Source: Elusimicrobiota bacterium (GTDB taxonomy: Bacteria; Elusimicrobiota; Elusimicrobia; UBA1565; UBA9628). From it: a stretch of 64,000 nt of DNA. Where the stretch lies: contig DAIDHI010000088.1 of assembly GCA_027452025.1 (NCBI GenBank), positions 1-64,000 of the forward strand, given 5' to 3'. Each line of letters starts with the position of its first letter. The stretch's first letter is position 1. The notes below the pieces were generated by a model. That model saw only the letters and a program-made list of their open reading frames with translations, did not search any database and had not been told where the DNA came from. Both the position numbers and the translations under genes were made by a program. Below are positions 1 to 64,000 of this stretch, piece by piece.

Positions 1-630
1 CGAATTGCCGCGGTTGATGCTGGCGTCGGTCTGGAAGACGTCCTTGCCCTGGACGTCTCCGAGGTTGGCGATCGTCGTGCTGATGACGCCCGTCGTCAGG
101 GTCCAAAGGCCGCCTTGCTCGGGATGGCCGATCGCCACCACCGGCTCGCCGGGCTGGGCCTGGTCCGAGTCGTCGAAGGCCATGACGGGGGCGTCCGCCG
201 GCAGCCCATCGGCTTGCAGAAGGGCGAGGTCGAGGGAGCGGTCATAGCGCACCACGCGCGCGTTATGCACGTTGGTGAGATCCCGGGCCGGATCGCCGGT
301 CACCTCGCCGGGCTTGAGATACACGTGTATCTTAGGGTAAGGCAGGCCCGTGGCCTTGTCGATGACGACGTGGGCATTGGTGATGAGATGGCCCTTGCCG
401 TCGATGATGCTGCCGGTGCCGAGCTCGCCCGTCCCGCTGCTGTCGGCCGCCATGACGACGACGACGGCCGGGGAGTCCTGCTGGTAGATCTGGCTTGGGG
501 TGAGCCCGGGAGCCGGCGCCGGAGCGATGAGCGCCTTGCCCTCGGCGAGGGTCAAAGGGTTCTTCGGCGGCTCCTGGGCGAAGGCGGCGGCGGGCACGGC
601 GAGGGCGGCGAGCCAAAGGGTCGTCTTCAT
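1..630 (-). CDS. HtrA/DegP-like trypsin-type serine protease, C-terminally truncated by window edge
   Basis: The 210 visible residues begin with a signal peptide (MKTTLWLAALAVPAAAFAQ), so the protein is secreted to the periplasm. The trypsin-fold catalytic His is in TNAHVV, following a GTGSIID strand, and the catalytic Asp is in SLDLALLQ. The frame runs off the window just after DASINRGNS, immediately before the expected catalytic GNSGGP serine, so the Ser and any PDZ domain lie outside. HtrA family proteases degrade or refold damaged envelope proteins. A TACACT -10-like box at 637-642 lies six bases before the ATG, suggesting a leaderless message. Family assignment is secure; the exact subfamily (DegP, DegS or a plain trypsin) cannot be decided from this part. 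Confidence 0.88.
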   Translation of the reverse strand, partial: MKTTLWLAALAVPAAAFAQEPPKNPLTLAEGKALIAPAPAPGLTPSQIYQQDSPAVVVVMAADSSGTGELGTGSIIDGKGHLITNAHVVIDKATGLPYPKIHVYLKPGEVTGDPARDLTNVHNARVVRYDRSLDLALLQADGLPADAPVMAFDDSDQAQPGEPVVAIGHPEQGGLWTLTTGVISTTIANLGDVQGKDVFQTDASINRGNS

Positions 631-642
631 GGCGGCAGTGTA

Positions 643-1146
643 TCAAAAACGCGGCGGTTCTGCGACGCGCTCCTTGGCGGCGCGGTCGGCGCCGAGCTCG
701 AGCACGAACAGCCGCGTCGTCAGTCCGGCGTTGTTGGTCGATTCCTGTTCGCCCACGCGCCGAAAGCCCGATTTCTCGGCGACTCGCAGGGAGCGGTCGT
801 TGCTCTTGGAGACGAGGGCATAGAGCGGTCGGCGGCAATAGCCTATCAAAAACTCGGCCAAGGCCCGGCTGGCGAGGCCCTTGCCCCAGTGAGCGCGGTC
901 GATCCAGTAGCCGACCTCCCGGCGGCCGTCGCGCATGAAGCAGACCAGAAAGCCGACCACGGACCGGCCCTCGACGATGGCCTTTTTCTCGATCTCGCCG
1001 TCGGCGAGAATCCTGGCCCAGCGCGATTCGAAATCCGGCCTGGTGCGCGGAACGAAGCCCACGAGGCGGTTGGACTCCGGATCGGATTGAAAGCGGAAGA
1101 AGGTTGGAATGTCTGCTTTGACCGCGTTCCGAAGCAGCCTCTTCAT
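643..1146 (-). CDS. GNAT-family N-acetyltransferase (RimJ/RimL-like)
   Basis: This 167-residue protein has the layout of a GNAT acetyltransferase: an N-terminal strand, then EVGYWIDRAHWGKGLASRAL, which matches the acetyl-CoA pyrophosphate-binding motif (Q/RxxGxG/A), and then SNDRSLRVAEKSGFRRVG, the typical C-terminal helix-strand of RimJ/RimL-type enzymes. The substrate, a protein N-terminus or a small amine, cannot be read from sequence. A TAGAAC box at 1154-1159 sits seven bases before the ATG, again suggesting a leaderless transcript. The gene ends 12 bases before the start of the HtrA-like gene, but that gene has its own -10-like box. Confidence 0.85.
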   Translation of the reverse strand: MKRLLRNAVKADIPTFFRFQSDPESNRLVGFVPRTRPDFESRWARILADGEIEKKAIVEGRSVVGFLVCFMRDGRREVGYWIDRAHWGKGLASRALAEFLIGYCRRPLYALVSKSNDRSLRVAEKSGFRRVGEQESTNNAGLTTRLFVLELGADRAAKERVAEPPRF

Positions 1147-1183
1147 CGGGACAGTTCTAACAGATTTAAGACGCTCGGGGGAG

Positions 1184-1486
1184 CTAAACCGCGCCCTCGG
1201 ACAGCGGGCCGACGATAACCGTCCAGCCGCCGATCCGGAGGTTCTCGGCGTAGGTCGCCGCGAACTTCACCGCGTCGCCGGCGGAGAGCACGCGCGCCAG
1301 TTCCGTCACCACGATGCCTTTTTCCCACTTCCAACCGGAGATTTGGCTGGGAGGCCGGTGCTGGAGTTCGATGAGGGTCTCATCGAGAGGGCGCACGGTC
1401 GCCGCCACATAGGACTGCCGCAGCTCGTGATTGACCGCTTCGAAGAGCGTGACCGCCGGTCCGTCGGTTGGCTCGATTGGGGGCAT
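1184..1486 (-). CDS. hypothetical protein, 100 aa
   Basis: A small soluble protein that I do not recognise. It has no signal peptide or membrane segment. The ATG at 1486 is preceded by an AAAGG ribosome-binding site, and TTGAAA/TACCCT boxes 17 bases apart lie upstream, so I prefer it to the TTG at 1507, which would add seven residues. The composition is balanced (ELRQSYVAATVRPLDETLIE) and unlike the arginine-rich shadow frames, which supports a real gene. It reads away from the tRNA-Arg and ends 37 bases before the GNAT gene. Confidence 0.55.
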   Translation of the reverse strand: MPPIEPTDGPAVTLFEAVNHELRQSYVAATVRPLDETLIELQHRPPSQISGWKWEKGIVVTELARVLSAGDAVKFAATYAENLRIGGWTVIVGPLSEGAV

Positions 1487-1582
1487 GGCCTTTGCCCGAC
1501 CAGCCAAGGGTAGGCGCCCGGGCCCGCTCTTTCAAGGGTTACAAAGTCATCGCGCGTCATCCGCTGTCAGCCGCTTTTCCCC

Positions 1583-1611
1583 TTTCCAAGGGATGATCTT
1601 CCCGCTAAAAT
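1583..1611 (+). promoter_or_regulatory. putative sigma70-type promoter for tRNA-Arg
   Basis: TTTCCA (1583-1588) and TAAAAT (1606-1611) are separated by 17 bases and end nine bases before the first base of the mature tRNA. Confidence 0.5.
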
Positions 1612-1620
1612 GGTCGTGTC

Positions 1621-1692
1621 GTCCCCGTAGCTCAATGGATAGAGCCCCTGCCTTCTAAGCAGGTGATAGAGGTTCGATTCCTCTCGGGGACA
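1621..1692 (+). tRNA. tRNA-Arg (anticodon TCT)
   Basis: The cloverleaf folds fully. The acceptor stem is GTCCCCG (1621-1627) with CGGGGAC (1685-1691), followed by discriminator A1692. The D stem is GCTC/GAGC (1630-1633 and 1642-1645). The anticodon stem CCTGC/GCAGG encloses loop CTTCTAA with anticodon TCT at 1654-1656. The T arm is AGAGG-TTCGATT-CCTCT. The CCA end is not encoded, since TTCC follows. It reads the rare arginine codon AGA. Confidence 0.97.
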
Positions 1693-1759
1693 TTCCTTTA
1701 AAAGATGCGAAGGGCGGCGGGGTGGACCCCCGCCGCCCGTGTGCTCACCCGAGAAGTCG

Positions 1760-2119
1760 TCACTGGTTGGTCGCTGGCGCCGGCGCAGTCGCCTTCGGAG
1801 CCGCCTTCTCCTCCTTGAGCCCCTTCTTCTCTTCCGTGCGGCCCTTGCGCTCCATCTTCTCGCCTTTGCGGATTTCCTCCTTGCCCTTGCGGAGCTCCTT
1901 CTTGCCCTTGCGGAGCTCCTTTTTGCCCTTGCGCATCTTCCGCGGGACCTTCTTCTTGCGCGCGCGGTTCTTGTGCAGGGGCGTGGGCGTGGCCGGCGCC
2001 GCGCCGGTCGGGCTGGTCTGACCGCCGCTCGGGGGCGTCGTGCTGTTTTGCGCCATCAGGGCCGGCGCCATCAAAACGGCGCCGAGCAAGAGGGCGACCA
2101 TCCTGATCATGCTCTTCAT
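1760..2119 (-). CDS. small secreted lysine-rich heptad-repeat protein
   Basis: 119 residues with a clear signal peptide (cleavage near ALMAQ), a short Pro/Thr/Gly-rich stretch, and then a strongly basic region built on a seven-residue period with Gly at a fixed place (ELRKGKK, ELRKGKE, EIRKGEK, MERKGRT). The tail is Ala/Pro-rich. A GGAGGG ribosome-binding site precedes the ATG. It lies 10 bases downstream of another secreted protein whose C-terminus has a weaker form of the same heptad, so the two look like an operon of paralogues. No known domain is recognised. The charge pattern would suit binding to acidic surface polymers, but that is a guess. Confidence 0.72.
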   Translation of the reverse strand: MKSMIRMVALLLGAVLMAPALMAQNSTTPPSGGQTSPTGAAPATPTPLHKNRARKKKVPRKMRKGKKELRKGKKELRKGKEEIRKGEKMERKGRTEEKKGLKEEKAAPKATAPAPATNQ

Positions 2120-2129
2120 GCGTCCCTCC

Positions 2130-2591
2130 CTATTGCATCTGGCCCGGCGTCTCGGTGCCGGAGTGCTTCATGCCTTCCCGTTCGATCTTGCTGCCGTCGC
2201 GCTCGAGGCGATGGCCGGTGGCCTGCAGCTTCTTGCCCTCGGCCTTGTCGCCGGAGTCGATCATGCTCTGGCCCTCTTGGACCAGGAACCGGCCCGCCTC
2301 CTCCATCGCCCGGCCCCGGCGCACGGGGCCGGTTCCGGTCACCGTGGAGGGCTGCAGCCCCGGCTGGTTGGCCGTCCCGCCCTGCTCTTGGGTTTGGCTC
2401 TGGTTTTGCGGGACGTTCTGGTCCGAGGGCGCGGCGGTCTGCCCCGGCTGGGTCTCGCCGGGCTGGGTCTGGCCGGAGGGCGCGGTTTGATCCTGCGAGC
2501 CGGTCGCGTCGCTGCCGGTCTGGGCCATCAGGCAGGGCGCCAGCAGCAGCGCGCCCGCCAGGACGGCGTAGGCATTGAGTTTCTGGCTCAT
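2130..2591 (-). CDS. small secreted Gln/Pro/Thr-rich protein with C-terminal heptads
   Basis: 153 residues. The ATG at 2591 follows a strong GGAGG ribosome-binding site. A signal peptide (MSQKLNAYAVLAGALLLAPCLMAQ) leads into a low-complexity Gln/Gly/Pro/Thr stretch (residues about 25-80). The C-terminal third carries heptads with a fixed Gly (LQATGHR, LERDGSK, IEREGMK), the same pattern as in the neighbouring lysine-rich protein but with mixed charge. The Cys near the cleavage site is followed by LMAQ, so signal peptidase I cleavage after LMA seems likelier than lipidation. Function unknown; probably an extracytoplasmic protein made together with its neighbour. Confidence 0.7.
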   Translation of the reverse strand: MSQKLNAYAVLAGALLLAPCLMAQTGSDATGSQDQTAPSGQTQPGETQPGQTAAPSDQNVPQNQSQTQEQGGTANQPGLQPSTVTGTGPVRRGRAMEEAGRFLVQEGQSMIDSGDKAEGKKLQATGHRLERDGSKIEREGMKHSGTETPGQMQ

Positions 2592-2656
2592 GTTTCCTCC
2601 TGGGCCCGGCTTGGCCGAGCCGCGACCTACACGATTCTTACGGCCGAGGCGGCCGC

Positions 2657-3874
2657 TCAGTTCGTATCTTGAGGTTTTTTTGAGAGGACGAAAGAGGAGC
2701 CGTCGGCCCGGTGGACCGTTTCCCGCAGGCCTTCCGGACGGACGTCGACGGTGAGGAAATGATGAAAGCGGTCGGGGACCTTGGACGGGAAAAGAGGCGA
2801 GCCTCCCCCGCCGGTCAGGACGTAGCGCACGCCCTTGTGCTCGATGACGCCGAGGCCGTGGATATGGCCCATGTAGACGCGCTCCACGCCGCGGCGAGAC
2901 ACGATGTCGGCGAACTCGCGCGAGCCTTTCTTGAAGCCCCCGCCGGCGGAGACCCCGGCCACATGGGTCCAGCGGCTCAGGACGTCGGGCGGCATGTGTG
3001 TGAAAACGATCTTTCGCAGCGGCGTGTCGAGGGCACGATCGAGCCAGGCCAGCTGCTTGGGCGTCAGGCGCCCGGCGCTGCTGTCTAGGGCGACGAAACG
3101 CACGCCCCCCCGGTCGAAATGGTAGTCGGTGTCGCCGAAGAGCGCCCGATAGAGCCGGGAGTTGGTCACGCCGTGCGGGCGCCAGCGGTCGTGGTTGCCG
3201 ATGAGCGTGAGATACGGCTTGGCGGGACTGGCGCCGCCCAGAAGAGCGAAGAAGCGCGAGAAGTTCCTCGGAGTGCCCCGGCTGACCATGTCGCCGAGCT
3301 GGATGATGAAGTCGCAAGGCGTCTGGTCGGCGCGCTGCAGCAGCCGGGCGAAGACCCCCGGGACGTTGAAGAGCGCCCGCCAGATCCAGAAGCGGCCGGG
3401 CTCGGCGTCGCCGATGATCGAGAACTGGAAGGGCTTGCCCGGCTCTCGCGAGGTCTTGGAGAGCTTGGCCAGCTGCGTCTGCGTGCGCCAAGGCCGCGCG
3501 GATTCTTCCAGGGAGACCGGCACGGGGTCTTGAACCGCCTGGCCGGGCTCGAGGTCGTAGAAGGCGTTGAGCGCGCGTCCGGGGGATACGGCGGCGGCGC
3601 GCGCGCGGGCGGCGGCGCGGGCCAGCCGCTTGATGCGGCACAGCGAGACCTTACGCGGCGCGGCGGCGGCCGCCGCCCGCGGCTCGACGGCGGCGGGCTG
3701 CGGCGCGGCCTTCGCCGCGAGGGCCTGCGGCAGCGCGGGCGTTTCGGGGAGAGCGGCCGGTGCGGCGGCTTCCGGCGGCAGCGCGGAGGCTGCGGCCGGC
3801 GCTTCGGCGGGCGCGGGAGCGCGCTCGACGGCGGCAACCGGCCACGCGAGCAAAAGTACGGCCAAGATGCGCAT
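2657..3874 (-). CDS. secreted calcineurin-like metallophosphoesterase
   Basis: 405 residues: an N-terminal signal peptide, about 100 residues of Ala/Pro-rich linker, then a calcineurin-like phosphoesterase domain. The metal-binding blocks appear in order: IIGDAEPG, IQLGDMVSRG, LIGNHDRWR, FTHMPP and YMGHIHGLG. These supply the Asp, Asn and His ligands for two metal ions. The enzyme probably hydrolyses phosphomonoesters or phosphodiesters outside the cytoplasm; the substrate is not predictable. A perfect TATAAT on the minus strand (3882-3887) is seven bases before the ATG, so the message is probably leaderless. Confidence 0.9.
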   Translation of the reverse strand: MRILAVLLLAWPVAAVERAPAPAEAPAAASALPPEAAAPAALPETPALPQALAAKAAPQPAAVEPRAAAAAAPRKVSLCRIKRLARAAARARAAAVSPGRALNAFYDLEPGQAVQDPVPVSLEESARPWRTQTQLAKLSKTSREPGKPFQFSIIGDAEPGRFWIWRALFNVPGVFARLLQRADQTPCDFIIQLGDMVSRGTPRNFSRFFALLGGASPAKPYLTLIGNHDRWRPHGVTNSRLYRALFGDTDYHFDRGGVRFVALDSSAGRLTPKQLAWLDRALDTPLRKIVFTHMPPDVLSRWTHVAGVSAGGGFKKGSREFADIVSRRGVERVYMGHIHGLGVIEHKGVRYVLTGGGGSPLFPSKVPDRFHHFLTVDVRPEGLRETVHRADGSSFVLSKKPQDTN

Positions 3875-3881
3875 TGTGGCG

Positions 3882-3887
3882 ATTATA
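3882..3887 (-). promoter_or_regulatory. -10 box (TATAAT) of the metallophosphoesterase gene
   Basis: Perfect TATAAT on the minus strand, seven bases before the start codon; no convincing -35 box is seen. The position implies transcription starting at or next to the ATG. Confidence 0.5.
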
Positions 3888-3944
3888 TCGGCGCGGCGGG
3901 CGCCGCGGGTGGGTCTTCGAGGGACGGAAGCGTCGCCAGGGGGC

Positions 3945-4358
3945 CTAAGGCGTTTTGGGACCCTTAGCCTCGGCGATCGGCGGATGATGGATGAACTGGA
4001 TGACGTTGCCCTCGGGGTCGGCTACGTAAAGGGAGCGCGCTCCGTCGCGGTGGGTCTGGGGCTCTTTGGCGAGGGCAACGCCGAAGGACTTGATGTGGGC
4101 CGCCCAGGCATCGACGTCTTCGGCCGCGGCGAGCATGACTCCGAAGTGGTCCAGGGCGCCGTGCGCCGCGCCGGGCGAGACGGCGGCGTCCTGGTGGAGG
4201 GCCAGATTGTCGGCGTCGCGGGTCAGATAGACGTTCTGGCCGTCCGGGCGCCATTCCACGCGATAGCCGAGGACGCGGACGTAGAAGTCCTCGCAGCGCG
4301 CGAGGTCGCGCACCTTCAGGGCGACGTGCCGGATGCCGAGGGTCGCAGGAAGCCCCAT
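3945..4358 (-). CDS. VOC (glyoxalase/bleomycin-resistance fold) family protein
   Basis: 137 residues forming a single vicinal-oxygen-chelate domain. It opens with GIRHVALKVRDLARCEDFYVRVLGYR, whose His is a metal-ligand candidate, continues with ALDHFGVMLAA (second His), and ends with SLYVADPEGNVIQFIHH (Glu or neighbouring ligand). The length fits glyoxalase I-like or unspecified VOC enzymes, and the substrate is unknown. A TAGAAT box on the minus strand (4366-4371) is seven bases before the ATG. The gene is divergent from ispG, with the two starts 45 bases apart. Confidence 0.85.
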   Translation of the reverse strand: MGLPATLGIRHVALKVRDLARCEDFYVRVLGYRVEWRPDGQNVYLTRDADNLALHQDAAVSPGAAHGALDHFGVMLAAAEDVDAWAAHIKSFGVALAKEPQTHRDGARSLYVADPEGNVIQFIHHPPIAEAKGPKTP

Positions 4359-4365
4359 CGAGGCG

Positions 4366-4371
4366 ATTCTA
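4366..4371 (-). promoter_or_regulatory. -10 box (TAGAAT) of the VOC gene
   Basis: Minus-strand TAGAAT seven bases upstream of the VOC start codon; faces the ispG -10 box 18 bases away. Confidence 0.45.
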
Positions 4372-4389
4372 TCAGAATTCGGGCAATGC

Positions 4390-4395
4390 TATAAT
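4390..4395 (+). promoter_or_regulatory. -10 box (TATAAT) of ispG
   Basis: Perfect TATAAT ending eight bases before the ispG ATG; no good -35 match. Implies a leaderless or nearly leaderless ispG transcript. Confidence 0.5.
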
Positions 4396-4403
4396 CTTCT
4401 TCG

Positions 4404-6392
4404 ATGGCGACCAACACGATCTCCCGGCTGGCCTATTGCGACAGCCTCTTTTCCTTCCGGCGCCGCAAGACTCGGACGGTCATGGTCGGCCGGCTGGGCG
4501 TGGGCGGTTCCAGTCCGATCCGCCTGCAGTCTATGACGACGACCGACACCTTGAACGTCGAGGCCACGATCGCCCAGTCCATCCGCATGATCGAAGCCGG
4601 CTGCGAGATCGTGCGCATCACGGCTCCGACCGTGGCCGACGCGCAGGCCCTGGGCAGGATCAAGGAGGGCTTGGTCAAGCGGGGCTTGGGCGACGTGCCC
4701 CTGGTCGCCGACATCCATTTCTCCCCCGCCGCGGCCATGGAAGCCGCGGAATACGTCGAGAAGGTCCGCATCAACCCGGGCAACTTCGTCGACACCAAGC
4801 GCTTCGCGGTCAAGGAATATTCGGACTCCGAATACGAAGCCGAACTGGCCCGCATCGAAGCGCGGTTCACGCCCCTCGTCGAGAAGCTCAAGCGGCTCAA
4901 GCGTGCCATCCGCATCGGCACCAATCACGGCTCGCTCTCCGACCGCATCATGAACCGCTACGGCGACTCTCCCCTCGGCATGGTCGAGTCGGCCCTCGAG
5001 TTCGTGCGCATCTGCGAGAAAAACGGCTACTACGACATCATCTTGTCGATGAAGTCCTCCAACCCGAAGGTCATGACCCAAGCCTACCGGCTGCTGGCGG
5101 CCCGCATGGCCGAGCTCGGCATGGAATACCCGTTCCATCTCGGCGTCACGGAGGCCGGCGGCGGCGAGGACGGCCGCATCAAGAGCGCCATCGGCATCGG
5201 CTCGCTTCTGGCCGACGGCATCGGAGATACGATCCGCGTCAGTCTCACGGAAGACCCGGAGCTCGAAATCCCCGTTTGCCGCCAGCTGGCCGCGCCTTAC
5301 CAGGCCCGGCCGGCCCAGCCTCCCCGGCGCGGCACCTCCGAGCTGTCGCACTGCGCCGATTTCTACGCTTATGGGCGCCGCAAGGCCCGCGCCTTCAAGG
5401 TGGGGCCATTCGTCCTCGGCGGAAGCCAGCCCGTGCGGGTGGTGACGCCCGTGCCCCCCTCGGCCACGGCCGAGGAGATCCTCGCGACGCTCGAAGAGCA
5501 GCTCAAGAAGGCGAAGGGCGCCGACCCCGAGGTCATTGAGTGGACGGTCCGCTCGAAAACCGACCTGGAAAGTCTGCGGCGCGTGCGCCGGGCTCTGTCC
5601 GGGGAGACTTCGCGGCTGGCCTTCCTCGGCCGCTTCGAGGCAGCTCCGGCCTTGGCGCTCGAAGGTCTCGCCGACGTCGATGCGGCCTGCCGGCCGGGCC
5701 AAGACGGCGGCGAGCCCTCCTGGCTTTGCGCCGCCGCGCGGCAGGGCGTGGCCGTTTGGCTTGAGGCGTCTTCGGCGCAGGAGGCGCTGGCCCAGGAACG
5801 CGCGGCGCGCGAGGCCGGGGCTCACGCCGTCCTCGGCCTGTTCGGGACCGACCCCACGGCTCTCGTGCAGGAGTATCGTCTGCTTGCCGCGCAGGCCGGC
5901 GACTCCCCCATCCATATCCGGGCGCCGCGGGCCAAGGGCCTGGAGCACCAGGTCCTCGAGTCCTCGCTGCTGATCGGCAGCCTCTTGTGCGACGGCGTGG
6001 GCGATTCGGTGACGCTGGACGCCGGGCTCGATTTGCCCCGCTCGCTCGAGCTCGTCTACAACGTCCTTCAGGGCGCGGGCGTCCGTGTCGTCAAGACGGA
6101 GTTCGTCTCCTGCCCTTCGTGCGGCCGCACGCTCTTCGACCTGCAGTCGACCACGGAGCGCATCAAGGGCCAGACCGGGCACCTCAAGGGCGTCAAGATC
6201 GCCATCATGGGCTGCATCGTCAACGGACCCGGCGAGATGGCGGACGCCGACTTCGGCTACGTCGGCGGCGCGCCCGGCAAGATCAACCTTTACGTGGGCA
6301 AGGAGTGCGTGCAGAAGGGCATCCCCACCGAGCAGGCCGATCAGGCCCTCATCGACCTGATCAAGACCCATGGGAAGTGGGTCGAGCCGTAA
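4404..6392 (+). CDS. ispG: 4-hydroxy-3-methylbut-2-en-1-yl diphosphate synthase, long form
   Basis: IspG (GcpE) makes HMBPP from MEcPP in the MEP isoprenoid pathway, using a 4Fe-4S cluster. The N-terminal TIM barrel is recognisable (VGGSSPIRLQSMTTTDT, LVADIHFSP, GTNHGSLSDRI). The C-terminal cluster domain has Cys570 and Cys573 (CPSCGRT), Cys604 in MGCIVNGPGE, and the conserved Glu of NGPGE. At 662 residues it is much longer than the roughly 370-residue E. coli type. It carries an insertion between barrel and cluster domain (about residues 300-540), like the long forms of plants, Chlamydia and Bacteroidetes. The ATG is preceded by TATAAT only eight bases away. The 3' end overlaps the next gene by 23 bases. 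Confidence 0.97.
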   Translation: MATNTISRLAYCDSLFSFRRRKTRTVMVGRLGVGGSSPIRLQSMTTTDTLNVEATIAQSIRMIEAGCEIVRITAPTVADAQALGRIKEGLVKRGLGDVPLVADIHFSPAAAMEAAEYVEKVRINPGNFVDTKRFAVKEYSDSEYEAELARIEARFTPLVEKLKRLKRAIRIGTNHGSLSDRIMNRYGDSPLGMVESALEFVRICEKNGYYDIILSMKSSNPKVMTQAYRLLAARMAELGMEYPFHLGVTEAGGGEDGRIKSAIGIGSLLADGIGDTIRVSLTEDPELEIPVCRQLAAPYQARPAQPPRRGTSELSHCADFYAYGRRKARAFKVGPFVLGGSQPVRVVTPVPPSATAEEILATLEEQLKKAKGADPEVIEWTVRSKTDLESLRRVRRALSGETSRLAFLGRFEAAPALALEGLADVDAACRPGQDGGEPSWLCAAARQGVAVWLEASSAQEALAQERAAREAGAHAVLGLFGTDPTALVQEYRLLAAQAGDSPIHIRAPRAKGLEHQVLESSLLIGSLLCDGVGDSVTLDAGLDLPRSLELVYNVLQGAGVRVVKTEFVSCPSCGRTLFDLQSTTERIKGQTGHLKGVKIAIMGCIVNGPGEMADADFGYVGGAPGKINLYVGKECVQKGIPTEQADQALIDLIKTHGKWVEP

Positions 6393-7386
6393 GCTGGGGC
6401 TTTTCCTCCTTCTCGCCGCCCAAGCCTGCTCTCCCGTCTACGAGACGCGCGCCGCCCTCGGGCACATCAAGTTCCTAGCGCGGCGCAAGAGCATCGAAAA
6501 GACGATCCGCGACCCGCGCACTCCGGCGGCCCTGCGCGCCCGGCTCGAACTGGTCCAAGACGTGCGCCGCTTCGGGTTCGATCGCATGGGCTTGCGCCGC
6601 AGCCGCGAGTACAGCACCTACTCGCCCGTGAACGGGCCGGCGCTGACGTGGCTGGTCTCCGGCTCCAAGAAGACGAGCTTCACGCCCTACGAGTGGCGCT
6701 TCTTCCCCGTCGGCACCTTTCCTTACAAGGGCCATTGGAAGAGGAGCCGGGCCCTGGCCGAGGAACGGCGCCTGGAGGCCCGCGGCTTCGACGCCTGCGT
6801 GCGCGGAGCGGCCGACTACAACACGGGCCTTTGGATCTCCGATCCCGTGCCGTCTACGCTTTTGTCCTATGAGCCGGGCGACCTGGCCGAGGTCCTGCTC
6901 CACGAATTGACGCACAGCACGGTCTACTACAAGGACCACTCCGGCTTCGACGAGGCCGCCGCGAACTTCGCCGGAGAGCAGGGCGCGCGGCAGTTCCTGG
7001 CCGCGCATTACGGACCGAAGTCCAAGGAGCTCGCCGATTACGAGGCGGGCTTGGCGCGCGACAAGGCTCTCGACGCGCAGTTGGAGGCCATCCGCGACCG
7101 CCTTCAGGCCGTTTACACCAGCACGGCCTCCGACGCCGAGAAGCTTAAGGCGCGCGAGCCGGTCCTGCGCGAGGGCCTGGCAAGTCTCGAGGCCCGCGGC
7201 TTCAAGCTCTCCAAGCTCAATAACGCCGTCATCTTGTCTTACGGCCTTTACGACGAGCATCAGGACCTTTTCCGTCGCGCCTACGACCGCTGCGGGCGCG
7301 ACTGGGCGAGGTTCTTCGCGCTTCTCAAGGGGCTCGACCGGCGAGATCCCCTCGGCGACCTGAGGCGCAAGACCGCGGGAGCATGA
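6370..7386 (+). CDS. lipoprotein zinc metallopeptidase (putative aminopeptidase, PF10023-like)
   Basis: 338 residues. A short N-terminus ends in a lipobox-like LLLAAQAC, so the protein is probably anchored as a lipoprotein. The catalytic zinc motif HELTH is at residues 178-182, followed by FDEAAANFAGEQGA with Glu195 as the third ligand. This arrangement is typical of the uncharacterised aminopeptidase family PF10023. The gene starts inside the end of ispG and stops in an ATGA overlap with the following membrane-protein gene, so the three are probably co-transcribed. The peptide substrate is unknown. Confidence 0.82.
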   Translation: MGSGSSRKLGLFLLLAAQACSPVYETRAALGHIKFLARRKSIEKTIRDPRTPAALRARLELVQDVRRFGFDRMGLRRSREYSTYSPVNGPALTWLVSGSKKTSFTPYEWRFFPVGTFPYKGHWKRSRALAEERRLEARGFDACVRGAADYNTGLWISDPVPSTLLSYEPGDLAEVLLHELTHSTVYYKDHSGFDEAAANFAGEQGARQFLAAHYGPKSKELADYEAGLARDKALDAQLEAIRDRLQAVYTSTASDAEKLKAREPVLREGLASLEARGFKLSKLNNAVILSYGLYDEHQDLFRRAYDRCGRDWARFFALLKGLDRRDPLGDLRRKTAGA

Positions 7387-9002
7387 CGGCTTCCGCGCGG
7401 CGCGCACTCCTGGCGGCGGCGCTGCTCCTTGCGGCCGCCTGGTGGGCGCTGCGGCTTTGGGGCGACTTGCCGGGGCGGGCGTTCGACCCGTCCGACCCGG
7501 CGGCGCAGTTGGCGCAGGCGCAGAGCGCGGCGGCGCGCCTCGAGAGCGACGGTGTTCGCGGCTGGATGGCCGACGTGATCTCCGACCCGGGAGCCAAGCC
7601 GGCCCAGGCGGGCCAGATGTCCTTGGCGCTGTCTTTAGGACTGCCCCCCTCGCCCTCCGGTTATGCGATCTTCTGCGGTTTTTGGACGCTGCTGCTTTTC
7701 TCCGTCATCGAGGCCGCCGTCTGGCGCGCCCGCGGCCCCGGGGCGGGCCTTCTCTTCGCCGCGTTCTCCCTCGGCTCCAACGCCCTGCTCGGACAAGCGC
7801 TCTACGGCGGGCATTCTTGGCCGGGGCAGGTCTTCCTGTGGCTGGCGGCTTCGCTCTGGCTGAGCCAGGGGCCGCCTCTGTCTTGGCGGCGCGCCGCCGC
7901 CTTCGGAATTTTCCTCTCGCTGTCCGTCCTGGCCAGCTACCACATGGCGCCGCTGGCGGCGGCTCTGGCGGCGGCCTGGACGGCGGCCTACGCGGAGGAT
8001 TGCGTCCGGCGCCGCAAAGCGGGCGCCGCCGGTCCTCTCTTCGCGCTGGCCTTGGTCGCTCTACCGGCCTTATTCGAGGCCGCGACTTGGACGCTGGCCA
8101 AGCCGCACTACTGGCAGACGCTGCTGTGGCAGGCCCAGGACGCCGCCGTCGCCGCGCGGGCGATCGCTCCCGGATTCCGTCCGGGATGGTCCTACTTCTG
8201 GGATTTCCTGCGCAGCGCCGAGGGGCCGGTCTTCGCGCTCGCCGTCCTGATCCTGGCGCTCGTCGAGGCCGGCGCCTTGGCTCCCGGCGTGGCCCGCGAC
8301 CCGCGCCGGTGGCCGTGGCTGATCCTGCCCGCGGCCGGCTTGACGTTCGCCTGCGCCCCGGGGCTCGTCAAGCTGGGCCGCGTCTGCCTGCCCGCGCTGG
8401 TCGCGCTGCTGCCGCTGGCGGCCATGGGGGCCGACCGGCTGGCGTCCCGCATCACGGGTCGAAGCCGCGCGGCCGCCGTCGCCGCGTTCTGCGTCGTCCT
8501 ATTATGGGCCGGCGCCGCCCGTCGAGAGCGGACTTGGCGCGCCTTCCACGCCGGCCGGGACATCGAAGCCGCCATCGAAAGCCGCGGAGGCGCGGGGCCT
8601 CCCATCGTCATCGGCTTGTCACTGCCGTTCGCTTATGGGCCTGGCCCGGAGGTTCGGGTGCAGACGATGGCAGGGTTGCGGCAAGCCGTGCGCCAGGGCC
8701 GCGATTGGCTCCTTGTCAGCGACTTGTCGGCTTGGTGGTGGCTCGGCTTCATGGGCCGGCGCAAGTTCGATATTCCCGTGGTCCGGGTGCTGACGAGCCG
8801 GGCGCCCTACGTCGAGGTTCCGGGCGTGGAGAGCAGCTGGATGCAGCCGTTCACCAACGAGGTGCAATACGAGCTCATCCGCACCGGCCGGCTGCCCTTT
8901 CCGGTTCCCAATCGGCTCTACCGCGCTCGCGATTTTCTGGCCGCGGCGCAAGGGCCTCGCCCGGGCACGGCTAGAAGTAATACTGGGCCTGGAGATAGGT
9001 GA
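7383..9002 (+). CDS. polytopic membrane protein of unknown function
   Basis: 539 residues with about nine to eleven hydrophobic segments over the first 400 residues (starting at LLAAALLLAAAWWALRLW), then a C-terminal domain of about 130 residues that looks extracytoplasmic. The plan of many helices plus a soluble tail recalls GT-C-type membrane glycosyltransferases, but I see no diagnostic loop motif, so the function is left open. The start codon overlaps the upstream stop as ATGA. The last 32 bases overlap the end of the convergent outer-membrane protein gene. Confidence 0.75.
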   Translation: MTASARRALLAAALLLAAAWWALRLWGDLPGRAFDPSDPAAQLAQAQSAAARLESDGVRGWMADVISDPGAKPAQAGQMSLALSLGLPPSPSGYAIFCGFWTLLLFSVIEAAVWRARGPGAGLLFAAFSLGSNALLGQALYGGHSWPGQVFLWLAASLWLSQGPPLSWRRAAAFGIFLSLSVLASYHMAPLAAALAAAWTAAYAEDCVRRRKAGAAGPLFALALVALPALFEAATWTLAKPHYWQTLLWQAQDAAVAARAIAPGFRPGWSYFWDFLRSAEGPVFALAVLILALVEAGALAPGVARDPRRWPWLILPAAGLTFACAPGLVKLGRVCLPALVALLPLAAMGADRLASRITGRSRAAAVAAFCVVLLWAGAARRERTWRAFHAGRDIEAAIESRGGAGPPIVIGLSLPFAYGPGPEVRVQTMAGLRQAVRQGRDWLLVSDLSAWWWLGFMGRRKFDIPVVRVLTSRAPYVEVPGVESSWMQPFTNEVQYELIRTGRLPFPVPNRLYRARDFLAAAQGPRPGTARSNTGPGDR

Positions 9003-10167
9003 GGTTGGCCGCGCGGCCGAGCTCGGAATTCCCGGGGCCGCCGAAGCGCTGCCAGGCCGCGGTCAGATACAGGTTTTCGAGCGCGTTCCATTGCAGCGAG
9101 GGGTTGAAAAACTGGCTCGTGTCGTTGAGGTTCTGGATCAGGACGAGTTCGAGCTTCCACAGCGTGAAGAAGTCCTTCGACAGCGTCATGCCCAAATAGT
9201 CGCGCGCGAGCGCGACCTCCGAGCCGCCGAGCAGCAGAGCCGGGTTGTAGGCGGAGCGGTCCTGCGCGCCGGCGCCATTGTGGTAATACTCGATCACCGT
9301 CGAGGCGTTGCGCAGCGGCGATACGGGGTTGTCGTCGGAAAAAACGTAGTCCCAGCCCGCGTCGGCTTTCCAGTAGGAGGTGCGCACGACGGCCTGGGTG
9401 TAGGACCACTCTCCGTGCAGGGTGCCCGTCAGGAAATTGCCGGCAAAGTCTCCGCCGGCCATCCAGGCGCCCGTCGAGGTCCGGACTTTGCCGCCCATCA
9501 GCGACCAGTCGTAGCCGTCGAGGTTCGAGTGGAGGCGCGCGAGCAGGGCCGAGCCTGAGTAGTCGCCTTGCGGGGCGTAGGCCACCTCGATTTGCGAGAG
9601 ATCCCCGAGCGCGTAACGCCCGTAGGCGGCGTCGACGCCGACGCGTTCGTCGTCTCGCTCGACCGACATCGGCTGGTAGGGGTTGAGGATGTCCGTCGGG
9701 TTCCAAAGCTTGCCCGTGCCCCAGGCGATGCGCTGGCGGCCGAAGCGCAGGACGCCGCGGTCGGGGTCTCCCAGCCCCACCCAGCCGCGGTAGAGCTTCT
9801 GGCGCCAGAGCGTCGTCGCGTTGCGGTCGATCGTGGGGTCGAGGCCGAGCCAAGTCGAAGGCTCCCCCAGGCCGAAGGCTTGCGCTTCCGGCGTGCGCCA
9901 ATAGCTTCCCGCGTAATTCTCTTGGTCGTAGTCGGCGTGCGCCTGCAAAAGCCCGTAGTGCCCGTCGAGGGTCAGGCGCGCGCGGTCGAGATTGAGGAAA
10001 TAGGGCTGGCCGCTCAGGGCGGAATGCGAGCCCTCCCAAAGCTCCTTGAGATAGCCGGAGACCGACAAGCCCTTGGAGGAGTCTCCGAAAGACTGGCCCG
10101 CGCGCGCCGCCGGCGAAAGCGCCAGCAGCAGCAGCGCCGCGAGCCTAGCCGACCCGGTCCGCGTCAA
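8971..10167 (-). CDS. outer-membrane beta-barrel protein in a Lol-type ABC operon
   Basis: 398 residues: a signal peptide (cut near SPAARAG), then alternating amphipathic strands (LDRARLTLDGHYGLLQAHADYDQ, LTYLQAQYYF) and a C-terminal Phe typical of BAM-assembled barrels. The likely start is a TTG at 10167 with AGGA two bases upstream, inside the end of the ATPase gene; no ATG fits. It is the last gene of an operon encoding a LolA-like protein, a permease and an ATPase, which suggests the barrel is the outer-membrane partner or client of that transporter. The 3' end overlaps the convergent membrane-protein gene by 32 bases. Confidence 0.82.
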   Translation of the reverse strand: MTRTGSARLAALLLLALSPAARAGQSFGDSSKGLSVSGYLKELWEGSHSALSGQPYFLNLDRARLTLDGHYGLLQAHADYDQENYAGSYWRTPEAQAFGLGEPSTWLGLDPTIDRNATTLWRQKLYRGWVGLGDPDRGVLRFGRQRIAWGTGKLWNPTDILNPYQPMSVERDDERVGVDAAYGRYALGDLSQIEVAYAPQGDYSGSALLARLHSNLDGYDWSLMGGKVRTSTGAWMAGGDFAGNFLTGTLHGEWSYTQAVVRTSYWKADAGWDYVFSDDNPVSPLRNASTVIEYYHNGAGAQDRSAYNPALLLGGSEVALARDYLGMTLSKDFFTLWKLELVLIQNLNDTSQFFNPSLQWNALENLYLTAAWQRFGGPGNSELGRAANLTYLQAQYYF

Positions 10168-10879
10168 GGTCCTGCGCGACGCCTTCGGCGGGATCGACCA
10201 GCCGGCCGTCGTGCACCCGCACGACGCGCCGGGCGCAGGGCAGCACCGCCGGATCGTGGCTGGAGAACAGGAAGGTCACGCCGTTGTCGTGGTTGAGCGA
10301 CTGCATCAAATCGAGGAGTTGGGCGCCGGTCTTGGAATCCAGGTTGGCCGTCGGCTCGTCGGCCAGGACGATCAGCGGCCGCGCGGCGATGGCGCGGGCC
10401 ACGGCCACCCGCTGCTGCTGGCCGCCGGAAAGCAGAGCCGGCCGCCGGCCGGCGAAGGCCTCCAGGCCGACGAGGCGCAGGGCCTCGAGAGCCCGGCGGC
10501 GGCGCTCCTCGCTTCCCACGCCTTGCAGGATGAGCGGATACTCGACGTTCTCCATCGCGGTGAGGACGGGAATCAGGTTGTAGGCCTGGAAGATGAAGCC
10601 GAGGTGGCGCAGCCGGAAATCCGCGGCGGCGGCCGGATCCAGGCAGGAGACCTTGCGGCCCTGGTAGAGAATCTCCCCCTCGGTCGGCTCGTCGATGAGG
10701 CCGATGAGATTGAGCAAGGTCGACTTGCCCGAGCCCGAAGGCCCGGCGATGGCCGTGAACTCCCCGGCCTGGAACGTCGCGGAAAGGCCGCTCAAGGCCG
10801 CGACCTGCGCCTCGCTGGGGTAGATCTTCGTCACGTCGCGGACTTCGATGAGCGGGCCTGGGATCAAGCGCTCAGACAT
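10145..10879 (-). CDS. ABC transporter ATP-binding protein (LolD/MacB type)
   Basis: 244 residues, the full length of a LolD-type ATPase. It shows Walker A GPSGSGKSTLL, Q-loop FQAYNLIP, signature LSGGQQQRVAVARA, Walker B IVLADEPTANLDS and H-loop SSHD. Enzymes of this class power FtsX-fold permeases that extract lipoproteins or other molecules from the inner membrane, or act as mechanotransducers. The gene starts eight bases inside the permease gene and its own end overlaps the barrel gene by 23 bases, so the three subunits are translationally coupled. Confidence 0.93.
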   Translation of the reverse strand: MSERLIPGPLIEVRDVTKIYPSEAQVAALSGLSATFQAGEFTAIAGPSGSGKSTLLNLIGLIDEPTEGEILYQGRKVSCLDPAAAADFRLRHLGFIFQAYNLIPVLTAMENVEYPLILQGVGSEERRRRALEALRLVGLEAFAGRRPALLSGGQQQRVAVARAIAARPLIVLADEPTANLDSKTGAQLLDLMQSLNHDNGVTFLFSSHDPAVLPCARRVVRVHDGRLVDPAEGVAQDLDADRVG

Positions 10880-12086
10880 GGCGCAGGGCCTCCGCGGGGC
10901 GCAGCCGCCCCGCCCTCAGCGCCGGGGCGCAGGCGGCGAGCAGGCTGGTCGCCAGGATGCAGACCGCGGCGAAGGCGTGGTCCCGCCAGATGACGCGCAT
11001 GTAGATGACATCGGGAAACGGCATGAAATAGGAGAACGCGTCGCCGACGGGCAGATGGAGGCCGGCGTGCCCGAAATAGGCGATGAGGACGAGCCCTCCC
11101 GCCAAGCCCAGGGCCGTCCCGATGATCCCCAGGATGGCGGACTCCAGCAGCACCAGCTTGAGAACCCACCGCGGGCGAGCGCCGATCGCCATGAGGACGC
11201 CGAACTCCCGCACCCGCTCAAAGAAGCTCATCAGCAAGGTGTTGAGGACGCCGAGCGCGACGATGGCGAAGACGATGAAGAGCACCACGGCCAGGATGGC
11301 GTCTTGGAAACGCTCGATGCCGACGATCTCATGGTCGATGTCCTCCCAGGACACCACTTGCAGCGGGCCTCCGGAGAGGCGCTGGGACAGCTCCTCGCGG
11401 ATCGTCGAGACCTCGTCCAAGCGGTCGGCGCGGATGACGAACTGATTGACCTTGCGGCCCACGGAGAGCATCTGCTGCATCGCCGGCAGGGGAACATAGA
11501 TGATGGACTCGTCGAAGGTCAGGCTGCCGGAGTGGAGCAGGCCCGAGAGCCGGAACGCGTCGGCATCCATGCTGCCGTCCTGGCCCTGGGCCATGACGAC
11601 GACCTTTTCGCCCAGCCGCACGTCGAGCTTGCTGGCCAGGCGGTCTCCCATGACGATGCCTTTGGGCTCATGCTGCAGAAAGTCGCCCGCCACGAGATAC
11701 TGGCTCATCGTGGTGACCGCCGGCTCTTTGTCCGGCTGGATCGCGCAGATGAGCGTCCCCTCGGACGAGGTGGGCGAGGACGCCAGGCCCATCATCATGA
11801 TGCGCTCGGCGTAGGCCTTGATCCCGCGCTGCGCGGCCAGGGCTTTCTCGACGGAAGCCGGATCGTCGATCAAACGGTCGGGAAACTTGAGCTCCCGCAG
11901 GCCGCGGTGCAGGACCTGGAGCTGGCCCGTGATCGAGCCGGTGGCCTTTTCGATGAGCTGCTGTTGGAGGCTCTTCATGATGCTCTGGCCGAACATAATG
12001 GCGGCCAAGCCCGAGGCCATGGAGATGATGGTGATAAGGCTGCGGCGGAGGTTTCTCCAGACGTTGCGCCAAGCCAGCACGAGCAT
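10872..12086 (-). CDS. FtsX/LolC-LolE family ABC permease
   Basis: 404 residues from the ATG at 12086, which shares its A with the upstream stop (TGATG coupling). One membrane helix at residues about 15-35, a periplasmic MacB-like domain of about 230 residues (LICAIQPDKEPA, GIVMGDRLASKL), then three helices with the family loop FFERVREFGVLMAIGARP. This 1+3 helix topology is that of LolC/E and MacB permeases. Only one permease gene is present, so the transporter is probably a homodimer, unlike the LolC/LolE heterodimer of enterics. The LolA-like neighbour supports a role in moving lipoproteins or lipids to the outer membrane. Confidence 0.9.
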   Translation of the reverse strand: MLVLAWRNVWRNLRRSLITIISMASGLAAIMFGQSIMKSLQQQLIEKATGSITGQLQVLHRGLRELKFPDRLIDDPASVEKALAAQRGIKAYAERIMMMGLASSPTSSEGTLICAIQPDKEPAVTTMSQYLVAGDFLQHEPKGIVMGDRLASKLDVRLGEKVVVMAQGQDGSMDADAFRLSGLLHSGSLTFDESIIYVPLPAMQQMLSVGRKVNQFVIRADRLDEVSTIREELSQRLSGGPLQVVSWEDIDHEIVGIERFQDAILAVVLFIVFAIVALGVLNTLLMSFFERVREFGVLMAIGARPRWVLKLVLLESAILGIIGTALGLAGGLVLIAYFGHAGLHLPVGDAFSYFMPFPDVIYMRVIWRDHAFAAVCILATSLLAACAPALRAGRLRPAEALRHV

Positions 12087-12847
12087 CAGTCGACTCCCCG
12101 CTGCAGGCGGGCCAGGCTGAAGAAGCGGCCGGAGAGCTTCACGTCGAAATCCAGCTGATGGTATTGGACGACGGTCGCGTGCCCCGGCTTGCGGGTGGGG
12201 CGGCATTCCATGCGCGCGGGGATGAGCCGGCCGCCCATGCGTTCGATGTCGGAGAAGTCGATGGTGCGGATGAGCTCCCCGCGTTCGCTGTAGTCCTCCT
12301 CCTTGAGCGCCACGGCCTCGTCGCCGTGGTCGGGGCTGTGGTACCACGCCGCCCAGAGCAGGACCTTGCCCCAGACCACCGGAGCGTCGGCCTTGGGATC
12401 TGCCTCGATCTCGTAGACGACCCGGTCCTTCTCGGTGGTCTTCTTGAGGAGCTTGTGGGTGTAATCCTTGACGATGCTGTCGGCCTTGACGATGTCTTCG
12501 TAGGTGAAGTCGGAGCCCTGCCAGGCGCTGTGCATCATCGTCGGCGGGATCTTGATGACGCGCTCGACTTTCTCAAGCCACAGCCACATCTGATCGCCCC
12601 GTCGCAGCGTCACGTTGCCCTTGTCCTTGGCCGGCGAGAGGGTCTCGATGAAGGCGAGGTTTCGGTCCTTGTTCCAGGCTTCGATGTCCATGGTGCGCGT
12701 CCAATCCGGCGTCTTGACGGTCATGGTCAAGCGGGCGTGGCTCGAGTCGCCGCGCGTGGCCTTGTTGGCCATGTCGACGATCTGGTGGAGCGTGGGCTCG
12801 GCGCGGACGCAGGCGCTGGCCAGCAGGAGCAGGACGAAGGCGCTCAT
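12086..12847 (-). CDS. LolA-like outer-membrane lipoprotein-sorting protein
   Basis: 253 residues with a signal peptide (MSAFVLLLLASACVRA). The mature part has the half-barrel features of the LolA-like family often annotated as outer membrane lipoprotein-sorting protein: SHARLTMTVKTPDWTRTMDIEAW, a GDQMWLWLEKVERVIKIPP block and a C-terminal basic region. A weak lipobox (LLASAC) could make it a lipoprotein. The start overlaps the upstream stop as ATGA, and its stop overlaps the permease start as TGATG. It probably carries a hydrophobic client between the ABC transporter and the outer membrane. Confidence 0.83.
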   Translation of the reverse strand: MSAFVLLLLASACVRAEPTLHQIVDMANKATRGDSSHARLTMTVKTPDWTRTMDIEAWNKDRNLAFIETLSPAKDKGNVTLRRGDQMWLWLEKVERVIKIPPTMMHSAWQGSDFTYEDIVKADSIVKDYTHKLLKKTTEKDRVVYEIEADPKADAPVVWGKVLLWAAWYHSPDHGDEAVALKEEDYSERGELIRTIDFSDIERMGGRLIPARMECRPTRKPGHATVVQYHQLDFDVKLSGRFFSLARLQRGVD

Positions 12848-13737
12848 GGGGACCTGATGGCGTCCAGGTTGACGCCGAGCAGCGGCCAGCTGGAATGGGC
12901 GTAGCGCCGGAAGTAATCGAGGGCTGGGATATCCTCGACGAAGCGCCCGTAGGAGGCTTGGCGCACGTAGGCCGCGCCGCCTTCCTGGATGATGAAGAGC
13001 TGGTGAGAGATCATGACGGGCTTGTCCGGCAGGTCGGCGCGCACGAGGTTGGCGATCGTTCCGCTGGGGATTTTCGCCAGGACGCCGGGCAGGTCGGCGA
13101 CCGGGACATAGGGCAGGGTCGAAACTTGGTCCGTGTAATGCGAGGCCAGGGCCCGCCAACGCGCCAACGCCTGCTGCTTCTCGGCGGCGGTGGCGCCGCT
13201 GAAGCCTTCGAGATCGGCCGTGGTCTTGGCCAGATACCAGGCGCGCTTGGAGATGCGCTTGGTCGCCAGGCGGGTCAGCGGACCGGCGACGTCGCGCGTG
13301 ATGTCTTGCAGGTAGCCGGCGGCGATGTTGTTCGGGAGCCAGTCCGATTCCGGGAAGTGATTGCGGCTTTGGTAGCCGATGCGGCCGTCCTTGTAGCGGA
13401 TGCGCTGGAGGGTCACGGTGAGCGCGTGGTGAAGATCGGCATCGAGCGACAACGCCATGACCTCCTCGACGAAGGTCGTGCAGTCGACGGCCTGGAAGCT
13501 GTAGAGCGGCAGGCGGTCGAAGCGGCCGGAGGACCCTTCGCCGAGCGGGCCGAGCTTGTAGGGGGTGCCGAGGAAGCGCCGGCTGACCTCCTCGACGCGG
13601 CCCGCCAGGCTTGGGTGAGAGGCGTGGATGGCCTTGAGCTCGGAGGCGATGCGCGTCTCGGACATCCCGTAAAAGCCGTCGCGCGGCACCTGGGCGGCGC
13701 AGGCGGTCAGGAAGACGGCGGCCAATAATCGAAGCAT
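12844..13737 (-). CDS. DUF1460 / N-acetylmuramoyl-L-alanine amidase-like lipoprotein
   Basis: 297 residues with a lipobox-like LAAVFLTAC. The domain is the NlpC/P60-related DUF1460 family (PF07313): FLGTPYKLGPLGEG is followed by FQAVDCTTFVEEVMAL, whose Cys is the likely nucleophile, and by SRNHFPESDW with a candidate His. Members are thought to cleave peptidoglycan stem peptides or muramyl-Ala bonds. It is the first gene of the Lol-like operon, suggesting a link between wall remodelling and outer-membrane traffic. Its -10 box (TACAAT, minus strand 13744-13749) is six bases from the ATG and forms a palindrome with that of the divergent GH57 gene. Confidence 0.85.
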   Translation of the reverse strand: MLRLLAAVFLTACAAQVPRDGFYGMSETRIASELKAIHASHPSLAGRVEEVSRRFLGTPYKLGPLGEGSSGRFDRLPLYSFQAVDCTTFVEEVMALSLDADLHHALTVTLQRIRYKDGRIGYQSRNHFPESDWLPNNIAAGYLQDITRDVAGPLTRLATKRISKRAWYLAKTTADLEGFSGATAAEKQQALARWRALASHYTDQVSTLPYVPVADLPGVLAKIPSGTIANLVRADLPDKPVMISHQLFIIQEGGAAYVRQASYGRFVEDIPALDYFRRYAHSSWPLLGVNLDAIRSP

Positions 13738-13743
13738 TGGTAA

Positions 13744-13756
13744 ATTGTATTACAAT
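13744..13756. promoter_or_regulatory. palindromic divergent -10 element (ATTGTA-T-TACAAT)
   Basis: TACAAT occurs on both strands as two halves of a perfect 13-base palindrome. It lies six bases before the minus-strand amidase-like gene and eight bases before the plus-strand GH57 gene, so one element appears to serve both. Confidence 0.5.
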
Positions 13757-13764
13757 AGGGCGCC

Positions 13765-15297
13765 ATGAAGACGCCTCATCGCTTCGTTTGCATCCACGGC
13801 CATTTTTACCAGCCTCCCCGCGAGGACCCCTGGACCGGGGTCGTGGAGCGGCAGCCTTCGGCCGGCGAGGACCATGACTGGAACGAGCGCGTGCTGCGGG
13901 AGTGCTACGCGCCCAACGCCGCGGCCAAGCTCTACGACGCCGAAGGCAAGCCCGCGGGCTCGCTCAACAACTACGCCTGGATCAGCTTCAATTTCGGCCC
14001 CACCCTCATGTCTTGGGTCGAGGCGCGCCACCCTGAAGTCTATCAAGCCATCCTCGCCGCCGACCGCGAGAGCGCCGAGAGGCTCTCCGGCCACGGCAAT
14101 GCCATCGCCCAGGCCTATAACCACATGATCCTTCCGTTGGCCCACCCGCGCGACCAGGACACGCAGATTCGCTGGGGGCTGGCAGACTTCCGGCATCGCT
14201 TCGGGCGCGTCGCCGAGGCCTTGTGGATTCCGGAGACGGCCTGCGACGACGGCGTGCTGCGGCGTCTGGCCGCGCACGGGCTCAAATACGCGATCTTGGC
14301 GCCCGGCCAGGCTCAGCGCGCCCGGCCGCTGGGGGACGACGGCCGCCCCGCGGGTCCGTGGGCGGATGTCGCGCATGACGCCCTCGACCTCCGGCGGCCC
14401 TACCGCTGGCTCGATCCGGACGGCGGTCCGTCCATCGATCTCTTTTTTTACGACGGCGCCATCGCGCAGCAGATCGCTTTCGGGCGCTTGATGACCGACT
14501 CGCTCAAGGCGGCGGAGCGTCTGGACGCGGCTTTCGATGCGGCCGCGGGGCAGCCGCAGCTGGCCTCCGTCGCCACCGACGGCGAGACCTACGGCCATCA
14601 CGAGAGGTTCGCCGAGCTGGGCCTGGCCCACTTGCTGGCCGTGCGCCTGCCTGAGCTGGGGCTTGCGCCGGTCAACTACGGCTACTTCCTCTCGCGCCAA
14701 GCGACGCCGAGGTGGCAGGTCGAGATCGGGAAGGGTCCTCAAGGACGCGGCACGTCCTGGAGCTGCGCCCACGGCGTCGGGCGCTGGATGACGGACTGCG
14801 GCTGCGGCGCCGAGCCCGGCAAGCATCTGCGCTGGCGCGCGCCCCTGCGCGAGGCCCTGGATTGGCTGCGCGACCGGCTGGCGCAGGCGACGCAGCGCGA
14901 GGGCGCGCGGCTACTGCGCGACGTCTGGGAGGCCCGCGACGCCTATATCCAGGTGCTCCTCGATCCGGCGGCGGCCGACGCCTTCCTCGAGCCGCGCCTT
15001 CGGCGCGCCGAGGCCTCTAGCCGCGGCGACGCGCTGGCGCTCATGGAGCTGCAAAAGTTCGCGATGCTCATGTACACCAGCTGCGGCTGGTTCTTCTCCG
15101 ACATCGCGGGCCTCGAGGCCGAGCAGAATCTCAAATACGCCGCGCGCGCCGTGGAGATCGCGCGGGAGCGCTTCGGGACGGATTTCGAGCCGGAGTTCTT
15201 GGAGCGGCTGGCCTCGGCGCCCTCCAACGACCCGGAGCGGCCGGACGGCGCGGCGGTCTACCGCAGCGCGGCCTTGGCGCGCCGGGCGTCGGCCTGA
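13765..15297 (+). CDS. glycoside hydrolase family 57 protein (DUF3536-type)
   Basis: 510 residues. The GH57 hallmarks are visible: CIHGHFYQPPRE near the N-terminus, WIPETACDD with Glu157 as probable nucleophile, and SVATDGETYGHHE around Asp272. The pattern matches the GH57/DUF3536 group, whose members act on alpha-glucans, although the activity of this subgroup is not established. Many DUF3536 proteins are near 800 residues, so this is a short form. Cytoplasmic, with no signal peptide. A TACAAT -10 box sits eight bases upstream. The last 40 bases overlap the convergent AI-2E transporter gene. Confidence 0.85.
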   Translation: MKTPHRFVCIHGHFYQPPREDPWTGVVERQPSAGEDHDWNERVLRECYAPNAAAKLYDAEGKPAGSLNNYAWISFNFGPTLMSWVEARHPEVYQAILAADRESAERLSGHGNAIAQAYNHMILPLAHPRDQDTQIRWGLADFRHRFGRVAEALWIPETACDDGVLRRLAAHGLKYAILAPGQAQRARPLGDDGRPAGPWADVAHDALDLRRPYRWLDPDGGPSIDLFFYDGAIAQQIAFGRLMTDSLKAAERLDAAFDAAAGQPQLASVATDGETYGHHERFAELGLAHLLAVRLPELGLAPVNYGYFLSRQATPRWQVEIGKGPQGRGTSWSCAHGVGRWMTDCGCGAEPGKHLRWRAPLREALDWLRDRLAQATQREGARLLRDVWEARDAYIQVLLDPAAADAFLEPRLRRAEASSRGDALALMELQKFAMLMYTSCGWFFSDIAGLEAEQNLKYAARAVEIARERFGTDFEPEFLERLASAPSNDPERPDGAAVYRSAALARRASA

Positions 15298-16271
15298 CCT
15301 TCGCCCAGGTCCTCCGGAAGTCCCCGCAGCTCTTCGCGCACGTAATGGATGAGCGCCGGAGCGATCAGCATGCCCGGCACTCCCATGACGGCCTCCCCCG
15401 CCATCAGGCCGATGAGGATTTGCCACATCGGGGTCTTGAGCCGCGAGCCCAGGATCCGGCCGGTCAAAAAATACTGGGCCTTGTGCGAGGCCAGAAGGAA
15501 CGCGGCGGTCCACAGAGCGAGCCTGGGCGACACCATCAAGGCGGCGGCGAGGATCATCGCGTCGCTGATGAGCGTTCCGATGACCGGTATCATGCCGAAC
15601 ATGAAGGTGGCCAGCAGAAGGAACTGGACGTAGGGCACGCCGGCGATCAGTATCCAGACGGCGGTGATGCCGGTGTTGATCAACGAGACGGTGGCCTGGG
15701 CGCTGAAGATCTTGTGGAAGCCGTCCATGAAGATCGCCATGCGCCCGTCGAATTCCTCGCGCACGGCCCAATAGAACGTCCCGCGAGGCGCCGCCGGACG
15801 CGGCGTCAGGAAGCAAAGCAGGGCCGCGACGACTCCGATGATGATCTGGAAGAACCCCTTGGTGAGCAGGCCGCTGGCCTGCGTGATCGACGCCGCGTGA
15901 TCCTTGATGGCGCCGAGGAGAGCCGCTCGCAGGTCCTGCATGTTGTCGACGGGCAGTTCTACGCCGTGCCGGGCCGCCAGGTCGCAGAGACGGGGCAGGG
16001 AGCCGGCGAAGATCGCGGGCAGCCGGTCCACCGCCAACCGCACGAAGCGGCCGAAGAGCCAAGCCATCCCCACGGAGACGAAGGCGAAGGCCAGCAGCGC
16101 GGCGGCGCGGGCCCAGACCTTCGGGACGGAGGCGGGGATTCGGCGATGCACGGCGTCAAGAACGAGATACGCGAACAGAGCCGCCAAGACGACCGCGCCG
16201 AAATGCAGCCAATAGGTGCCGAGGACGAGGGCGGCGAAGAGGGCGTAGGCGGCCTTGCGGGCGCTCGGCAT
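15258..16271 (-). CDS. AI-2E family transporter (PerM-like)
   Basis: 337 residues from the ATG at 16271; a further in-frame start at 16313 would add 14 unlikely residues. About eight membrane helices with the typical arrangement: two pairs at the N-terminus, a soluble segment with LPVDNMQDLRAALLG, and C-terminal helices with MFGMIPVIGTLISDAMILAAAL and LMAGEAVMGVPGMLIAPAL. These match the PF01594 family. Members export autoinducer-2 or exchange sodium for protons; which applies here is unknown. A TATTCT box (minus strand 16278-16283) lies six bases from the start. Confidence 0.9.
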   Translation of the reverse strand: MPSARKAAYALFAALVLGTYWLHFGAVVLAALFAYLVLDAVHRRIPASVPKVWARAAALLAFAFVSVGMAWLFGRFVRLAVDRLPAIFAGSLPRLCDLAARHGVELPVDNMQDLRAALLGAIKDHAASITQASGLLTKGFFQIIIGVVAALLCFLTPRPAAPRGTFYWAVREEFDGRMAIFMDGFHKIFSAQATVSLINTGITAVWILIAGVPYVQFLLLATFMFGMIPVIGTLISDAMILAAALMVSPRLALWTAAFLLASHKAQYFLTGRILGSRLKTPMWQILIGLMAGEAVMGVPGMLIAPALIHYVREELRGLPEDLGEGQADARRAKAALR

Positions 16272-16294
16272 GGGCCAAGAATACCATTTCTTCC

Positions 16295-16323
16295 TTGTTA
16301 AATAGGGCGGCATCAGGTATTAT
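16295..16323 (+). promoter_or_regulatory. sigma70-type promoter of the desaturase gene
   Basis: TTGTTA (16295-16300) and TATTAT (16318-16323) are exactly 17 bases apart and lie 13-25 bases before the candidate start codons. Confidence 0.65.
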
Positions 16324-16348
16324 TCAAAAGCTCGCCATGGAGGTCTCG

Positions 16349-17572
16349 ATGCCCCCAGCCCCCGCCGTCGCACGCCCGCAACCAAAGGCCTACGATTTCG
16401 TCAATATCGCTTTCCTGGCGATCACCCCCCTCATCGCCGTGTTGGGGACGGCCGCCTATGTCTGGCGGCAGGGGCTGGTGTGGCAGGACGCGGTTTTGTT
16501 TTTCGTGATGTATTACCTGACCGGGCTGGGGATCACCGCCGGCTATCACCGCTACTACGCCCACCGCACCTATGAGTGCCGCCGGCCGCTGCAGCTGCTC
16601 TATCTCGTCTTCGGCGCCGCGGCCGTGGAGAACTCGGTCTTGAACTGGGCCTCCGATCATCGCGACCACCACCGCTACGTCGACCGGGAAGAGGACCCCT
16701 ACAACATCCTGCGCGGCGGCCTCTACGCCCATGTCGGATGGATCTTTTACAAGGACACCCGGGACCAGAAGCGGCGCTTCCAGAACGTGCCCGATCTCCT
16801 CAAGGATCCCCTCGTGGCCTGGCAGGACCGCTGGTATCTCGCCATCGTGGCTCTGGCGGGGTTCGGCCTGCCCACCCTCGTCGGAGCCCTCTACGGCCGG
16901 CCGCTCGCCGGGCTGCTCATCGGGGGCTTTTTGCGCTGCGTCGTCGTCCAGCACATGACGTTCCTCATCAACTCCGCCGCGCATCTGTGGGGCAGCCGTC
17001 CTTACACGGAGGACAACACGGCGCGCGACAGTTGGTGGCTGGGCCTCTTCACTTTCGGGGAGGGCTACCACAACTTCCACCACAAGTTCCAGGCCGACTA
17101 CCGCAACGGCATCCGCTGGTACCAGTTCGATCTGGGCAAGTGGTGGCTGTTGGCTATGCGCGCCATCGGACAGGCCGACCGGCTCAGGAAGGCGCCCGAG
17201 CCGCTGATTCTCAAGGCCAGGCTCGAGGTTCAGATGCGCCACGTCGAGCAGAAGCTCGCGGCCGCCCAGGCGCCGGAGCGCATGTGGCAGAAGGTCCAGT
17301 CCCGCTTGGAGGCCGGACGCCGGCGGCTGGAGGGCGCTTACGCGCAGTATCAGGTCGCCAAGGCCGAGTATCTGCGCCGCAAGCACGAGTGGTCGGAAGA
17401 CGTCCGCCGCCAGTGGCGCGAGCAGGTGGAAGCGCACCAAGCCGAGTTCGACGACGCGCGCCGCCGCTGGAACGATCTCCTGCGGGCCATGAACCGCATT
17501 CCCCGCCCCTCGGCGCAGACCGCTTTCTCGATGGCCTTCGTCGTCGACCTGCTCAAGTACAAGGTCTGGTAG
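16349..17572 (+). CDS. membrane fatty-acid (acyl-CoA/acyl-lipid) delta-9-type desaturase
   Basis: 407 residues from the ATG at 16349, chosen because GGAGGT lies four bases upstream; the ATG at 16337 would add four residues. The three histidine boxes that bind the diiron centre are present: HRYYAH, HRDHHRYVD and the third in EGYHNFHHKF. Two pairs of membrane helices flank them (IAFLAITPLIAVLGTAAYVW, and the pair near residue 165-205). The enzyme introduces a cis double bond into a saturated acyl chain. The last 110 residues are a charged, helical tail (RRLEGAYAQYQVAKAEYLRR) longer than in typical family members, of unknown role. Confidence 0.92.
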   Translation: MPPAPAVARPQPKAYDFVNIAFLAITPLIAVLGTAAYVWRQGLVWQDAVLFFVMYYLTGLGITAGYHRYYAHRTYECRRPLQLLYLVFGAAAVENSVLNWASDHRDHHRYVDREEDPYNILRGGLYAHVGWIFYKDTRDQKRRFQNVPDLLKDPLVAWQDRWYLAIVALAGFGLPTLVGALYGRPLAGLLIGGFLRCVVVQHMTFLINSAAHLWGSRPYTEDNTARDSWWLGLFTFGEGYHNFHHKFQADYRNGIRWYQFDLGKWWLLAMRAIGQADRLRKAPEPLILKARLEVQMRHVEQKLAAAQAPERMWQKVQSRLEAGRRRLEGAYAQYQVAKAEYLRRKHEWSEDVRRQWREQVEAHQAEFDDARRRWNDLLRAMNRIPRPSAQTAFSMAFVVDLLKYKVW

Positions 17573-17575
17573 GGC

Positions 17576-18466
17576 TCAGATAAAGAGCGCGAGGAAGGAG
17601 TTGACGCGCCGGGCCATGGAGACGAGCAGGCCCGAATACTCGACGGGCCGGGGATAGACTTCCACCCTACGGCGCAGGTCCTGGGCGGCGATCGGGATCG
17701 TGAAGTAGAAGGTCGCGCCGATCCCCCGCCAGCTTTCCGCCCAGATGCGGCCGCCGTGGAGCGTGACCATCATCTTGGCCAGCGTCAGGCCGAGGCCCGT
17801 CCCCGCCGCCGGCTTGGGTCCCGACTGGATGAACATGTCGAAGATCTTCTCGACGTCCTCGGCCGGGATGCCGCGGCCGGTGTCCTTGACCTTGAAGAGG
17901 ATCGTGCCCTCGTGCTCGTAGCGCCCGGGCTGCGCCGAGACGGTGACCGAGCCGCGCGCGGGCGTGAACTTGATGGCGTTGGAAATCAGGTTGACGAGGA
18001 CCTGGACGACGCGCCGGTCCTCGGCGTCGATGCGCGGCAGCGGCTCGCCGTCCTCCTTGACCAGCTTGACGCCGTGGGAGATCGCCACCGAGCGCATGGA
18101 GTCGACGGCCTCCGACAGCAGCTCGCGGGGGTCGCAAGGCTGCTTGTGCAGCTTCATGCGCCCGGCGACGATCTTCGAAAAATCCATGATGTCGTTGACC
18201 AGGCCCTCGAGCCGCGCCGTGTTCTTCACCGCCAGGGTCAGCATCTGTTTTTCGTCGGCGGCCAGGCGGCCCTGGATCTGCTCCTGCAGTATCTCGAGCC
18301 CGAGGCGGATGGCCGTCACGGGAGCGCGCAGCTCGTGGGTCAGGTAGGACGCCGGCAGGCTGTTCGTCTCGGCCTCCTCCGGCGCGGCCGCGGCGGGCGC
18401 CGGCGCCGCTTGCGGGGCGCGCGGCAGCGCCAGGTCCTCCCACATCACTTCGGTCTTGGCGTCCAT
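17576..18466 (-). CDS. soluble sensor histidine kinase
   Basis: 296 residues without membrane segment. A Pro/Ala-rich N-terminal 40 residues are followed by a HisKA domain with phospho-acceptor in YLTHELRAPVTAIRLG and a HATPase_c domain with N box LVNLISNAIKFTP, G1 DTGRGIP and G2 GTGLGLTLAK. No PAS or other sensor domain is evident, so it may be recruited to a partner that provides the signal. No response regulator is adjacent. It converges with the desaturase gene and diverges from the ECF sigma gene. Confidence 0.9.
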   Translation of the reverse strand: MDAKTEVMWEDLALPRAPQAAPAPAAAAPEEAETNSLPASYLTHELRAPVTAIRLGLEILQEQIQGRLAADEKQMLTLAVKNTARLEGLVNDIMDFSKIVAGRMKLHKQPCDPRELLSEAVDSMRSVAISHGVKLVKEDGEPLPRIDAEDRRVVQVLVNLISNAIKFTPARGSVTVSAQPGRYEHEGTILFKVKDTGRGIPAEDVEKIFDMFIQSGPKPAAGTGLGLTLAKMMVTLHGGRIWAESWRGIGATFYFTIPIAAQDLRRRVEVYPRPVEYSGLLVSMARRVNSFLALFI

Positions 18467-18518
18467 CGAGCCTAGCTTAGGGCCCGCGTGTTACAAGGGT
18501 ATTACGGCCGATAGGGAG

Positions 18519-18547
18519 TTGTCAGGCTCGTCGAAGCTGGGTAGAAT
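18519..18547 (+). promoter_or_regulatory. sigma70-type promoter of the ECF sigma operon
   Basis: TTGTCA (18519-18524) and TAGAAT (18542-18547) are 17 bases apart. About 45 bases of leader precede the sigma-factor ATG, making this one of the few leadered promoters here. Confidence 0.7.
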
Positions 18548-18598
18548 CGGGAACTAAAAGGCCCCCTCATACGTATACCTTGTAGAGGCCAGCGCCAT

Positions 18599-19129
18599 AT
18601 GTTAGACCGGTTCATCGCGGACTACTCGGAGAAGGGCTACCAATTCGCGTTTCGCCTTTGCGGCAACGCCGAGGAGGCCCGGGAACTCGTCCAGGAGACG
18701 TTCGTGCGGGTGATGAGCAAGTGGGATCAATACGATCCGGCGCAGTCGCTGGAAGGCTACTTCATCAGCATCCTGCGCAACCTCTATTACGACGGCCTGC
18801 GCCGCTTCGACCGGCGCAACCTCTGCTCGCTCGACGCTCCTCCCGAGGCGGACGGCGCGGCGCTGTCCGATCGCCTCGCCGACGGCGAGGAAGCCCTGCT
18901 CGACCGCCTGGAGCGGCGCGAGGCCGAAGAGCAGGTCCAGACGGCGCTCAAGGGGCTGGCCGCCGAGCAGCGCGCGATCCTGGAGCTTTCCGATGTGCAA
19001 GGGTTGTCCTATGACCAGATCGCCGCCGTGCTGGACTGCCCGGTGGGCACGGTGCGCTCGCGCCTCAGCCGCGCGCGGCGCGCCCTGCGCGAAAAGCTTT
19101 TGACGTCGTCCGAGGTGGTGAACCGATGA
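18599..19129 (+). CDS. ECF-family RNA polymerase sigma factor
   Basis: 176 residues with the two-domain plan of group 4 sigma factors. Region 2 is at residues about 5-70 (EEARELVQETFVRVMSKWDQYDP; LRNLYYDGLRR) and region 4 at about 110-165 (LKGLAAEQRAILELSDVQGLSYDQIAAVLDCPVGTVRSRLSRARRAL, the -35 binding helix-turn-helix). Its stop overlaps the anti-sigma start by four bases (ATGA), typical of sigma/anti-sigma pairs. It presumably switches on envelope-stress or similar genes when the anti-sigma factor is inactivated. Confidence 0.95.
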   Translation: MLDRFIADYSEKGYQFAFRLCGNAEEARELVQETFVRVMSKWDQYDPAQSLEGYFISILRNLYYDGLRRFDRRNLCSLDAPPEADGAALSDRLADGEEALLDRLERREAEEQVQTALKGLAAEQRAILELSDVQGLSYDQIAAVLDCPVGTVRSRLSRARRALREKLLTSSEVVNR

Positions 19130-19599
19130 CTTGCGACTATCCCGAGATCGAAGACTGCCTCGAGGCCTATGCGGACGCCGAGCTGGCGCCGGCCGAGCGG
19201 CGGGGCCTGGAGGAGCACGCGCGCGGCTGTCCGGAGTGCCGCCGGCGCTTGGCGCTGGCCCTGGCGCTGAAGGCCGCGGTGCGCAGGGCTCCCGCCCCCG
19301 CGATGCCGCCGGAGCTGGCGGCCTCCTTGCACGCGCGCGCGCAGCGGCTTTCGCGGCCGCCTATTTGGCGCGTCTGGCTTGCGGGGCTGCGCGCGCGCCG
19401 TCCCGCCGCCTATGGTCTTGCCGCCGGCTTCGCGGCCGCCGCGGCCTTGCTCGTCGTCCGGCTGGCTCAGCCGGAGACGGTCACGCTGCCGCTGGACGTG
19501 CTCTTGGCCGCTCATGGAGACTGCGTGCGCGCGATGCCTTTGGCCCCGGAGGCGGCGATCTTGTCCCAGCTCCCCGGCCGCTGGGAGGGCCCGCGATGA
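19126..19599 (+). CDS. membrane-anchored zinc-finger anti-sigma factor
   Basis: 157 residues. The N-terminus carries a ZAS-type motif, His31-x3-Cys35-x2-Cys38 (EEHARGCPECRR), which binds zinc and clamps the sigma factor. One membrane helix lies at about residues 93-110 (YGLAAGFAAAAALLVV), leaving a periplasmic tail of about 45 residues. It is translationally coupled on both sides (ATGA), between the sigma gene and a MucB/RseB-like gene. Regulation by proteolysis, as in RseA, is likely but not shown. Confidence 0.9.
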   Translation: MTCDYPEIEDCLEAYADAELAPAERRGLEEHARGCPECRRRLALALALKAAVRRAPAPAMPPELAASLHARAQRLSRPPIWRVWLAGLRARRPAAYGLAAGFAAAAALLVVRLAQPETVTLPLDVLLAAHGDCVRAMPLAPEAAILSQLPGRWEGPR

Positions 19600-20633
19600 G
19601 GCCACGGCGCGCGGCCCAGCTTGCGGTCGTGCTGGCGGCGGCGCTCGGGGTTCCGGCGCGCGCCCGCTGGCGGCGCGCCCCGGCGCCGCCAGACGCCATG
19701 GCCGCGCTCGCGAGGGCCGCCGCGCCGGAGGTCTCGTCCTACGCCGGGCGCCTGCGGGTGGAGGTTTACGGCCAAGGAGTCTCCGAGCCTCGGGAACTCC
19801 GGGTGCGTTTCCAGGCGCCGGACCGTTACCGGCGGGAGATCCTGGACGGCGACGGACGGGTCGTCATCCTTATCGTCAGCGACGGCGCGACGGAGTGGAT
19901 TTACGATAAGTCCAAGGGCAAGGTCTGGGAAGGCGAAGCCTCGGGGACCGGACAGCGCCAGTTCGGCTCGCAGGACGCGCTCGAGCTCATCCGCGCCAAT
20001 TACGACGCCAAGGTCGCCAACGGGCCTAAGGTGGCCCGGCGAAAGACGTGGATCGTGTCGCTGCGTTCGAAGGCGGACCATAAGCTCAAGCGGAGGCTGT
20101 GGCTGGACCGCAAGACGGGGCTGATCTTGCGCAGCGAGGAGTTCCTGCCCGATGGCTCGCTGTCGTCGTCGATGGCGTTTTCGAAGATCGCGTTCAATCG
20201 TCGCCAGAAGGAGGCCGCGTTCCGGTTCAAGCCCCCCCGCGGCGCCGTCGTGGTCCGGCGGCTGGAGCCCGATCCGGTGAGCTTGGGCCAGGCCAAGGCG
20301 GCCTCGGGGATGGACCCCAGGCTGCCCGCCTGGCTGCCGCCCGGCTACGTCTTCGAAAGCCTCGACGTCCTTCCGCGCGGCGGCCGCAATATCATCCATT
20401 ACCGCTTCTCCGACGGCATCAACGTCGTGTCCCTGTTCCAATGCCCGCCCCACGTCCGGCTCGACCTGGGGCCCAAGGCCGGGCAGACGGTGCAGCTGGG
20501 TTCCGGTCCCGGAGTGCTCGAATGGACCAACGAGGGCGAAGTGCTCGGCTGGTCCTCGGGGGCCGATAAGTTCGTGCTCATCGGCCCGATCGGCTCGAGC
20601 GACCTGGAGAGGATCGCGGACTCGATCCGCTGA
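19596..20633 (+). CDS. MucB/RseB-like periplasmic sigma-regulatory protein
   Basis: 345 residues from the ATG at 19596 that overlaps the anti-sigma stop. It has a signal-like N-terminus (AAQLAVVLAAALGVPARA), a LolA/RseB-fold N-terminal domain (SYAGRLRVEVYGQGVSEPRELRVRF..., KLKRRLWLDRKTGLILRSE), and a C-terminal domain including LPAWLPPGYVFESLDVLPRGG, which is typical of MucB_RseB_C. In the classic system RseB binds the periplasmic tail of the anti-sigma factor and senses lipopolysaccharide or lipoproteins. The three-gene order here is the same as in rpoE-rseA-rseB. Confidence 0.88.
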   Translation: MRPRRAAQLAVVLAAALGVPARARWRRAPAPPDAMAALARAAAPEVSSYAGRLRVEVYGQGVSEPRELRVRFQAPDRYRREILDGDGRVVILIVSDGATEWIYDKSKGKVWEGEASGTGQRQFGSQDALELIRANYDAKVANGPKVARRKTWIVSLRSKADHKLKRRLWLDRKTGLILRSEEFLPDGSLSSSMAFSKIAFNRRQKEAAFRFKPPRGAVVVRRLEPDPVSLGQAKAASGMDPRLPAWLPPGYVFESLDVLPRGGRNIIHYRFSDGINVVSLFQCPPHVRLDLGPKAGQTVQLGSGPGVLEWTNEGEVLGWSSGADKFVLIGPIGSSDLERIADSIR

Positions 20634-20636
20634 GCC

Positions 20637-21266
20637 ATGACGGAAAGCCCGCGCGAGAAGCTCGAGCGCGCTTGCGCGGAGGCCCTAAGCGACGCGGAGC
20701 TGCTGTCGATCCTCGTGGGCGACGCGGCGCAGGCCGTGCTCGGCGCCTTTCCGCAGGGACTCGACGGCGCCGATCACCGGGAACTTTGCCGGCTCAAGGG
20801 CGTGGGCCGCCGCAGGGCCGCGGCCTTGACGGCCGCCCTCGAGCTCGGACGGCGGCTGCGCGGCCCCGACGCCCGCCCGGTGCTCGATCGTCCCGACCGC
20901 GTCGCCGAGCAAGTTCCCTTCGCCACGCGCTGCGCCCGCAAGGAGCACTTCCTGGCCTACTACCTCAACGCCCGCAGCCAGCTCGTCCACGCGGAGACGG
21001 TCTCGATCGGGACGCTCTCGGCGAGCCTGGTCCATCCCCGCGAGGTCTTCAGCCCATCCTTGTTCTGCGCCGCCGCGGCCGTCGTCGTCGCCCACAACCA
21101 TCCTTCCGGCGACTGCAGCCCGTCTCCCGAGGACAAGGACGCGACGAGGCGGCTGGCCAAGGCCGGCGAGCTCTTGGGCGTGCCCCTGCTCGACCACGTC
21201 ATCGTCAGCGGCCGGGGTTTTTTCAGCTTCAGAGAGCACGGCCTGCTGCCGGGGCCGCATTCTTGA
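20637..21266 (+). CDS. radC: RadC family JAMM/MPN protein
   Basis: 209 residues. An N-terminal helix-hairpin-helix segment (CRLKGVGRRRAAALTAALELGRRL) precedes the JAB/MPN domain with the metal-binding motif HNHPSGDCSPSPED and a preceding catalytic Glu in CARKEHFLAYYL. RadC proteins are linked to DNA repair or recombination by name, but the biochemical function is unsettled. It starts three bases after the RseB-like gene. Its last codons contain the -35 box of the next gene. Confidence 0.93.
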   Translation: MTESPREKLERACAEALSDAELLSILVGDAAQAVLGAFPQGLDGADHRELCRLKGVGRRRAAALTAALELGRRLRGPDARPVLDRPDRVAEQVPFATRCARKEHFLAYYLNARSQLVHAETVSIGTLSASLVHPREVFSPSLFCAAAAVVVAHNHPSGDCSPSPEDKDATRRLAKAGELLGVPLLDHVIVSGRGFFSFREHGLLPGPHS

Positions 21267-21291
21267 CAGAGGGCCGCCGCCCGGGTATATC
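21263..21291 (+). promoter_or_regulatory. sigma70-type promoter for the TPR lipoprotein gene
   Basis: Perfect TTGACA (21263-21268), 17-base spacer, TATATC (21286-21291). Only six bases separate it from the GTG start, so the transcript should be leaderless. The -35 box lies inside the end of radC. Confidence 0.7.
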
Positions 21292-21297
21292 TTCTGC

Positions 21298-22083
21298 GTG
21301 AGGGCCCTGCCCCTGCTTCTCTTGTGCGCCGCGCTCTCGGCCTGCGACTCCTATCTCTATCGCAGCGCGCGCTTCTTCGACGGCCTGCAGCGCTACGGGC
21401 GCGCAGTGGAGGACTACGAGGCCTTCCTGCGGCGGCAGCCCTCGGGGCCGCGGGCCGTCGAGGCCCACTTGCGCGCCGGCTGGATCTATGCCCGAGTCCT
21501 CGGGGCCTGCCCGCAGGCGCGCGGGCACTGGGAGGCGGCGGCTCGCCTGGCGCCGTTCTCGTCGCCGCAAGCGGGCCGGGCCAGGGACCTTCTTTTGTCG
21601 TGCCCGGACTATTTTCCCACCGAGGACGGCCGGTCGTGGACCTACGGCGACAGCGCCAGCCGCGGCCGGGCGATGCGGCTCGAATGGATCGCGCGCGGCC
21701 AAGCCATCTCTCAGGAGCTGTTCGCGGGCGCCAAGAGGGTCCGATCGGTCGAGGCGCGCTACGAGCGAACGGACTGGGAGATTCGGGAGCTCTCGGGCGG
21801 ACGCAGTCGCGCCATCTTGCGCTACCCGTTCCAAACGGGAGAATCCTGGACCTCCGGCCGGGGCGGCGAGCTGGAACGCTTCCGCATCGTGGCCGATGAC
21901 GCCGTCGTCAAGACCGCCGCGGGCACGTTCCAAGGCTGCTTGAAGGTGCGGGACTTCCGGCCGTCCTTCTCGACCTCCTGGACCTTCGACTATTACGCGC
22001 CCGGAGTCGGCAAGGTCAAGACGACGATCGCCGGCCCGGGCTTCGAGAATCCCGACACCGAGCTCCTGCGCTACTCCGACTGA
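21298..22083 (+). CDS. TPR-containing lipoprotein, function unknown
   Basis: 261 residues with a GTG start. The signal peptide ends in a lipobox (LCAALSAC), so it is a predicted lipoprotein. Residues about 30-95 look like two TPR helical hairpins (YGRAVEDYEAFLRRQP; GACPQARGHWEAAARLAP). The rest is a beta-rich domain with a YYAPGVGKVKTTI segment seen in many secreted domains of unknown function. No homologue is named with confidence. The promoter with perfect -35 box ends six bases before the start codon. Confidence 0.75.
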   Translation: MRALPLLLLCAALSACDSYLYRSARFFDGLQRYGRAVEDYEAFLRRQPSGPRAVEAHLRAGWIYARVLGACPQARGHWEAAARLAPFSSPQAGRARDLLLSCPDYFPTEDGRSWTYGDSASRGRAMRLEWIARGQAISQELFAGAKRVRSVEARYERTDWEIRELSGGRSRAILRYPFQTGESWTSGRGGELERFRIVADDAVVKTAAGTFQGCLKVRDFRPSFSTSWTFDYYAPGVGKVKTTIAGPGFENPDTELLRYSD

Positions 22084-22099
22084 GCCCGCCGGATAATGA

Positions 22100-22105
22100 T
22101 AAAAT
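22100..22105 (+). promoter_or_regulatory. -10-like box (TAAAAT) of the nuclease gene
   Basis: TAAAAT nine bases before the ATG, with no convincing -35 hexamer. Confidence 0.4.
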
Positions 22106-22114
22106 AGGCCGTCC

Positions 22115-23266
22115 ATGGAGCTGCCCCGGCCGCTGTCGCACTCGTCGATGTATCTCTTCAACGAGTGCCCCCGGAAATACAAGTTCAAGTATGTCGACCG
22201 CATCCCGGAAAAGCCCCGGCACTTCTTTTCCTTCGGCAGCAGCGTGCACGCCGCTCTCGAGTTCTTCTACGGCGTCAAGTCGCTGCCCGCGCCTTCCCTC
22301 GAGCAGCTCCTGGCCGCCTACAAGGAGCATTGGATCTCGGCCGGCTACAAGGATCCGGCCCAGGAGCAGCAGTATTTCGAGGACGGCAAGCAGATCCTGA
22401 TTTCCTTCCATCAAAAGCACGTCCGCGACTTCGCCCTGCCCTACTTCGTGGAGTATTCGTTCAACTTCTCCGTCGAGGGCGTGCCGGTGACGGGCAAGGT
22501 CGACCGCATCGACAAGCTCGAGGACGGCACCCTCAGCATCGTCGATTACAAGACCGGCAAAGCCCTCGCCAAAGGCCGCGTTCAGACCGACGGCCAGCTC
22601 ACGATGTATCAGCTCGCCTGCGAACAGCTCTTGGGCGCCAAGGTCTCGCGTCTGGCGTTTTATCACCTGCCCAGCCTCACGCAGCAGGCGGTGGAGCGGC
22701 ACGACGACGGCCTCGTCGACGGCCTCAAGCGCAGGATCACAGCGACGGCCGAGGCGATCGTCTCCGAGAAGTTCGACCCGACCCCCGACGAGTCCAAGTG
22801 CCGCTGGTGCGACTACAAGCCGATCTGCCCCGTCTTCAAGCATCAGTTTTCCTCGCGCCAGCAGGAGCTGGTCCTGGCCCGCGCCGAGCCCGAGCCCGAC
22901 GAGGATGTCTCGGCGCTCGTCGATCGCCTGGGCGAGCTCCAGGAAAAGAGCGAGGAGCTCCGCTCCGAGCTCGAGGGCGCCAAGAAGGGCCTCGCCGAGC
23001 TGCTCGAGCGCAAAGGCTATTCCCGGGCGTTCGGAAAGCGCTTCGAGGTGCTCAAGAGCACGGCGAGGCGCTGGGAGTTCTCCGACAAGAAGAAGGTCCT
23101 CGAGATCTTGACGAAGGCCGGGCTCTACGAAAAAGTCCTCGCTCCTTCCGCCCCCAAGGTGGAGCAGCTGATGTCCGACCCGGGCCTCGATGCCGCCGTG
23201 CGCGAGCGCCTGGGCGAGCTCGCCTCCAAGATCGAGACCGCCGAGCTCAAGCTCAAGCCTCTCTAG
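22115..23266 (+). CDS. RecB/Cas4-type PD-(D/E)XK nuclease family protein
   Basis: 383 residues. It starts with the RecB-type motif LSHSSMYLFNECPRKYKFKYV, then GSSVHAALEFFY, the catalytic core GKVDRIDKLEDGTLSIVDYKTGKA (Asp, Asp-x-Lys) and QLTMYQLACEQ. The iron-sulphur-type cysteines of the AddB/Cas4 class are partly present (NECP; CRWCDYKPICPVF), suggesting a 4Fe-4S cluster. The C-terminal 120 residues form a coiled coil (LGELQEKSEELRSELEGAKKGLAELLER) that is not part of the family core. It probably acts in DNA processing or repair. No CRISPR array is nearby. Confidence 0.88.
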   Translation: MELPRPLSHSSMYLFNECPRKYKFKYVDRIPEKPRHFFSFGSSVHAALEFFYGVKSLPAPSLEQLLAAYKEHWISAGYKDPAQEQQYFEDGKQILISFHQKHVRDFALPYFVEYSFNFSVEGVPVTGKVDRIDKLEDGTLSIVDYKTGKALAKGRVQTDGQLTMYQLACEQLLGAKVSRLAFYHLPSLTQQAVERHDDGLVDGLKRRITATAEAIVSEKFDPTPDESKCRWCDYKPICPVFKHQFSSRQQELVLARAEPEPDEDVSALVDRLGELQEKSEELRSELEGAKKGLAELLERKGYSRAFGKRFEVLKSTARRWEFSDKKKVLEILTKAGLYEKVLAPSAPKVEQLMSDPGLDAAVRERLGELASKIETAELKLKPL

Positions 23267-23270
23267 GCGC

Positions 23271-24746
23271 ATGGGCCTGGAAGTCATCGTCGCGCTGGAC
23301 CAGGGCAGCGGCAGCTCGCGCGCCATCGCCTTCGACCGCCGCGGCCGGGCCGTGGCCCGCGCGCAATCCCCGGTGCGCTCGTTCTTTCCCAAGGCCGGGT
23401 TCTGCGAGCACGATTCGGTCGAGATTGCGCTGACCCAGGAGGGAGTGCTTCGGGCGGTGATCGAGCGCCTGCCCCGAGCCGCCGAGGTCGTCGCTCTCGG
23501 GCTGGCGTGCCAGCGGTCGACCGTGATCTTTTGGGACTGCCGAACGGGCCGGCCGGCGCCTCGCTGCCCCACCTGGCAGGACGGTCGGGCGGCGGGCCTC
23601 GTGGCCGGACTGGGAAGGCATGACGCGCTGGTGCGCCGCAGGACCGGCCTCTACTTGACTCCGTATTACTCCGCGCCCAAGATCCGCTGGGCGCTCGAGC
23701 ACGACGCTCGCGTGCGCAAGCTTGCGGGCGCGGGTCGCCTGCGCGCCGGTCCGGTCTCCTCATTCCTGCTCTGGCGCCTGACCAAGGGCGAAGTCTTCGC
23801 CTGCGACCCTTCCCTGGCGCAGCGCATGCTGCTGCTGGACCTGGCCGCGGGGTCCTGGTCGCCGGACCTCCTGGCGCTGTTCGGCATCGACGCGACCGCG
23901 CTGCCCGCGGTCGTTCCGTCGGCGGGCCAATTGTGCGTCCTGGAAGTCGCCGGCCGGCGCATCCCGGTCATGTCGTTCCTAGGCGACCAGCAGGCCGCCG
24001 CGATCGGGCTCGGCGGGCGCGCGGCCGGTTCGGCCGTCGCCAATTACGGGACGGGCGCGTTTATGCTGCGCAATACCGGCGTCAAAGCCCGGCGCGCGCC
24101 GGGGCTGCTGACCTCGGCGGGCTGGAAGACGCCGGACGGACGCGTTTGCTTCCTCGAGGAGGGCACCGTGCACGCAGCCGGCTCCTCCATCACTTGGCTG
24201 CGCGAGAAGCTGGCGTTGCTGCCGCCGTCGGAGAACGGCATAGATGCCGCCTGCCGGGCGTCTCGCGAGCGGGTCTGGGCCCTGCCGGCGATCGGGGGGC
24301 TCGGAGCGCCCCGGTGGGATTATCGCACTCCAGCGGTCTTTTTCGGGCTGACCTCTCAGACGCGGCCGCAGGACCTGGTTCGCGGCGTCGTCGAAGGGCT
24401 GGCGTTCCTGATGGCCGATATAGCCCAGGCGATGAGGAGAGGCGGCGCCCCTGTCCGCAGCCTCAAGGCGTCCGGAGGCTTGTCGCGCAGCGACTATCTC
24501 ATGCAGTTCCAGGCCGACATTCTGGGGGCGCGCGTGGAGCGCTGCGCCGAGCTCGAAGCGACGGCTCGGGGCGCGGCCTCCTTGGCGGCCGAGGCTCTGG
24601 GCGAGCGCGCTTGGGCCAGGGTGCTGGGCTCTCCCAGGATCGAGCGCGCGTTTTCCCCCCGCATGGCCGGCGCCGAGCGCTCCAGGCTGCGCTCGTTCTG
24701 GCGCGGCTTCGTCGACGCCCAGGCGGCGCTCAGCCGGCTAAGTTGA
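23271..24746 (+). CDS. FGGY-family carbohydrate kinase, glycerol kinase-like
   Basis: 491 residues from the ATG four bases after the nuclease stop. The GlpK-type landmarks are clear: VALDQGSGSSRAIAFD, FLGDQQAAAIGLGG, ANYGTGAFMLRNTG and LKASGGLSRSDYLMQFQADILG. The fold phosphorylates glycerol or a related sugar alcohol with ATP. The sequence is diverged (GSGSS instead of GTTSS in the phosphate loop) and no glpF or glpD lies near, so another polyol substrate is possible. Its 3' end overlaps the convergent HAD gene by 17 bases. Confidence 0.82.
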   Translation: MGLEVIVALDQGSGSSRAIAFDRRGRAVARAQSPVRSFFPKAGFCEHDSVEIALTQEGVLRAVIERLPRAAEVVALGLACQRSTVIFWDCRTGRPAPRCPTWQDGRAAGLVAGLGRHDALVRRRTGLYLTPYYSAPKIRWALEHDARVRKLAGAGRLRAGPVSSFLLWRLTKGEVFACDPSLAQRMLLLDLAAGSWSPDLLALFGIDATALPAVVPSAGQLCVLEVAGRRIPVMSFLGDQQAAAIGLGGRAAGSAVANYGTGAFMLRNTGVKARRAPGLLTSAGWKTPDGRVCFLEEGTVHAAGSSITWLREKLALLPPSENGIDAACRASRERVWALPAIGGLGAPRWDYRTPAVFFGLTSQTRPQDLVRGVVEGLAFLMADIAQAMRRGGAPVRSLKASGGLSRSDYLMQFQADILGARVERCAELEATARGAASLAAEALGERAWARVLGSPRIERAFSPRMAGAERSRLRSFWRGFVDAQAALSRLS

Positions 24747-25371
24747 GCTCCAAGAAGCTCGAGAACTCGAAGTCAGCCTTCGACAGGTCCTGGCCCGCGT
24801 TGTGGCCGTTGCGAAAGGCCGCGCAGCGCAGCCCTGCGGCCTTGGCCGCGGCGACACCGAAAGTCGAGTCTTCCACGGCGAGAGCCTCGTCGGCTCGCGC
24901 GCCGAGCCGTTCCAGGCACTTGAGATAGATGTCCGGCATGGGCTTGGTGCGGCCCTCGGGCACGTCGTCGGCGCAGACGACGGCGGAGAAGCTCCCCGCG
25001 AGCTCGAAGCGCCGCAGCACCATGTCGATCCAGGCGCGCGGCGAGGAGGAGGCCAAGCCGAGTTTCAGCCCCTTGTGCGCGCAGCGAGACAGGAAATCGA
25101 GCAGTCTCGGCGTGCACGCCACACGCTTGAGATAGACTTCCTCGGCGAGCTGATGGCACCGGGCGAGAAACTCCGCTTTTTCTTCCTTGAGCCCGAATTC
25201 GCGCACGAGCCAATGGTAGAGGTCGGCCACGCCCAGGCCAACGGCCTTCTCCTCGTGAGCGGCGCTCCAGCCCGGGAAGAGCCCGCGCAGATACTCGGCC
25301 GCGGCGAGCTTCCAATGGTGTTCGCTGTCGACGATCACGCCATCCATGTCCAGGATGACGGCGCGGATCAT
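24730..25371 (-). CDS. HAD-superfamily phosphatase, beta-phosphoglucomutase-like
   Basis: 213 residues with all HAD motifs: nucleophile Asp in VILDMDGVIVDS, Ser/Thr motif GLASSSP, the KPMPDIYLKCLERLG Lys, and VEDSTFGVAAAKAAGL for the acidic metal ligands. The alpha-helical cap inserted after motif I places it in the subfamily of phosphoglycolate phosphatase and beta-phosphoglucomutase. The substrate is a small phosphorylated metabolite of unknown identity. It begins one base after the MsbA-like gene's stop and is probably co-transcribed with it. Confidence 0.9.
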   Translation of the reverse strand: MIRAVILDMDGVIVDSEHHWKLAAAEYLRGLFPGWSAAHEEKAVGLGVADLYHWLVREFGLKEEKAEFLARCHQLAEEVYLKRVACTPRLLDFLSRCAHKGLKLGLASSSPRAWIDMVLRRFELAGSFSAVVCADDVPEGRTKPMPDIYLKCLERLGARADEALAVEDSTFGVAAAKAAGLRCAAFRNGHNAGQDLSKADFEFSSFLELNLAG

Positions 25372-25372
25372 C

Positions 25373-27118
25373 TTACGCGGCGGTCGGCGACGCGGGTTCC
25401 AGCTGCTGGAACTTGTAGAGGGTCGCGTAGACGCCTTCTTTGGCCAGGAGCTCGGCGTGAGTCCCGGACTCGGCGACCTCGCCTTGCCGCAGGACGACGA
25501 TGCGGTCCGCCTTGCGCAGGGTGGCGAGGCGATGGGCGATGATGAGGACGGTGCGGCCGGGGAAGAGGCGCTCCAAGGCTTCCTGGACGCTGCGCTCGCT
25601 GGCCGCGTCGAGGTTCGAGGTCGCCTCGTCGAGGATCATGACCGGAGGGTTTTTGAGCACGGCGCGCGCGATGGCGATCCTCTGGCGCTGCCCGCCGGAG
25701 AGCTGCTGGCCGCGGTCTCCGAGGGGCGTATCGATGCCTTTAGGGAACTGCGAGACGAAGACGTCGGCGTCGGCGACCTTCAGGGCCGACTGGATCTCGG
25801 CGCGGTCCGCGCCCGCCTTGCCCAGGGCCACGTTGCCGGCCACCGTCTCGTTGAACAGGATGGTGTCTTGGGTCACCAGGCCGAAGCCGCCCCTTACCGA
25901 CGTCGCCGAATAATCGCGCAGGTCCACGCCATCGATGAGGACGCGCCCCTCGGTCGGGTCGAAAAGGCGCAGGAGAAGGTGAACCAAGGTGCTCTTGCCG
26001 GAGCCCGACGGGCCGGCCACGGCGACGACCTCGCCGGGCTCGATCTTGATCGAGACGTGCCGCAGGGCCCACTGGTCGCGGCCGGGATAGCGGAACGAGA
26101 CGTCCTGCAGCTCGATGCCTTCCGACAGCTTGGAAAACGCCCGGGCCGAGGGCCTTTCGACGACGCTCGGCTTCTCGTCTAGGATCGCGAAGACGCGATC
26201 GACGGCCGCCAGGCCCATCTGCAGCTGCGAGTTGAGGTTGGAGATGTTCTTGATCGGGGCGTAGGCGGCGAAGAAGCAGGTCAAGAACTGGAAGAAATTC
26301 CCCGGCGTCATGTGCCCGGCCATGATCTGCCGGCCGGCCTGGTAGACGATGGCCGCCATGATGACGCTGCCGAAGAACTCCATGAGCGGGCCGGACAAGG
26401 CCGTGGCGCGCATGTAGCGCATCATCTGGGAGAAGAGCGAGTCGTTCTCCTCCTTGAACTTGCAAATCGCCCCGTCCTCGTAGCTGAAGGCCTTGACCAC
26501 CAGCATTCCCTGGAGACTCTCCTGGAAGCGGTGGTAGATCTCGCCCATGATTTCCTGGCTTTTCTTGCTGGCGCGGCGCAGCTTCTTGCCGAGGATGCCG
26601 AGGACGGCGGCGGCGATCGGGATGGAGAGCAGGGCCGTGAGCGCGAACTGCCAGCGGATATAGAACATCACGCCGATGAGCACGACGACGGTGAGCGAGT
26701 CGCGCACGACGTAGAGGGGCACGAACTGCAGGGCGTCCTGGATGCGGAAGACGTCGTTGGTCAGCCGCGAAAGCACCTCGCCGCTCTTGCTTTTCCAATA
26801 GAAGTCCATGGAGAGGTCGTGCAAATGCTGGAAGAGGTCCTCGCGCAGCTTCTGGGTGATCTTTTGGCTGAGCCAGCTCATGAGGTAGCCTTGCGTGTAG
26901 GTCACCACGAGCTTGAGGAAGAAGATGACGGGGATGGCCAGGACCACGAGCAGGAGCTTCTGCGGATCGGTCTTTTCGAAGAGCTGGTTGACGGCCGGGC
27001 CGACGATGTAGACGGTCGCGCCGTTCAAGGCGGCGACGGCGAACATGATCAGGCAGGCTTGGACAAAGCGCCGGCGATGCGGCTTGAGGTAGGGCAGCAG
27101 GCGGCGGAGGGCCGTCAC
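25373..27118 (-). CDS. MsbA-like ABC exporter (fused membrane and ATPase domains)
   Basis: 581 residues with a GTG start. Six membrane helices in residues about 1-310 form an ABC type-1 exporter domain, followed by the nucleotide-binding domain: Walker A GPSGSGKSTLVHL, signature LSGGQRQRIAIARA, Walker B VMILDEATSNLD and H-loop IAHRL. The length and domain order match MsbA, which flips lipid A-core across the inner membrane, but other lipid or drug exporters share this plan. A TAAGAT box (minus strand 27125-27130) is six bases before the start codon. Confidence 0.9.
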   Translation of the reverse strand: MTALRRLLPYLKPHRRRFVQACLIMFAVAALNGATVYIVGPAVNQLFEKTDPQKLLLVVLAIPVIFFLKLVVTYTQGYLMSWLSQKITQKLREDLFQHLHDLSMDFYWKSKSGEVLSRLTNDVFRIQDALQFVPLYVVRDSLTVVVLIGVMFYIRWQFALTALLSIPIAAAVLGILGKKLRRASKKSQEIMGEIYHRFQESLQGMLVVKAFSYEDGAICKFKEENDSLFSQMMRYMRATALSGPLMEFFGSVIMAAIVYQAGRQIMAGHMTPGNFFQFLTCFFAAYAPIKNISNLNSQLQMGLAAVDRVFAILDEKPSVVERPSARAFSKLSEGIELQDVSFRYPGRDQWALRHVSIKIEPGEVVAVAGPSGSGKSTLVHLLLRLFDPTEGRVLIDGVDLRDYSATSVRGGFGLVTQDTILFNETVAGNVALGKAGADRAEIQSALKVADADVFVSQFPKGIDTPLGDRGQQLSGGQRQRIAIARAVLKNPPVMILDEATSNLDAASERSVQEALERLFPGRTVLIIAHRLATLRKADRIVVLRQGEVAESGTHAELLAKEGVYATLYKFQQLEPASPTAA

Positions 27119-27124
27119 GCGCCT

Positions 27125-27130
27125 ATCTTA
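27125..27130 (-). promoter_or_regulatory. -10-like box (TAAGAT) of the MsbA-like gene
   Basis: Minus-strand TAAGAT six bases before the GTG start; a -35 box is not clear. Confidence 0.35.
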
Positions 27131-27144
27131 TCAAATTCGCTCCG

Positions 27145-29037
27145 TCATCGCCCGTCGTAGAGCGAGGCGAAGGGGCCAGCGAGGTCTTCGCGGCACCGCG
27201 CGACGTCCGGGCGAAGTTCCGCGTCGATGTCGGCGAGGGGAGTCCGGTCCTTCGCGGCGATCTGGTCCGCGTGCTGCCGCGCGTAGTAGGCCGCTTTCGG
27301 GTCCTGGATTTGAGAGGCCTTTCCCTTCAGGTCGTCGGCCAAGTCGCAAAAGGCCAGGGCCTTGGCGCCGGCGAAGCCCTTGGGAAGAGGCGAGCGCATC
27401 GCGTCTTGGTCTTCTTCGATCTCGGCGACGAGGTCGACGCGCCTTTGCGCATCGCCGCGGAAGCGGCGCAGCCACGTCATGGCGCCGGAGAGGGCGGCGG
27501 CGTAGGCGCGCTGCGCCGGCGCCAGCAACGCCTGGGTGCTCGCCCCGCCGCTTTCCGCCGCCGACGCCGCGGCGCTGGCATAGCGGTACGCGGAGTCGGG
27601 CTCATCCTCTCCGTAGGCCTGGGCCAAGGCGAGCAGGCCCTGGACCCGGATCGCCGGGTAGCGCTGCTTTTCGAAGCGCGCCGTGTCGTCGTCGCTCTCC
27701 GTCTGCCGGGCATTCGCGGCGTCGGCCCCCCAGCCGAAATAAGCCTTCACCTGGGCGAAGAGGCCGTCCTGCCGGGCGGCCTCCTCGCGCATCTTCTGGA
27801 GGTCCTGGAGCTGCGGCAGCGTCGCCGCGCTCTCCGGCCAGGTGGCGAGGTACTCGCGCGTGATCCCGTCCTGCCAGCCTCGGAAGTCGGTGACGAAGCG
27901 CTCGTAGCCCGCCAGGTAATTCGGCGCCACCGCTTGCAGGCGTCGGAGCGCGCCCGCCGGATCGCGCGCGAGCTGCTCGCCGATGAGCTCGTTTTGCTTG
28001 CGGTAAGCTTCCCATTCGTCCGGTATCACGTCCGCGCCGGGGAGCATGCCCCGGTTCATCGCCGTGTCCACCCGGTCGCGCCGGTCCTGCCAGGCGTGAG
28101 TCAGCTCGTGGATGATGGCGATGTCGTTGTCTTGAACGAACTGATTCATGGCGCGGTCGTCCTTGCCGAGGTAGTCGGCGACCGCCTGGGGCGTCGATAG
28201 CTGGAGGCGCAGGGCGGCCTGCTGCGAGGCCGGCGCCGCGGCGACGACGGCGTTGACGATGTAGGTCTCGTTGAGTACCAGATCCTTGGCTCCCGAGTCG
28301 TAGAAGGCGCCGTAGCGCGCGTCGTCGCGCAGTTCGAGCATGGCGGGCAGCTCGAGCACGCCCTTGCCGTTTCGGAAATGAGCGAGGAGTTTTCGCCCGG
28401 TCTCGTATTGCGAAAGGTCGGCAGCCACGTCTTGACGCATCTTATCGCCCAGCCGCTGCTCGGCCGCGTCGAAATAGGCGGCGCGCACGGAGGCGGCGCT
28501 CCGGCCCGCGGGGGCCTCGACGGCATCGGCCGCCGTTTGGGCCATGGCTTGGTCGGACAGCGCGCGCTGCCCCAGGTAGCGCGTCCAGAACGCGTCGAGC
28601 AGCGGCTTGGAGGGGCCCGCGCCGGAGGCCGAGAGGAGCTTCGCCAGATCGGGCGGGAAATGCGATCCCGCCGCCCGCTCGAGCTCGTCGAGCTTCTGGT
28701 AGTTCTGCGGCGACAGCGGCTTGCCCGGGTCCTGGCCCTGCAGCACGGCGTTCATGCGCTCGATGGCGCCGTAGACCTTGCCCTGCCCGAGGATGTCGAG
28801 CAGCTGCCGGCCCCGGGACAGACTGATGGGCGCATGGGTGCGCGGCGAAAGGATGGCGCCGTCGCCGTCGTCGAAGCGGTAAGTCATCATCTGCAGGGTC
28901 ATGCGGGCGTCCTCGAAGCGCTTGCGTTCCTGCGGCGAGAGGGTCCGCAGGTCCAGGGGCGCATCGGGGTTGGGCGCCGGCGCGCCGAGGGCGCTGCCGG
29001 TCAGCCAAAGGCAGGCGAGGAGGGCGGAGGGGTTCAT
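27145..29037 (-). CDS. large secreted protein with zinc-metalloprotease motif, unknown family
   Basis: 630 residues with a signal peptide (ACLWLTGSALGAPAP). The central part carries IAIIHELTHAWQDRRDRV, a gluzincin-type HExxH at residues 310-314, followed about 25 residues later by PDEWEAYRKQ, whose Glu could be the third zinc ligand. The N-terminal 250 residues and C-terminal 250 residues are helical and match nothing I recognise. Activity as a secreted or periplasmic protease is inferred from the motif alone. It ends 26 bases before the MsbA-like gene starts and diverges from the aldehyde dehydrogenase gene. Confidence 0.75.
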   Translation of the reverse strand: MNPSALLACLWLTGSALGAPAPNPDAPLDLRTLSPQERKRFEDARMTLQMMTYRFDDGDGAILSPRTHAPISLSRGRQLLDILGQGKVYGAIERMNAVLQGQDPGKPLSPQNYQKLDELERAAGSHFPPDLAKLLSASGAGPSKPLLDAFWTRYLGQRALSDQAMAQTAADAVEAPAGRSAASVRAAYFDAAEQRLGDKMRQDVAADLSQYETGRKLLAHFRNGKGVLELPAMLELRDDARYGAFYDSGAKDLVLNETYIVNAVVAAAPASQQAALRLQLSTPQAVADYLGKDDRAMNQFVQDNDIAIIHELTHAWQDRRDRVDTAMNRGMLPGADVIPDEWEAYRKQNELIGEQLARDPAGALRRLQAVAPNYLAGYERFVTDFRGWQDGITREYLATWPESAATLPQLQDLQKMREEAARQDGLFAQVKAYFGWGADAANARQTESDDDTARFEKQRYPAIRVQGLLALAQAYGEDEPDSAYRYASAAASAAESGGASTQALLAPAQRAYAAALSGAMTWLRRFRGDAQRRVDLVAEIEEDQDAMRSPLPKGFAGAKALAFCDLADDLKGKASQIQDPKAAYYARQHADQIAAKDRTPLADIDAELRPDVARCREDLAGPFASLYDGR

Positions 29038-29082
29038 GCCTTGAGGCGAGGATAGCCCCGGCGGCGGCGAATTTCAAGAGGT

Positions 29083-29112
29083 TTGACAGCCCCGGCGAGG
29101 CCATGATATCGT
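29083..29112 (+). promoter_or_regulatory. sigma70-type promoter of the aldehyde dehydrogenase operon
   Basis: Perfect TTGACA (29083-29088), 18-base spacer, TATCGT (29107-29112), then six bases to the ATG, implying a leaderless transcript. Confidence 0.6.
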
Positions 29113-29118
29113 AGTCGT

Positions 29119-30624
29119 ATGACGACGACGACCGCTTCCGAAATTCACAGCGATCTCCAAGCTTTTTTGCGCAAATCCCCCCACAAGCTGCTGATCGGCG
29201 GCCAGTGGCTGCCGGCGGCTTCGGGCAAGACCTTCGAGGCCTACGACCCGGCGACCGGCGAGGCGATCGCGCGAGTAGCGGAGGCCGCCGCCGAGGACGT
29301 CGACCGGGCGGTCAAAGCCGCGCGCGCCGCGCTCGACGGCCCGTGGGCGAAGATGAGCCCGGCCGAGCGCGAGCGCGTCCTGCACCGCGCCGCCGATCTC
29401 ATCGAAAAGCACGCCGAGGAGCTGGCGCAGCTCGAGTCGCTCAACAACGGCAAGACGATCCGCGAGGCCAAGAGCGGCGACCTCCCCCTTTCCGTCGCGC
29501 TGTTTCGCTACTACGGCGGCTGGCCCACCAAGATCCACGGCGAGACCGTTCCGGTGTCCGTGCCCTACTATCCGGGCGCGAAGTTCCTGCACTACACGGT
29601 GCGCGAGCCCGTCGGCGTCGTCGGCGCGATCATCCCGTGGAACTTCCCTCTTCTCATGGCGGTGGAGCGCCTGGCGCCGGCGCTGGCTTGCGGCAACGCC
29701 GTCGTGCTCAAGCCCGCCGAGCAGACGCCGCTGTCCGCGCTGAGGTTGGGAGAGTTGCTGCTGGAAGCCGGGCTTCCGGAAGGCGTCGTCAACGTGGTGC
29801 CCGGCTTTGGCGAGACGGCCGGCGCGGCGCTCGCCGCCCACCCGGACGTCGACAAGATCACCTTCACGGGCTCGACGGAGGTCGGCCGCAAGATCATCCA
29901 GGCGTCGGCCGGCAACATCAAGAAGGTCTCGCTCGAGCTCGGCGGCAAGTCCCCCAACATCGTATTCGCCGACGCGGACCTCGAGGCCGCGGCCAAGGGC
30001 ATGTTCATGGGCATCTTCTACAACCAGGGCCAGACCTGCTCCGCCGGCTCGCGGGTCTTCGTCGAGCGCTCGAAGTTCGAGGAGCTTGTCCACGCGCTCG
30101 CCGAGCGCGCCAAGACCGTGCGCCAGGGACCGGGACTGGACCCGAGGACGCAGATGGGGCCGCTGGTCTCCGAGGAGCAGAAGCGCCGCGTGCTCGGCTA
30201 CATCGAGGCGGGCAAGAAGGAAGGCGCCAAGCTCCTGGCGGGCGGCGAGAGCGGGGCGGGCAAGGGCTATTTCGTCAAGCCCACGGTGTTCTCCGAGGTC
30301 AAGGACGGAATGAAGATCGCCCAGGAGGAGATCTTCGGCCCGGTCGTCTCCGTCATGCCCTTCGACAGCGTCGACGAGGTTGTTTCCCGGGCCAACGGCA
30401 CGCCCTATGGGCTCGTCGCGGGTCTTTGGACCAAGGATATCAAGAAGGCTCACCAGCTCTCCCAGCGCATCAAGGCGGGCGTCGTCTGGATCAACTGCTA
30501 CCAGTTCGTCGACGCGGCCGCGCCCTGGGGCGGCTACAAGCAGAGCGGCTACGGCCGCGAGAAGGGACAATATGCCGTCGACCTCTACACGCAGCTCAAG
30601 AGCGTATGGGTGGATCTGAACTGA
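29119..30624 (+). CDS. NAD(P)-dependent aldehyde dehydrogenase
   Basis: 501 residues, full length for the ALDH superfamily. The catalytic Cys307 lies in YNQGQTCSAGSR and the general base Glu273 in SLELGGKSPN; the cofactor loop is FTGSTEVGRKI and IPWNFPLL is conserved. Similarity in layout is greatest to betaine, phenylacetaldehyde or medium-chain aldehyde dehydrogenases. It opens an operon with two crotonases, a PaaA-like oxygenase subunit and a hydroxyacyl-CoA dehydrogenase, suggesting oxidation of an aldehyde to an acid destined for CoA-linked breakdown. It overlaps the next gene by 19 bases. Confidence 0.93.
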   Translation: MTTTTASEIHSDLQAFLRKSPHKLLIGGQWLPAASGKTFEAYDPATGEAIARVAEAAAEDVDRAVKAARAALDGPWAKMSPAERERVLHRAADLIEKHAEELAQLESLNNGKTIREAKSGDLPLSVALFRYYGGWPTKIHGETVPVSVPYYPGAKFLHYTVREPVGVVGAIIPWNFPLLMAVERLAPALACGNAVVLKPAEQTPLSALRLGELLLEAGLPEGVVNVVPGFGETAGAALAAHPDVDKITFTGSTEVGRKIIQASAGNIKKVSLELGGKSPNIVFADADLEAAAKGMFMGIFYNQGQTCSAGSRVFVERSKFEELVHALAERAKTVRQGPGLDPRTQMGPLVSEEQKRRVLGYIEAGKKEGAKLLAGGESGAGKGYFVKPTVFSEVKDGMKIAQEEIFGPVVSVMPFDSVDEVVSRANGTPYGLVAGLWTKDIKKAHQLSQRIKAGVVWINCYQFVDAAAPWGGYKQSGYGREKGQYAVDLYTQLKSVWVDLN

Positions 30625-31382
30625 TCCTCCAAGAGACGCGCGGCTCCCTCGCGCTCCTGCGGCTCAACCGCCCGCAGGCGCTCAATGCCCTCAATCACGC
30701 GCTCATGGACGAGCTCGAGAACGCCCTCGACCGGATCGAGAAGGATGCGGCGATCCGCGCCGTCGTCATCGCGGGCAGCGAGCGGGCGTTCGCCGCCGGC
30801 GCCGACATCAAGGAGATGGACTCCAAGACGAGCGAGCAGATGTCGGCCGACCCGCATCTCGGCCGCTGGGACAAGCTCGGCGCCTTTCCCAAGCCGACGA
30901 TCGCCGCCGTCTCGGGCTTTGCCCTCGGCGGAGGCTGCGAGCTGGCGCTGGCCTGCGACATGATCGTCGCTTCCGAGTCGGCGGTTTTCGGCCAGCCCGA
31001 GATTCTGATCGGCGTCATTCCCGGCGCGGGCGGCACGGTCCGCTTGGCCAAGGCCCTGGGTAAGCAGCGGGCCATGGAACTGGTGCTGACGGGCCGGCGG
31101 GTCACGGCGCGGGAAGCCGCCGCTTTGGGCTTGGTCAACCGCGTGGCTCCGGTCGAGTCCTATCTCGACGAGGCGCTCAAGCTCGCCGAGCAGGTGGCCG
31201 CGCAGCCGCCGCTGGCGGCGCGCGCCGCCAAGACCTCGATCCTGCACGCCTTGGACGTGGGACTCTCGGACGCGCTGTCGGCGGAGCGGCGCCTGTTTTG
31301 GGAGCTCTTCGACACGGAAGACCAGAAGGAAGGCATGAAGGCATTCGTCGAGAAGCGCAAGGCGGTGTTCCGTGGGCGCTGA
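30606..31382 (+). CDS. enoyl-CoA hydratase/isomerase (crotonase family)
   Basis: 258 residues from the ATG at 30606, inside the end of the aldehyde dehydrogenase gene. Crotonase landmarks: LLRLNRPQALNALN, FAAGADIKEM for the oxyanion hole, GFALGGGCELALACD and the second catalytic region PEILIGVIPGAGGT. Glu residues at both positions of the hydratase pair (CELAL and QPEI) are present, so true 2-enoyl-CoA hydratase activity is likely. The role is in beta-oxidation of a fatty or aromatic ring-opened CoA ester. Confidence 0.9.
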   Translation: MGGSELILQETRGSLALLRLNRPQALNALNHALMDELENALDRIEKDAAIRAVVIAGSERAFAAGADIKEMDSKTSEQMSADPHLGRWDKLGAFPKPTIAAVSGFALGGGCELALACDMIVASESAVFGQPEILIGVIPGAGGTVRLAKALGKQRAMELVLTGRRVTAREAAALGLVNRVAPVESYLDEALKLAEQVAAQPPLAARAAKTSILHALDVGLSDALSAERRLFWELFDTEDQKEGMKAFVEKRKAVFRGR

Positions 31383-32175
31383 GACGGCCGTTTCCGAGCT
31401 CCTGGTCGAAAAGTCCGAGGGCGTCGTCACCGTGACCCTCAACCGGCCCGACGTCCTCAATTCCCTGACGATGTCCATGATGGCGGGGTTGACGAAGGCG
31501 CTCAAGGACGCGGAAAAGGACAAGGAAACCCGTTGCGTGATCCTCACGGCGGCCGGCCGGGCCTTTTGCGCCGGCGCCGACCTCGGCGACTTGCACCGGC
31601 GGCAGGCCGCGAAGGCGTTCTCGCTTGGAGACGAGCTGCGCGACCATTTCAACCCCCTGATCCTCCAGATCCGCCGCATGGAGAAGCCCGTCATCGGGGC
31701 CGTCAACGGCCTGGCCGCGGGCGCGGGCGCGAGCCTGATCCTCTCGTGCGATCTCAAGGTCTGCGCCGACTCGGCCCAGTTCATCAACGCTTTCGTTAAA
31801 GTGGGCTTGGTCCCCGACTCCGGGATGACCTATTTCATGCCGCGGTTTTTGGGACTGTCCCTCGCCCTCGAGCACGCTTGGACGGCCAAACCGGTGACGG
31901 CACAGCAGGCTCTTCATTTCGGCTGGGTCAACCGCGTCGTCAACGCGCAGGACGTCCAAGTGCAGGCCCGCGAGCTCGCGCAGGAGCTGTGCCGCCTGCC
32001 GCCGCTGGCCCTCGCGCTCACCAAGCGCGCGATGAACCAAGCCCTCGAGAACACTCTCGAGGGGCAGATGGAATACGAGGCCCAGCTGCAGGAAGTCCTG
32101 GGCAAGACCAAGGACCACGCCGAGGGCGTCCGCGCGTTTCTCGAGAAGCGCGCCCCCGTCTTCAAAGGAGAATAG
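31372..32175 (+). CDS. enoyl-CoA hydratase/isomerase family protein (PaaG-like)
   Basis: 267 residues with a GTG start overlapping the preceding gene by 11 bases. VTVTLNRPDVLNSL, AFCAGADLGDL and NGLAAGAGASLILSCD define the crotonase fold. At the positions where hydratases carry two Glu residues this protein has Ala-Ser (GAGASL) and VGLVPDSGMTYFMPR with Asp, the pattern of PaaG-type isomerases that move double bonds in ring-opened oxepin-CoA. That makes a phenylacetate-like pathway plausible, though other isomerases share the pattern. Confidence 0.88.
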   Translation: MGAETAVSELLVEKSEGVVTVTLNRPDVLNSLTMSMMAGLTKALKDAEKDKETRCVILTAAGRAFCAGADLGDLHRRQAAKAFSLGDELRDHFNPLILQIRRMEKPVIGAVNGLAAGAGASLILSCDLKVCADSAQFINAFVKVGLVPDSGMTYFMPRFLGLSLALEHAWTAKPVTAQQALHFGWVNRVVNAQDVQVQARELAQELCRLPPLALALTKRAMNQALENTLEGQMEYEAQLQEVLGKTKDHAEGVRAFLEKRAPVFKGE

Positions 32176-32179
32176 CTTT

Positions 32180-33007
32180 ATGGCCAAAGAGCCCGAGCGC
32201 GTCAAGCAAGAGAAGCTGCAGGAAAAGCTTTCCCGCGGCGGAAAAGTGGAGATGCTCGACGAGATGACCGACGAATATCGCGGCCACCTGACCCATCTCA
32301 TGATGATGCAGGCCGACTCCGAGTTGGCCGGGGCCTTCGGCTACGTCCCCTGGATCACGAAGTCCCCCGACATCAAGGAGACCCTCCAGGTCGCGCAGAT
32401 CGTCAAGGACGAGGTGCGGCACGCGCGCGTGATGTACCGGCTCCTCGAGGGAGTCGGCGTCGACGTCGACAGATACTACAAGGAGCATAACTTCAATCTG
32501 CGGGTCGACCAAGCCGACATCGGCACGCTGCGCGTGGCCGACGACAAGCGCGTCAACATCTTCTACTACCCCATCGAGACGTGGTTCGACTTCATCATGT
32601 TCAACTTCTGCATGGATCGCGGCGCCGGCCATCAGTTGGAGGACTCCCTCGACTGCTCCTACAAGCCGTGGTGCGAGGGCATGGAGGGCATCTTCAAGGA
32701 AGAGGCCATGCACATGGCCCACGGCGACCAGTGGACGCAGCGGCTTTCCGAGGATTCCAAGACCCACGCGGGGCTGCAAAAGGCTCTCGACAAGTGGTAC
32801 CCGCGCACGATGAACATCTTCGGCCGCAAGGACTCCCCCAAGAACGCGATCTACCGCAAGCTCGGCCTAAAGAAGCGCGACAATGAGGAAGTGCGCCAGG
32901 CCTTCGCCAAGGACGTCGCCGGCCTTTGCGCGAAGTTCCGCCTGCGCGTGCCCGACTGGAAGCCCGAAGCCTCCAAGATGTCCGAAGAGCCCTTCATCCC
33001 GGGCTGA
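32180..33007 (+). CDS. PaaA/PaaC-family diiron oxygenase subunit (phenylacetyl-CoA epoxidase-like)
   Basis: 275 residues preceded by an AAAGGAG site. The ferritin-like diiron ligands can be read: Glu48 (ADSELAG), Glu78 and His81 (KDEVRHARVMYR), Glu133 (PIETWFDF) and Glu175 with His178 (FKEEAMHMAHG). This matches PF05138, the PaaA catalytic or PaaC structural subunit of 1,2-phenylacetyl-CoA epoxidase; retention of all ligands favours the catalytic PaaA type. E. coli PaaA is about 309 residues. No PaaB, C, D or E gene is adjacent, so its partners and electron donor are elsewhere or different. Confidence 0.85.
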   Translation: MAKEPERVKQEKLQEKLSRGGKVEMLDEMTDEYRGHLTHLMMMQADSELAGAFGYVPWITKSPDIKETLQVAQIVKDEVRHARVMYRLLEGVGVDVDRYYKEHNFNLRVDQADIGTLRVADDKRVNIFYYPIETWFDFIMFNFCMDRGAGHQLEDSLDCSYKPWCEGMEGIFKEEAMHMAHGDQWTQRLSEDSKTHAGLQKALDKWYPRTMNIFGRKDSPKNAIYRKLGLKKRDNEEVRQAFAKDVAGLCAKFRLRVPDWKPEASKMSEEPFIPG

Positions 33008-33010
33008 ACG

Positions 33011-34093
33011 GTGATCCACCGCGTCGGTGTTGTCGGCGCCGGCACGATGGGCTGCGGCATCGCCCAGCTCTGCGCGCAAAGCGGCTTCGCCGTCAAGGTC
33101 TTCGACTCCCAGGCGGCCGCGCTCCAGAGCCTGCCCGATCGGCTCAAGAAGGGTTTGGATGCCGGGGTCCTGCGCGGAAAGCTCACGACGCACCAAGCCG
33201 AGCGGGCATTCCACTCCGTCGCCGCGTCCGAATCGCTCGAGGGCCTTTACGGCGCCGAGTTGATCATCGAGGCCGCCGCCGAGGACCTGGCGGCCAAGAA
33301 GGATATCTTCTCGAGGCTCGACGCCGCCTGCCCGGACGGCATCCTCGCCACCAACACTTCGTCGCTGTCCGTCGCCGGCGTCGCCGAGGCGGTCGAGCAC
33401 CCGGAACGGGTGCTGGGCATCCACTTCTTCAATCCCCCGGTCGCCATGAAGCTGGTCGAGATGGTGAGAACGCCCCAGACCGCCCCCTCGGCGTTTCGCG
33501 AGGCCTGGGACTTCGTGCTGTCGGGCCTTCGCCGCACGCCCGTGGACGTCAAGGACACGCCCGGCTTCATCGTCAACCGCGTCATGCGGCCCTATTATCT
33601 CGAGTGCCAGCGCGCGGCCGCGCGGGGCAGCGGCATCGCGGCCCTGGACGAGGCGGCCCGCAAGGCGGGCGGCGTGCCGATGGGTCCTTTCGAGCTGATG
33701 GACCTCATCGGGCTCGACGTCAACCTCGCCATCACCAAATCCCTCTATGAGGCTCTGGGTCGTCCGGACCGCTTCAAGCCCCAGCCCTTGCAGGAGAAGC
33801 TCGTGGCCATGGGCCAGACGGGCCGCAAGGCCGGCCGGGGGTTTTACGTGCACAATGGGAAGGACTTCCCGTTCGAAAACCCCGAGGCCGCCGCTCTGGT
33901 CGCCCCCGCCGGCGGCGCGAGCGCCTCGGACGCCTGGCATCGCGTGATCGGGGCCGTCATCGCCGAGGCGCAGATGGTTTTCGAGGAGGGCTCGGCCGGC
34001 AAGGCCGACATCGACTTGGCGATCAAACTCGCTATGAATTTCCCAAAAGGACCGTTCGAATGGCAAAAGGCCGGCGAGCCAAAGGCCGCGTAG
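33011..34093 (+). CDS. 3-hydroxyacyl-CoA dehydrogenase (PaaH/FadB-type)
   Basis: 360 residues with a GTG start three bases after the PaaA-like gene. The NAD-binding motif VGVVGAGTMGCGIAQL opens the protein; the catalytic His is in GIHFFNPPVAMKLVE, and TPGFIVNRVMRPY plus GGVPMGPFELMDLIGLDV belong to the first C-terminal domain. Extra sequence after residue 280 (a second, partial C-terminal 3HCDH domain) makes it longer than the roughly 285-residue single-domain enzymes. It oxidises 3-hydroxyacyl-CoA after the hydratase step encoded upstream. Confidence 0.92.
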   Translation: MIHRVGVVGAGTMGCGIAQLCAQSGFAVKVFDSQAAALQSLPDRLKKGLDAGVLRGKLTTHQAERAFHSVAASESLEGLYGAELIIEAAAEDLAAKKDIFSRLDAACPDGILATNTSSLSVAGVAEAVEHPERVLGIHFFNPPVAMKLVEMVRTPQTAPSAFREAWDFVLSGLRRTPVDVKDTPGFIVNRVMRPYYLECQRAAARGSGIAALDEAARKAGGVPMGPFELMDLIGLDVNLAITKSLYEALGRPDRFKPQPLQEKLVAMGQTGRKAGRGFYVHNGKDFPFENPEAAALVAPAGGASASDAWHRVIGAVIAEAQMVFEEGSAGKADIDLAIKLAMNFPKGPFEWQKAGEPKAA

Positions 34094-34296
34094 CGCCGCT
34101 GCCGCCGCGCCTGGGCGACGCCGTGGCGGCCAACCGGGCCGTTCTGAAGGTCCTGGACAAGCACGGGATCACGTTCTGCGCGGGCTGCTACCTGACTCTG
34201 TTCTCGTCGCCCGAAAAGGCCGCTCTCTATCACGCTGTGCCCGATGCGGGGGCGTTCCTAAGGGACCTGCGCCGGGCTCTGCGGCGGCAGGCATAG
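34060..34296 (+). CDS. small CxxC protein, DUF1858-like
   Basis: 78 residues, starting inside the end of the dehydrogenase gene. After a basic leader, the core VLDKHGITFCAGCYLTLFSSPEKAAL has the CxGC arrangement and spacing of DUF1858, a small domain that often accompanies redox or iron-sulphur enzymes. Family assignment is by pattern only. Its last 39 bases overlap the convergent transposase remnant, so the natural C-terminus may have been altered by the insertion. Confidence 0.55.
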   Translation: MAKGRRAKGRVAPLPPRLGDAVAANRAVLKVLDKHGITFCAGCYLTLFSSPEKAALYHAVPDAGAFLRDLRRALRRQA

Positions 34297-34674
34297 GCGC
34301 AATCTCACCCAAAGCATCTCTTGCCAGAGAGTGTCGCGGCGGCAGGCGGGCAGCGCGCGGGTCCAAGGCTCCAATTCGTCGCCCCGAATGCCGTTGAGAA
34401 GGCTATCCCAAAGACGCTCGAGCGTCCCGTCGCGCAGCCACCGATCGAGACGCCGAAACGCCGTGCGACGCGAGCCGAAACGCTCCGGCAGTCGTTCGAG
34501 GAAGCGCGCGCGGTTGCGGAGCGTCCAGAGGATCGCCTCGAAGGCGGCTTTATCGCTGGCGCGCGGGCGGCCGCCGCGACGCTTGGCCTTGCGAAACGGC
34601 CGCTTGTATCGCGGCAAGAGCCCCTTGATGGAATCCCATTGGGTCTCGCTGAGCCCCGGCCATTGATCGTCCAT
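34258..34674 (-). pseudogene. IS5-family transposase N-terminal fragment (DUF4096), remnant
   Basis: 138 residues with the N-terminal domain of IS5/IS427-type transposases: LSETQWDSIKGLLP, then GGRPRASDKAAFEAILWTLRNRA and RFGSRRTAFRRLDRWLRDG. In complete elements a second frame encoding the DDE catalytic core follows, often reached by frameshift. Here the frame ends and runs straight into the 3' end of the dehydrogenase operon, so the catalytic part is missing. No terminal inverted repeats are evident. It is a decayed insertion, or possibly a domesticated DNA-binding fragment. Confidence 0.75.
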
Positions 34675-34739
34675 AATCTATATACGAACGAAGGGCGGGT
34701 TTAGTTCCAGAATCTCGGATTTTTCGGTTCTCGTCGAGG

Positions 34740-34883
34740 GTTTTGGCATGCCGTCGTCGCCCGACGAGATTCGCGTCGGCAACTGATGACTTCGAGCTAG
34801 CGATTCTGGCATGCCAAAACCGGGGGCTGCTTCGCTCGAAACGGGGCAGCTGGCGCCGTCGGAGAATCCTGGCATGCCAAAAC
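34740..34883. repeat. three copies of a GGCATGCCAAAAC palindromic motif
   Basis: GGCATGCC followed by AAAAC occurs at 34808-34820 and 34871-34883 in direct order, and in reverse order (GTTTTGGCATGCC) at 34740-34752. The spacing is about 60 bases, in the 252-base gap between the IS5 remnant and the next gene. Each core is an eight-base palindrome. The two direct copies are also related just upstream (ATTCT and AATCCT). Confidence 0.7.
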
Positions 34884-34926
34884 TCGCGTCGGGAATTCGA
34901 GATTTTCGATTAGGTCGTGTCGCTGC

Positions 34927-35829
34927 CTAATAGCGCAGGCGGTAGTTCAGGCCGAGTTGATCGGCCGTCAAATGGCCATTCTGCATGCCCCAATAGGCCG
35001 CCAGCACGATAGGCTTGTCCTTCCAGCCGAGTTCGAGGCCGCCCAGTTGATAAGGGTCTCCCCGGGCGGCGATGGCCGTTCGGATGCGGGCTGCGGCGCG
35101 CAGGTCGATGCCGAGCCTTATGTCGCCGGCATGGGCGTCGACGTGAAGGCCGTTGAGGTAGAGGAACGCGCCGCCGATCAAAGTCGACATGGCCGCGAAT
35201 CCAGGGCTCCAGTTGTCGCTGTCTTTGAGGTAATCGCCGGAGTCGCGTCCGAACCGCTGCAAATGATGGCGCTGGAAGATGGCGTCGCGAAACGAGTCGA
35301 CGAAGACGCTGACTTGCTGTTCGGCGGCCCAGTTCTGCCATTGTTCGAGTTGAGACGCGGTGTAATAGCCGTTGTTCGTCACGCCGGCCGGGTAAGTTTC
35401 CAGCATCTGGTGAGCGAGGCGGTCTTCCTTGGTGCGCAGGGCCTTGCGGAAGGCGTCGTAGGAGTCGGTCTGAGGCGACGGGGAGAGTCCCCGGCTCATG
35501 CCTCTGGGAAGAACGGTGTCGATGACGTGCACGCGCACGAAATCGTAGAGGTGGTCGGTGGCGTCCTCGACGGCGCGATAGGCGGGCCTCATATATTTGT
35601 CCAGGGATCCGCCGATGTCGCCGCGGAAGATAGGCACCTGGCTTCTTTGCCCGAAGAGAGGCTCGCCGGCGTCTCCGGGCGTCTGAACTTTCTGAGCGCG
35701 CAAGGTCGGGACTTGAAGGGGGCCCTCGACGAAGCCGAGCGCCGGATCGACGGTCTGCCCGGCCCATGCCGCGGCCGGCGCCGCGATGAGCGCGAAGCTC
35801 GCCAAGACGGCCAGGACGGGCTGTCTCAT
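34927..35829 (-). CDS. secreted protein of unknown function, possibly outer-membrane associated
   Basis: 300 residues with a signal peptide (LAVLASFALIAAPAAAWAGQ). The C-terminal 100 residues alternate polar and hydrophobic positions (LYLNGLHVDAHAGDIRLGIDL; ELGWKDKPIVLAAYWG) and end in YRLRY, as beta-strand outer-membrane proteins do, but the strands are too few for a full barrel. The central region is helical and Gln/Asp-rich. No family is recognised. It sits alone between the IS remnant and the lipoyl operon. Confidence 0.7.
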   Translation of the reverse strand: MRQPVLAVLASFALIAAPAAAWAGQTVDPALGFVEGPLQVPTLRAQKVQTPGDAGEPLFGQRSQVPIFRGDIGGSLDKYMRPAYRAVEDATDHLYDFVRVHVIDTVLPRGMSRGLSPSPQTDSYDAFRKALRTKEDRLAHQMLETYPAGVTNNGYYTASQLEQWQNWAAEQQVSVFVDSFRDAIFQRHHLQRFGRDSGDYLKDSDNWSPGFAAMSTLIGGAFLYLNGLHVDAHAGDIRLGIDLRAAARIRTAIAARGDPYQLGGLELGWKDKPIVLAAYWGMQNGHLTADQLGLNYRLRY

Positions 35830-35885
35830 GGATCAAAGACCCAAACCAGCTACCGTTACATCATAGCAGCGCGGCTAAGTCGGAT

Positions 35886-36251
35886 TTATTGCGGGCGGGA
35901 AAATCTTTGGTCAAACGCGAAGCGCAGGCGCGCCAGACGTTCGTAGAGCGCCCCCCCGACGAGCCGCGCCCCTGGCAGCCGGAGGAGCGGCGCCGCGAGC
36001 CACAGCGACGGCAACAGGAGGCTCAGCCGCCTCAAAGCGGCGAAGCCGGCCGTCAGGCGGCCGCCGTCCTCGAGGAGATGGATCTTGGTCTCGCAAGCGG
36101 CGAGAGTCAGCCGGGGATCCAGGAGGGCCGGGTCGCGGCGCCGGAAGTCGACGAGCTCGACTTGACCTAGGAAGTCAACGAGCGCCAGGCGCCGGGCCGC
36201 CCGGACGCAGAAGCAGCAGTCGCCGTCAAACAGAAGACGGGCGCGGCGCAT
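35886..36251 (-). CDS. DCC-family thiol-disulfide oxidoreductase (DUF393)
   Basis: 121 residues. The diagnostic FDGDCCFCVRAAR near the N-terminus gives the DxDCxxC motif of PF04134, a thioredoxin-like family. It is the last gene of the trxB-lipA-2-oxoacid dehydrogenase-lipB operon and overlaps lipB by 26 bases. A thiol redox role beside lipoyl and thioredoxin-reductase genes is reasonable but unproven. Confidence 0.85.
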   Translation of the reverse strand: MRRARLLFDGDCCFCVRAARRLALVDFLGQVELVDFRRRDPALLDPRLTLAACETKIHLLEDGGRLTAGFAALRRLSLLLPSLWLAAPLLRLPGARLVGGALYERLARLRFAFDQRFSRPQ

Positions 36252-36849
36252 CGAAATAGGCGAGAAAAGCGTCGGCGACCGTCCGCAAGACGGCCTGGAA
36301 GTCGAGCCGGCGGCCGAGGAGGCCCTCTAAATCGGTCATCTGCTCGGGCTGGAGATTGCAGGGATAGATCGCCCGGAAAGGCTCCAGGTCGCAGCAGACG
36401 TTGAGCGCGAAGCCGTGGTAGGAGATTCGATCCTTGACGGCGACCCCGATCGAGGCCACTTTCCGGCCCCGACACCAGACGCCGGTGAAGCCCTTCAAGG
36501 TCTCCGCCTCGAGGCCGAGAGGACGCAAAGCCTCGATGAGCACCGCCTCGAGGGATCGAAGGTAAGACCGGGCCGTCAGCCCGCGTTTGTGAAGGTCCAG
36601 GATGGGATAGCCGACGAGTTGCCCCGGGCCGTGGTAGGTGAAGTCTCCTCCCCTCTCCACGATGCGATAGGGATGGGGCAGCGGTGCGGGGGCCACGGCC
36701 TTGGAGGAAACGCCGCAGGTGTAGACCGGCGGATGCTCGACGAGCAGCAGCGTATCTGAGCCTTGGCCGCGGAGCCGCTCGGCGACGAGGAGGCGCTGGA
36801 GGCGCCAGACCTCGTCGTAGTCCTTGAGCCCGAGCGCCCGGATCAGCAC
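36226..36849 (-). CDS. lipB: octanoyl-[acyl-carrier protein]:protein octanoyltransferase
   Basis: 207 residues with a GTG start. LipB moves octanoyl groups from ACP to the lipoyl domain Lys. The motifs are intact: LLVEHPPVYTCGVSS, the RGGDFTYHGPGQLVGYPILDL block with the conserved His, GVWCRGRKVASIGVAVKDRISYHG with the catalytic Lys, and ALNVCCDLEPFRAIYPCNL with the catalytic Cys region. It lies in the same operon as lipA and an E2 protein carrying the acceptor lysine. Confidence 0.95.
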   Translation of the reverse strand: MLIRALGLKDYDEVWRLQRLLVAERLRGQGSDTLLLVEHPPVYTCGVSSKAVAPAPLPHPYRIVERGGDFTYHGPGQLVGYPILDLHKRGLTARSYLRSLEAVLIEALRPLGLEAETLKGFTGVWCRGRKVASIGVAVKDRISYHGFALNVCCDLEPFRAIYPCNLQPEQMTDLEGLLGRRLDFQAVLRTVADAFLAYFDAPRPSSV

Positions 36850-36850
36850 G

Positions 36851-38257
36851 TCAGACGCGTCCGGGCGTCAGGATATGGATCGCCTGCCCGACCGCCGCCT
36901 CCGCGGCCTCCTGGAAGGACTCGTTGAGCGTCGGGTGCGGGTGGATGGTCGCCGCCACGTCCTCGATGGTCGCTTCCAGCTTGACTGCCAGGCAGGCCTC
37001 TCCGATGAGGTCGGAGGCGCTGGGGCCCACGAAGCCGGCTCCCAGGATCCTGTGGCTCTCCTTGTCCGCGATCACCTTGCAAAAGCCCTCGGGCTCGCGC
37101 ACGGCCTGAGCGCGTCCGGACGCCGAAAACGGGAAGCGCCCGACCACGACGTCCACGCCCCGGGCCTTCGCTTCGGCCTCGGTCTCTCCGACAAAGGATA
37201 TCTCGGGATCGGTGAAGACGGCCCACGGCACCGCGCCGCGCTCTTCCTTGGAGAATCCGGCGATCACCAACGCCGCGATGATGCCCTCGCGCGAGGCCTT
37301 GTGCGCCAGGTACGGCGCTCCGACGACGTCGCCGGCGGCGAAGATGTTTGGGCAGCTCGTGCGTTGCTCGTCGTTGACTCGGATGTGGCCCTTCGCGTCG
37401 GTCTCGACGCCGGCGGCCTCGAGACCGAGGCCCTTGGTCACGGGCGCGCGGCCCACGCTGACGAGAACCTTGTCGGTCTCTAGGACTTTCTCGCCCTCGG
37501 GCGTCTCTATCGTCACGGCCAAGCCCTCGCCCGACGGCGCCGCGCTCTTGGCCTTGCTCTGGAGATGCACCTCGACGCCGAGCTTTTGGAGATTGCGGGT
37601 GACCGGGACGACGAAGTCTCCATCGATGCCGGGCAGGACGTTCGGCATGAACTCCACGACGGAGACCTTGCTGCCGAGCTTGGCGTAGAAGGTGCCGATC
37701 TCGAGGCCGATGACGCCGCCGCCGATGACGACGAGGCGGTCCGGCGCCTGCGGCAGTTCCAGGGCCTCCTTCGAGCTGAGAATCTTGTGGCCGTCGAAGG
37801 CAAAGCCCGGGATTTGAATGGGCCGGGTCCCCGTCACGATCAGGGCATGCTCGAAGGTCACAGTCTCCACGCCGGCGGACGTGCGGACCTCGGCTGAGTT
37901 GGGGCCCGTGAGCTTGGCCTCGCCGGCCAGGACGTCCACCTTGTTGCCTTTCTCCAGGCCGGCGATGCCGCGCACGAACCCGCCGACGAGCTGGTTCTTC
38001 CAGGCCTGGACTTTCGCCCAATCGAGGGTGCAAGAGCCCGCGTCGAGACCATACGGAGCGGACTTCTTCGCCTTGTAGAGCTGGCCGGCGGCGTGGATCA
38101 GGGCCTTGGACGGGATGCAGCCGTAGTTGAGGCACTCGCCGCCGAGCTTGTCTTTGTCGACGAGCAAGGTTTTCTTCCCGAGCTTGCCGAGCTTGATCGC
38201 GGCCACGTAGCCGCCGGGTCCGGCTCCCACGACGAGGACTTGCGTTTCGATGGCCAT
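36851..38257 (-). CDS. lpdA: dihydrolipoyl dehydrogenase (E3)
   Basis: 468 residues. FAD motif VLVVGAGPGGYVAAIKLGKLG; redox-active disulfide in GGECLNYGCIPSKAL; NAD motif VVIGGGVIGLEIGTFYAKLG; C-terminal catalytic His-Glu in IHPHPTLNESFQEAA. It reoxidises dihydrolipoamide on the E2 subunit and passes electrons to NAD+. The gene follows E2 by seven bases and precedes lipB by one. Confidence 0.97.
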   Translation of the reverse strand: MAIETQVLVVGAGPGGYVAAIKLGKLGKKTLLVDKDKLGGECLNYGCIPSKALIHAAGQLYKAKKSAPYGLDAGSCTLDWAKVQAWKNQLVGGFVRGIAGLEKGNKVDVLAGEAKLTGPNSAEVRTSAGVETVTFEHALIVTGTRPIQIPGFAFDGHKILSSKEALELPQAPDRLVVIGGGVIGLEIGTFYAKLGSKVSVVEFMPNVLPGIDGDFVVPVTRNLQKLGVEVHLQSKAKSAAPSGEGLAVTIETPEGEKVLETDKVLVSVGRAPVTKGLGLEAAGVETDAKGHIRVNDEQRTSCPNIFAAGDVVGAPYLAHKASREGIIAALVIAGFSKEERGAVPWAVFTDPEISFVGETEAEAKARGVDVVVGRFPFSASGRAQAVREPEGFCKVIADKESHRILGAGFVGPSASDLIGEACLAVKLEATIEDVAATIHPHPTLNESFQEAAEAAVGQAIHILTPGRV

Positions 38258-38264
38258 GGTTCGA

Positions 38265-39452
38265 TTAGAGCAGCGTGCGAGGGTTTTCCAGGTGCTTGAT
38301 CAGGGTGTTCATGAAGCTCGCGGCCTGGGCCCCGTCGTTGACGCGATGGTCGAAGGAGAGCACCAAGTTCGCCATGTCGCGGATCTGGACGGAGCCGTCG
38401 CGCACGACCGGGCGCTTTTGCAGCTTGAGGATGCCGAGAATCGCCACCTCCGGATAGTTGATGATCGGGGTCGCGAAGAGCCCGCCCAGGGGCCCGATGT
38501 TGGTGATGGTGAAGGTTCCGCCCTGCAGTTCGGAGACTTCGATCTTGCCGGAGCGGGCCTTGTCGGCCAGGCGGTTGAGGTCGGCGGCCAAGGCCCAAAG
38601 GTCTTTGCCTTCCACGCCCTTGATCACGGGCACGATCAGCCCCGATTCGGCCGAGGTGGCGACGCCGAAGTTGTAATAGCGCTTGCGCACGATCGCCCCG
38701 CCGGCCTCATCGAGGACGGCGTTGAAGTTCGGAAACTCCTTGAGAGTCTTGAGCAGCGCGCGCATGACGAAGGGCAGGTAGGTGAGCTTGATGCCGCGCG
38801 TGGCCGCCTCCCCCTTGAGCTGCTCGCGCAGCGAGACCAGAGCGGTCCAGTCCGACTCGTCCATGTGCGTGACGTGGGCGGCGGTGCGCACGCTCTGGGC
38901 CATCTTTTCGGCCGTCTTGCGGCGGATGCCGACGAAAGGGACGCGTTCCTCGGCGCCCCCGTCCGCGGCCGCGGCGGCCGTCGCGGTCTTGCCTCCCGAA
39001 GCCGCCGCCTTGCGCACGTCGTCTTCGGTGACGCGGCCGCCGGGGCCGGTGCCCTGGACGGAGGCCAGATCGACCTTCAGGTCGGAGGCGAGCTTGCGCA
39101 CGGCCGGCGTCGCCGACACGGTGGCCGTCGAGGAGGCGGCCGGGGCTTGGCGTTGGGCCTGCGGCGCGGGCGCGGCGGCGGGCTTATGCCCGTCGGCGGC
39201 CAGCGCGGCGCCGCCGGCCAAGTCGAAAGAGACGAGCGGCGCGTGCACCTTGACCTTCTCCCCCTCCTTGGCGAAGAGCTTGACGATCTTGCCGTTTTTG
39301 GGGCTCGGGATTTCCACCTCGGCCTTATCGGTCAGGACGTTGCACAGCGGCTGGTTCTCCTTGACGGAGTCGCCTTCCTTGACGTGCCACTTGACGACCT
39401 CGCCCTCGGTGAGGCCCTCTCCGATGTCCGGCAGCTTGAATTCGTAATTCAT
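38265..39452 (-). CDS. dihydrolipoamide acyltransferase (E2) of a 2-oxoacid dehydrogenase complex
   Basis: 395 residues from the ATG at 39452, which has AAGGAG about nine bases upstream. A single lipoyl domain (residues 1-80; acceptor Lys in LTDKAEV), an Ala/Pro linker, a peripheral-subunit-binding domain (AVRKLASDLKVDLASVQGTG) and the catalytic core ending in SFDHRVNDGAQAA with the active-site His and Asp. One lipoyl domain and this layout fit acetyl-, branched-chain- or acetoin-type complexes. The start overlaps the stop of an unusual membrane-protein gene (ATGA). Confidence 0.94.
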   Translation of the reverse strand: MNYEFKLPDIGEGLTEGEVVKWHVKEGDSVKENQPLCNVLTDKAEVEIPSPKNGKIVKLFAKEGEKVKVHAPLVSFDLAGGAALAADGHKPAAAPAPQAQRQAPAASSTATVSATPAVRKLASDLKVDLASVQGTGPGGRVTEDDVRKAAASGGKTATAAAAADGGAEERVPFVGIRRKTAEKMAQSVRTAAHVTHMDESDWTALVSLREQLKGEAATRGIKLTYLPFVMRALLKTLKEFPNFNAVLDEAGGAIVRKRYYNFGVATSAESGLIVPVIKGVEGKDLWALAADLNRLADKARSGKIEVSELQGGTFTITNIGPLGGLFATPIINYPEVAILGILKLQKRPVVRDGSVQIRDMANLVLSFDHRVNDGAQAASFMNTLIKHLENPRTLL

Positions 39453-40063
39453 GTCGTTTGACTCCTTCGCGCCAGCCTTTGGACGGCGTGCCATGCAAAT
39501 AGAGCGCCCTGGCCGATCGAGAACAGCGACGCGACCTTGCCCGGCCAGCCGTGGATCACGAACCTGACGGCCTCGTAGGCGCGCCCCACCCAGGGGCTGC
39601 CGAGCAGCTGCGTGTGCACGCAAAACGCCAAATAGGCGACGAGCCCGCCAGCGTAACCCAGGATAGCATATTCGTTGATCTCCCCCGTGCGCTCGGCGTA
39701 GGCGGCGCCGAGCACGAGATACGTGAAGGCGAAGCCGGCGGCCTGATACGCGAGAAAGTAGTCGGTGCCGCCCTTCTCGCGGATGATGCCCAAGGCCAGC
39801 ACCGCCGAGAACGCCACTCCGAGGGTGAAGTTGTAGCCCACGGCGAGCAAGGCCGCCAGCGAGTCGTCGAGGCAGTCGTGAACCTTGAGAACGGCGAAGC
39901 TGAAGATCTGGGACAGAAACCAAAACGCCCCGGAGAGCGCCGAAAGGAAGAATGCGATCTCGACGACGGGATAGCGCCGTCGCAGGACGAGGACCCAGAC
40001 CTTATAGGCGTCGCGCCACTCGATGAGCCGGGTGACGGCCGGCACCGCCGAGTCGAGCGTCAT
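39449..40063 (-). CDS. integral membrane protein inside the 2-oxoacid dehydrogenase operon
   Basis: 204 residues with about five hydrophobic helices (VEIAFFLSALSGAFWFLSQI; LLAVGYNFTLGVAFSAVLALGI; YFLAYQAAGFAFTYLVLGAAY; YAILGYAGGLVAYLAFCVH). No known family is recognised. Its ATG follows the E1-beta stop immediately, and its stop overlaps the E2 start, so it is made in step with the complex. It could anchor the complex at the membrane or transport a substrate; both are speculation. Confidence 0.75.
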   Translation of the reverse strand: MTLDSAVPAVTRLIEWRDAYKVWVLVLRRRYPVVEIAFFLSALSGAFWFLSQIFSFAVLKVHDCLDDSLAALLAVGYNFTLGVAFSAVLALGIIREKGGTDYFLAYQAAGFAFTYLVLGAAYAERTGEINEYAILGYAGGLVAYLAFCVHTQLLGSPWVGRAYEAVRFVIHGWPGKVASLFSIGQGALFAWHAVQRLARRSQTT

Positions 40064-41065
40064 CTAGAACGACAGCGTCTCCTTGGCGGCCAGCGCCACG
40101 CGCTCGGCGTCCGGGATATAGAAGCGCTCGAGGCGAAACAGCGGCATCCGGATGTCCCAGCTTCCCACCCTCCTGACCGGAGCCTTGAGCTTGAGCAAGG
40201 CCCGTTCGGATATGAGCGCGCAAAGTTCGGCGGCCCAGGAGCCCATGTTCGGAGCCTCGTGGGCGATCACGACGCGGCCCGTCTTCTCGACGGTCGAAAG
40301 CAGGGACTCGAGGTCGACGGGGGCCAGCGTGCGCAAATCGAGAACCTCGGCCGAGATACCGTCCTTGGACAGCTCCTCGGCGGCCTTGAGGCAGGTGTGA
40401 ACCATCGCGCCCCAGCAGATCAGGCTGATGTCGCCGCCCTCGCGGGCCAGGCGGGCCTTGCCGAGCGCAGTCTCGTAGGGCCGCTCCGGCACCGGGCCGC
40501 GAGCGGCGCGGTAGAGGAGCTTCGGCTCGAAAAAAACCACCGGGTCCGGATCCTTGATCGCGGCGATGATGAGGCCTTTGGCGTCCTCGGGCGTCGATGG
40601 CACGACGACCTTAATGCCGGGAGTGTGACAAAAATAGGCCTCCGGGGACTCCGAATGGTGCTCGGGCGCGTGGATAAGGCCTCCGTGGGGCGCTCGCAAA
40701 ACGAGCGGGACGGTGTTATGCCCGCGGCTGCGGTTGCGCAGGCGCCCGAGGTGACAGACCACTTGGTCCAGCACGGAGGGCAGAAACCCGTCGAATTGGA
40801 TCTCGCAGACGGGACGCAGGCCGGCGACGGCCAGGCCGATGGACGCGCCCATGATGCCCAGTTCGGCCAGCGGCGTATCGATAACCCGCTCGCCGCCGAA
40901 CTTCTGGTATAACCCCTCGGTCACGCGAAAGACCCCGCCGTTGACGCCCACGTCCTCGCCGAGAATCAGCACGCGCTCGTCCGCTTCCATGGCTTGGCGC
41001 AGGCCCTCGTTGATCGCCTGCACGAGATTGAGCTCGCGCGTCGCGGTTCCATTGGCCGCGCTCAC
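40064..41065 (-). CDS. pdhB: 2-oxoacid dehydrogenase E1 component, beta subunit
   Basis: 333 residues with a GTG start that overlaps the E1-alpha stop (GTGA), preceded by GGGAGG. Family blocks: VQAINEGLRQAMEADERVLILGEDVG, FRVTEGLYQKFGGERVIDTPLAE, GLIHAPEHHSESPEAYF and VPSTPEDAKGL. With E1-alpha it decarboxylates a 2-oxoacid using thiamin diphosphate and acylates the E2 lipoyl group. Pyruvate or a branched-chain 2-oxoacid is the likely substrate; sequence alone does not decide. Confidence 0.93.
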   Translation of the reverse strand: MSAANGTATRELNLVQAINEGLRQAMEADERVLILGEDVGVNGGVFRVTEGLYQKFGGERVIDTPLAELGIMGASIGLAVAGLRPVCEIQFDGFLPSVLDQVVCHLGRLRNRSRGHNTVPLVLRAPHGGLIHAPEHHSESPEAYFCHTPGIKVVVPSTPEDAKGLIIAAIKDPDPVVFFEPKLLYRAARGPVPERPYETALGKARLAREGGDISLICWGAMVHTCLKAAEELSKDGISAEVLDLRTLAPVDLESLLSTVEKTGRVVIAHEAPNMGSWAAELCALISERALLKLKAPVRRVGSWDIRMPLFRLERFYIPDAERVALAAKETLSF

Positions 41066-42186
41066 GGGAACCTCCCTTCCGCCGGCGGCAGCGCCGGGAC
41101 CTCTTGGCGGTCGGCCTTGAACTCCAGGAGCTTCTCGAGCTGCGCTCGCTGCTCGACGAGCGGCCATGGGGCCCGCTCGTAATTCTCGGAGAACATGTCG
41201 AGAGGATTTGGCGGCGGGAAGGCCTCATAGGCGTCCACCTCGGCCTGGACCATCGCCTGGGCCTGGTCGAGCAGCGCATTCTCGCGAGCCTCGTCCCAAA
41301 GCCCGCGTTTCTCCAGATAACGGCGCAGGCGCGGCACCGGGTCCTTGCGCTTCCAGGCCTCGACCTCGGCCGAGGAGCGGTAGCGCGTGGCGTCGTCGGC
41401 CGTGGTATGGTGGCCGAGCCGGTAGGTCTCGCACTCGATGACGCTCGGGCCTTGGCCGGCGCGCGCGCGCGCGATCGCCCGGGTCGCCGCGGCCCAGACG
41501 GCCAGCGGATCGTTGCCGTCGACTTGCAGGCCGAAGACGCCGTAGCCGTGCGCCTTTTGAGCCAGAGTCTTGGCGGCGGCTTGGCGCTCGCGCGGCACGG
41601 AGATCGCCCAGTGGTTGTTCTCGATGACGTAGATGGCCGGCAGCTTGAACTGCCCGGCGAAGGTCAGCGCCTCATGGAAGTCTCCCTTCGACGAGGTCCC
41701 GTCGCCGAGATAGGTCAGCGCGACGGACCCGTCCCCCTTGAGCTTGGAGGCCCAGGCCAGGCCGGCGACTTGCGTCAGATGCGTGCCGACTGGGATCGAA
41801 AAGATCATGTCGCGCTCTTGGCCGAAGCGCACGCCGCGGTCGTCGCCGGCCCAATAGAGGAGCGAGTAGCGCAGCTGCATCCCGCGGGCATAGTACGCGC
41901 CCTGGCCGCGGTACGTCGGCACCAGCCAGTCGCGGGGCTCCAGGCACAGCGCCGGGATGACTTGACTGGCCTCCTGGCCTAGGATCTGGGGATACGTGCC
42001 CAGGCGTCCCTGGCGCTGGAGCTTGATCGCCCTCTCGTCGAAGAGGCGAATCTCCACCATCTTGCGGTAGATGTCGAGCAGCACCGGTTCGGGGACGTCC
42101 ACGGAAACGGCCGCATCGATGCAGCCCTCGGGGCTCAAGATCTCGAGGCGCTGGGTTTTCTCCTGCGAGACGGTCTCAAGCGCCAT
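41062..42186 (-). CDS. pdhA: 2-oxoacid dehydrogenase E1 component, alpha subunit
   Basis: 374 residues from the ATG at 42186, which lies 11 bases inside lipA; an upstream in-frame start would add 30 residues unlike the family. The thiamin-diphosphate motif GDGTSSKGDFHEALTFAGQFKLPAIYVIENNHWAIS is complete, and YRLGHHTTADDATRYRS is the phosphorylation-loop region seen in both pyruvate and branched-chain E1-alpha. Length and sequence suit the alpha2beta2 type of Gram-positive, thermophile or mitochondrial complexes. Confidence 0.94.
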   Translation of the reverse strand: MALETVSQEKTQRLEILSPEGCIDAAVSVDVPEPVLLDIYRKMVEIRLFDERAIKLQRQGRLGTYPQILGQEASQVIPALCLEPRDWLVPTYRGQGAYYARGMQLRYSLLYWAGDDRGVRFGQERDMIFSIPVGTHLTQVAGLAWASKLKGDGSVALTYLGDGTSSKGDFHEALTFAGQFKLPAIYVIENNHWAISVPRERQAAAKTLAQKAHGYGVFGLQVDGNDPLAVWAAATRAIARARAGQGPSVIECETYRLGHHTTADDATRYRSSAEVEAWKRKDPVPRLRRYLEKRGLWDEARENALLDQAQAMVQAEVDAYEAFPPPNPLDMFSENYERAPWPLVEQRAQLEKLLEFKADRQEVPALPPAEGRFP

Positions 42187-43081
42187 GGCGCGCCTCCAAG
42201 AGGCCTTTGAGGAATAGCTCTCCGGCCCGATACGAGCTGCGCACGAACGGCCCGGACGCCACATAGGCAAAGCCAAGCCGCCGCGCGGCCCGGCCCAGGG
42301 CGTCGAAGCGCTCGGGGCTGAGGAATTCGACGGCGGGCAGATGAAGGGGACGGCCCGTGGGCCGAAGGTACTGGCCGAGGGTAATGATGTCGACGCCTGC
42401 GGCGCGCAGATCGCCCAAGGTCTCCAAGACCTCGGTCTCCGTCTCCCCGAGGCCGAGCATCAGCGAGGATTTGGTCGGGACGCTCGGCCGCAGGCGCTTG
42501 CTCGCCCGCAGCACCGCAAGAGACTGGTCGTAGCCCGCTTTGGCGTCGCGGACGGCGGGCGTCAGGCGGCGCACGGTCTCGACGTTGTGGGCCATGACGT
42601 CAGGGCCGGACTCGAGGACGCGCAGAAGCAGCGTCTCGTCGCCCCGGAAGTCCTGGGCCAGCAGCTCGAGCTTGAGGCCGGGACAGCGCGCCTTGACGGC
42701 GCGCACGCAGGCGGCCAAGTGCCTGGCGCCCTGGTCGGGGAGGTCGTCGCGGCAGACGGTGGTCAAGACGGCGTAGTCCAGGCCCATCTCCGAGAGCGTC
42801 TGCGCGAGCTTCTCCGGCTCCTCGGCGTCGGGCAGCGGCGCGCGCGCCGCCGTGGCGACCGAGCAGAAGCGGCAGCCTCGCGTGCAGGAGTCTCCCATGA
42901 CCATGAACGTGGCCGTGCCGCCGCCCCAGCACTCGGCGATGTTGGGGCAGCGCGCCTCCTCGCAGACGGTGGACAGGCCCCGGCCCGAGGACGCCGCCTT
43001 GATGCGCTCGAAGCTCTCCCCGCCGGGAAGCTTGACCTTGAGCCAGGGCGGCAGGCGCCGGGTTTCGGCGGCCCTACTCAT
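42176..43081 (-). CDS. lipA: lipoyl synthase
   Basis: 301 residues from the ATG at 43081, inside the end of trxB. LipA is a radical-SAM enzyme that inserts two sulphurs into octanoyl groups. The auxiliary-cluster cysteines are in CEEARCPNIAECW, and the radical-SAM cysteines in DSCTRGCRFCSV. LMLGLGETETEV and TLGQYLRPT are also family-typical. With lipB in the same operon, the cell can build lipoate on the E2 protein encoded between them. Confidence 0.96.
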   Translation of the reverse strand: MSRAAETRRLPPWLKVKLPGGESFERIKAASSGRGLSTVCEEARCPNIAECWGGGTATFMVMGDSCTRGCRFCSVATAARAPLPDAEEPEKLAQTLSEMGLDYAVLTTVCRDDLPDQGARHLAACVRAVKARCPGLKLELLAQDFRGDETLLLRVLESGPDVMAHNVETVRRLTPAVRDAKAGYDQSLAVLRASKRLRPSVPTKSSLMLGLGETETEVLETLGDLRAAGVDIITLGQYLRPTGRPLHLPAVEFLSPERFDALGRAARRLGFAYVASGPFVRSSYRAGELFLKGLLEARHGA

Positions 43082-44015
43082 GGCCGCCGGCCAGGAAGCG
43101 CTCGGCCTCGAGCGCGGCCATGCAGCCCGCGCCCGCGGCCGTGATCGCCTGGCGGTAGCGCGAGTCCATGACGTCGCCGGCCGCGAAGACCCCTTGGACG
43201 GAGGTGCGGGTTCGGCCGTCGGCGGCGATGTAGCCGTTGGCATCGAGCTTGAGCTGACCGCCGAGGAAGTCCGTGGTCGGCGCGTGGCCGATCGCCACGA
43301 AGAGGCCCTGACAGGAGATTTGCGACTCCACGTTGTTCTTGACGTTGCGCAGCTTCACGCCGTCGACGTGGCCGTCGCCGAGGACCTCCGTGACGACGCT
43401 GTCCCAGATGAAGCCGACCTTCGGATTGCGCAAGGCGCGGTCCTGCATGATCTTGGAGGCGCGCAGTTCGTTGCGGCGATGGATGATGGTGACCTTGGAG
43501 GCGAACTTCGTCAAAAAAGTGCCTTCCTCGAGGGCGGTGTCGCCTCCCCCCACGACGACGACTTCCTTGCCCTTGAAAAAAAAGCCGTCGCAGGTCGCGC
43601 AGGCCGATACCCCGTGGCCCATCAGCCGCTTCTCCGAGGGCAAGCCCAGCCACTTCGCGTTGGCTCCGGTGGCGACGATGACCGCGCCGGCCCTCGCCCG
43701 CGTGCCTTCGGTCGTTTCGAGCTCGAAGGGACGCTTCGAGAAGTCTGCTTTAGCGACGTATTCGGGGATGATCTTGACGTTAAGCCGCTCGCACTGCTTG
43801 CGCATGCGGTCCATGAGCTCGGGGCCCATGACGGGCTCGGGAAAGCCGGGAAAATTCTCGACGTCGGAGGTGATCATGAGCTGGCCGCCCATGGAGACGC
43901 CTCCGAAAAGGAGCGGCTGAAGATCGGCGCGGGCGGAGTAGATCGCCGCCGTATAGGCGGCCGCGCCGGAGCCGACGATGACGACTTTGCGGTTCTCGGT
44001 TTTGCTTTCGGACAT
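43074..44015 (-). CDS. trxB: thioredoxin reductase
   Basis: 313 residues. FAD motif VVIVGSGAAAYTAAIYSARA, active-site disulfide GVSACATCDGFFFKG, NADPH motif VVVVGGGDTALEE, and AAGDVMDSRYRQAITAAGAGCMAALEAE at the C-terminus. It keeps thioredoxin reduced, using NADPH. As first gene of the lipoyl operon, it has a TATAAT box (minus strand 44025-44030) nine bases from the ATG, which overlaps a TATAAC box facing folB. Confidence 0.95.
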   Translation of the reverse strand: MSESKTENRKVVIVGSGAAAYTAAIYSARADLQPLLFGGVSMGGQLMITSDVENFPGFPEPVMGPELMDRMRKQCERLNVKIIPEYVAKADFSKRPFELETTEGTRARAGAVIVATGANAKWLGLPSEKRLMGHGVSACATCDGFFFKGKEVVVVGGGDTALEEGTFLTKFASKVTIIHRRNELRASKIMQDRALRNPKVGFIWDSVVTEVLGDGHVDGVKLRNVKNNVESQISCQGLFVAIGHAPTTDFLGGQLKLDANGYIAADGRTRTSVQGVFAAGDVMDSRYRQAITAAGAGCMAALEAERFLAGGHE

Positions 44016-44024
44016 CGGGCCAAA

Positions 44025-44032
44025 ATTATAAC
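44025..44032. promoter_or_regulatory. overlapping divergent -10 boxes of trxB (-) and folB (+)
   Basis: Minus-strand TATAAT occupies 44025-44030 and plus-strand TATAAC 44027-44032. They are nine and twelve bases from the trxB and folB start codons. A second case of divergent genes sharing one AT-rich core. Confidence 0.45.
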
Positions 44033-44044
44033 ATTTCCGGGAAA

Positions 44045-44404
44045 ATGGATCAGGTGAGCCTCGAAGGCATCCAGTGCTCGGTGCGCGTCGGAGTTCCCGA
44101 AAAGGAGCGACGCCGGCGGCAGAAAATCGCCATCGACCTCGCGCTGGAGACCGACGTCTCCGCCGCGGGCCGCAGCGACGACTTCCGCCTAGCCGTCGAC
44201 TATTGGAGCGTCGAGAACGTCGTGCGCGAGGCCGCCGAGGCCCGCGAATGGCGTCTGGTCGAGGCCCTGGCCGAAAGCACGGCGTCGCTGATCCTGTCGC
44301 AGTTCAAGGCCGTCCGCGCCGTCCGCGTGCGCGTGCGCAAGCGCCCCGCCGTCATGCCCGGCACCCGGGAAGTCTCCGTGGAGATCCGCCGCTCCAGGCA
44401 TTGA
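44045..44404 (+). CDS. folB: dihydroneopterin aldolase
   Basis: 119 residues, full length. VSLEGIQCSVRVGVPEKERRRRQKIAIDLALE is the N-terminal signature; VDYWSVENVVREAAEAREWRLVEALAES provides the substrate-binding and catalytic region, and VRVRVRKRPAVMPGTREVSVEI closes the fold with the conserved Lys. It cleaves dihydroneopterin to hydroxymethyl-dihydropterin in folate synthesis. The gene is single and divergent from trxB. Its stop lies within the -35 box of the following operon. Confidence 0.9.
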   Translation: MDQVSLEGIQCSVRVGVPEKERRRRQKIAIDLALETDVSAAGRSDDFRLAVDYWSVENVVREAAEAREWRLVEALAESTASLILSQFKAVRAVRVRVRKRPAVMPGTREVSVEIRRSRH

Positions 44405-44429
44405 CTTTCCTCCGAGGGCCCTCTACACT
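44401..44429 (+). promoter_or_regulatory. sigma70-type promoter of the response-regulator/MotAB operon
   Basis: TTGACT (44401-44406) and TACACT (44424-44429) are 17 bases apart. Nine bases separate the -10 box from the ATG of the first response regulator. Confidence 0.65.
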
Positions 44430-44438
44430 TACGGGGCC

Positions 44439-44822
44439 ATGACGGCCGGCAGGAAGATTCTCATCGTCGAGGACGAGGTCGATTTCCGGGAATTGCTGCT
44501 CCACGTCCTCACCGAAAAAGGCTACCGCGTCAGCGCGGCCGGCAACGGCGAGGACGGCCTGAGGCTTTACTCCGAGGGCGCTCCCGACCTCGTCTTGCTC
44601 GACGTCCACCTCCCGGATATGTCCGGCTTCGAGATTTGCCGCAAAATCCGCGCCGAAGGCCCCCGCCCCGAGACGCCCATCCTCATCTGCACGGTGCGCT
44701 CGGAGGTGGCCCCCGTCGCCGAAGGACTCAGTTCCGGTGCCACCGACTACGTCCTCAAGCCCTTCCAAGTCTCCGACCTCCTTGAGAGAATCCAGACCGC
44801 TCTCTCGGGAGCCGTCCAGTAG
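44439..44822 (+). CDS. single-domain (CheY-like) response regulator
   Basis: 127 residues consisting only of a receiver domain. The acidic pocket is in ILIVEDEVDFRE, the phosphorylated Asp in LVLLDVHLPDM, the conserved Thr in ILICTVRSE and the Lys in YVLKPFQ. Without an output domain it must act by binding a partner, as CheY does on the flagellar switch. It opens the operon that ends in MotA and MotB, so direct control of the motor is an attractive reading. Confidence 0.93.
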   Translation: MTAGRKILIVEDEVDFRELLLHVLTEKGYRVSAAGNGEDGLRLYSEGAPDLVLLDVHLPDMSGFEICRKIRAEGPRPETPILICTVRSEVAPVAEGLSSGATDYVLKPFQVSDLLERIQTALSGAVQ

Positions 44823-44826
44823 CCTC

Positions 44827-45522
44827 GTGCCGAAGATCGCCATCTTGGACGACGATCCGGAATGGGGCGCGCTGCATTTGCGCATTCTGAAGGGCAGCGG
44901 CTTCGAGGCCGTGCACTTTCCCACGCCGGGCCGCTTCTTCGACGCCCTCCTCAGGAGCCGGCCGGACCTCCTCCTGCTCGATATGCAGCTTCCGGGAATG
45001 CACGGGCGCGAGGTGATCCGCGTCCTGCGCGCCAACGAGGAGACCAAACGGCTCATCGTCGTCGCCGTCTCGGCGCACGACGTCCAAAGCGAGCATGCCG
45101 TCAAGGCGCTCGACGCGGGCGCCGACGAATACATGGCCAAGCCGGTCGACCCCGAGTTGCTCGTGGCGCGCATCTCCGCGCTCCTGCGGCGCGGCTACGC
45201 GGCGCCGCAGGAGCACCACGAGCTCTTGACGCTGGGACCGTTGACGATCTCGCCGGAGGAGCACGCGGTCAGGCTCAAGGGCCGGGACCTGGACCTGACG
45301 AGGCTGGAATTCGATCTCTTGCTGGCCTTCGCCCGCCAGCCCGAACGGGTGCTCACGAGAAGCCTCGTTCTGGAATCGGTCTGGGGCGGCGACGCGAGCA
45401 TGGGCACGCGCACCGTCGATAAGCACGTGGAGTCGCTGCGCCGCAAGCTCGGAGCCTTCGGCAAGCGCCTGGAGACGGTGATCCGCGTCGGCTACGTTCT
45501 CAAGACGGAGGACCTGAAATGA
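44827..45522 (+). CDS. OmpR/PhoB-family response regulator
   Basis: 231 residues with a GTG start four bases after the previous stop. The receiver domain (IAILDDDPEWGALH; LLLLDMQLPGM; VVAVSAHD; YMAKPVD) is followed by a winged-helix DNA-binding domain from about residue 135 (LTRLEFDLLLAFARQPERVLTRSLVLESVWGG; RTVDKHVESLRRKLG). It probably regulates transcription in response to one of the kinases encoded opposite. Its stop overlaps the MotA start by four bases. Confidence 0.94.
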   Translation: MPKIAILDDDPEWGALHLRILKGSGFEAVHFPTPGRFFDALLRSRPDLLLLDMQLPGMHGREVIRVLRANEETKRLIVVAVSAHDVQSEHAVKALDAGADEYMAKPVDPELLVARISALLRRGYAAPQEHHELLTLGPLTISPEEHAVRLKGRDLDLTRLEFDLLLAFARQPERVLTRSLVLESVWGGDASMGTRTVDKHVESLRRKLGAFGKRLETVIRVGYVLKTEDLK

Positions 45523-46325
45523 ACATCTCGCTATGGATCGGCCTGGTCGCGGCCGCGTTCCTCGTGCGCTGGGGCGTCGCTCGCGCCGGCTATCTCAACG
45601 GTTCGGCCGACGTCGAGGGCATCATAGTCGTGCTCGGCGGCCTGGCCTCGGCCTTGCTCATCAATTGCAGCTTCGGCCAGCTCTTCGCCGCGGCGCGCAG
45701 CTGCGCGAAGCTTTTTCTGCCTTCTTCGCTGCCGGCTCCCGAGGACGCCATCGTCGAGGTCATTCGTCTCGCGCGCAAGGCGCACAAGGAAGGCGGCGTG
45801 CTGTCGCTGCAAGACGACGCCCGGGAGTTCGCGGGCGGCTTCCTCCACCGAGCCATCGTCGCCGCCATCGCCTCCGGCGAAGTCGATGAGACCCGTCGCA
45901 TCGTGGAAGCCGAGATCCGCCAGCTGCGGGTCTCGCGCCAAGAGGAAGCCAACGTCTTTCGCACCGCCGGCACCCTTTCTCCGATGTTCGGCCTGCTCGG
46001 CACGCTTCTCGGCATGGTGAAGGTCCTGGGCTCGATGTCCGATCCCGTGAAAGCGGGTGCGGCCATGGCCATCGCGCTTTCGTCGGCTTTCCTCGGCATC
46101 GCGCTCTCCAACTTCCTGTGCATTCCCCTCGCCGGCCAGATACGCCTGGCGTCGATGAAAGAGACCATGATCTACGAGCTGATGCTCGAGGGCGTGCTCG
46201 ACATCGCTTCGGGCAAGGCGCCCTACGTGGTGGAGCTGCATCTGTCCGCCTATGCCCGCGACCGCCGCGCCCAGATCGAGGCCGGCGGCGCCGCTGCGCC
46301 CGCCGGCGCGGGAGCCCAGGCGTGA
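45519..46325 (+). CDS. motA: MotA-like stator proton-channel subunit
   Basis: 268 residues with the four membrane helices of MotA: residues about 3-20, 32-52, 143-167 and 178-205. The cytoplasmic loop between the second and third carries the family-like segment EDAIVEVIRLARKAHKEGGVLSLQ; helix 3 is TAGTLSPMFGLLGTLLGMVKVL. The C-terminal Ala/Pro/Gly tail is extra. With MotB it forms an ion-driven stator that turns a rotor through contact with FliG; a FliF-FliG fusion is encoded nearby. MotA is clearly nearer than ExbB or TolQ because of the loop and the partner. Confidence 0.88.
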   Translation: MNISLWIGLVAAAFLVRWGVARAGYLNGSADVEGIIVVLGGLASALLINCSFGQLFAAARSCAKLFLPSSLPAPEDAIVEVIRLARKAHKEGGVLSLQDDAREFAGGFLHRAIVAAIASGEVDETRRIVEAEIRQLRVSRQEEANVFRTAGTLSPMFGLLGTLLGMVKVLGSMSDPVKAGAAMAIALSSAFLGIALSNFLCIPLAGQIRLASMKETMIYELMLEGVLDIASGKAPYVVELHLSAYARDRRAQIEAGGAAAPAGAGAQA

Positions 46326-46996
46326 TCCAGCCGTCTCCCAAAAACCGCCGCCGCGGCGCCGGCCGAGCTGTGTGGGAGGAGCGCGAGGACGACCTCGAGT
46401 CCCAGCTCAACCGGAGCGCTCTTTGGGCCGTCTCCTACGGCGACATGATGAGCTATCTGCTCATCTTCTTCATGATGCTTTACGTGGGCTCGAATAGCCG
46501 CAGCCTCACGGCCCAGATGGCGAACAAGGCGATTTCGGAGCGTTTCGGAGGCAAAGGCGACGTCATCCAGGAGCTCTTCTCGAAATACGGCGTGCAGAAG
46601 ATCGCCACGCTCGAGATGACGGATAATCGCATCCGCATCGTCTTCCAGGCGCCGGTCCTCTTCGATCCCGGTTCGGCCAAGCTCAAGCCAAGCTCCTTTC
46701 CGGAGCTTTTCAGTCTCGTCGGAGCGCTCAAGGAGCTGCCCAACAATCTCCAGATCGAGGGCCATACGGACGACCGGCCGCTCGGTCCTGATTCCCCCTT
46801 CAGCTCGAATTGGGAGCTTTCCTCGGCGCGCGCGTTCAGCGTACTGCGCTTTTTGGAGATCAACGGCATTCCGCCCCAGCGTCTGTCGGCGATCGGCTAC
46901 GGGGAATTTCGGCCGCTCAAGCCCAATACCACGCTGACCAACCGCGCCATCAACCGCCGCATCGAGATCAACATCCTCCGCCGCGAGGAGCAATAG
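46322..46996 (+). CDS. motB: MotB-like stator subunit with OmpA-like peptidoglycan-binding domain
   Basis: 224 residues with a GTG start overlapping the MotA stop (GTGA). One membrane helix contains SYGDMMSYLLIFFMMLYV, in which Asp41 is the expected proton-carrying residue. After a linker, the OmpA-C domain (residues about 110-224) has NLQIEGHTDDRPLG, SSARAFSVLRFLEINGI and NRRIEINILR, which bind peptidoglycan. So the stator is wall-anchored as in flagellar motors. The linker includes a plug-like amphipathic stretch (TAQMANKAISERFGG). Confidence 0.9.
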   Translation: MIQPSPKNRRRGAGRAVWEEREDDLESQLNRSALWAVSYGDMMSYLLIFFMMLYVGSNSRSLTAQMANKAISERFGGKGDVIQELFSKYGVQKIATLEMTDNRIRIVFQAPVLFDPGSAKLKPSSFPELFSLVGALKELPNNLQIEGHTDDRPLGPDSPFSSNWELSSARAFSVLRFLEINGIPPQRLSAIGYGEFRPLKPNTTLTNRAINRRIEINILRREEQ

Positions 46997-46999
46997 CGA

Positions 47000-47064
47000 G
47001 GTGCCTGGCTTTAACTTATTTAACTTGTTCGCAGAACAAGTTAAATAAGTTAAAGCCAGGCACC
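47000..47064. repeat. perfect 31-bp inverted repeat with 3-base loop
   Basis: The arms 47000-47030 and 47034-47064 are exact reverse complements around the loop GCA. The stem ends are GC-rich (GGTGCCTGGC) and the inner two-thirds AT-rich (TTTAACTTATTTAACTTG). It lies between convergent motB and the histidine kinase gene, where a two-way terminator would be expected, but there is no U-tract outside the stem. A REP-like mobile palindrome is the alternative. Confidence 0.9.
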
Positions 47065-47085
47065 GTTAACTGTTGATTGGCACCG

Positions 47086-49158
47086 CTAATTCAGCGGCAG
47101 CCGGAAGATGAACCGGCTGCCGCGGCCCTCCTCGGACTCCACCCAAATCCGTCCGCCGTGGAGCTCGACGACCTTCTTGCAGATCGCCAAGCCCAAGCCG
47201 TAGCCCTGCCGCATCTGGCCGCCTTCGAGCTGCTTGAACTTTTCGAACACGCTCTTGAGGGCCATTTTGGGAATGCCCGGCCCCGTGTCTTGGACGGAAA
47301 ACTCCATTTCTCCGTCCCGGGTCCCGATCTCCACCGTGATTTTCCCGCCTTCGGGCGTGAACTTCATGGCGTTGCCGATCAGGTTCATGACGACGCGTTC
47401 GACGAGGCCCGAATCGCAGGAGAGCGCGTGCGGCGCGCTGCCGCGCACGAAGTCCAAGGCGATCTTTCGAGGCTCGGCTTGGATCGTGTAGAGATCGCGC
47501 ATGCTGTCGAGAATCCCTTGGACGTCGACGATCGACTTCTTGAGCTCCATGGTGCCCGACTCGAGCTTCGCCATCTGGAGGATATCCGAGACCAGGTCGC
47601 GCAGGCGGGCCGTGGCCTGCGCGGCGTAGCGCATGTACATGCGCTCCTTCTCGCTGACGGCGGCGGACTTCTGCATCGTCTCGATGAAGGCGCTGATGGC
47701 CGACAGCGGGCTGCGCAGGTCGTGGACGATGGAGTGCAGGAACTCCTCCTTCATCCGTTCCACGTTGCGCTCCATCGTCACGTCGCGCAAAAGCAGCAGG
47801 ATGCCGATGTCGCGCTTTTCGCCGGAGACGGTGACGCCCTGGCAGAGGAAGACGCCGCGGTTGGAGCCGTCGCTGCCCGTCAACTCGACTTCCACGCTGT
47901 CGCTGCGCTTGCGGCGCATGATGAGCGACTGAGTCAGCTCCAGAAGCTGGGGCGAACGGATCACGTCCCGGATGTTGCGGCCGGCGCTGGGCCCGGCCAG
48001 CTCGGGCGCTCCGAGGATCAGGGCCGCCATCGCGTTGGCGTAGACGATTTCTCCCCCGAAGCCGGCCATGATGATGCCGGCCGGGATGTTGTGGACGAGG
48101 GCGGCCACCCGGGCCTTTTCCTCTATGATGCGCTCGACCTGCATGGCTTGATAGTCGCGCACCGTCTTCATCATCTGATTGAACGTGCGCGCCAGGACGC
48201 TCAACTCCCCCCAGCCGACCTCCGGTACCGGCTGCTTGAGATCTCCCTGGCCGGCGCGCCGCGCGCCGGCGATGAGCAGGTTGAGGGGCTTGGTCAGGCG
48301 TCCCGTGATCCAGAACGCCCCCGTGCCGACCAGCAGAGACAAGAGCAGCAGGAAGGCCGCGGCCTGCTCGACGAAGCGCTCGGAGTGCGAATAGGCCTCG
48401 GCCCGAGGCTGCAGGCTGAGGGCCCAGACTCCCAGCGACGGCGCGGCCGAGAACGCTCCCACCATCGTGCCCGAACTGGTGCGTATTCTCTCCAGCCAGC
48501 CTGAGGGGCCGGAAAACGGCGACTTCTTCCACGAGGGCACGGCCCCCGGGCTCATGCCCGGCAGAGGCTGGCCTCCGGCGTCGACGAGCATCAGCCGGCC
48601 GCTCGCGCCGACCTTGAGCTTGTTGATGCGCTGCCACAGCGGGCGCAGCGAGTATTCCACGTAGAGCATGCGGCCGTTGGGAAGGGGATGGGCGATCGGC
48701 AGGATGGGCATCCCTTTGACGAGGCGCGGCCGGCCGAGAGCGATGCGCCCGGTGAGGCGCATCTCCTGAACGGCCGGCTCCCGCGACCTGTCCGCGAACT
48801 CGGGCAGCGGGTAGAGGTTGGGATCGGCCAGGCGCATGACCTCATGGCCGACCGGATCGAGGATCGAGAGGACCAAAAACGAGCTGTGGACGGCCGCGGC
48901 GCGCTGAAGCGTTCGAAAATCCCGCGCGGAGTCCTGCTTCCGATCCCGCTCGAGGTCCTCCACGAACGCCAGAGAGCGGTTCATCTCGGCCACGTAGGAA
49001 TCGACGCTGTCGGAGGTGATGCTCGCCAGCTCCTGATGGAAGCTCCGGGCGTTGTCGCGGACGGCCGCCGTGGAGCTGAAGATCCAGACTCCGAGGACGA
49101 GGACGGGAAAGAGCGCGAAAGCGAGGAGGATGAGGAAGAACCGCGCGAAGAGGTTCAC
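47086..49158 (-). CDS. membrane sensor histidine kinase (sensor-HAMP-PAS-HisKA-HATPase)
   Basis: 690 residues. A first membrane helix (residues about 7-30), a periplasmic sensor of about 235 residues (LILSLDP-like cache fold with HEVMRLADPNLYPLPEF), a second helix near 270-290, a HAMP linker (GRLTKPLNLLIAGARRAGQGD), a PAS domain (LVHNIPAGIIMAGFGGEIVYANAMAALILG) and the kinase core: phospho-acceptor His in SIVHDLRSPLSA, N box NLIGNAMKFTP, DTGPGIP and GLGLAIC. It is the last gene of the FliF-FliG operon and faces the MotAB operon that encodes two response regulators, its likely partners. Confidence 0.92.
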   Translation of the reverse strand: MNLFARFFLILLAFALFPVLVLGVWIFSSTAAVRDNARSFHQELASITSDSVDSYVAEMNRSLAFVEDLERDRKQDSARDFRTLQRAAAVHSSFLVLSILDPVGHEVMRLADPNLYPLPEFADRSREPAVQEMRLTGRIALGRPRLVKGMPILPIAHPLPNGRMLYVEYSLRPLWQRINKLKVGASGRLMLVDAGGQPLPGMSPGAVPSWKKSPFSGPSGWLERIRTSSGTMVGAFSAAPSLGVWALSLQPRAEAYSHSERFVEQAAAFLLLLSLLVGTGAFWITGRLTKPLNLLIAGARRAGQGDLKQPVPEVGWGELSVLARTFNQMMKTVRDYQAMQVERIIEEKARVAALVHNIPAGIIMAGFGGEIVYANAMAALILGAPELAGPSAGRNIRDVIRSPQLLELTQSLIMRRKRSDSVEVELTGSDGSNRGVFLCQGVTVSGEKRDIGILLLLRDVTMERNVERMKEEFLHSIVHDLRSPLSAISAFIETMQKSAAVSEKERMYMRYAAQATARLRDLVSDILQMAKLESGTMELKKSIVDVQGILDSMRDLYTIQAEPRKIALDFVRGSAPHALSCDSGLVERVVMNLIGNAMKFTPEGGKITVEIGTRDGEMEFSVQDTGPGIPKMALKSVFEKFKQLEGGQMRQGYGLGLAICKKVVELHGGRIWVESEEGRGSRFIFRLPLN

Positions 49159-49168
49159 GGAAGGGATT

Positions 49169-51712
49169 CTACGATAAATCCTCGGCGGGCAGCCGCACGG
49201 TCAGGCAGGCTCCGGCGCCGGGGAGGTTGGCGGCTTCGATGTCGCCGCCGCCCCGCCGTAAGAGCTTGCGGGCCAGGGCCAGCCCGAGTCCGAGGCGGCC
49301 CTTCTTTGTCGAGGAGAAAGGCGCGAAAGGCTTTTCCAAGTAGTCCTTCGGCAAGCCCTCGCCGGAGTCGGCGATCGTCAGCAGCACCCGGCCGGACGCC
49401 TCGTCGTAGGCGAGCTTGACGCTCAGCGGCCCTCCGCCGGGCATGGCGTCATAGGCGTTGCGCAAAATCTGGTTGAGGGCGCTGCGCAGCGTTTCGGGAT
49501 GGACCTTGACCGAGGGCAGCTTGGGCGCGAAAGAGCGCTTGACGGCGATCTTGCGCCTCTTGAAGGCCGGACGCCAGGCCGCAAGCAGAGCGTCGACGAG
49601 GACCTCCGCCTTTGCGGGCGCGGTCTTGATCTCTCCCTCGCTCATGAACTCGGCGAGGTTGCGCAGCAGGTCGTTGGCCTCGGCAAGCGCGGCCGTGGTC
49701 AGCCGCGCGAGGGCTTTCGGTCCTTCGGGCAGGGACGCCGCCGAAAGCTGGCGCAAGCGCCCGTAAGCCGCGGCGACCGGATCGCGCAGCCGCGCGACGA
49801 TGTCCTGCCAGTCGGGGGCTTTTTCGGCCTCCGCAGCGCGCGCGGCGGCCGCGGCCCTCTCGGCTTCGGCCTTTTCGGCGGCCCGCGCCACCTCCGCGGC
49901 GGCGGCCTCCGTGGAATCGATGGACGCCTGCAGGCTCGCCAGCGTCTGCTGCAGCTTCTGCTCGATCTCGGCGGCCCGGCGCCTGACCTTGGCCTCCTCG
50001 TCGCGGGCCTGGGAGGCCTGCGCCATGGCGGCTTCGACGCGGGAGCGCATGTCCTCCACGTCGGCCTGCATCTTCGAGACTTCTTCGCGGCGCGCCTCGG
50101 CCAGGCCGAGCGCCTCCGATGCCTGCCGCCGCAGAAGCTGGCCTTCCTGGCGCAACTCCTCTTCTCGCTTCTCTATCTGCGCGATCTGCGCCAGGAGCCG
50201 GGCGATCTCCTCCTCCCGTTCGGCGGCGCGCCCTTCGGCCTCCGCGGTGCGGTTGCGCAGGCGCACTTCCTCCTCGAGAAGGAGCTTCTCGCGCTCCAGC
50301 TGCTTGCGGCGCTCCCCTTCCAGTCCCTCCGCCTGCCGCGCCAAGGCCAAGTGCGCCTGGTCGAGCTGGGCCAGATCGGCCTTGGCGCGCAAGAGGTCCT
50401 TCTCCGCGCGCCGGCAGCGCGCCGCGGCGTCGTCGAAACCTTTGCGGGCGCCGTCGAGCGCCTTTTGGAGGATCTCGTTGTCGTTCTTGAGCCGGGCCGC
50501 CTCCCTGTCGAATAGCGCCTGTTCCTCGACCAGCCGCTTCTCGAGCTGCGCCGTATTTTCGCCCAGGACGGAGAGCTCCTTCTGGCCGCGATCGAAGTAG
50601 GCCAGCAGCTCGGCGTGCTCCCTGCGGGCGGCCTCGAGCGCCTCGGCGCGCGCCGCGGCCTCGCCTTGGGCTTGCTGCAGGAGCGCGGACAGCCTCTGGC
50701 GCTCGCGCTGAGCGTCTTTCCAGCGAGCTTCGTCCTCGACGCGCGCACGGCGTTCGTCGCGCTCGCGCTCCAAGACGGCTATCGCCTCGGCCTGTCGCGC
50801 CGCCTCGCGCTTCAGGGCCTCTTGATCGCGCCTGGCCTGCGCGAGCGCGGCCTCCAGTCGCTCGATCTCAGAGCCGAGGCCTTGGCCGTCCCGGCGGGCG
50901 GCATCGCAGCTCTGGCGCCAATGCTCGGACTGACGGCGCGCCTCCTCAAGCGATCCCTTGAGGAACTCCAGCTCCTTGGAGAGCACGGCGATGCGCCCCT
51001 CGCGCGCGGCGACGAGGTCTTGAGCGGCCTCGAGTGCCTCGGGGGCTCCGGCCGCGGGCGACGCCGCGGCCTCGGCCCGGGCGGCCTTCCAGCGGCGGTC
51101 GAGATCCTCGAGGAGCCGGCGCAGAGTGGGCAGGAGCAGCGAGCGATCGGAGCCGGCGGCTCTGCGCTCGAGCTCCGGAAGCGAAACCGAAGTGATCCAG
51201 CGCCAAATGCGGTCGACCGCCTGGCGCTCGCGCTCGGCGTCGCTTTCTCCGGCGAGCGTTCGCTCCCACTGAGCCGCGACGCCGGCGAGCTTGGCGCGCA
51301 GGGCGGCCAGGCTGCCGTCCGGCAGCGGCGCTCCGGAAGACGTGCGCTCGCGCAGGAGGCGCCAGCCCTCCTGGACGCGCTCGAGCTCCGAGAGCGCCCT
51401 CTCGCGGTCGCCGTCGAGGGCGAGCTGGCGCTCCTCGAGCTCGCGCAAAGCCGTCTCGACGCGCAAGGCTCGGGCCTCGATCTCGTTGCGCTGGCGCAGG
51501 GACGCCGGATCGTCGATCGCGGGCCCTTCGCCGCCCTCGGCCCAGGCGGCCAGCAGATCGCGCAGGGCTTCGAGCGACCGCCGCAATCCGCGCCAGGCCG
51601 CGGCCGGGGCCGCGCGGCCGGGAGCGCCGCGCAGCGAGCGCTTGATGTGGCGCAGATGGGCTTGCGCTTGAAGCAGCTCCTGCCGCGCGTCCTGAAGTCC
51701 CTCTGGCTCCAT
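49169..51712 (-). CDS. giant coiled-coil protein with degenerate histidine-kinase core
   Basis: 847 residues from the ATG at 51712. Residues about 80-630 are nearly unbroken charged coiled coil (Glu/Arg/Ala/Leu/Gln heptads) with no Gly/Pro breaks for long stretches. Residues about 634-690 resemble a HisKA dimerisation helix, but the phospho-acceptor position reads IVARLRDPVAAAYG where active kinases have the pattern SHELRxPL: the His is absent. A good HATPase_c domain follows (N box LNQILRNAYDAMPGGG, DSGEGLP, GLGLALARKLL). It may bind ATP without autophosphorylating, or act on another protein's His. Its position after the FliF-FliG fusion suggests a scaffold or controller of that motor. Confidence 0.85.
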   Translation of the reverse strand: MEPEGLQDARQELLQAQAHLRHIKRSLRGAPGRAAPAAAWRGLRRSLEALRDLLAAWAEGGEGPAIDDPASLRQRNEIEARALRVETALRELEERQLALDGDRERALSELERVQEGWRLLRERTSSGAPLPDGSLAALRAKLAGVAAQWERTLAGESDAERERQAVDRIWRWITSVSLPELERRAAGSDRSLLLPTLRRLLEDLDRRWKAARAEAAASPAAGAPEALEAAQDLVAAREGRIAVLSKELEFLKGSLEEARRQSEHWRQSCDAARRDGQGLGSEIERLEAALAQARRDQEALKREAARQAEAIAVLERERDERRARVEDEARWKDAQRERQRLSALLQQAQGEAAARAEALEAARREHAELLAYFDRGQKELSVLGENTAQLEKRLVEEQALFDREAARLKNDNEILQKALDGARKGFDDAAARCRRAEKDLLRAKADLAQLDQAHLALARQAEGLEGERRKQLEREKLLLEEEVRLRNRTAEAEGRAAEREEEIARLLAQIAQIEKREEELRQEGQLLRRQASEALGLAEARREEVSKMQADVEDMRSRVEAAMAQASQARDEEAKVRRRAAEIEQKLQQTLASLQASIDSTEAAAAEVARAAEKAEAERAAAAARAAEAEKAPDWQDIVARLRDPVAAAYGRLRQLSAASLPEGPKALARLTTAALAEANDLLRNLAEFMSEGEIKTAPAKAEVLVDALLAAWRPAFKRRKIAVKRSFAPKLPSVKVHPETLRSALNQILRNAYDAMPGGGPLSVKLAYDEASGRVLLTIADSGEGLPKDYLEKPFAPFSSTKKGRLGLGLALARKLLRRGGGDIEAANLPGAGACLTVRLPAEDLS

Positions 51713-51717
51713 GGCCG

Positions 51718-53541
51718 TCAGACCAGGTCCGAGCTGCCCGCCTTGGTCAGGGCGATTTCCCCGCGGCCGGCCATCTCGTAAGCCTGGGCCAGGACCTTGC
51801 CGCGAGCTTCGAGCACCTTGGCGCGCGGCTGCGGCGTCTCCATCGCCTCGCGGATCAGGGATTGGGTGCCGGGAAGAAGCTGTTCCAGGATGCGGTCGAC
51901 CATCTCCTGGGGCGCGCCGCGCAGGGCCAGGCCCCAATCCGGGTAGGTCACGGCCATGATCAGGCGGCGCAGGTCCGTGGGCTTGAGCCAGCCGATGTCC
52001 TCGAAGGAGAACAGGTTGCGGCCGATCTCCTGCGCGGCCTGCGGGCTGGCGCTCATCAGGTCGTTGATGAGGGCCTCTCGTTCGCCCAGCGGCAGGCGGC
52101 TGAGGATATCGGTCAGCCGGCCGGCTCCGTAGACGCCGAACTCGACGATGGCCTTGAGGCGGTTCTCGATGATGTTGAGCCGCTCGGGGTCGGCCATCGT
52201 CAGGCCGGCCATGGCCCGGGAAACGGCCATTTGGCGCGCCTGAGGCATGGCCGCGAACATGGTCGTCGCCATCTCCGGGGAAGCCTCGGTGAGATAGCCG
52301 AACAGCACGGCCAGGTCCTGCGGAGACTCGGTGAGCAGGAGCTTTCCCATTTCGGCCGGGGCCTTCTTGGACAGGAAATCGAACCGTTGCCCGAGCGCCG
52401 GCGCAGCCGGCGCTTCCCCGTCCTTGGGCTTATCGGCGGCGCCTTCCTCCGCCGCGACGCCGCCCTCGATCAGGTCGGGGATGCCCTCGCCTTCCAACTG
52501 CCCGATTTCCGGGGTCTGATCGGCCAAAGCCGCCTGCTTCTCGGCTTCCCGTTCGCGCCAGAGGCGGCCGAGCTCGTCGACGAAGCGGCGCGTCAGGCGC
52601 GAGGCCGTCAGATAGAGGGCAAGGGCCAGGAGGATGATGAGCAGCGAGACGGCGGCGACGCGCAGTTCTGTGCGCATGGACTGAGGCTGTTTGAGATATT
52701 GCAGGAAGTCCTGCAGGGTCATCTTCCAGTAGGGCATCAGCGGCGCGCGGACGATGGAGATCTCGTCGCCGCGCGCGGTGTCGATGTGGAAGAGGTCGGG
52801 CAGCACCTTGGCGGCGGCGGCGGCTTTGGCGTCGGGCAGCTTCGAGTCGAGGACGCAGGTGACCTTCAGCCGCTTGATGATGAAGCCGCTGACGCGCAGC
52901 GTCTCCTCCCGGTCTTTCTGAAAGAAGTCGAAGCGGGGCGGCGTCGTGATCGTCTGCTGCGCGGGCGCCGGAGGCGCCGCCGCCGGCTGCTGCGGTGAAG
53001 CGTCTCCCGGCAGGGGCGGCGCCAAGCCGACGTCCTGGATGTAGCCCGGAAGGTCCACGGGGCCGTCCGGCTTTTGCGCGGCAGGCGCAGCGGCTTCCCC
53101 GGGCGGCGCGTTGGCCGAGACAGCGGCGTTGTTGGTCACCGTCGTCGTCTGCCCGGGCAGATAGATGGGCGTCAGGATCTCGGTCTGCGTATGAGTGCGG
53201 CTGCGCTCGCCTTCGACGTTGACGAGCAGCTTCGCTCGTCCCGGGCCGAGCATCGCGGTCAGGAAAGCCTCTCCGGCCTGGGTCAGCTGCTGGGCGACCT
53301 GGGCTTCCTCCGGGGTGGGCACGGCGTAGAGTTGAGTGCTCGGCGGCGCGTCCGGCAGCGCGGGACTCGCGCCTCCGGCGGGAGGCGGAGCCGGCGTCTG
53401 GGCCTGGGCCTGGGACTGGCCCGCGGCGGCGCCTGACGGCGCCGCCCAAAGAGCCTGCGCGGCGCCTAGACAGCACAATGACAACGCCAGCGCCCGCGAA
53501 AGATCGCGCTTCACGGCCAGAGTATAGGCCCGGGCCATCAC
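51718..53541 (-). CDS. FliF-FliG fusion protein (MS-ring plus rotor switch domain)
   Basis: 607 residues counted from the GTG at 53541; the ATG at 53538 is equally possible. After a signal peptide or first helix (about 1-33), residues about 75-285 resemble the C-terminal periplasmic part of FliF: FLTAMLGPGRAKLLVNVEGE is like the ring-building motif, and VTCVLDSKLPDAKAAAAAKVLPDLFHIDTARGDEISIVRAPL matches the end of the FliF domain. A membrane helix (294-313) is followed by a linker and a FliG middle and C-terminal domain (about 390-600): TESPQDLAVLFGYL replaces the usual EHPQ motif, and NLFSFEDIGWLKPTDLRRLIMAV and LALRGAPQEMVDRILEQL match the torque-generating domain. FliF ring domains 1 and 2 are missing. 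Natural fusion in one frame, with no stop or frameshift. Confidence 0.85.
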   Translation of the reverse strand: MMARAYTLAVKRDLSRALALSLCCLGAAQALWAAPSGAAAGQSQAQAQTPAPPPAGGASPALPDAPPSTQLYAVPTPEEAQVAQQLTQAGEAFLTAMLGPGRAKLLVNVEGERSRTHTQTEILTPIYLPGQTTTVTNNAAVSANAPPGEAAAPAAQKPDGPVDLPGYIQDVGLAPPLPGDASPQQPAAAPPAPAQQTITTPPRFDFFQKDREETLRVSGFIIKRLKVTCVLDSKLPDAKAAAAAKVLPDLFHIDTARGDEISIVRAPLMPYWKMTLQDFLQYLKQPQSMRTELRVAAVSLLIILLALALYLTASRLTRRFVDELGRLWREREAEKQAALADQTPEIGQLEGEGIPDLIEGGVAAEEGAADKPKDGEAPAAPALGQRFDFLSKKAPAEMGKLLLTESPQDLAVLFGYLTEASPEMATTMFAAMPQARQMAVSRAMAGLTMADPERLNIIENRLKAIVEFGVYGAGRLTDILSRLPLGEREALINDLMSASPQAAQEIGRNLFSFEDIGWLKPTDLRRLIMAVTYPDWGLALRGAPQEMVDRILEQLLPGTQSLIREAMETPQPRAKVLEARGKVLAQAYEMAGRGEIALTKAGSSDLV

Positions 53542-53544
53542 AGA

Positions 53545-53572
53545 ATTATTGCGGTTTTCCTTAATAAGTCAA
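53545..53572 (-). promoter_or_regulatory. promoter of the FliF-FliG operon
   Basis: Minus-strand TTGACT (53567-53572) and AATAAT (53545-53550) are 16 bases apart; an alternative TAATTC has 18. The promoter lies at the end of the upstream kinase gene and only a few bases before the start codon. Confidence 0.5.
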
Positions 53573-54948
53573 GAGGCGGCGGCGGGCTGCTGCGGGGACG
53601 CGGGGTTGACGGCGGCGGGCCCCCGGGACAGGGGCAGCCGGAAGTAGAAGCGGCTTCCGCGCCCTAGTTCCGACTGCAGCCCCACCGTCCCGCCGTGCAT
53701 CTCGATGATCGACTTGGAGATCGCCAGTCCGAGGCCGACGCCGGTCGCCCGCAGGGGGTTGGCCACGCGCTGGAAAGGGGCGAAGACCCGGCCGATGTCC
53801 TGCGCGGCGATGCCGACGCCGGAGTCGTTGACGGAGCATTCCAGGCAGTCCTCCTTGCGCCGCAGATCCACCTGGATCTTTCCCCCGGCCTTCGTGAACT
53901 TGAGCGCGTTCGAGAGGAAGTTCGTCAGCACGTGCGCGATCAGGTCGGGATCGGCGTTGACCCTCGCAAGCCCCGGCTCGATGTGGCAGCTCAAGGCGAG
54001 GCCGGCGTTTTGGGCGCTGGGCGCGAAGAATTGCGCGGTATCCTGGACGATCTCCGAGACGTCGCAGGAGCGCGGAGAGAAGTCCAGCTTGCCGCGCTCG
54101 ATCTTGGCCATATCGAGCAGGTTGGTCACGAAGTGGCTCAGGCGCCGGGCGTTGTTTTGGACGCGCTCCAAAGCGGCCCGGTCCTGGTCGCTCAAGCGGT
54201 CCGGCGAGGCGAGCAGCTCCTTGACGTAGGCTTCGATGGCGCCCAACGGCGAGCGCAGCTCGTGGGTGACCGAGGCGACGAACGTTTTCTTGAGCTTGTC
54301 GAGCTCCTGGAGGCGCTCCGACATGAGGTTGAATCCCGCTCCGAGCCGGCCGATCTCATCGTAGCCCAGCGGCGGGATTTTCTCGCCGAGCTTCCCCTCC
54401 CCGATGTCGGCCAGCGCTCTCTGGATGATCACGACGCGTCGAGTCAGCGTCCAGCTCAGCGGAAGCGCGATGACGAGGGCGAGGAAGGCCACGACCGCCC
54501 CCGCTCGTCCGACGTCGCGCAGCAGCGATCCGAGCGCCTGACGCTCGAGGTCGCTGATCGCCGCGCGGGAAAAGCCGATCTCCGTTTTGAGAGGGCTGGC
54601 CACGGCCGGCGCAGGGTTCGGCAGGGCCTCCTCGACCAAAACGGCGGAATCGTCCTTGTCCTGATCGCCGACGGTCTCCCACTTGCCGTCGATGAAGGCG
54701 CGGCAGCGCAGCACCTCCTTGTGCTCGCGCCGCAGCGCTTGGAGGTAGTCGAGCAGCATCAGCGGGTCTCGGGCGAGCAGGGATTCGGATTCGAGACGAG
54801 CCACGCTCTGGACGAGGAGCTCGCGCTTGTCACGCTGGTCGGAGCGCAGGCTCGAATACTGCAGCGAGACAAACACCATCCCGGCCGCCAGCGTGGCCGC
54901 GGCGATGGCCGCCGTCAGGATCAGGGCGAGCTTGAGGCGGATGCTCAT
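53569..54948 (-). CDS. membrane sensor histidine kinase with HAMP domain
   Basis: 459 residues. Two membrane helices (about 8-30 and 145-168) enclose a small periplasmic sensor domain of about 110 residues. A HAMP linker (ALADIGEGKLGEKIPPLGYDEIGRL) and the kinase core follow: phospho-acceptor in SVTHELRSPLGAIEAYVK, N box NFLSNALKFTKAGG, DSGVGIA and GVGLGLAISKS. The C-terminus ends in an Ala/Pro tail. It overlaps the upstream PorV-like gene by four bases (ATGA), so it belongs to the outer-membrane-protein operon, and the motor operon starts right behind it. Confidence 0.92.
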   Translation of the reverse strand: MSIRLKLALILTAAIAAATLAAGMVFVSLQYSSLRSDQRDKRELLVQSVARLESESLLARDPLMLLDYLQALRREHKEVLRCRAFIDGKWETVGDQDKDDSAVLVEEALPNPAPAVASPLKTEIGFSRAAISDLERQALGSLLRDVGRAGAVVAFLALVIALPLSWTLTRRVVIIQRALADIGEGKLGEKIPPLGYDEIGRLGAGFNLMSERLQELDKLKKTFVASVTHELRSPLGAIEAYVKELLASPDRLSDQDRAALERVQNNARRLSHFVTNLLDMAKIERGKLDFSPRSCDVSEIVQDTAQFFAPSAQNAGLALSCHIEPGLARVNADPDLIAHVLTNFLSNALKFTKAGGKIQVDLRRKEDCLECSVNDSGVGIAAQDIGRVFAPFQRVANPLRATGVGLGLAISKSIIEMHGGTVGLQSELGRGSRFYFRLPLSRGPAAVNPASPQQPAAAS

Positions 54949-57017
54949 TGCTGGCCGCCCGGGAAGTAGGCGCGGGTGCTGGGGACGCGCTGCTGGATGC
55001 GCTCCAGCGCCTTCTGGGCCTGCTCGTTATTGGGGTCGATCTGCAGGATGCGCATGAACATCGCCATCGCCTGCAGATACTCCCCGCGCGCGTAGTGCTC
55101 GACGCCCTTCTGGTAGAGGTCGGCCACCTCGCGCGGGTCGCTCGCGCTCGCGGCCTGCGCGGCCGCGGGCGCGGCGTAGGGCTGAGGCGCGGCGCCCTGC
55201 TGCGGCGCGGCTTCGTTGAGAAGGGTGGCCTGGATCGAGCCCGGCGCCTCTTGCGCGCCCGGAGCCTGGGCGGCGCCGCCCGACGGGTTCGCCGGCGCGC
55301 CGGCGCCCATCTTTTGGTCGGCCACGCGGATGTAATCCTGCATCGACTGCTGCTCGGCCGTGTTGGTCTCCAAAGGCATGGCTTTCTGCCACATCTCCAC
55401 GGCCTTCTTGAAGTCGCCGGTGACGTAGTAGAGCGAGCCGAGACGCTCGGTGGCCATCAGGTTGCCGGGTTCGAGCTCGTGGATGTCGGCCAGGACGTCG
55501 CGCTCCCGGTCGCGATTGCCGTCCTTGTGGGCCTGGGCCACGCGGGCCTCGAGCCGGTCGAGGAAGCCTTGAGCGCTGTCCGGGGGCATGCGCTCGGCCT
55601 TGAGCTGGGTCATCTGCTCCAGGCGCTGCGTCAGCTTGTCGACGCGGTCGCTGGCCGGGTTGAGGCTCAGCGCGTAGGAGTCGTGCAGCATGGCCGTGCG
55701 ATCATTATTGAAGAGGAAGTTCTTGATGCCGGAGGCGACCTGGACTTCGTATTTCTCCGTCGGCGCGGGCAGGTCGGGATAGAAGTAGGCGGCCGCTTGC
55801 AGGCGCTGGCCCATCTTGATGAGCGAGTCGTCGACCTTCATGTCCTTTGTGATCTCGAGGAACTTGGCCTGCGCCTGCTGGAAGTGGCCCTGTTCGACGA
55901 GCTGGCGCACGGCCGCGAACTTGGGATCGCTCAAGTCGTGCGGCGCGCCGCCGGGCTCGTAGGGATACGGCTGCTGGTTGGAGCGGGCGTCGCGCAGCTT
56001 GCCGAGAAGCTCCCGCGTGATCTCATCTTCGGGAGTCGGGGCGCCGAAGTGGAAGGTGAGCGCGACGCGGTGCGTGCCCGCCGTGCCGGAGATGCCTCCC
56101 AGCGGCATCACAAATCCGTAATCGACCTCGATTTTATTGATGCGGTAGGAAAGGCCGATGGTCATCTGGCGCCACTGCTGGTCGCCGACGCCCAGGGAGC
56201 CCCGCACGCCGAACTGGCCGTAGTCGAGGCTGGGAAAGTAGCGCTCGGCGCCGACGATGAACTGCTTGGAGCGGGTGCCGTCCGGAGCCTCGTCGTAGTG
56301 GACGTCTCCGGTCAGGTCCATCCAAAGGCTCTTGTAGGAGACGCCGCCGTGGATGTTGAAGGGCAGCTGATCGCTGCCGGCAAATCCCACGTTGGGCTGC
56401 ATCAGGTGCTCGACGAAGAGGCCCGCTTGCCAGCGCCTCGGGAAGCGGTACATCAAGCCCAGGTCGGCGTCCGGCACGCTCTTGCTGCGCGTGCCGCTGA
56501 GCACGGGATCGGTGCCCAGGCCGCACTGGCCGTTGAGGCAGGCGCTGCTGGCCTCGGAGCCCGGATCGAAGGAGTGGTTGAGGTATTTGAGGTTGGCGCC
56601 CCAGTAGAGCTTGCTGCCCGAATCCCAGGCGTGCGCCTGGTGCGCGTAGGACAGGTAGACGCTCTGCTCGGCGTAAAGGCTGCTCAGGGCGAAGCGCTGG
56701 AAGGCCACGGCGACGGTGCCCTTGTCGCCGTTTTGGATGGGTTGCGCGTAGGCGAACTGCGAAAGCCCGAGGTCCGAGCCGTCGGAGAGGCCCGTGTAGA
56801 GCTGGGTATAGGAAAGCGACAACTGCGGCCGCTCGAGCTGCGCCAGGCCGGCCGGATTGTAGAACATCGCCCAGCTGTCGTCGGCCAGGCCCGTGACGGC
56901 GTTGCCCATGCCCGGATCCCGGGCGCCGGCGCCGAGGTCGTCGAAGGCGGCGAAGGAGGCCGTCGCCGCGAAGGCGAGGAGCGCCAAGAGCAGGACGGCG
57001 CGCGAGGCTTTGTTCAC
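54945..57017 (-). CDS. PorV/PorQ-type outer-membrane protein with C-terminal TPR repeats
   Basis: 690 residues with a GTG start overlapping the upstream stop. After the signal peptide the N-terminal 350 residues match UPF0164/PorV-like 14-strand barrels: FDDLGAGARDPGMGNAVTGLADDSWAMFYNPAGLAQLE is the family signature, and GGISGTAGTHRVALTFHFG ends the barrel. The remaining 340 residues hold TPR-like helices (LERLEARVAQAHKDGNRDRERDVLADIHELEP...; YQKGVEHYARGEYLQAMAMFMRILQIDPNNEQ) separated by a Pro/Ala/Gln-rich linker. PorV proteins are shuttles or partners in type IX secretion of C-terminal-domain proteins, and such proteins are encoded next to it. Confidence 0.83.
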   Translation of the reverse strand: MNKASRAVLLLALLAFAATASFAAFDDLGAGARDPGMGNAVTGLADDSWAMFYNPAGLAQLERPQLSLSYTQLYTGLSDGSDLGLSQFAYAQPIQNGDKGTVAVAFQRFALSSLYAEQSVYLSYAHQAHAWDSGSKLYWGANLKYLNHSFDPGSEASSACLNGQCGLGTDPVLSGTRSKSVPDADLGLMYRFPRRWQAGLFVEHLMQPNVGFAGSDQLPFNIHGGVSYKSLWMDLTGDVHYDEAPDGTRSKQFIVGAERYFPSLDYGQFGVRGSLGVGDQQWRQMTIGLSYRINKIEVDYGFVMPLGGISGTAGTHRVALTFHFGAPTPEDEITRELLGKLRDARSNQQPYPYEPGGAPHDLSDPKFAAVRQLVEQGHFQQAQAKFLEITKDMKVDDSLIKMGQRLQAAAYFYPDLPAPTEKYEVQVASGIKNFLFNNDRTAMLHDSYALSLNPASDRVDKLTQRLEQMTQLKAERMPPDSAQGFLDRLEARVAQAHKDGNRDRERDVLADIHELEPGNLMATERLGSLYYVTGDFKKAVEMWQKAMPLETNTAEQQSMQDYIRVADQKMGAGAPANPSGGAAQAPGAQEAPGSIQATLLNEAAPQQGAAPQPYAAPAAAQAASASDPREVADLYQKGVEHYARGEYLQAMAMFMRILQIDPNNEQAQKALERIQQRVPSTRAYFPGGQQ

Positions 57018-57406
57018 CGAATCACCACCACGGTGCCCGAGATGGTCTTGCTGCCGGCCGTGATCACGTAGATGTAGACGCCGCCGTGGTCGGCCCCCGA
57101 GCCGTCCCACGTCACCTTCGTCATATCCGGAGAGACGATCATGTCCGCGACCTTCCGGCCCTGGATGTCGTAAATCCTGCCGGAAACCGTCGAGAAGCTG
57201 TCGTTTTCGAGCGTGAAGACGATGTTGCGCTCCGTGCCGTTGGGCGCAAGGAAGCGGTTCGAGACGCTCTGCAGGGCGACGGCCTTGGGCGCGATCCCGC
57301 CCACGAAGCCCCGGGCCAGGCCGGCCAGCCCGAAAAGGGAGGCGAACATCCCCAGCCTCCCGGCCAGCCTCGCGCTCGTCTTCCTATGTTGTCGCAGCCT
57401 TTTCAT
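57014..57406 (-). CDS. short secreted protein consisting of one FlgD-Ig/CHU_C-like sorting domain
   Basis: 130 residues. A basic N-terminus and hydrophobic stretch (GMFASLFGLAGLARGF) precede a single Ig-like domain: FLAPNGTERNIVFTLEN, SGRIYDIQGRKVADM, WDGSGADHGGVYIYVI and a VVVIR terminus. This is the same C-terminal domain found at the end of the 714-residue neighbour but without any cargo. It may be a component of the surface machinery or an assembly substrate. Start codon overlaps the upstream gene's stop by four bases. Confidence 0.8.
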   Translation of the reverse strand: MKRLRQHRKTSARLAGRLGMFASLFGLAGLARGFVGGIAPKAVALQSVSNRFLAPNGTERNIVFTLENDSFSTVSGRIYDIQGRKVADMIVSPDMTKVTWDGSGADHGGVYIYVITAGSKTISGTVVVIR

Positions 57407-59547
57407 TTGATCACCACGATGGTGCCGTTATAGTGCGTGCCGCCGCCCGAAAGCTGATAGACGTAGACGCCTCCCGATACGATCGTGCCGTTGGAGCCGC
57501 GGCCGTCCCACATCAGGCACTGCCCGGGACCGCCCGCGCAGCCGCCGCTTGGGGCGCTCATGTCGGCGATGTAGCGGCCCTGGAGATCGAAGATCTTGCC
57601 GGAGACGCTGGAAAACTGCGGATTGGCGAAATTGAAGACGGCGTTGTCGTTCTTGCCGTCGCCGTTGGGGGTGATGAACTTGTTGCTCAGCCCCGAGGGA
57701 TCGAACGCGAAGCCGCCGGGAACCTGGGCCAAGCGGAGTTGATACTTGCCGAGAAAGGGCGTCTGGACGGAGATGGAGTCGCTGAGAGTCTGGACCTTGC
57801 CGTAGGCCTGGATCCAGCCGTTGCCGTTCCACCAGAACAAGCTCAGGTCTTGGGCCGTGGCGGGCGCCAGCGCCGGCCGCAGGCTGGCGATCTGGACGTT
57901 TCCGCTGGAGTCGATGCTGTAAGTCATGGTCAGATTGGCCGCGCCGGCGAGCCGGGTCGTGGGGTCGAGCGTGACGCCGCCCAGCAGGGCCTCGAAATCG
58001 ACGGACGTGACCACGGGGCTGTTGCTGGAAATATCCTGATACTGGGGCGCGGCGTAGACGTAGAAGTTCGCGAGGGTGCTGGCGGCGTAGGTGGCCGGGA
58101 CATCCATCATGGCGCTCTCAAACACCGGCGTCGTCTCCACGAACACGGACCAGAGGTCGTCGGTCGCCGTGCTGCGCTCGTTGGAGGGCAGCGAGAATCC
58201 CGCCGTGTTGACGGCGAAGACCCGGTAATAGCAGGCCTGCGTCTGGCACGCGGCGACCCAGGTGCTGTTGTCGACCTTGTAAGGGTTGGTGGAGACGGCC
58301 ACGCAGTTCGACGGGCTCGTCGGGTCGCAGCCCGCCGTAAGATCCGTCCAGTCTCCGTCCGGAGCGTCGGGCCAAGTCGAGAGCTGGACGTCGTAGCCCT
58401 CGAGGTCCTGGGCGGGCGGCGTTCCCGTGGACGTGAAGAGGGTGCCGTCGTTGAGCATGGTCACCGCCGACCAGGCAAGAGTATTGCTCGCCGCTCCCGT
58501 GGTCAGGGCGACGTTGACCGGAACATCCGGCACGCGCGTGCAGCCCGCCGTCGTGGCGTAGTTGTAATAGTTGACGTAGGGCGTGGAGGAGACGGCGTTG
58601 CGATACCAGGGAGCCTGGGCGGGAGGCGTCCCGCTGTCCTTGCCGACGATGGCGACGAAGTACTGCGTGCAGGCCGCCAAGCCGCTGAGCTGGAAGGTCT
58701 GGCGCGACCCGCCCGGCAGGGCGTTGCCGATCGAGAAGGACGTCGAGTCGACGGTCTGGAAGTCGGACTGCGTGTTCATCTCGGAGGTGGAATAGACGGC
58801 CACGTAGCTGACCGGCGGGTTGGTGCCGGTGTAGTAGGGCGCCGTCCAAGAAAGGTCGATCTGGCCGACGACCGTCGTCGAGCTGGCCGTCAGGTCGGTG
58901 ATCTCGCTGAGGCCGAGCGTGGCCACGGCGGTGGCGCCCAGCGAGAGGTTGCCGTAGAGGCCGTCGGCTTCCTGGGCCTCGATGGCGAAATAATACGTCA
59001 CGCCGGGCGTCAGGCTCGTCGCCGTCATGGTCTGGAGCGTGCCGGAAATTTGCGGCGCCGGCACGCTGCCCAAGAAGCCTCCCGCGGAGAGCGCGGCGTT
59101 GAAGGCGGTCTGGGAACTCGCCGGCGAGAGGCTCGCCGTGGTGCTGTAGGCGACGACGAAATCCCGCGCGCCCTTCGTATTCGACTCGTAGCCGTCGTTG
59201 CCGGGGGCCGTCCATTGCAGATGGACGCTGCCGACCGTCGTGCCGCTGGAGGCCCAGAAGCCCGTGATCGTGCCCGGAAACTCGTAGATCGGCATCAGGC
59301 CGGCGCGGGCGTCGTAAGCGCTTCCAGAGTCCGTCATCGTGGTTTGGGCCAGCTCCCCGAAGCCGTATTGCTGGGAGTAGCTGGCCGAGGCGACGGTCTG
59401 CCCGCCCATGTCGATGTCGTCGACCACGTTCGAAAACGAGCTGCTCTTGGAACTGATCGCTCGGGCCGGCGCGGCGGCCAGCAGCAACAGGGCCAGGATG
59501 CCCGCCGCCCATCCCACGTGCTTCCCAATAGCGTCCGGCCTGCGCAT
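57403..59547 (-). CDS. secreted multi-FN3 surface protein with FlgD-Ig/CHU_C-like C-terminal domain
   Basis: 714 residues. Signal peptide (GILALLLLAAAPARA), an N-terminal region with SSSFSNVVDDIDMGGQTVASASYSQQYGFGE (a pattern seen at the start of Elusimicrobia- or Ignavibacteria-like surface proteins), at least two fibronectin type III domains (VHLQWTAPGNDGYES...; IDLSWTAPYYTGTNPPVSY), a third less clear one, and a terminal Ig-like domain with NKFITPNGDGKNDNAVFNF, SGKIFDLQGRYIADM, WDGRGSNGTIVSGGVYVYQL and IVVIK. The NGDGxND motif is diagnostic. Such C-terminal domains direct export or surface attachment in T9SS-like systems. Probably a cell-surface adhesin. Confidence 0.85.
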   Translation of the reverse strand: MRRPDAIGKHVGWAAGILALLLLAAAPARAISSKSSSFSNVVDDIDMGGQTVASASYSQQYGFGELAQTTMTDSGSAYDARAGLMPIYEFPGTITGFWASSGTTVGSVHLQWTAPGNDGYESNTKGARDFVVAYSTTASLSPASSQTAFNAALSAGGFLGSVPAPQISGTLQTMTATSLTPGVTYYFAIEAQEADGLYGNLSLGATAVATLGLSEITDLTASSTTVVGQIDLSWTAPYYTGTNPPVSYVAVYSTSEMNTQSDFQTVDSTSFSIGNALPGGSRQTFQLSGLAACTQYFVAIVGKDSGTPPAQAPWYRNAVSSTPYVNYYNYATTAGCTRVPDVPVNVALTTGAASNTLAWSAVTMLNDGTLFTSTGTPPAQDLEGYDVQLSTWPDAPDGDWTDLTAGCDPTSPSNCVAVSTNPYKVDNSTWVAACQTQACYYRVFAVNTAGFSLPSNERSTATDDLWSVFVETTPVFESAMMDVPATYAASTLANFYVYAAPQYQDISSNSPVVTSVDFEALLGGVTLDPTTRLAGAANLTMTYSIDSSGNVQIASLRPALAPATAQDLSLFWWNGNGWIQAYGKVQTLSDSISVQTPFLGKYQLRLAQVPGGFAFDPSGLSNKFITPNGDGKNDNAVFNFANPQFSSVSGKIFDLQGRYIADMSAPSGGCAGGPGQCLMWDGRGSNGTIVSGGVYVYQLSGGGTHYNGTIVVIK

Positions 59548-59606
59548 GGGGCAAATATGGGATATTCCTGCGAAAATTTTGTTTCAGAACTGCGTTGCGG
59601 ATGCAA

Positions 59607-59633
59607 CTTTTGCCGTTACCAAGGCGGCAAAAG
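59607..59633. terminator. putative stem-loop, possibly terminator of the upstream glycan operon
   Basis: Nine-base stem CTTTTGCCG/CGGCAAAAG with a nine-base loop, about 39 bases beyond the minus-strand HprK-like stop. A second small hairpin (GTTGC-ATCC-GCAAC on the minus strand) lies next to it. A U-rich tail is weak, so this could also be a leader structure of the FN3 protein gene. Confidence 0.35.
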
Positions 59634-59671
59634 ATGGCACTGGATAAGCGAATCCGATCTTATTCGGAAAC

Positions 59672-60682
59672 TTAACTAGCGGACGGGGCGCGCGCGGCCC
59701 CGAGGAAGGCCGCGAGAGCCCGGGCGGCGGCGCACGCGTCCTGCCCCAGCTCGAAGCGGTGGCAGCAGGCCAGCCGGGCCAGCTTGAGCGCGACGGCCAG
59801 GCGCCGTCTTGCGATGCCGGCCAGACCCGGCGCGGCGTCCAAGCGAAGCGTATACTCGGACATCTGCGGCACGCCGAAGCCCACGACGAGATCGCGTGCG
59901 AGCGCGGCCAAAGCGGCCGCGCGGGGGGCGCTAGACAGGCGGGCCGGTCCTGCGCTCCTGCGTCCCAGCAGAATCCAGCGCAGAGGCACGCGGTCGCGCA
60001 CCTGCGCGCCGAAGTATTCGAGGTCGACTAGCCATTTGAGGCCGTAGCGCTTGCGCGCAAACGGCCGCACGAGCGCTGCGGGAATGCCGCTGAGCTGCCG
60101 CGGGTCTCGCAGGCCCCAGCGCAAAGGAAAGGCGCGCAGCAGGCCGTCCTCCCCGACCAGCGGCGTATCCTCGGACAAGAAGCCAGCCTCGCCGCCGCGT
60201 CGCAGCTCCAGGGCGATGGAGGTCTTCCCCCCTCCGGAGGGCAGCAGCAGCAGCCCGCCCTGGCCGCGCCATTCAAAGCCTAGAGCGTGCACGCGGTGCA
60301 GCCCGCGCTCGTCGAGGCGCTGGCCGGCGCGCGACAAGATGAGGAGATAGGCCAGCTCGTGGCGACGATGAGGCTCGGGGCAATGGACGTCGCCGACGCC
60401 TTTGGTCTCGTTCCAGAGCACCATCTCTCCATCATCGTAGGCGACCAGGCGCGTCCCGGCCGAATCTCCCGCTCGCCAGCCGGGTCCTCGCCACCACAGC
60501 AGCGGCGGCTTCGCCGGCGGGGCGGGAGCGCCGGCGTGGAGCCTGACGCGGACGGCGGGCGCGGCGTCGCTTGGGTGCGAGACGAAATAGGCGAAGTCGC
60601 GCTCGAGCGGGGCTAAGTCGCCGAGGTCGGCCGCCTCGACGGCGACGAGGACGCCGTGGACGTCAAGCGTCAGCCGGGGCAT
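59672..60682 (-). CDS. HprK-like P-loop protein
   Basis: 336 residues from the ATG at 60682. The N-terminal half is beta-rich without motif. A Walker A loop LLLLPSGGGKTSIALEL lies near residue 160-175, followed by GGEAGFLSEDTPLVGEDG, which fits the metal-binding DD/ED region of the HPr kinase C-terminal fold. Standalone HprK-like proteins occur in many polysaccharide loci and are not true HPr kinases, since no HPr substrate loop is implied. It overlaps the glycosyltransferase gene by 20 bases, and a role in regulating glycan synthesis is plausible. Confidence 0.75.
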   Translation of the reverse strand: MPRLTLDVHGVLVAVEAADLGDLAPLERDFAYFVSHPSDAAPAVRVRLHAGAPAPPAKPPLLWWRGPGWRAGDSAGTRLVAYDDGEMVLWNETKGVGDVHCPEPHRRHELAYLLILSRAGQRLDERGLHRVHALGFEWRGQGGLLLLPSGGGKTSIALELRRGGEAGFLSEDTPLVGEDGLLRAFPLRWGLRDPRQLSGIPAALVRPFARKRYGLKWLVDLEYFGAQVRDRVPLRWILLGRRSAGPARLSSAPRAAALAALARDLVVGFGVPQMSEYTLRLDAAPGLAGIARRRLAVALKLARLACCHRFELGQDACAAARALAAFLGAARAPSAS

Positions 60683-61709
60683 GGACGCGGGGCCAAGCGG
60701 TGCTCGCGGCGGGCTCCTCGGATTCCAGCAGCCCCGCGGCAAGCCCCCAGCCGTATGCGAGGTGCGCGCAGACGAGCAGCGCCGGCAGCCGCCACGCGGC
60801 GGCCGGATCGCGCTCGACGACGGCCAGGCGCAGGGCTTCGGTCGCGGCGGCGGCCAGATAGATCGTCGTGATCGCCGCGAGAGCTTCCCAACGTCCGCAG
60901 GCGGCTAGCGCCGCGGCCGCGGCGGCCGCGGCCCACGGGGCCAGCACGGCCGGGTGAAGCGACGCCGGGCGCGCGCGCGTGATCTGGGCGCGCCCCTTGC
61001 CGTTGCAGGCCACCTGGGCGCAAAAGGAGCTCCAGCCGTCGCGGCGACGGTGATAGACATAAAGCTCCGGGTCGAAGACGGCTCGGCCCACGCGCCGCTC
61101 GAGCTCGAAGAGAAACAGGTTTTCCTCGGCGCTGGCGCAGCGCTCGGGAAAGAGGATGCCCCGCTCCAGCATGACCTCGCGCCGCGCGCCCATATTGCTG
61201 AGCATGAAGCCGAGCCCGCCGCGCGGCGAGGCCCGGCCGCGCCGCAGATACCGCGAGCGCATCGGGCCGGCGCCGAGGGGCGAGCGCAGCAGGAAGTCGA
61301 CGGCGCGTTGGAACGCAGAGGCGCCGGGAGGCCCGACATTGGGGCCTCCCACGGCCGGAGCCTGTGGATGCGCCGCATAGGCCCGTTCGAGCCGCTCGAA
61401 GAAATCCGGCGGCGCCACGGTGTCGTCGTCTAGAAAATGAATGATGTCCCCGCTCGTCATGGCGGCCACGCGGTTGCGCGCCCGCCCTCGCGTAGAGCGC
61501 TCGAGCGCGGCCCAGCGCGCCCAGGGGTAGCGGCGGCTGAGCCGTGCAATGGCGGCATCGCGCGCGCTGCCGCCGCCATTGTACCCGATCCACACCTGCG
61601 CTTGCCTCGGAGCGCCGGCGCGCTCGAGGCTGTCCAAGCATTGGACGAGCAAGGGTTCCGAGGCCTCGTGGGTCAAGACGACGAGGCTGATGCTCCCCGG
61701 TCCCGTCAT
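60663..61709 (-). CDS. family 2 glycosyltransferase
   Basis: 348 residues. GT-A fold: ISLVVLTHEASEPLLVQCLDSLERAG at the start, RGRARNRVAAM, and the metal-binding FLDDDTVAPPDFFERLERAY. The usual second acidic region is seen in ASAEENLFLFELERRVG. A C-terminal hydrophobic pair (about residues 255-310) anchors it to the membrane. It transfers an unknown sugar to an unknown acceptor, perhaps a surface polysaccharide or the neighbouring collagen-like protein, whose many Thr residues could be acceptors (speculative). Confidence 0.88.
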   Translation of the reverse strand: MTGPGSISLVVLTHEASEPLLVQCLDSLERAGAPRQAQVWIGYNGGGSARDAAIARLSRRYPWARWAALERSTRGRARNRVAAMTSGDIIHFLDDDTVAPPDFFERLERAYAAHPQAPAVGGPNVGPPGASAFQRAVDFLLRSPLGAGPMRSRYLRRGRASPRGGLGFMLSNMGARREVMLERGILFPERCASAEENLFLFELERRVGRAVFDPELYVYHRRRDGWSSFCAQVACNGKGRAQITRARPASLHPAVLAPWAAAAAAAALAACGRWEALAAITTIYLAAAATEALRLAVVERDPAAAWRLPALLVCAHLAYGWGLAAGLLESEEPAASTAWPRVHAPADA

Positions 61710-61716
61710 AGCCGCG

Positions 61717-64000
61717 TCAAGGACCGCCGCTCTGCGGTTCCAGCCCCAGCTTCCTCTTGATGGCTTCGAGCTGATCTTTCAGCCGCTCGTAATCTTGCCG
61801 CAAGCTGTCGTTTTCCTGCCCCAGCTGTTCGAGGCGCTGCCGGTAGACGGCGGCGTTTTCCCCCGTCTTGACGAAGCAGAGGATCTTGCCCTCGCGGCCC
61901 TGCGAGCCGTCGAAGTTCTCGAGCGCGATGCCCACCGTCGGGCCGGCTTGCGTGGCTTTCATCGCGTAGCCGGGCTCGGAGCTCGAGGTGAGGTAGTCGC
62001 CCACGCGGATCGGGCCGTTCTCCAGGTTGACCTTGACCGGCACGCGTCCCGCCATGGCGATGGGCGGATTCTTATCGTCGCCCGGGTCCGACAGCTTGAT
62101 GCCTGGCGCCGTCGAGACGATTCCCACGATCCCGTCCTGGTAGGGCTTGCGGGTCTTCACGACCTCGATCGGGATCAGGCGCCCGGAGGCGGTGTTTCCG
62201 CTGCCGACCTGGGACTGGTCGTAGACCGCTCCTTCGACGCCGGCCAAGCCCAAGCCGCGGCTGAACACCACGACGTCGCCCGGCTCGACATGACCGGGGT
62301 AGCGCTCGGCGAGGTCGGGGCCGGCGACGAGGGTGCCGTGGAAGGTCACGGCGTGCACGTTGGCGAAGCGCGAGCCGGTGGCTCCGATGTTCTCGGCGTT
62401 GTCGGAGGCCGGCATCAGGCCGGAGCCGGTCACCATGTCGATGCCGCCGGCGAAGACGCCCTGGCCGCTGCTGTCGACCTTGTAGGATCCGCCGGTCCCG
62501 AAGAACGTCGTGCCGTCGATTTGCGCGTTGCCGTTGACTTCCAGTGGCTGCGCCGGGCCGGTCGTGCCGATGCCGACGTTGCCGCCGCGCGCGTTCAGGG
62601 CCAGAGCGTCCGTGGCCGTGCCCCAGTTGACGGCTTGTAGCCAGGAGACGTGATTAGTCTTGTCGTTGCCGCCGTAGAGGATCTGGTCGCCCGAGCTCTT
62701 GCCGGTTTCGATCTGTAGCGAGTTGGTGGCAGTGTTCTCGGTATTGGTTGCCGCGCCGCTTGGACCGATGATGTCGAGCGCGGTCGTGGGCGATCCGTTG
62801 ATGCCGACGTATTCACTGATCGCCACGGCCGTGCCGTTGTCGGTGATGGCGGAGTTGGCGAGCTGCACCGGTCCCGTGGCGCTGACGCGCGGAATGGCGT
62901 TGACCGCCGCCGTCGGGTAGTTCGCGACGCCCAAGGCACCTGACGCGCCCGTCAGGCCCTGCACGCCCTGAACGCCGGTGTGACCGGTCAGGCCTTGCAC
63001 GCCAGTGGCGCCAGTGAGGCCTTGCACGCCCTGGTTGCCAGTCGCGCCGGTCAAGCCTTGGACACCGGTCGCGCCCGTGAGGCCCTGGTTGCCTTGGGCT
63101 CCCGTGGCGCCCGTCAAGCCTTCGACGCCGGTCGAGCCGGTCAGGCCTTGCACGCCCTGGTTGCCGGTCGCGCCGGTGAGGCCTTGCACGCCGGTGGCTC
63201 CGGTGAGACCCTGGTTGCCCTGAGCGCCCGTGGCGCCGGTCAAACCCGTGGCCCCATTGACCCCCGTCGCCCCGGTGAGTCCCTGATTACCCTGGGTTCC
63301 AGTTGCCCCGGTCAGACCCTGCACGCCAGTGGCCCCTGTCAGGCCTTGGTTGCCCTGGGAGCCGGTCGCACCGGTCAACCCTTCCACGCCGGTGGTGCCG
63401 GTGAGGCCTTGCGTGCCCTGATTGCCGGTCACGCCCGTCAGGCCCTGCACGCCGGTGGCCCCCGTGAGCCCCTGGTTGCCCTGCGCTCCCGTGGCGCCGG
63501 TGAGACCTTGCACGCCGGTGGCTCCGGTAAGGCCTTGGCTGCCTTGAGCACCCGTGACGCCGGTCAAGCCCTGTACGCCCGTCGCGCCCGTGAGGCCCTG
63601 GTTGCCTTGAGCGCCGGTGGCGCCGGTCAACCCCGTGGCCCCATTGACTCCCGTCGCCCCGGTAAGTCCCTGATTGCCCTGGGTCCCGGTCGCCCCGGTC
63701 AAGCCCTGCACGCCGGTGGCCCCCGTCAGGCCTTGGTTGCCCTGGGCACCGGTCGCGCCCGTGAGGCCCTCGACGCCGCTCGCGCCTGTCAGACCCTGAT
63801 TGCCTTGGGCTCCCGTGGCGCCCGTCAGTCCCGTCGCGCCGTTGACGCCGGTCGAGCCGGTCAGGCCGCCGACGCCGGAAGCTCCGGTCAGTCCTTCCAC
63901 CCCGGAGGCGCCGGTGAGGCCTTGAGCTCCGGTCGCTCCGGTCAGGCCCGTGGCTCCGTTGATGCCCGTCGAGCCCGTGGCGCCGCCGACGCCGGTCAGG
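61717..64000 (-). CDS. collagen-like (Gly-X-Thr rich) surface protein, N-terminus beyond the window
   Basis: At least 760 residues; the reading frame is open to the window edge, so the true start lies outside. About 355 residues at the visible N-terminal side are an uninterrupted Gly-X-Y collagen-like repeat with units such as GLTGATGVQ and GAQGNQ, rich in Thr and nearly free of Pro. A C-terminal region follows: a short linker, a beta-rich [22 protein letters not shown] type of tail-fibre repeat, a domain with [17 protein letters not shown] similar to peptidase-G2/tail-spike C-terminal domains, and a coiled coil ([25 protein letters not shown]). It should form a trimeric rod on the surface. 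No phage structural gene is nearby. Confidence 0.85.

Follow-up and report, generated by a model that had tools for sequence, protein, structure and literature searches.

A lone PaaA-like diiron protein as a putative single-polypeptide phenylacetyl-CoA-type epoxidase in Elusimicrobiota and other phyla

The window (the whole 64,000-nucleotide stretch of Elusimicrobiota DNA analyzed here) carries a six-gene operon on the forward strand, whose features are collected with those nearby in Table 1. The initial annotation had placed a PaaA-like diiron protein in an operon with an aldehyde dehydrogenase, a hydratase, a PaaG-like isomerase and a dehydrogenase. Family matches and identities to E. coli enzymes bore out these four partners, and the five named genes stand; a sixth, the last of the operon, had been overlooked.

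Table 1. Features of the window at and beside the lone PaaA-like gene.
Feature	Position	Strand	Length	Evidence or remark
Aldehyde dehydrogenase	29119..30624	+		PF00171, E 5e-189
PaaF-like enoyl-CoA hydratase	30606..31382	+		ATG start inferred at 30606, overlaps the aldehyde dehydrogenase end
PaaG-like isomerase	31372..32175	+		TIGR02280 (PaaG) is the best model, 268 bits vs cut-off 345
Lone PaaA-like diiron protein	32180..33007	+	275 aa	PF05138, alignment, own clade, predicted structure
PaaH-like 3-hydroxyacyl-CoA dehydrogenase	33011..34093	+	360 aa	Single-module; PF02737/PF00725
CxGC protein, last operon gene	34060..34296	+	78 aa	First 34 bp shared with the PaaH-like gene
IS5-type transposase fragment	34258..34674	-		61 vs cut-off 110 bits; abuts the operon end
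ORF with CCFC motif	35886..36251	-	121 aa	No NCBIfam match
2-oxoacid dehydrogenase cluster	36226..44015	-		LipB, E3, E2, 204-aa protein, E1beta, E1alpha, LipA, thioredoxin reductase; NCBIfam

The aldehyde dehydrogenase has StyD as its best NCBIfam model (642 bits, short of the cut-off of 850) and is 25% identical to the aldehyde dehydrogenase domain of PaaZ, with its Cys307 aligned to PaaZ Cys295. The hydratase is 48% identical to E. coli PaaF and aligns Glu114 and Glu134 with PaaF Glu109 and Glu129; a general enoyl-CoA hydratase model fits it best (316 vs 396 bits at the cut-off), and the PaaF model gives 291 vs 371. The isomerase is 43% identical to E. coli PaaG, aligns LVPD with the LIPD of that enzyme and has none of the PaaF-type glutamates. 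We take the PaaF glutamates and the IPD stretch of PaaG to be functional residues. The dehydrogenase is 43% identical to E. coli PaaH over 280 aa. No pathway enzyme of the operon reaches its NCBIfam equivalog cut-off. Elsewhere in the window's genome (G000), contig C90 encodes a 3-oxoadipyl-CoA-type thiolase scoring 534 bits against a cut-off of 605, which no control genome passed, and homologues of all five enzymes of a hybrid Paa pathway (PaaG, PaaF, PaaH, semialdehyde dehydrogenase and 3-oxoadipyl-CoA thiolase) are present in G000. The ORF beside this thiolase resembles, by eye, a thioesterase-like family that also occurs close to lone PaaA genes in three other loci (L063, L081 and L097).

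At the downstream end of the operon, the ORF of the transposase fragment extends, on the opposite strand, over the final 39 bases of the 78-aa protein's gene. The 121-aa ORF beyond it is presumably DCC-like. The E1alpha of the 2-oxoacid dehydrogenase cluster scores 410.6 bits with a model named pyruvate dehydrogenase, whose cut-off is 411.35, and it is possible that this cluster could supply phenylacetyl-CoA from phenylpyruvate.

The lone gene is a real PF05138 ORF, and its product belongs to the PaaA_PaaC superfamily both by Pfam score (126.3 bits against a gathering cut-off of 28.5, E 1.6e-36) and by fold (Foldseek, structural alignment). It fell short of the NCBIfam equivalog cut-offs for PaaA (TIGR02156, 111.2 vs 280 bits), PaaC (46 vs 133) and BoxB (TIGR03225, 36.7 vs 499.1), and is 26% identical to PaaA of E. 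coli K-12. PaaA is the nearest structure to its AlphaFold2 model (pLDDT 91.8; Z 28.8, rmsd 2.1, 250 residues) and also the top Foldseek rank; SSO1313 (Z 26.1), PaaC (23.2) and BoxB (22.5) are the next structural matches.

The diiron ligands had been given in the initial annotation as Glu48, Glu78, His81, Glu133, Glu175 and His178. All of these except Glu133 are invariant in the 78 rows of the clade (75 distinct); Glu133 was rejected as an iron ligand because its column is variable (E in 38 rows, D in 30 and other letters in 10), and the fourth carboxylate is the equally invariant Asp146. The columns of E48, E78, H81, D146, E175 and H178 align with E42, E72, H75, D126, E155 and H158 of E. coli PaaA, which we take to be diiron ligands, and the lone protein would appear to carry the six ligands of a catalytic diiron PaaA. 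The lysine bridge of PaaA is reported to comprise Lys68, Glu49, Glu72 and Asp126 (PMC4498308). This bridge is not conserved in the clade, where the columns of Lys68 and Glu49 hold Ile74 and Tyr55 in 78/78 rows. An insert at about residues 97-125 of the lone proteins holds invariant Arg108, Arg118, Asp122 and Arg124, opposite which PaaA shows gaps or unlike residues, and BoxB shows Arg at the columns of Arg108 and Arg118.

Compared with known systems, the lone protein resembles PaaA of PaaABCE (E. coli 3PVR/3PW8; PaaABC 4IIT) most closely in fold and shares with it the six ligand columns and the types of downstream enzyme, whereas the low identity, the insert, the missing lysine bridge and the lack of PaaB, PaaC, PaaD or PaaE nearby set it apart. 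BoxB, the benzoyl-CoA 2,3-epoxidase, likewise has Glu, Glu, His, Asp, Glu and His at the ligand columns and is described as a diiron aryl-CoA epoxidase with no need of a structural subunit (PMC4498308). It is, however, much longer, at 475 aa in L119 and 481 in the PDB, falls in another tree group, is a more distant structural match and belongs to a system that uses the BoxA reductase. SSO1313 of Sulfolobus solfataricus (PDB 4MUD) is a PF05138 protein close in structure to our model, but it is 23% identical and groups with BoxB in the tree, where it is represented by a partial sequence and sits on a long branch.

The initial annotation described the gene as lone, with PaaBCDE not adjacent, and named a full paaABCDE cluster elsewhere as the finding that would make it a redundant paralogue. 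Searches of G000 (3.2 Mb, 105 contigs, 94% complete) for paaB, paaC and paaK returned none of them, and that for paaE gave a match far below the cut-off; the lone gene is its sole PF05138 match, and no full cluster was found in the assembled 94%. When 56 relatives were added (57 genomes in all), PF05138 was present in 35, exactly once in each, with 34 above the family cut-off and the last (G038) a fragment at a contig end. PaaB (PF06243) was not found in G000 or any other of the 57 genomes, and the gene is thus not encoded with paaB and paaC in this set. PaaK was above its cut-off in 0/57 genomes, with weak matches in 43 and none in G000. The PaaE cut-off was likewise passed by none of the 57, with weak matches in 34; the best match in G000 scored 66 bits against 421, and 14 of the 35 PaaA-positive genomes had no match at E 0.001. 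Among 14 named control genomes, PF05138 was detected in 4, PaaB in 3, PaaK above its cut-off in 1 and PaaE in 0, and the PaaE test therefore says little. A PaaE-type reductase was set aside as a partner on these weak matches, by the same weak test. The S. acidocaldarius control has PF05138 matches without PaaB. COX1 was above its cut-off in 35/35 PaaA-positive vs 15/22 PaaA-negative genomes (Fisher p 6e-4, kinship ignored), an excess in line with an enzyme that uses O2.

Scanning genome contigs yielded 72 loci, or 73 with the window, many of them ended by contig ends. By record titles, mostly of MAGs, the lone clade spans at least seven phyla, the titles naming Elusimicrobia, Bacillota including Tumebacillus, Actinomycetes, Bacteroidetes, Kryptoniota, Vampirovibrio, Cyanobacteria, Chloroflexi, Rokubacteria, Calditrichaeota, Tanganyikabacteria and one Parcubacteria bin. 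A phylogeny against PaaA, PaaC and BoxB-like proteins, as the initial annotation had proposed, placed the lone proteins in one separate group of 51 rows with an SH-aLRT of 99. The tree is a quick maximum-likelihood tree of 83 rows, midpoint-rooted, with SH-aLRT support in place of bootstrap and several long outgroup branches. PaaA formed a group (99) minus one divergent Thermus plasmid PaaA, PaaC a group (96) plus one unassigned row, BoxB-Sulfolobus a group (97) and Ruegeria/Bartonella another (100), and the order between groups lacks support.

Loneness was also assessed in 29 genomes of other phyla, from 29 of the 32 such loci. The lone gene was the sole PF05138 gene in 22 of them, and PaaB was absent from 23. 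The remaining six (G063, G064, G069, G070, G076 and G082) also hold PaaB and PaaA-type relatives, and G083 holds a second PF05138 gene on the BoxB side of the tree. Coexistence with canonical PaaA and PaaB speaks against a plain substitution by the lone gene and would allow for a different substrate.

Several further PF05138 proteins were seen along the way. Divergent paralogues of 52-95 bits (G063:C65, G069:C61, G082:C131 and G083:C77) belong to none of the PaaA, PaaC and lone groups; two cluster with BoxB. On the Ruegeria sp. AD91A plasmid (L118, 5983-6744), an extra PF05138-type protein directly follows paaABCDE and groups with two Bartonella HY406 plasmid proteins beside a PaaX-type regulator (L123), forming a further orphan clade. 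Thermus thermophilus TF24 plasmid pTF24b (L120, 5998-8401) carries a divergent second paaA_2/paaC_2 pair on long tree branches, with short hypothetical proteins alone between the two genes. An Alteromonas macleodii plasmid (L122, 5938-8293), which also bears a Tn3 transposase, encodes a phenylacetic acid catabolic protein and, after it, a radical SAM protein and a MaoC dehydratase, an unusual PF05138 context.

Across the 73 loci, neighbors of the lone gene included a crotonase in 61, a PaaH-like dehydrogenase in 45, an aldehyde dehydrogenase in 43, E2, E1beta and E3 in 20, 19 and 19, a thiolase in 15 and an EthD protein in 11. In Chloroflexi loci L099-L101 the gene order is PaaX-PaaK-EthD-crotonase-lone PaaA; TIGR02155 PaaK is the best family in L099 and L101 (597 and 594 bits, cut-off 646), and the PaaX of L100 scores 221 against 265. 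Loci L072 and L103 share the order EthD, PaaG-like crotonase, lone PaaA, small protein, two 3-hydroxyacyl-CoA dehydrogenases and thiolase, followed by amino-acid dehydrogenase and 2-oxoacid dehydrogenase genes and, in L103, also an aldehyde dehydrogenase. Their crotonases have PaaG as the best model (282 and 290 vs 345). In Tumebacillus L072, PaaX is above its cut-off (267.7 vs 264.55) and the thiolase just below that of 3-oxoadipyl-CoA thiolase (599 vs 605); PaaX was not seen in L103 within the stretch examined. The PaaX, PaaK, PaaG-like and thiolase neighbors argue, by association, for phenylacetyl-CoA as the putative substrate, and this context ties the lone PaaA to phenylacetate. The best models for E1alpha in the scanned loci, as in the window, are named pyruvate dehydrogenase, so a route from phenylpyruvate is offered as a suggestion. 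For the later steps, an alternative oxepin-CoA hydrolase with a pacL-like aldehyde dehydrogenase has a fitness-supported precedent in Paraburkholderia (PMC9007349).

Two candidate partners were considered in these neighborhoods and rejected, an EthD protein as a universal partner and, on a search of the window, a Rieske ferredoxin as electron donor. EthD occurs in 11/73 loci, and its best match in the window, with a single EthD query, has an E of 0.94. In a Calditrichaeota bin, a Rieske ferredoxin (PF00355; L090, 3546-3884) directly follows the lone PaaA and its small partner and is a possible electron donor in that lineage; the best match to it within the window has an E of 3.8.

The overlooked 78-aa protein is a neighbor that accompanies the lone gene in the window's lineage. 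It matches its L035 homologue at a tblastn E of 4e-20, and a same-strand homologue lies near the lone PaaA in 37/41 Elusimicrobiota loci (named loci plus the window), in 11/32 named other-phylum loci, and in 68/104 loci once 31 more, many with identical DNA, are added. At E <=1e-18, a profile of the family (A2) detected it in 33/35 PaaA-positive and 0/22 PaaA-negative genomes (Fisher p 8e-14, kinship ignored), with the best PaaA-negative genome (G010) at E 3e-6. Of the two misses, the contig of G025 ends 700 bases past the PaaA match, and in G038 the PaaA fragment lies 3 bases from the contig end. In other phyla, the profile search found the small protein adjoining the lone gene in 9/29 genomes (E <=1e-12) and did not find it in the other 20, and it is therefore not universal.

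By sequence, the small-protein family may be distantly ScdA_N/DUF1858-like, an assignment we make tentatively. The window protein matches ScdA_N (PF04405) at 14.8 vs 32.5 bits (E 0.02) and has no DUF1858 (PF08984) match. Homologues also stay below the gathering cut-offs: the Tumebacillus copies of L072 (ScdA_N 29.1 vs 32.5, DUF1858 29.1 vs 32.2) and L103 (28.5 and 21.1), and that of L034 (ScdA_N 22.0), while those of L035, L063, L090 and L092 match neither family. A PDB profile search gave weak top matches to a DUF1858-like NMR structure (E 0.013) and S. aureus ScdA (E 0.03), and the predicted structure (pLDDT 82.8) matches 2k5e and 2k53, also weakly (E 0.097, probability 0.99). An unrelated membrane-protein model also matched the window protein, at chance level (E 0.04). 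All 18 rows of profile A2 keep Cys40 and Cys43. The cysteines are absent in four Elusimicrobiota homologues (L042, L045, L048 and L085) and in L090, all outside A2; in those four, CxGC is replaced by DAGT, and in three of the four loci other genes lie between the lone PaaA and the dehydrogenase.

Published systems offer several parallels for such a protein. The N-terminal domain of ScdA is reported to boost the activity of its diiron domain (PMC12412097), and in YtfE a channel connects the diiron site with the ScdA_N domain (PMC9268430). RIC/YtfE/ScdA proteins thus combine, as here, a small helical cysteine-motif domain with a diiron helical bundle, and the 78-aa homologues weakly match that domain; in the window, however, the two parts are encoded by separate genes, and the diiron protein belongs to PF05138. 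SufT (DUF59) proteins that carry a fused DUF1858 have been reported (PMC4982691), and PaaD is a predicted DUF59 protein required in vivo (PMC4498308). On these precedents, the 78-aa protein can be read as a PaaD-like maturation factor or a redox partner. The cysteine motif of YtfE is described as dispensable for diiron-center formation (PMC9268430) and cysteine-free ScdA as still active (PMC12412097), which argues against a direct cysteine role in the small protein; DUF1858 proteins are also said to include a CxxU selenoprotein (PMC9312934). The 78-aa protein is probably a helper of the lone PaaA in the window's lineage.

Judged from sequence, predicted structure and gene context, the lone protein is probably, though by no means securely, a single-polypeptide phenylacetyl-CoA-type epoxidase that would feed a Paa-like pathway and, in the window's lineage, have a small partner of its own. 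The separate clade, the PaaA-like fold and the PaaX, PaaK, PaaG-like and thiolase neighbors elsewhere lend support to the suggestion of the initial annotation that it may be a reduced or different CoA-ester oxygenase. The bacterium would seem to open aromatic rings with a single iron protein, a task for which known bacteria employ a machine of four or five proteins. One PF05138 polypeptide, as monomer or homo-oligomer, would do the job of PaaABC(D)E and use O2 to epoxidize phenylacetyl-CoA or a closely related aryl-acetyl-CoA. The PaaG-like isomerase would then form the oxepin, a putative crotonase-type hydrolase would open it, the operon aldehyde dehydrogenase would oxidize the semialdehyde, and PaaF- and PaaH-like enzymes with a 3-oxoadipyl-CoA-type thiolase encoded elsewhere would yield acetyl-CoA and succinyl-CoA. 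The CoA ester would come from PaaK in Chloroflexi and, where PaaK is lacking, probably from phenylpyruvate via the 2-oxoacid dehydrogenase complex, and the 78-aa CxGC protein would load or maintain the iron site or pass reducing equivalents. Several observations count against this reading: the window operon has no reductase gene, the lysine bridge is lost, the small protein was not found in 20/29 other-phylum genomes and is variable in its cysteines, E1alpha is pyruvate dehydrogenase-like and the pathway enzymes are below their cut-offs. In addition, E. coli PaaA by itself is reported to be insoluble, and each gene from paaA to paaE to be required in vivo (PMC4498308), which also argues against a single polypeptide.

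The same chemistry might act on another CoA ester, such as 4-hydroxyphenylacetyl-CoA or indoleacetyl-CoA from tyrosine or tryptophan, an alternative we regard as unlikely but worth serious consideration. Five Bacillota/Actinomycetota genomes (G063, G064, G069, G070 and G076) have canonical paaABC plus the lone gene, which in the loci of three of them (L077, L078 and L092), and in L093, lies beside 2-oxoacid dehydrogenase genes; the amino-acid dehydrogenase of Tumebacillus also has tryptophan dehydrogenase as its best model, below the cut-off (367 and 353 vs 600). However, PaaK and PaaX in Chloroflexi and PaaX in Tumebacillus L072 point back to phenylacetate, and PaaF-, PaaG- and PaaH-like enzymes with a 3-oxoadipyl-type thiolase suit an unsubstituted ring. 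A hidden multi-subunit enzyme, in which unrelated proteins encoded elsewhere take the roles of PaaC and PaaB, seems to us less likely again. PaaA of E. coli, Klebsiella and Pseudomonas is reported to need partners (PMC4498308) and the window operon shows no electron donor, but no second PF05138 gene occurs in 22/29 other-phylum genomes or in any of the 35 PaaA-positive ones, and BoxB demonstrates that a PaaA homologue can function without a structural subunit (PMC4498308). The sole extra gene shown to track the lone PaaA in the lineage is that of the 78-aa protein, mostly absent in other phyla. It is highly improbable that the gene is catalytically dead or a paralogue made redundant by a complete paaABCDE system: canonical paaA/paaB accompany it in 6/29 other-phylum genomes, but G000 and its 56 relatives have neither paaB nor a second PF05138 gene, and the ligand columns are invariant in 78/78 rows. 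For G000 itself, 94% complete, redundancy is largely ruled out.

The lone PF05138 clade is apparently undescribed. Our literature search, with most subscription papers and all preprints outside its coverage, found no description of a lone PaaA clade or of the small partner. In a 2009 study, paaA, B, C and D occurred as a set in all 25 of 25 clusters (PMC2653477). A 2026 survey, which covered 6,536 genomes, retained those contexts in which PaaA and PaaC accompany PaaK, and it found both in all 825 proteomes counted as PaaK-encoding (PMC13186573); such a filter would drop the lone clade. Its main text does not contain "Chloroflexi" but does name Thermomicrobia, and calls archaeal configurations incomplete (PMC13186573). 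If the lone clade is functional, surveys that use PaaA and PaaC as markers would overlook whole lineages.

More speculatively, and with doubts that outweigh our confidence, the clade might represent a third class of CoA-dependent aromatic epoxidase, whose members come, by record titles, from seven phyla or more. In such a class, one PF05138 polypeptide would replace PaaABC, with the CxGC protein instead of PaaB/PaaD/PaaE in Elusimicrobiota, Bacillota/Actinomycetota and Calditrichota, and phenylalanine-derived phenylacetyl-CoA would be burnt with a minimal gene set. Tumebacillus provides named species with the cluster, and the genome of T. avium is complete. If functional, the protein would be a simple enzyme for aryl-CoA epoxidation chemistry, with a helper protein whose loss is directly testable.

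Follow-up and report, generated by a model that had tools for sequence, protein, structure and literature searches.

Two facing operons around a rotor gene

The DNA analysed, here called the window, is a stretch of 64,000 nt from contig DAIDHI010000088.1 of an Elusimicrobiota bacterium. Two operons that face each other were found in it, with the following genes:

44439-44822 (+): stand-alone CheY-like receiver (Response_reg, 104.6 bits)
44827-45522 (+): OmpR-type response regulator, receiver plus DNA-binding domain (Response_reg, 70 bits; Trans_reg_C, 67 bits)
45519-46325 (+): MotA stator protein of the flagellar (PomA-like) type (MotA_ExbB, 61 bits)
46322-46996 (+): MotB stator protein, with a transmembrane (TM) segment carrying the ion-binding Asp, a plug and an OmpA-like peptidoglycan-binding domain (Pfam MotB_plug and OmpA; MotB/PomB in the PDB)
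47086-49158 (-): membrane histidine kinase with Cache-like, HAMP, PAS, HisKA and HATPase domains (Pfam)
49169-51712 (-): long coiled coil ending in a histidine-kinase ATPase domain, a degenerate kinase (HATPase_c, 68 bits)
51718-53541 (-): FliF-FliG fusion, 607 aa (Pfam, NCBIfam fliG, phmmer against the PDB, AlphaFold plus Foldseek, orthologue alignment)
53569-54948 (-): second full membrane histidine kinase with HAMP, HisKA and HATPase domains, between the barrel gene and fliFG (Pfam)
54945-57017 (-): PorV/PorQ-like outer-membrane barrel with a C-terminal TPR domain (NF033709 PorV_fam, PorP/SprF model, TPR)
57014-57349 (-): small secreted protein of 111 aa, with a signal peptide and a T9SS type A-like sorting domain (TIGR04183)
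57403-59517 (-): secreted fn3 protein of 704 aa with a CHU_C/T9SS type B-like C-terminal domain (fn3, 35 bits)

In the plus-strand operon, a 4-bp gap separates the receiver from the OmpR-type regulator, and 4-bp overlaps join the latter to motA and motA to motB. MotA scored 149 bits with the PomA equivalog model, 131 bits with that for MotP and 21 bits with that for TolQ; it matched PomA structures with 121 bits and has kept the flagellar-type length. The ion-binding Asp of MotB lies in the motif 'YGDMMSYLL'. The minus-strand operon runs from 59517 to 47086 with gaps of at most 53 bp or 4-bp overlaps between genes, and the gene for the coiled-coil protein begins 5 bp past fliFG. No HisKA match was found in this coiled-coil protein, which otherwise gave weak matches of the coiled-coil type only. 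The barrel scored 60 bits with PorV_fam over residues 27-324 (below the cut-off of 90) and 43.6 bits with the PorP/SprF model. The 111-aa protein was the top match to TIGR04183 in the whole genome (29.9 bits, cut-off 23), and the CHU_C domain of the fn3 protein reached 24.3 bits, under the cut-off of 27.

The original prediction had placed in two facing operons a motA/motB pair with the key Asp, a CheY-like receiver, an OmpR-type regulator and one full and one degenerate kinase, all of which were recovered with Pfam. The minus-strand operon, however, proved longer than described, since it extends to 59517 and also holds the second full kinase, the PorV-like barrel/TPR protein and the two sorting-domain proteins. 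Elsewhere in the window, a long protein with collagen-like Gly-X-Y repeats (GATG/GLTG units) and a C-terminal coiled coil is encoded at 61717-63999 (-) and runs off the window edge, and a 662-aa protein judged IspG-like by its sequence only, which exceeds the length usual for this protein in bacteria, is encoded at 4404-6392 (+).

The rotor gene is a fusion of FliF and FliG

The frame at 51718-53541 is a real FliF-FliG fusion. It comprises a signal peptide and linker, a FliF RBM3/beta-collar region (residues ~77-270), one TM helix within residues ~286-341, FliG_M (399-464) and FliG_C (495-598); its start is uncertain, the gene caller preferring 53322 and the orthologues opening with a signal peptide. 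The Pfam scores were 26.5 bits for YscJ_FliF_C and 67.4 bits for FliG_C, and FliG_M (22.9 bits) fell just under its cut-off of 25. The AlphaFold models were of monomers; that of the window fusion had a mean pLDDT of 72 overall, with 174 residues at 90 or above and the FliF and FliG parts confidently predicted. Foldseek matched it to the FliG MC structure 1lkv (E 9e-11) and to the FliF RBM3/collar rings 6sd1, 6sd3 and 7cg7 (E ~5e-5, probability 1.00). A copy of the commonest subtype, class I, was also modelled and had the fold of FliF RBM3/collar plus FliG MC. Alignment with 17 orthologues from the same family showed the fusion architecture to be kept, and some positions are invariant in the FliF part as well as in the FliG part.

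RBM1, RBM2, the first TM helix (TM1) and FliG_N were not found in the window fusion by Pfam or by AlphaFold/Foldseek; what it has of FliF is RBM3/collar and TM2. As the S-ring within the flagellar MS-ring is built from RBM3 and the collar, a ring-forming domain is retained. Profile and structure searches thus agree with the prediction of a FliF-like periplasmic part, one TM helix and the middle and C-terminal FliG domains in a single frame that lacks FliF ring domains 1 and 2.

The motor occurs across the phylum without a flagellum

The genome assembly is a draft of 3.25 Mb in 105 contigs (94% complete). FliG_C was found at three places in it, with MotA beside each. The locus on contig C69 contains, in order, a PorV-TPR barrel, a fusion with a TPR tail, a coiled coil, FlbD (Pfam, 78 bits), MotA, MotB and a lipoprotein-like gene; that on C60 contains a receiver, a fusion, MotA, two MotB and a TPR protein. 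The lack of flagellar genes noted for the window extends to the whole assembly, in which there were no matches to FlhA (the type III export gate), to FliMN_C (the C-ring switch proteins FliM/FliN) or to Flg_bb_rod (rod/hook axial proteins). An ordinary flagellar rotor, served by a flagellar gene set elsewhere in a genome with no second fliF/fliG, is thereby ruled out.

The survey was then widened to 295 Elusimicrobiota genomes. FliG_C was present in 120, many of them with two to eight copies. FlhA was found in three genomes (G032, G216 and G246), FliMN_C exceeded its cut-off only in the same three, and rod proteins were present in G032, G216 and G100. When G032 and G216 are set aside, the remaining 118 genomes with FliG_C are all free of FlhA, FliMN_C and rod markers. 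One of them, G292, is a complete chromosome in a single contig (CP096137.1, 3,802,950 bp), with the fusion and no flagellar markers. An assembly gap is therefore unlikely to be the cause of the missing genes. The flagellar cluster of genome G216 includes a canonical fliF (495 aa) and a canonical fliG (320 aa), and a 640-aa fusion is encoded elsewhere in this genome. This coexistence, together with the phylum-wide occurrence of fusions without flagella, indicates that the fusion cannot simply be equated with the flagellar rotor. A published comparison found no flagellar genes in Elusimicrobia (PMC7031533). In G100, the rod-type signal is one domain match (C31:2499-2591, locus L085), from a stray gene or contamination; neither FlhA nor FliG_C was among the matches listed for this genome.

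A scan with two peptide patterns derived from a five-sequence alignment, specific to class I, returned 63 loci, none of them named for another phylum; given this specificity, fusions may also be more widespread. In the tree, fusions of the window type formed a family-specific group (18 rows, support 99/94) and class I broadly tracked the families. The three flagellar FliG proteins formed one group, whose placement is unsure owing to long branches. Fusions L135, L136 and L140 (genomes G122, G078 and G004) are a separate type that grouped with flagellar FliG; the L136 fusion also matches FliG_N, and in these three loci two uncharacterised genes of ~360-460 aa precede motA/motB.

Motor residues and selection on the fusions

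Of the FliM-binding EHPQ motif of Escherichia coli FliG, mainly the E and the P are kept, and in the fusions the motif is mostly lost. Arg281 (E. coli numbering) is replaced in most fusions by Gly, and also by Asn, Ala or Glu, and Asp289 varies, which indicates a torque interface unlike that of E. coli. Position 288 is acidic (Asp/Glu) in most classes and Gln in some, and one small clade (L135, L136 and L140) has kept both Arg281 and Asp288. The dN/dS ratio was 0.05-0.33 in every pair of fusions with intact frames; the value of 0.60 for the window fusion versus L093 was set aside, the L093 gene looking frameshifted. Purifying selection of this kind argues against the fusions being relics.

Barrels and sorting-domain proteins adjoin the rotor

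The neighbours of 118 distinct fusion genes, 114 of which have an upstream gene (some contigs end early), were examined with barrel and sorting-domain profiles built by iteration in this analysis. A PorV-like barrel was encoded on the same strand within two genes upstream in 97 of the 114 loci, as opposed to 2 of 417 background genes lying farther away, and a sorting-domain protein lay beyond the barrel in 65 of 90 loci (background, 4/417). MotA was found within seven genes of the fusion in 86/118 loci. The barrels of C69 (100.5 bits) and L113 (112.5 bits) exceed the PorV_fam cut-off of 90. One relative has a barrel-TPR protein with LysM at its end, in keeping with a tail that lies in the periplasm.

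In class I loci the upstream protein frequently has 2,000-2,700 aa, with C-terminal domains that score under the curated cut-offs. An identification of this giant neighbour as SprA was rejected, since the protein is secreted and carries a FlgD_ig/T9SS-like domain at its C terminus. No kinase gene adjoins the motor in class I loci, which nevertheless retain the giant sorting-domain protein, the barrel and the stator, with FlbD beside motAB; two-component genes accompany the window subtype and some others. In seven class I loci (L107, L109, L110, L111, L122, L124 and L125) the fusion is directly followed by a gene for a protein of 1,550-2,100 aa; those of L107 and L109 are cytoplasmic-looking coiled coils with TPR-like repeats at the end. 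These long proteins might be a scaffold or a track.

Other T9SS parts were sought in the genome and the phylum. Pfam SprA_N had suggested that SprA was absent from the genome, a result overturned by a profile built from relatives: a SprA/Sov homologue of 1,941 aa is encoded on contig C45, not adjacent to a motor (TIGR04189, E 1e-47, 162 bits, cut-off 200). SprA_N matches were also obtained in members of the phylum without FliG_C, in which T9SS-like export would thus need no such motor. The TIGR04183 sorting domain exceeded its cut-off at five places in the genome, the best being that in the window operon. GldM (GldM_1st) was not detected above cut-off in any of the 295 genomes.

A rotor that may act on surface proteins

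These results support the core of the original prediction, a non-flagellar ion-driven rotary motor. Probably, this rotor-stator unit powers the export and/or gliding-like movement of surface proteins held by PorV-type barrels; rotation is deduced from homology, and the thing driven from gene order. The fusion would assemble into a ring in the inner membrane by way of its FliF RBM3/collar region, with FliG_M and FliG_C predicted to hang beneath. Ion flow through MotAB pushes FliG_C, and here MotAB, anchored to peptidoglycan by MotB, would turn the ring in the same manner through a predicted contact. The periplasmic collar may be coupled, probably by TPR domains, to the PorV-type barrel in place of a rod and hook, and the barrel would carry the sorting-domain surface proteins. 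The torque might then export and/or move them, in the way that GldLM of Bacteroidota powers gliding and the T9SS. In the window copy, the kinases, the CheY-like receiver and the OmpR-type regulator may control motor state or expression; that they switch the motor, as first proposed, is plausible. Among the uses initially suggested (gliding, surface-filament movement, secretion or envelope work), surface-protein movement or T9SS-like secretion is favoured, since PorV-like barrels and sorting-domain proteins adjoin the rotor.

A more specific proposal, a good possibility that we advance tentatively, is that in Elusimicrobiota a FliF-FliG/MotAB rotor of flagellar type stands in mechanically for the GldLM/GldKN of Bacteroidota and moves giant PorV-held adhesins with sorting domains, giving gliding. 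If true, a third type would join the gliding motors; it would be kept in several paralogous versions across the phylum and, as far as the searched literature shows, would be the first flagellar rotor to be used elsewhere than in a flagellum.

Alternatively, the motor might be a secretion engine that replaces GldLM, supplying the SprA-like translocon with energy and using PorV to pull sorting-domain proteins off it, with no cell movement. The genome does encode a SprA homologue, PorV-family barrels and sorting-domain proteins, the barrel and sorting-domain genes adjoin the rotor, and no GldM was detected above cut-off in the phylum. However, SprA lies away from the motor, FliG-free members also have SprA-like proteins, and each of the three motor copies of this genome has its own barrel or TPR protein, which suggests dedicated cargo rather than one general engine. 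We thus regard this alternative as rather unlikely. A mechanosensory or envelope-maintenance device, in which torque serves sensing, rotor load or surface contact is perceived by the kinases and the OmpR-type regulator responds, would suit window-type loci, where a receiver, this regulator and membrane kinases occur together with the motor, but it is improbable given that the commonest (class I) loci lack adjacent kinases yet keep the giant sorting-domain protein, barrel and stator. Finally, that the motor is left over from a flagellum since lost, and persists by chance or in some minor function, might be suspected from the full flagella remaining in a few relatives and from FlbD beside motAB in class I loci, but is very improbable, being largely refuted by the selection on the fusions, their conserved operon with new partners in many families, their two to eight copies in many genomes and the presence of flagellum and fusion together in G216.

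Comparison with known rotary and gliding systems

The motor of surface-protein movement or export favoured here shares with the flagellar motor the FliF RBM3/collar, the second FliF TM helix, FliG_M, FliG_C, a PomA-type MotA, a MotB with plug and peptidoglycan-binding domain and, in class I loci, FlbD. It differs in that FliF and FliG are one protein, in that RBM1, RBM2, TM1, FliG_N, FliM/FliN, export gate, rod and hook are missing, in the mostly lost FliM-binding motif and the replaced Arg281, and in operons that include PorV-type barrels and sorting-domain proteins. According to one review, the rotary motors known to be driven by protons are the Fo ATP synthase, the flagellar motor and the T9SS (PMC9127263). 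Gliding motors were reviewed in 2026 with no mention of FliG or of Elusimicrobiota (PMC13104615). No account of FliG rotors outside flagella, or of FliF-FliG rotors in Elusimicrobiota, was found in the open-access literature searched, although an earlier description elsewhere is possible. A family of rotors found throughout the phylum with no export gate, C-ring or filament would demonstrate that the torque unit is separable from the flagellum, would bear on how flagella evolved or were dismantled, and would provide this nearly uncultured phylum, described as having no flagellar genes (PMC7031533), with a mechanism of motility or secretion that can be tested.

With the T9SS and Bacteroidota gliding (GldKLMN, SprA, PorV, SprB-SprF; PMC12635249) the system shares a SprA homologue, PorV/PorP-like barrels and sorting-domain surface proteins; it differs in having no GldM above cut-off, a FliG rotor with MotAB as its motor, and a TPR tail on the barrel (with LysM in one relative). 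In Bacteroidota, the barrel SprF holds the adhesin SprB, a type B substrate, and a moving track powered by the T9SS motors propels it (PMC12635249). The class I giant sorting-domain proteins resemble this adhesin-carrier pair, and a giant protein and a barrel beside the motor would, by analogy, follow the SprB-SprF logic with a different motor. Like AglRQS-Glt of Myxococcus (PMC13104615), the Elusimicrobiota system has an ion-driven MotAB-like unit, near which TPR proteins and a long coiled-coil partner are encoded; unlike Agl, which has no FliF/FliG rotor, its MotA is of the flagellar type, not TolQ-like, and lies beside a FliG rotor. Since the defining components of a flagellum are missing and GldM is not detectable, the system is filed under neither the flagellum nor the T9SS: its torque unit is like that of the flagellum, and its partners resemble those of the T9SS.
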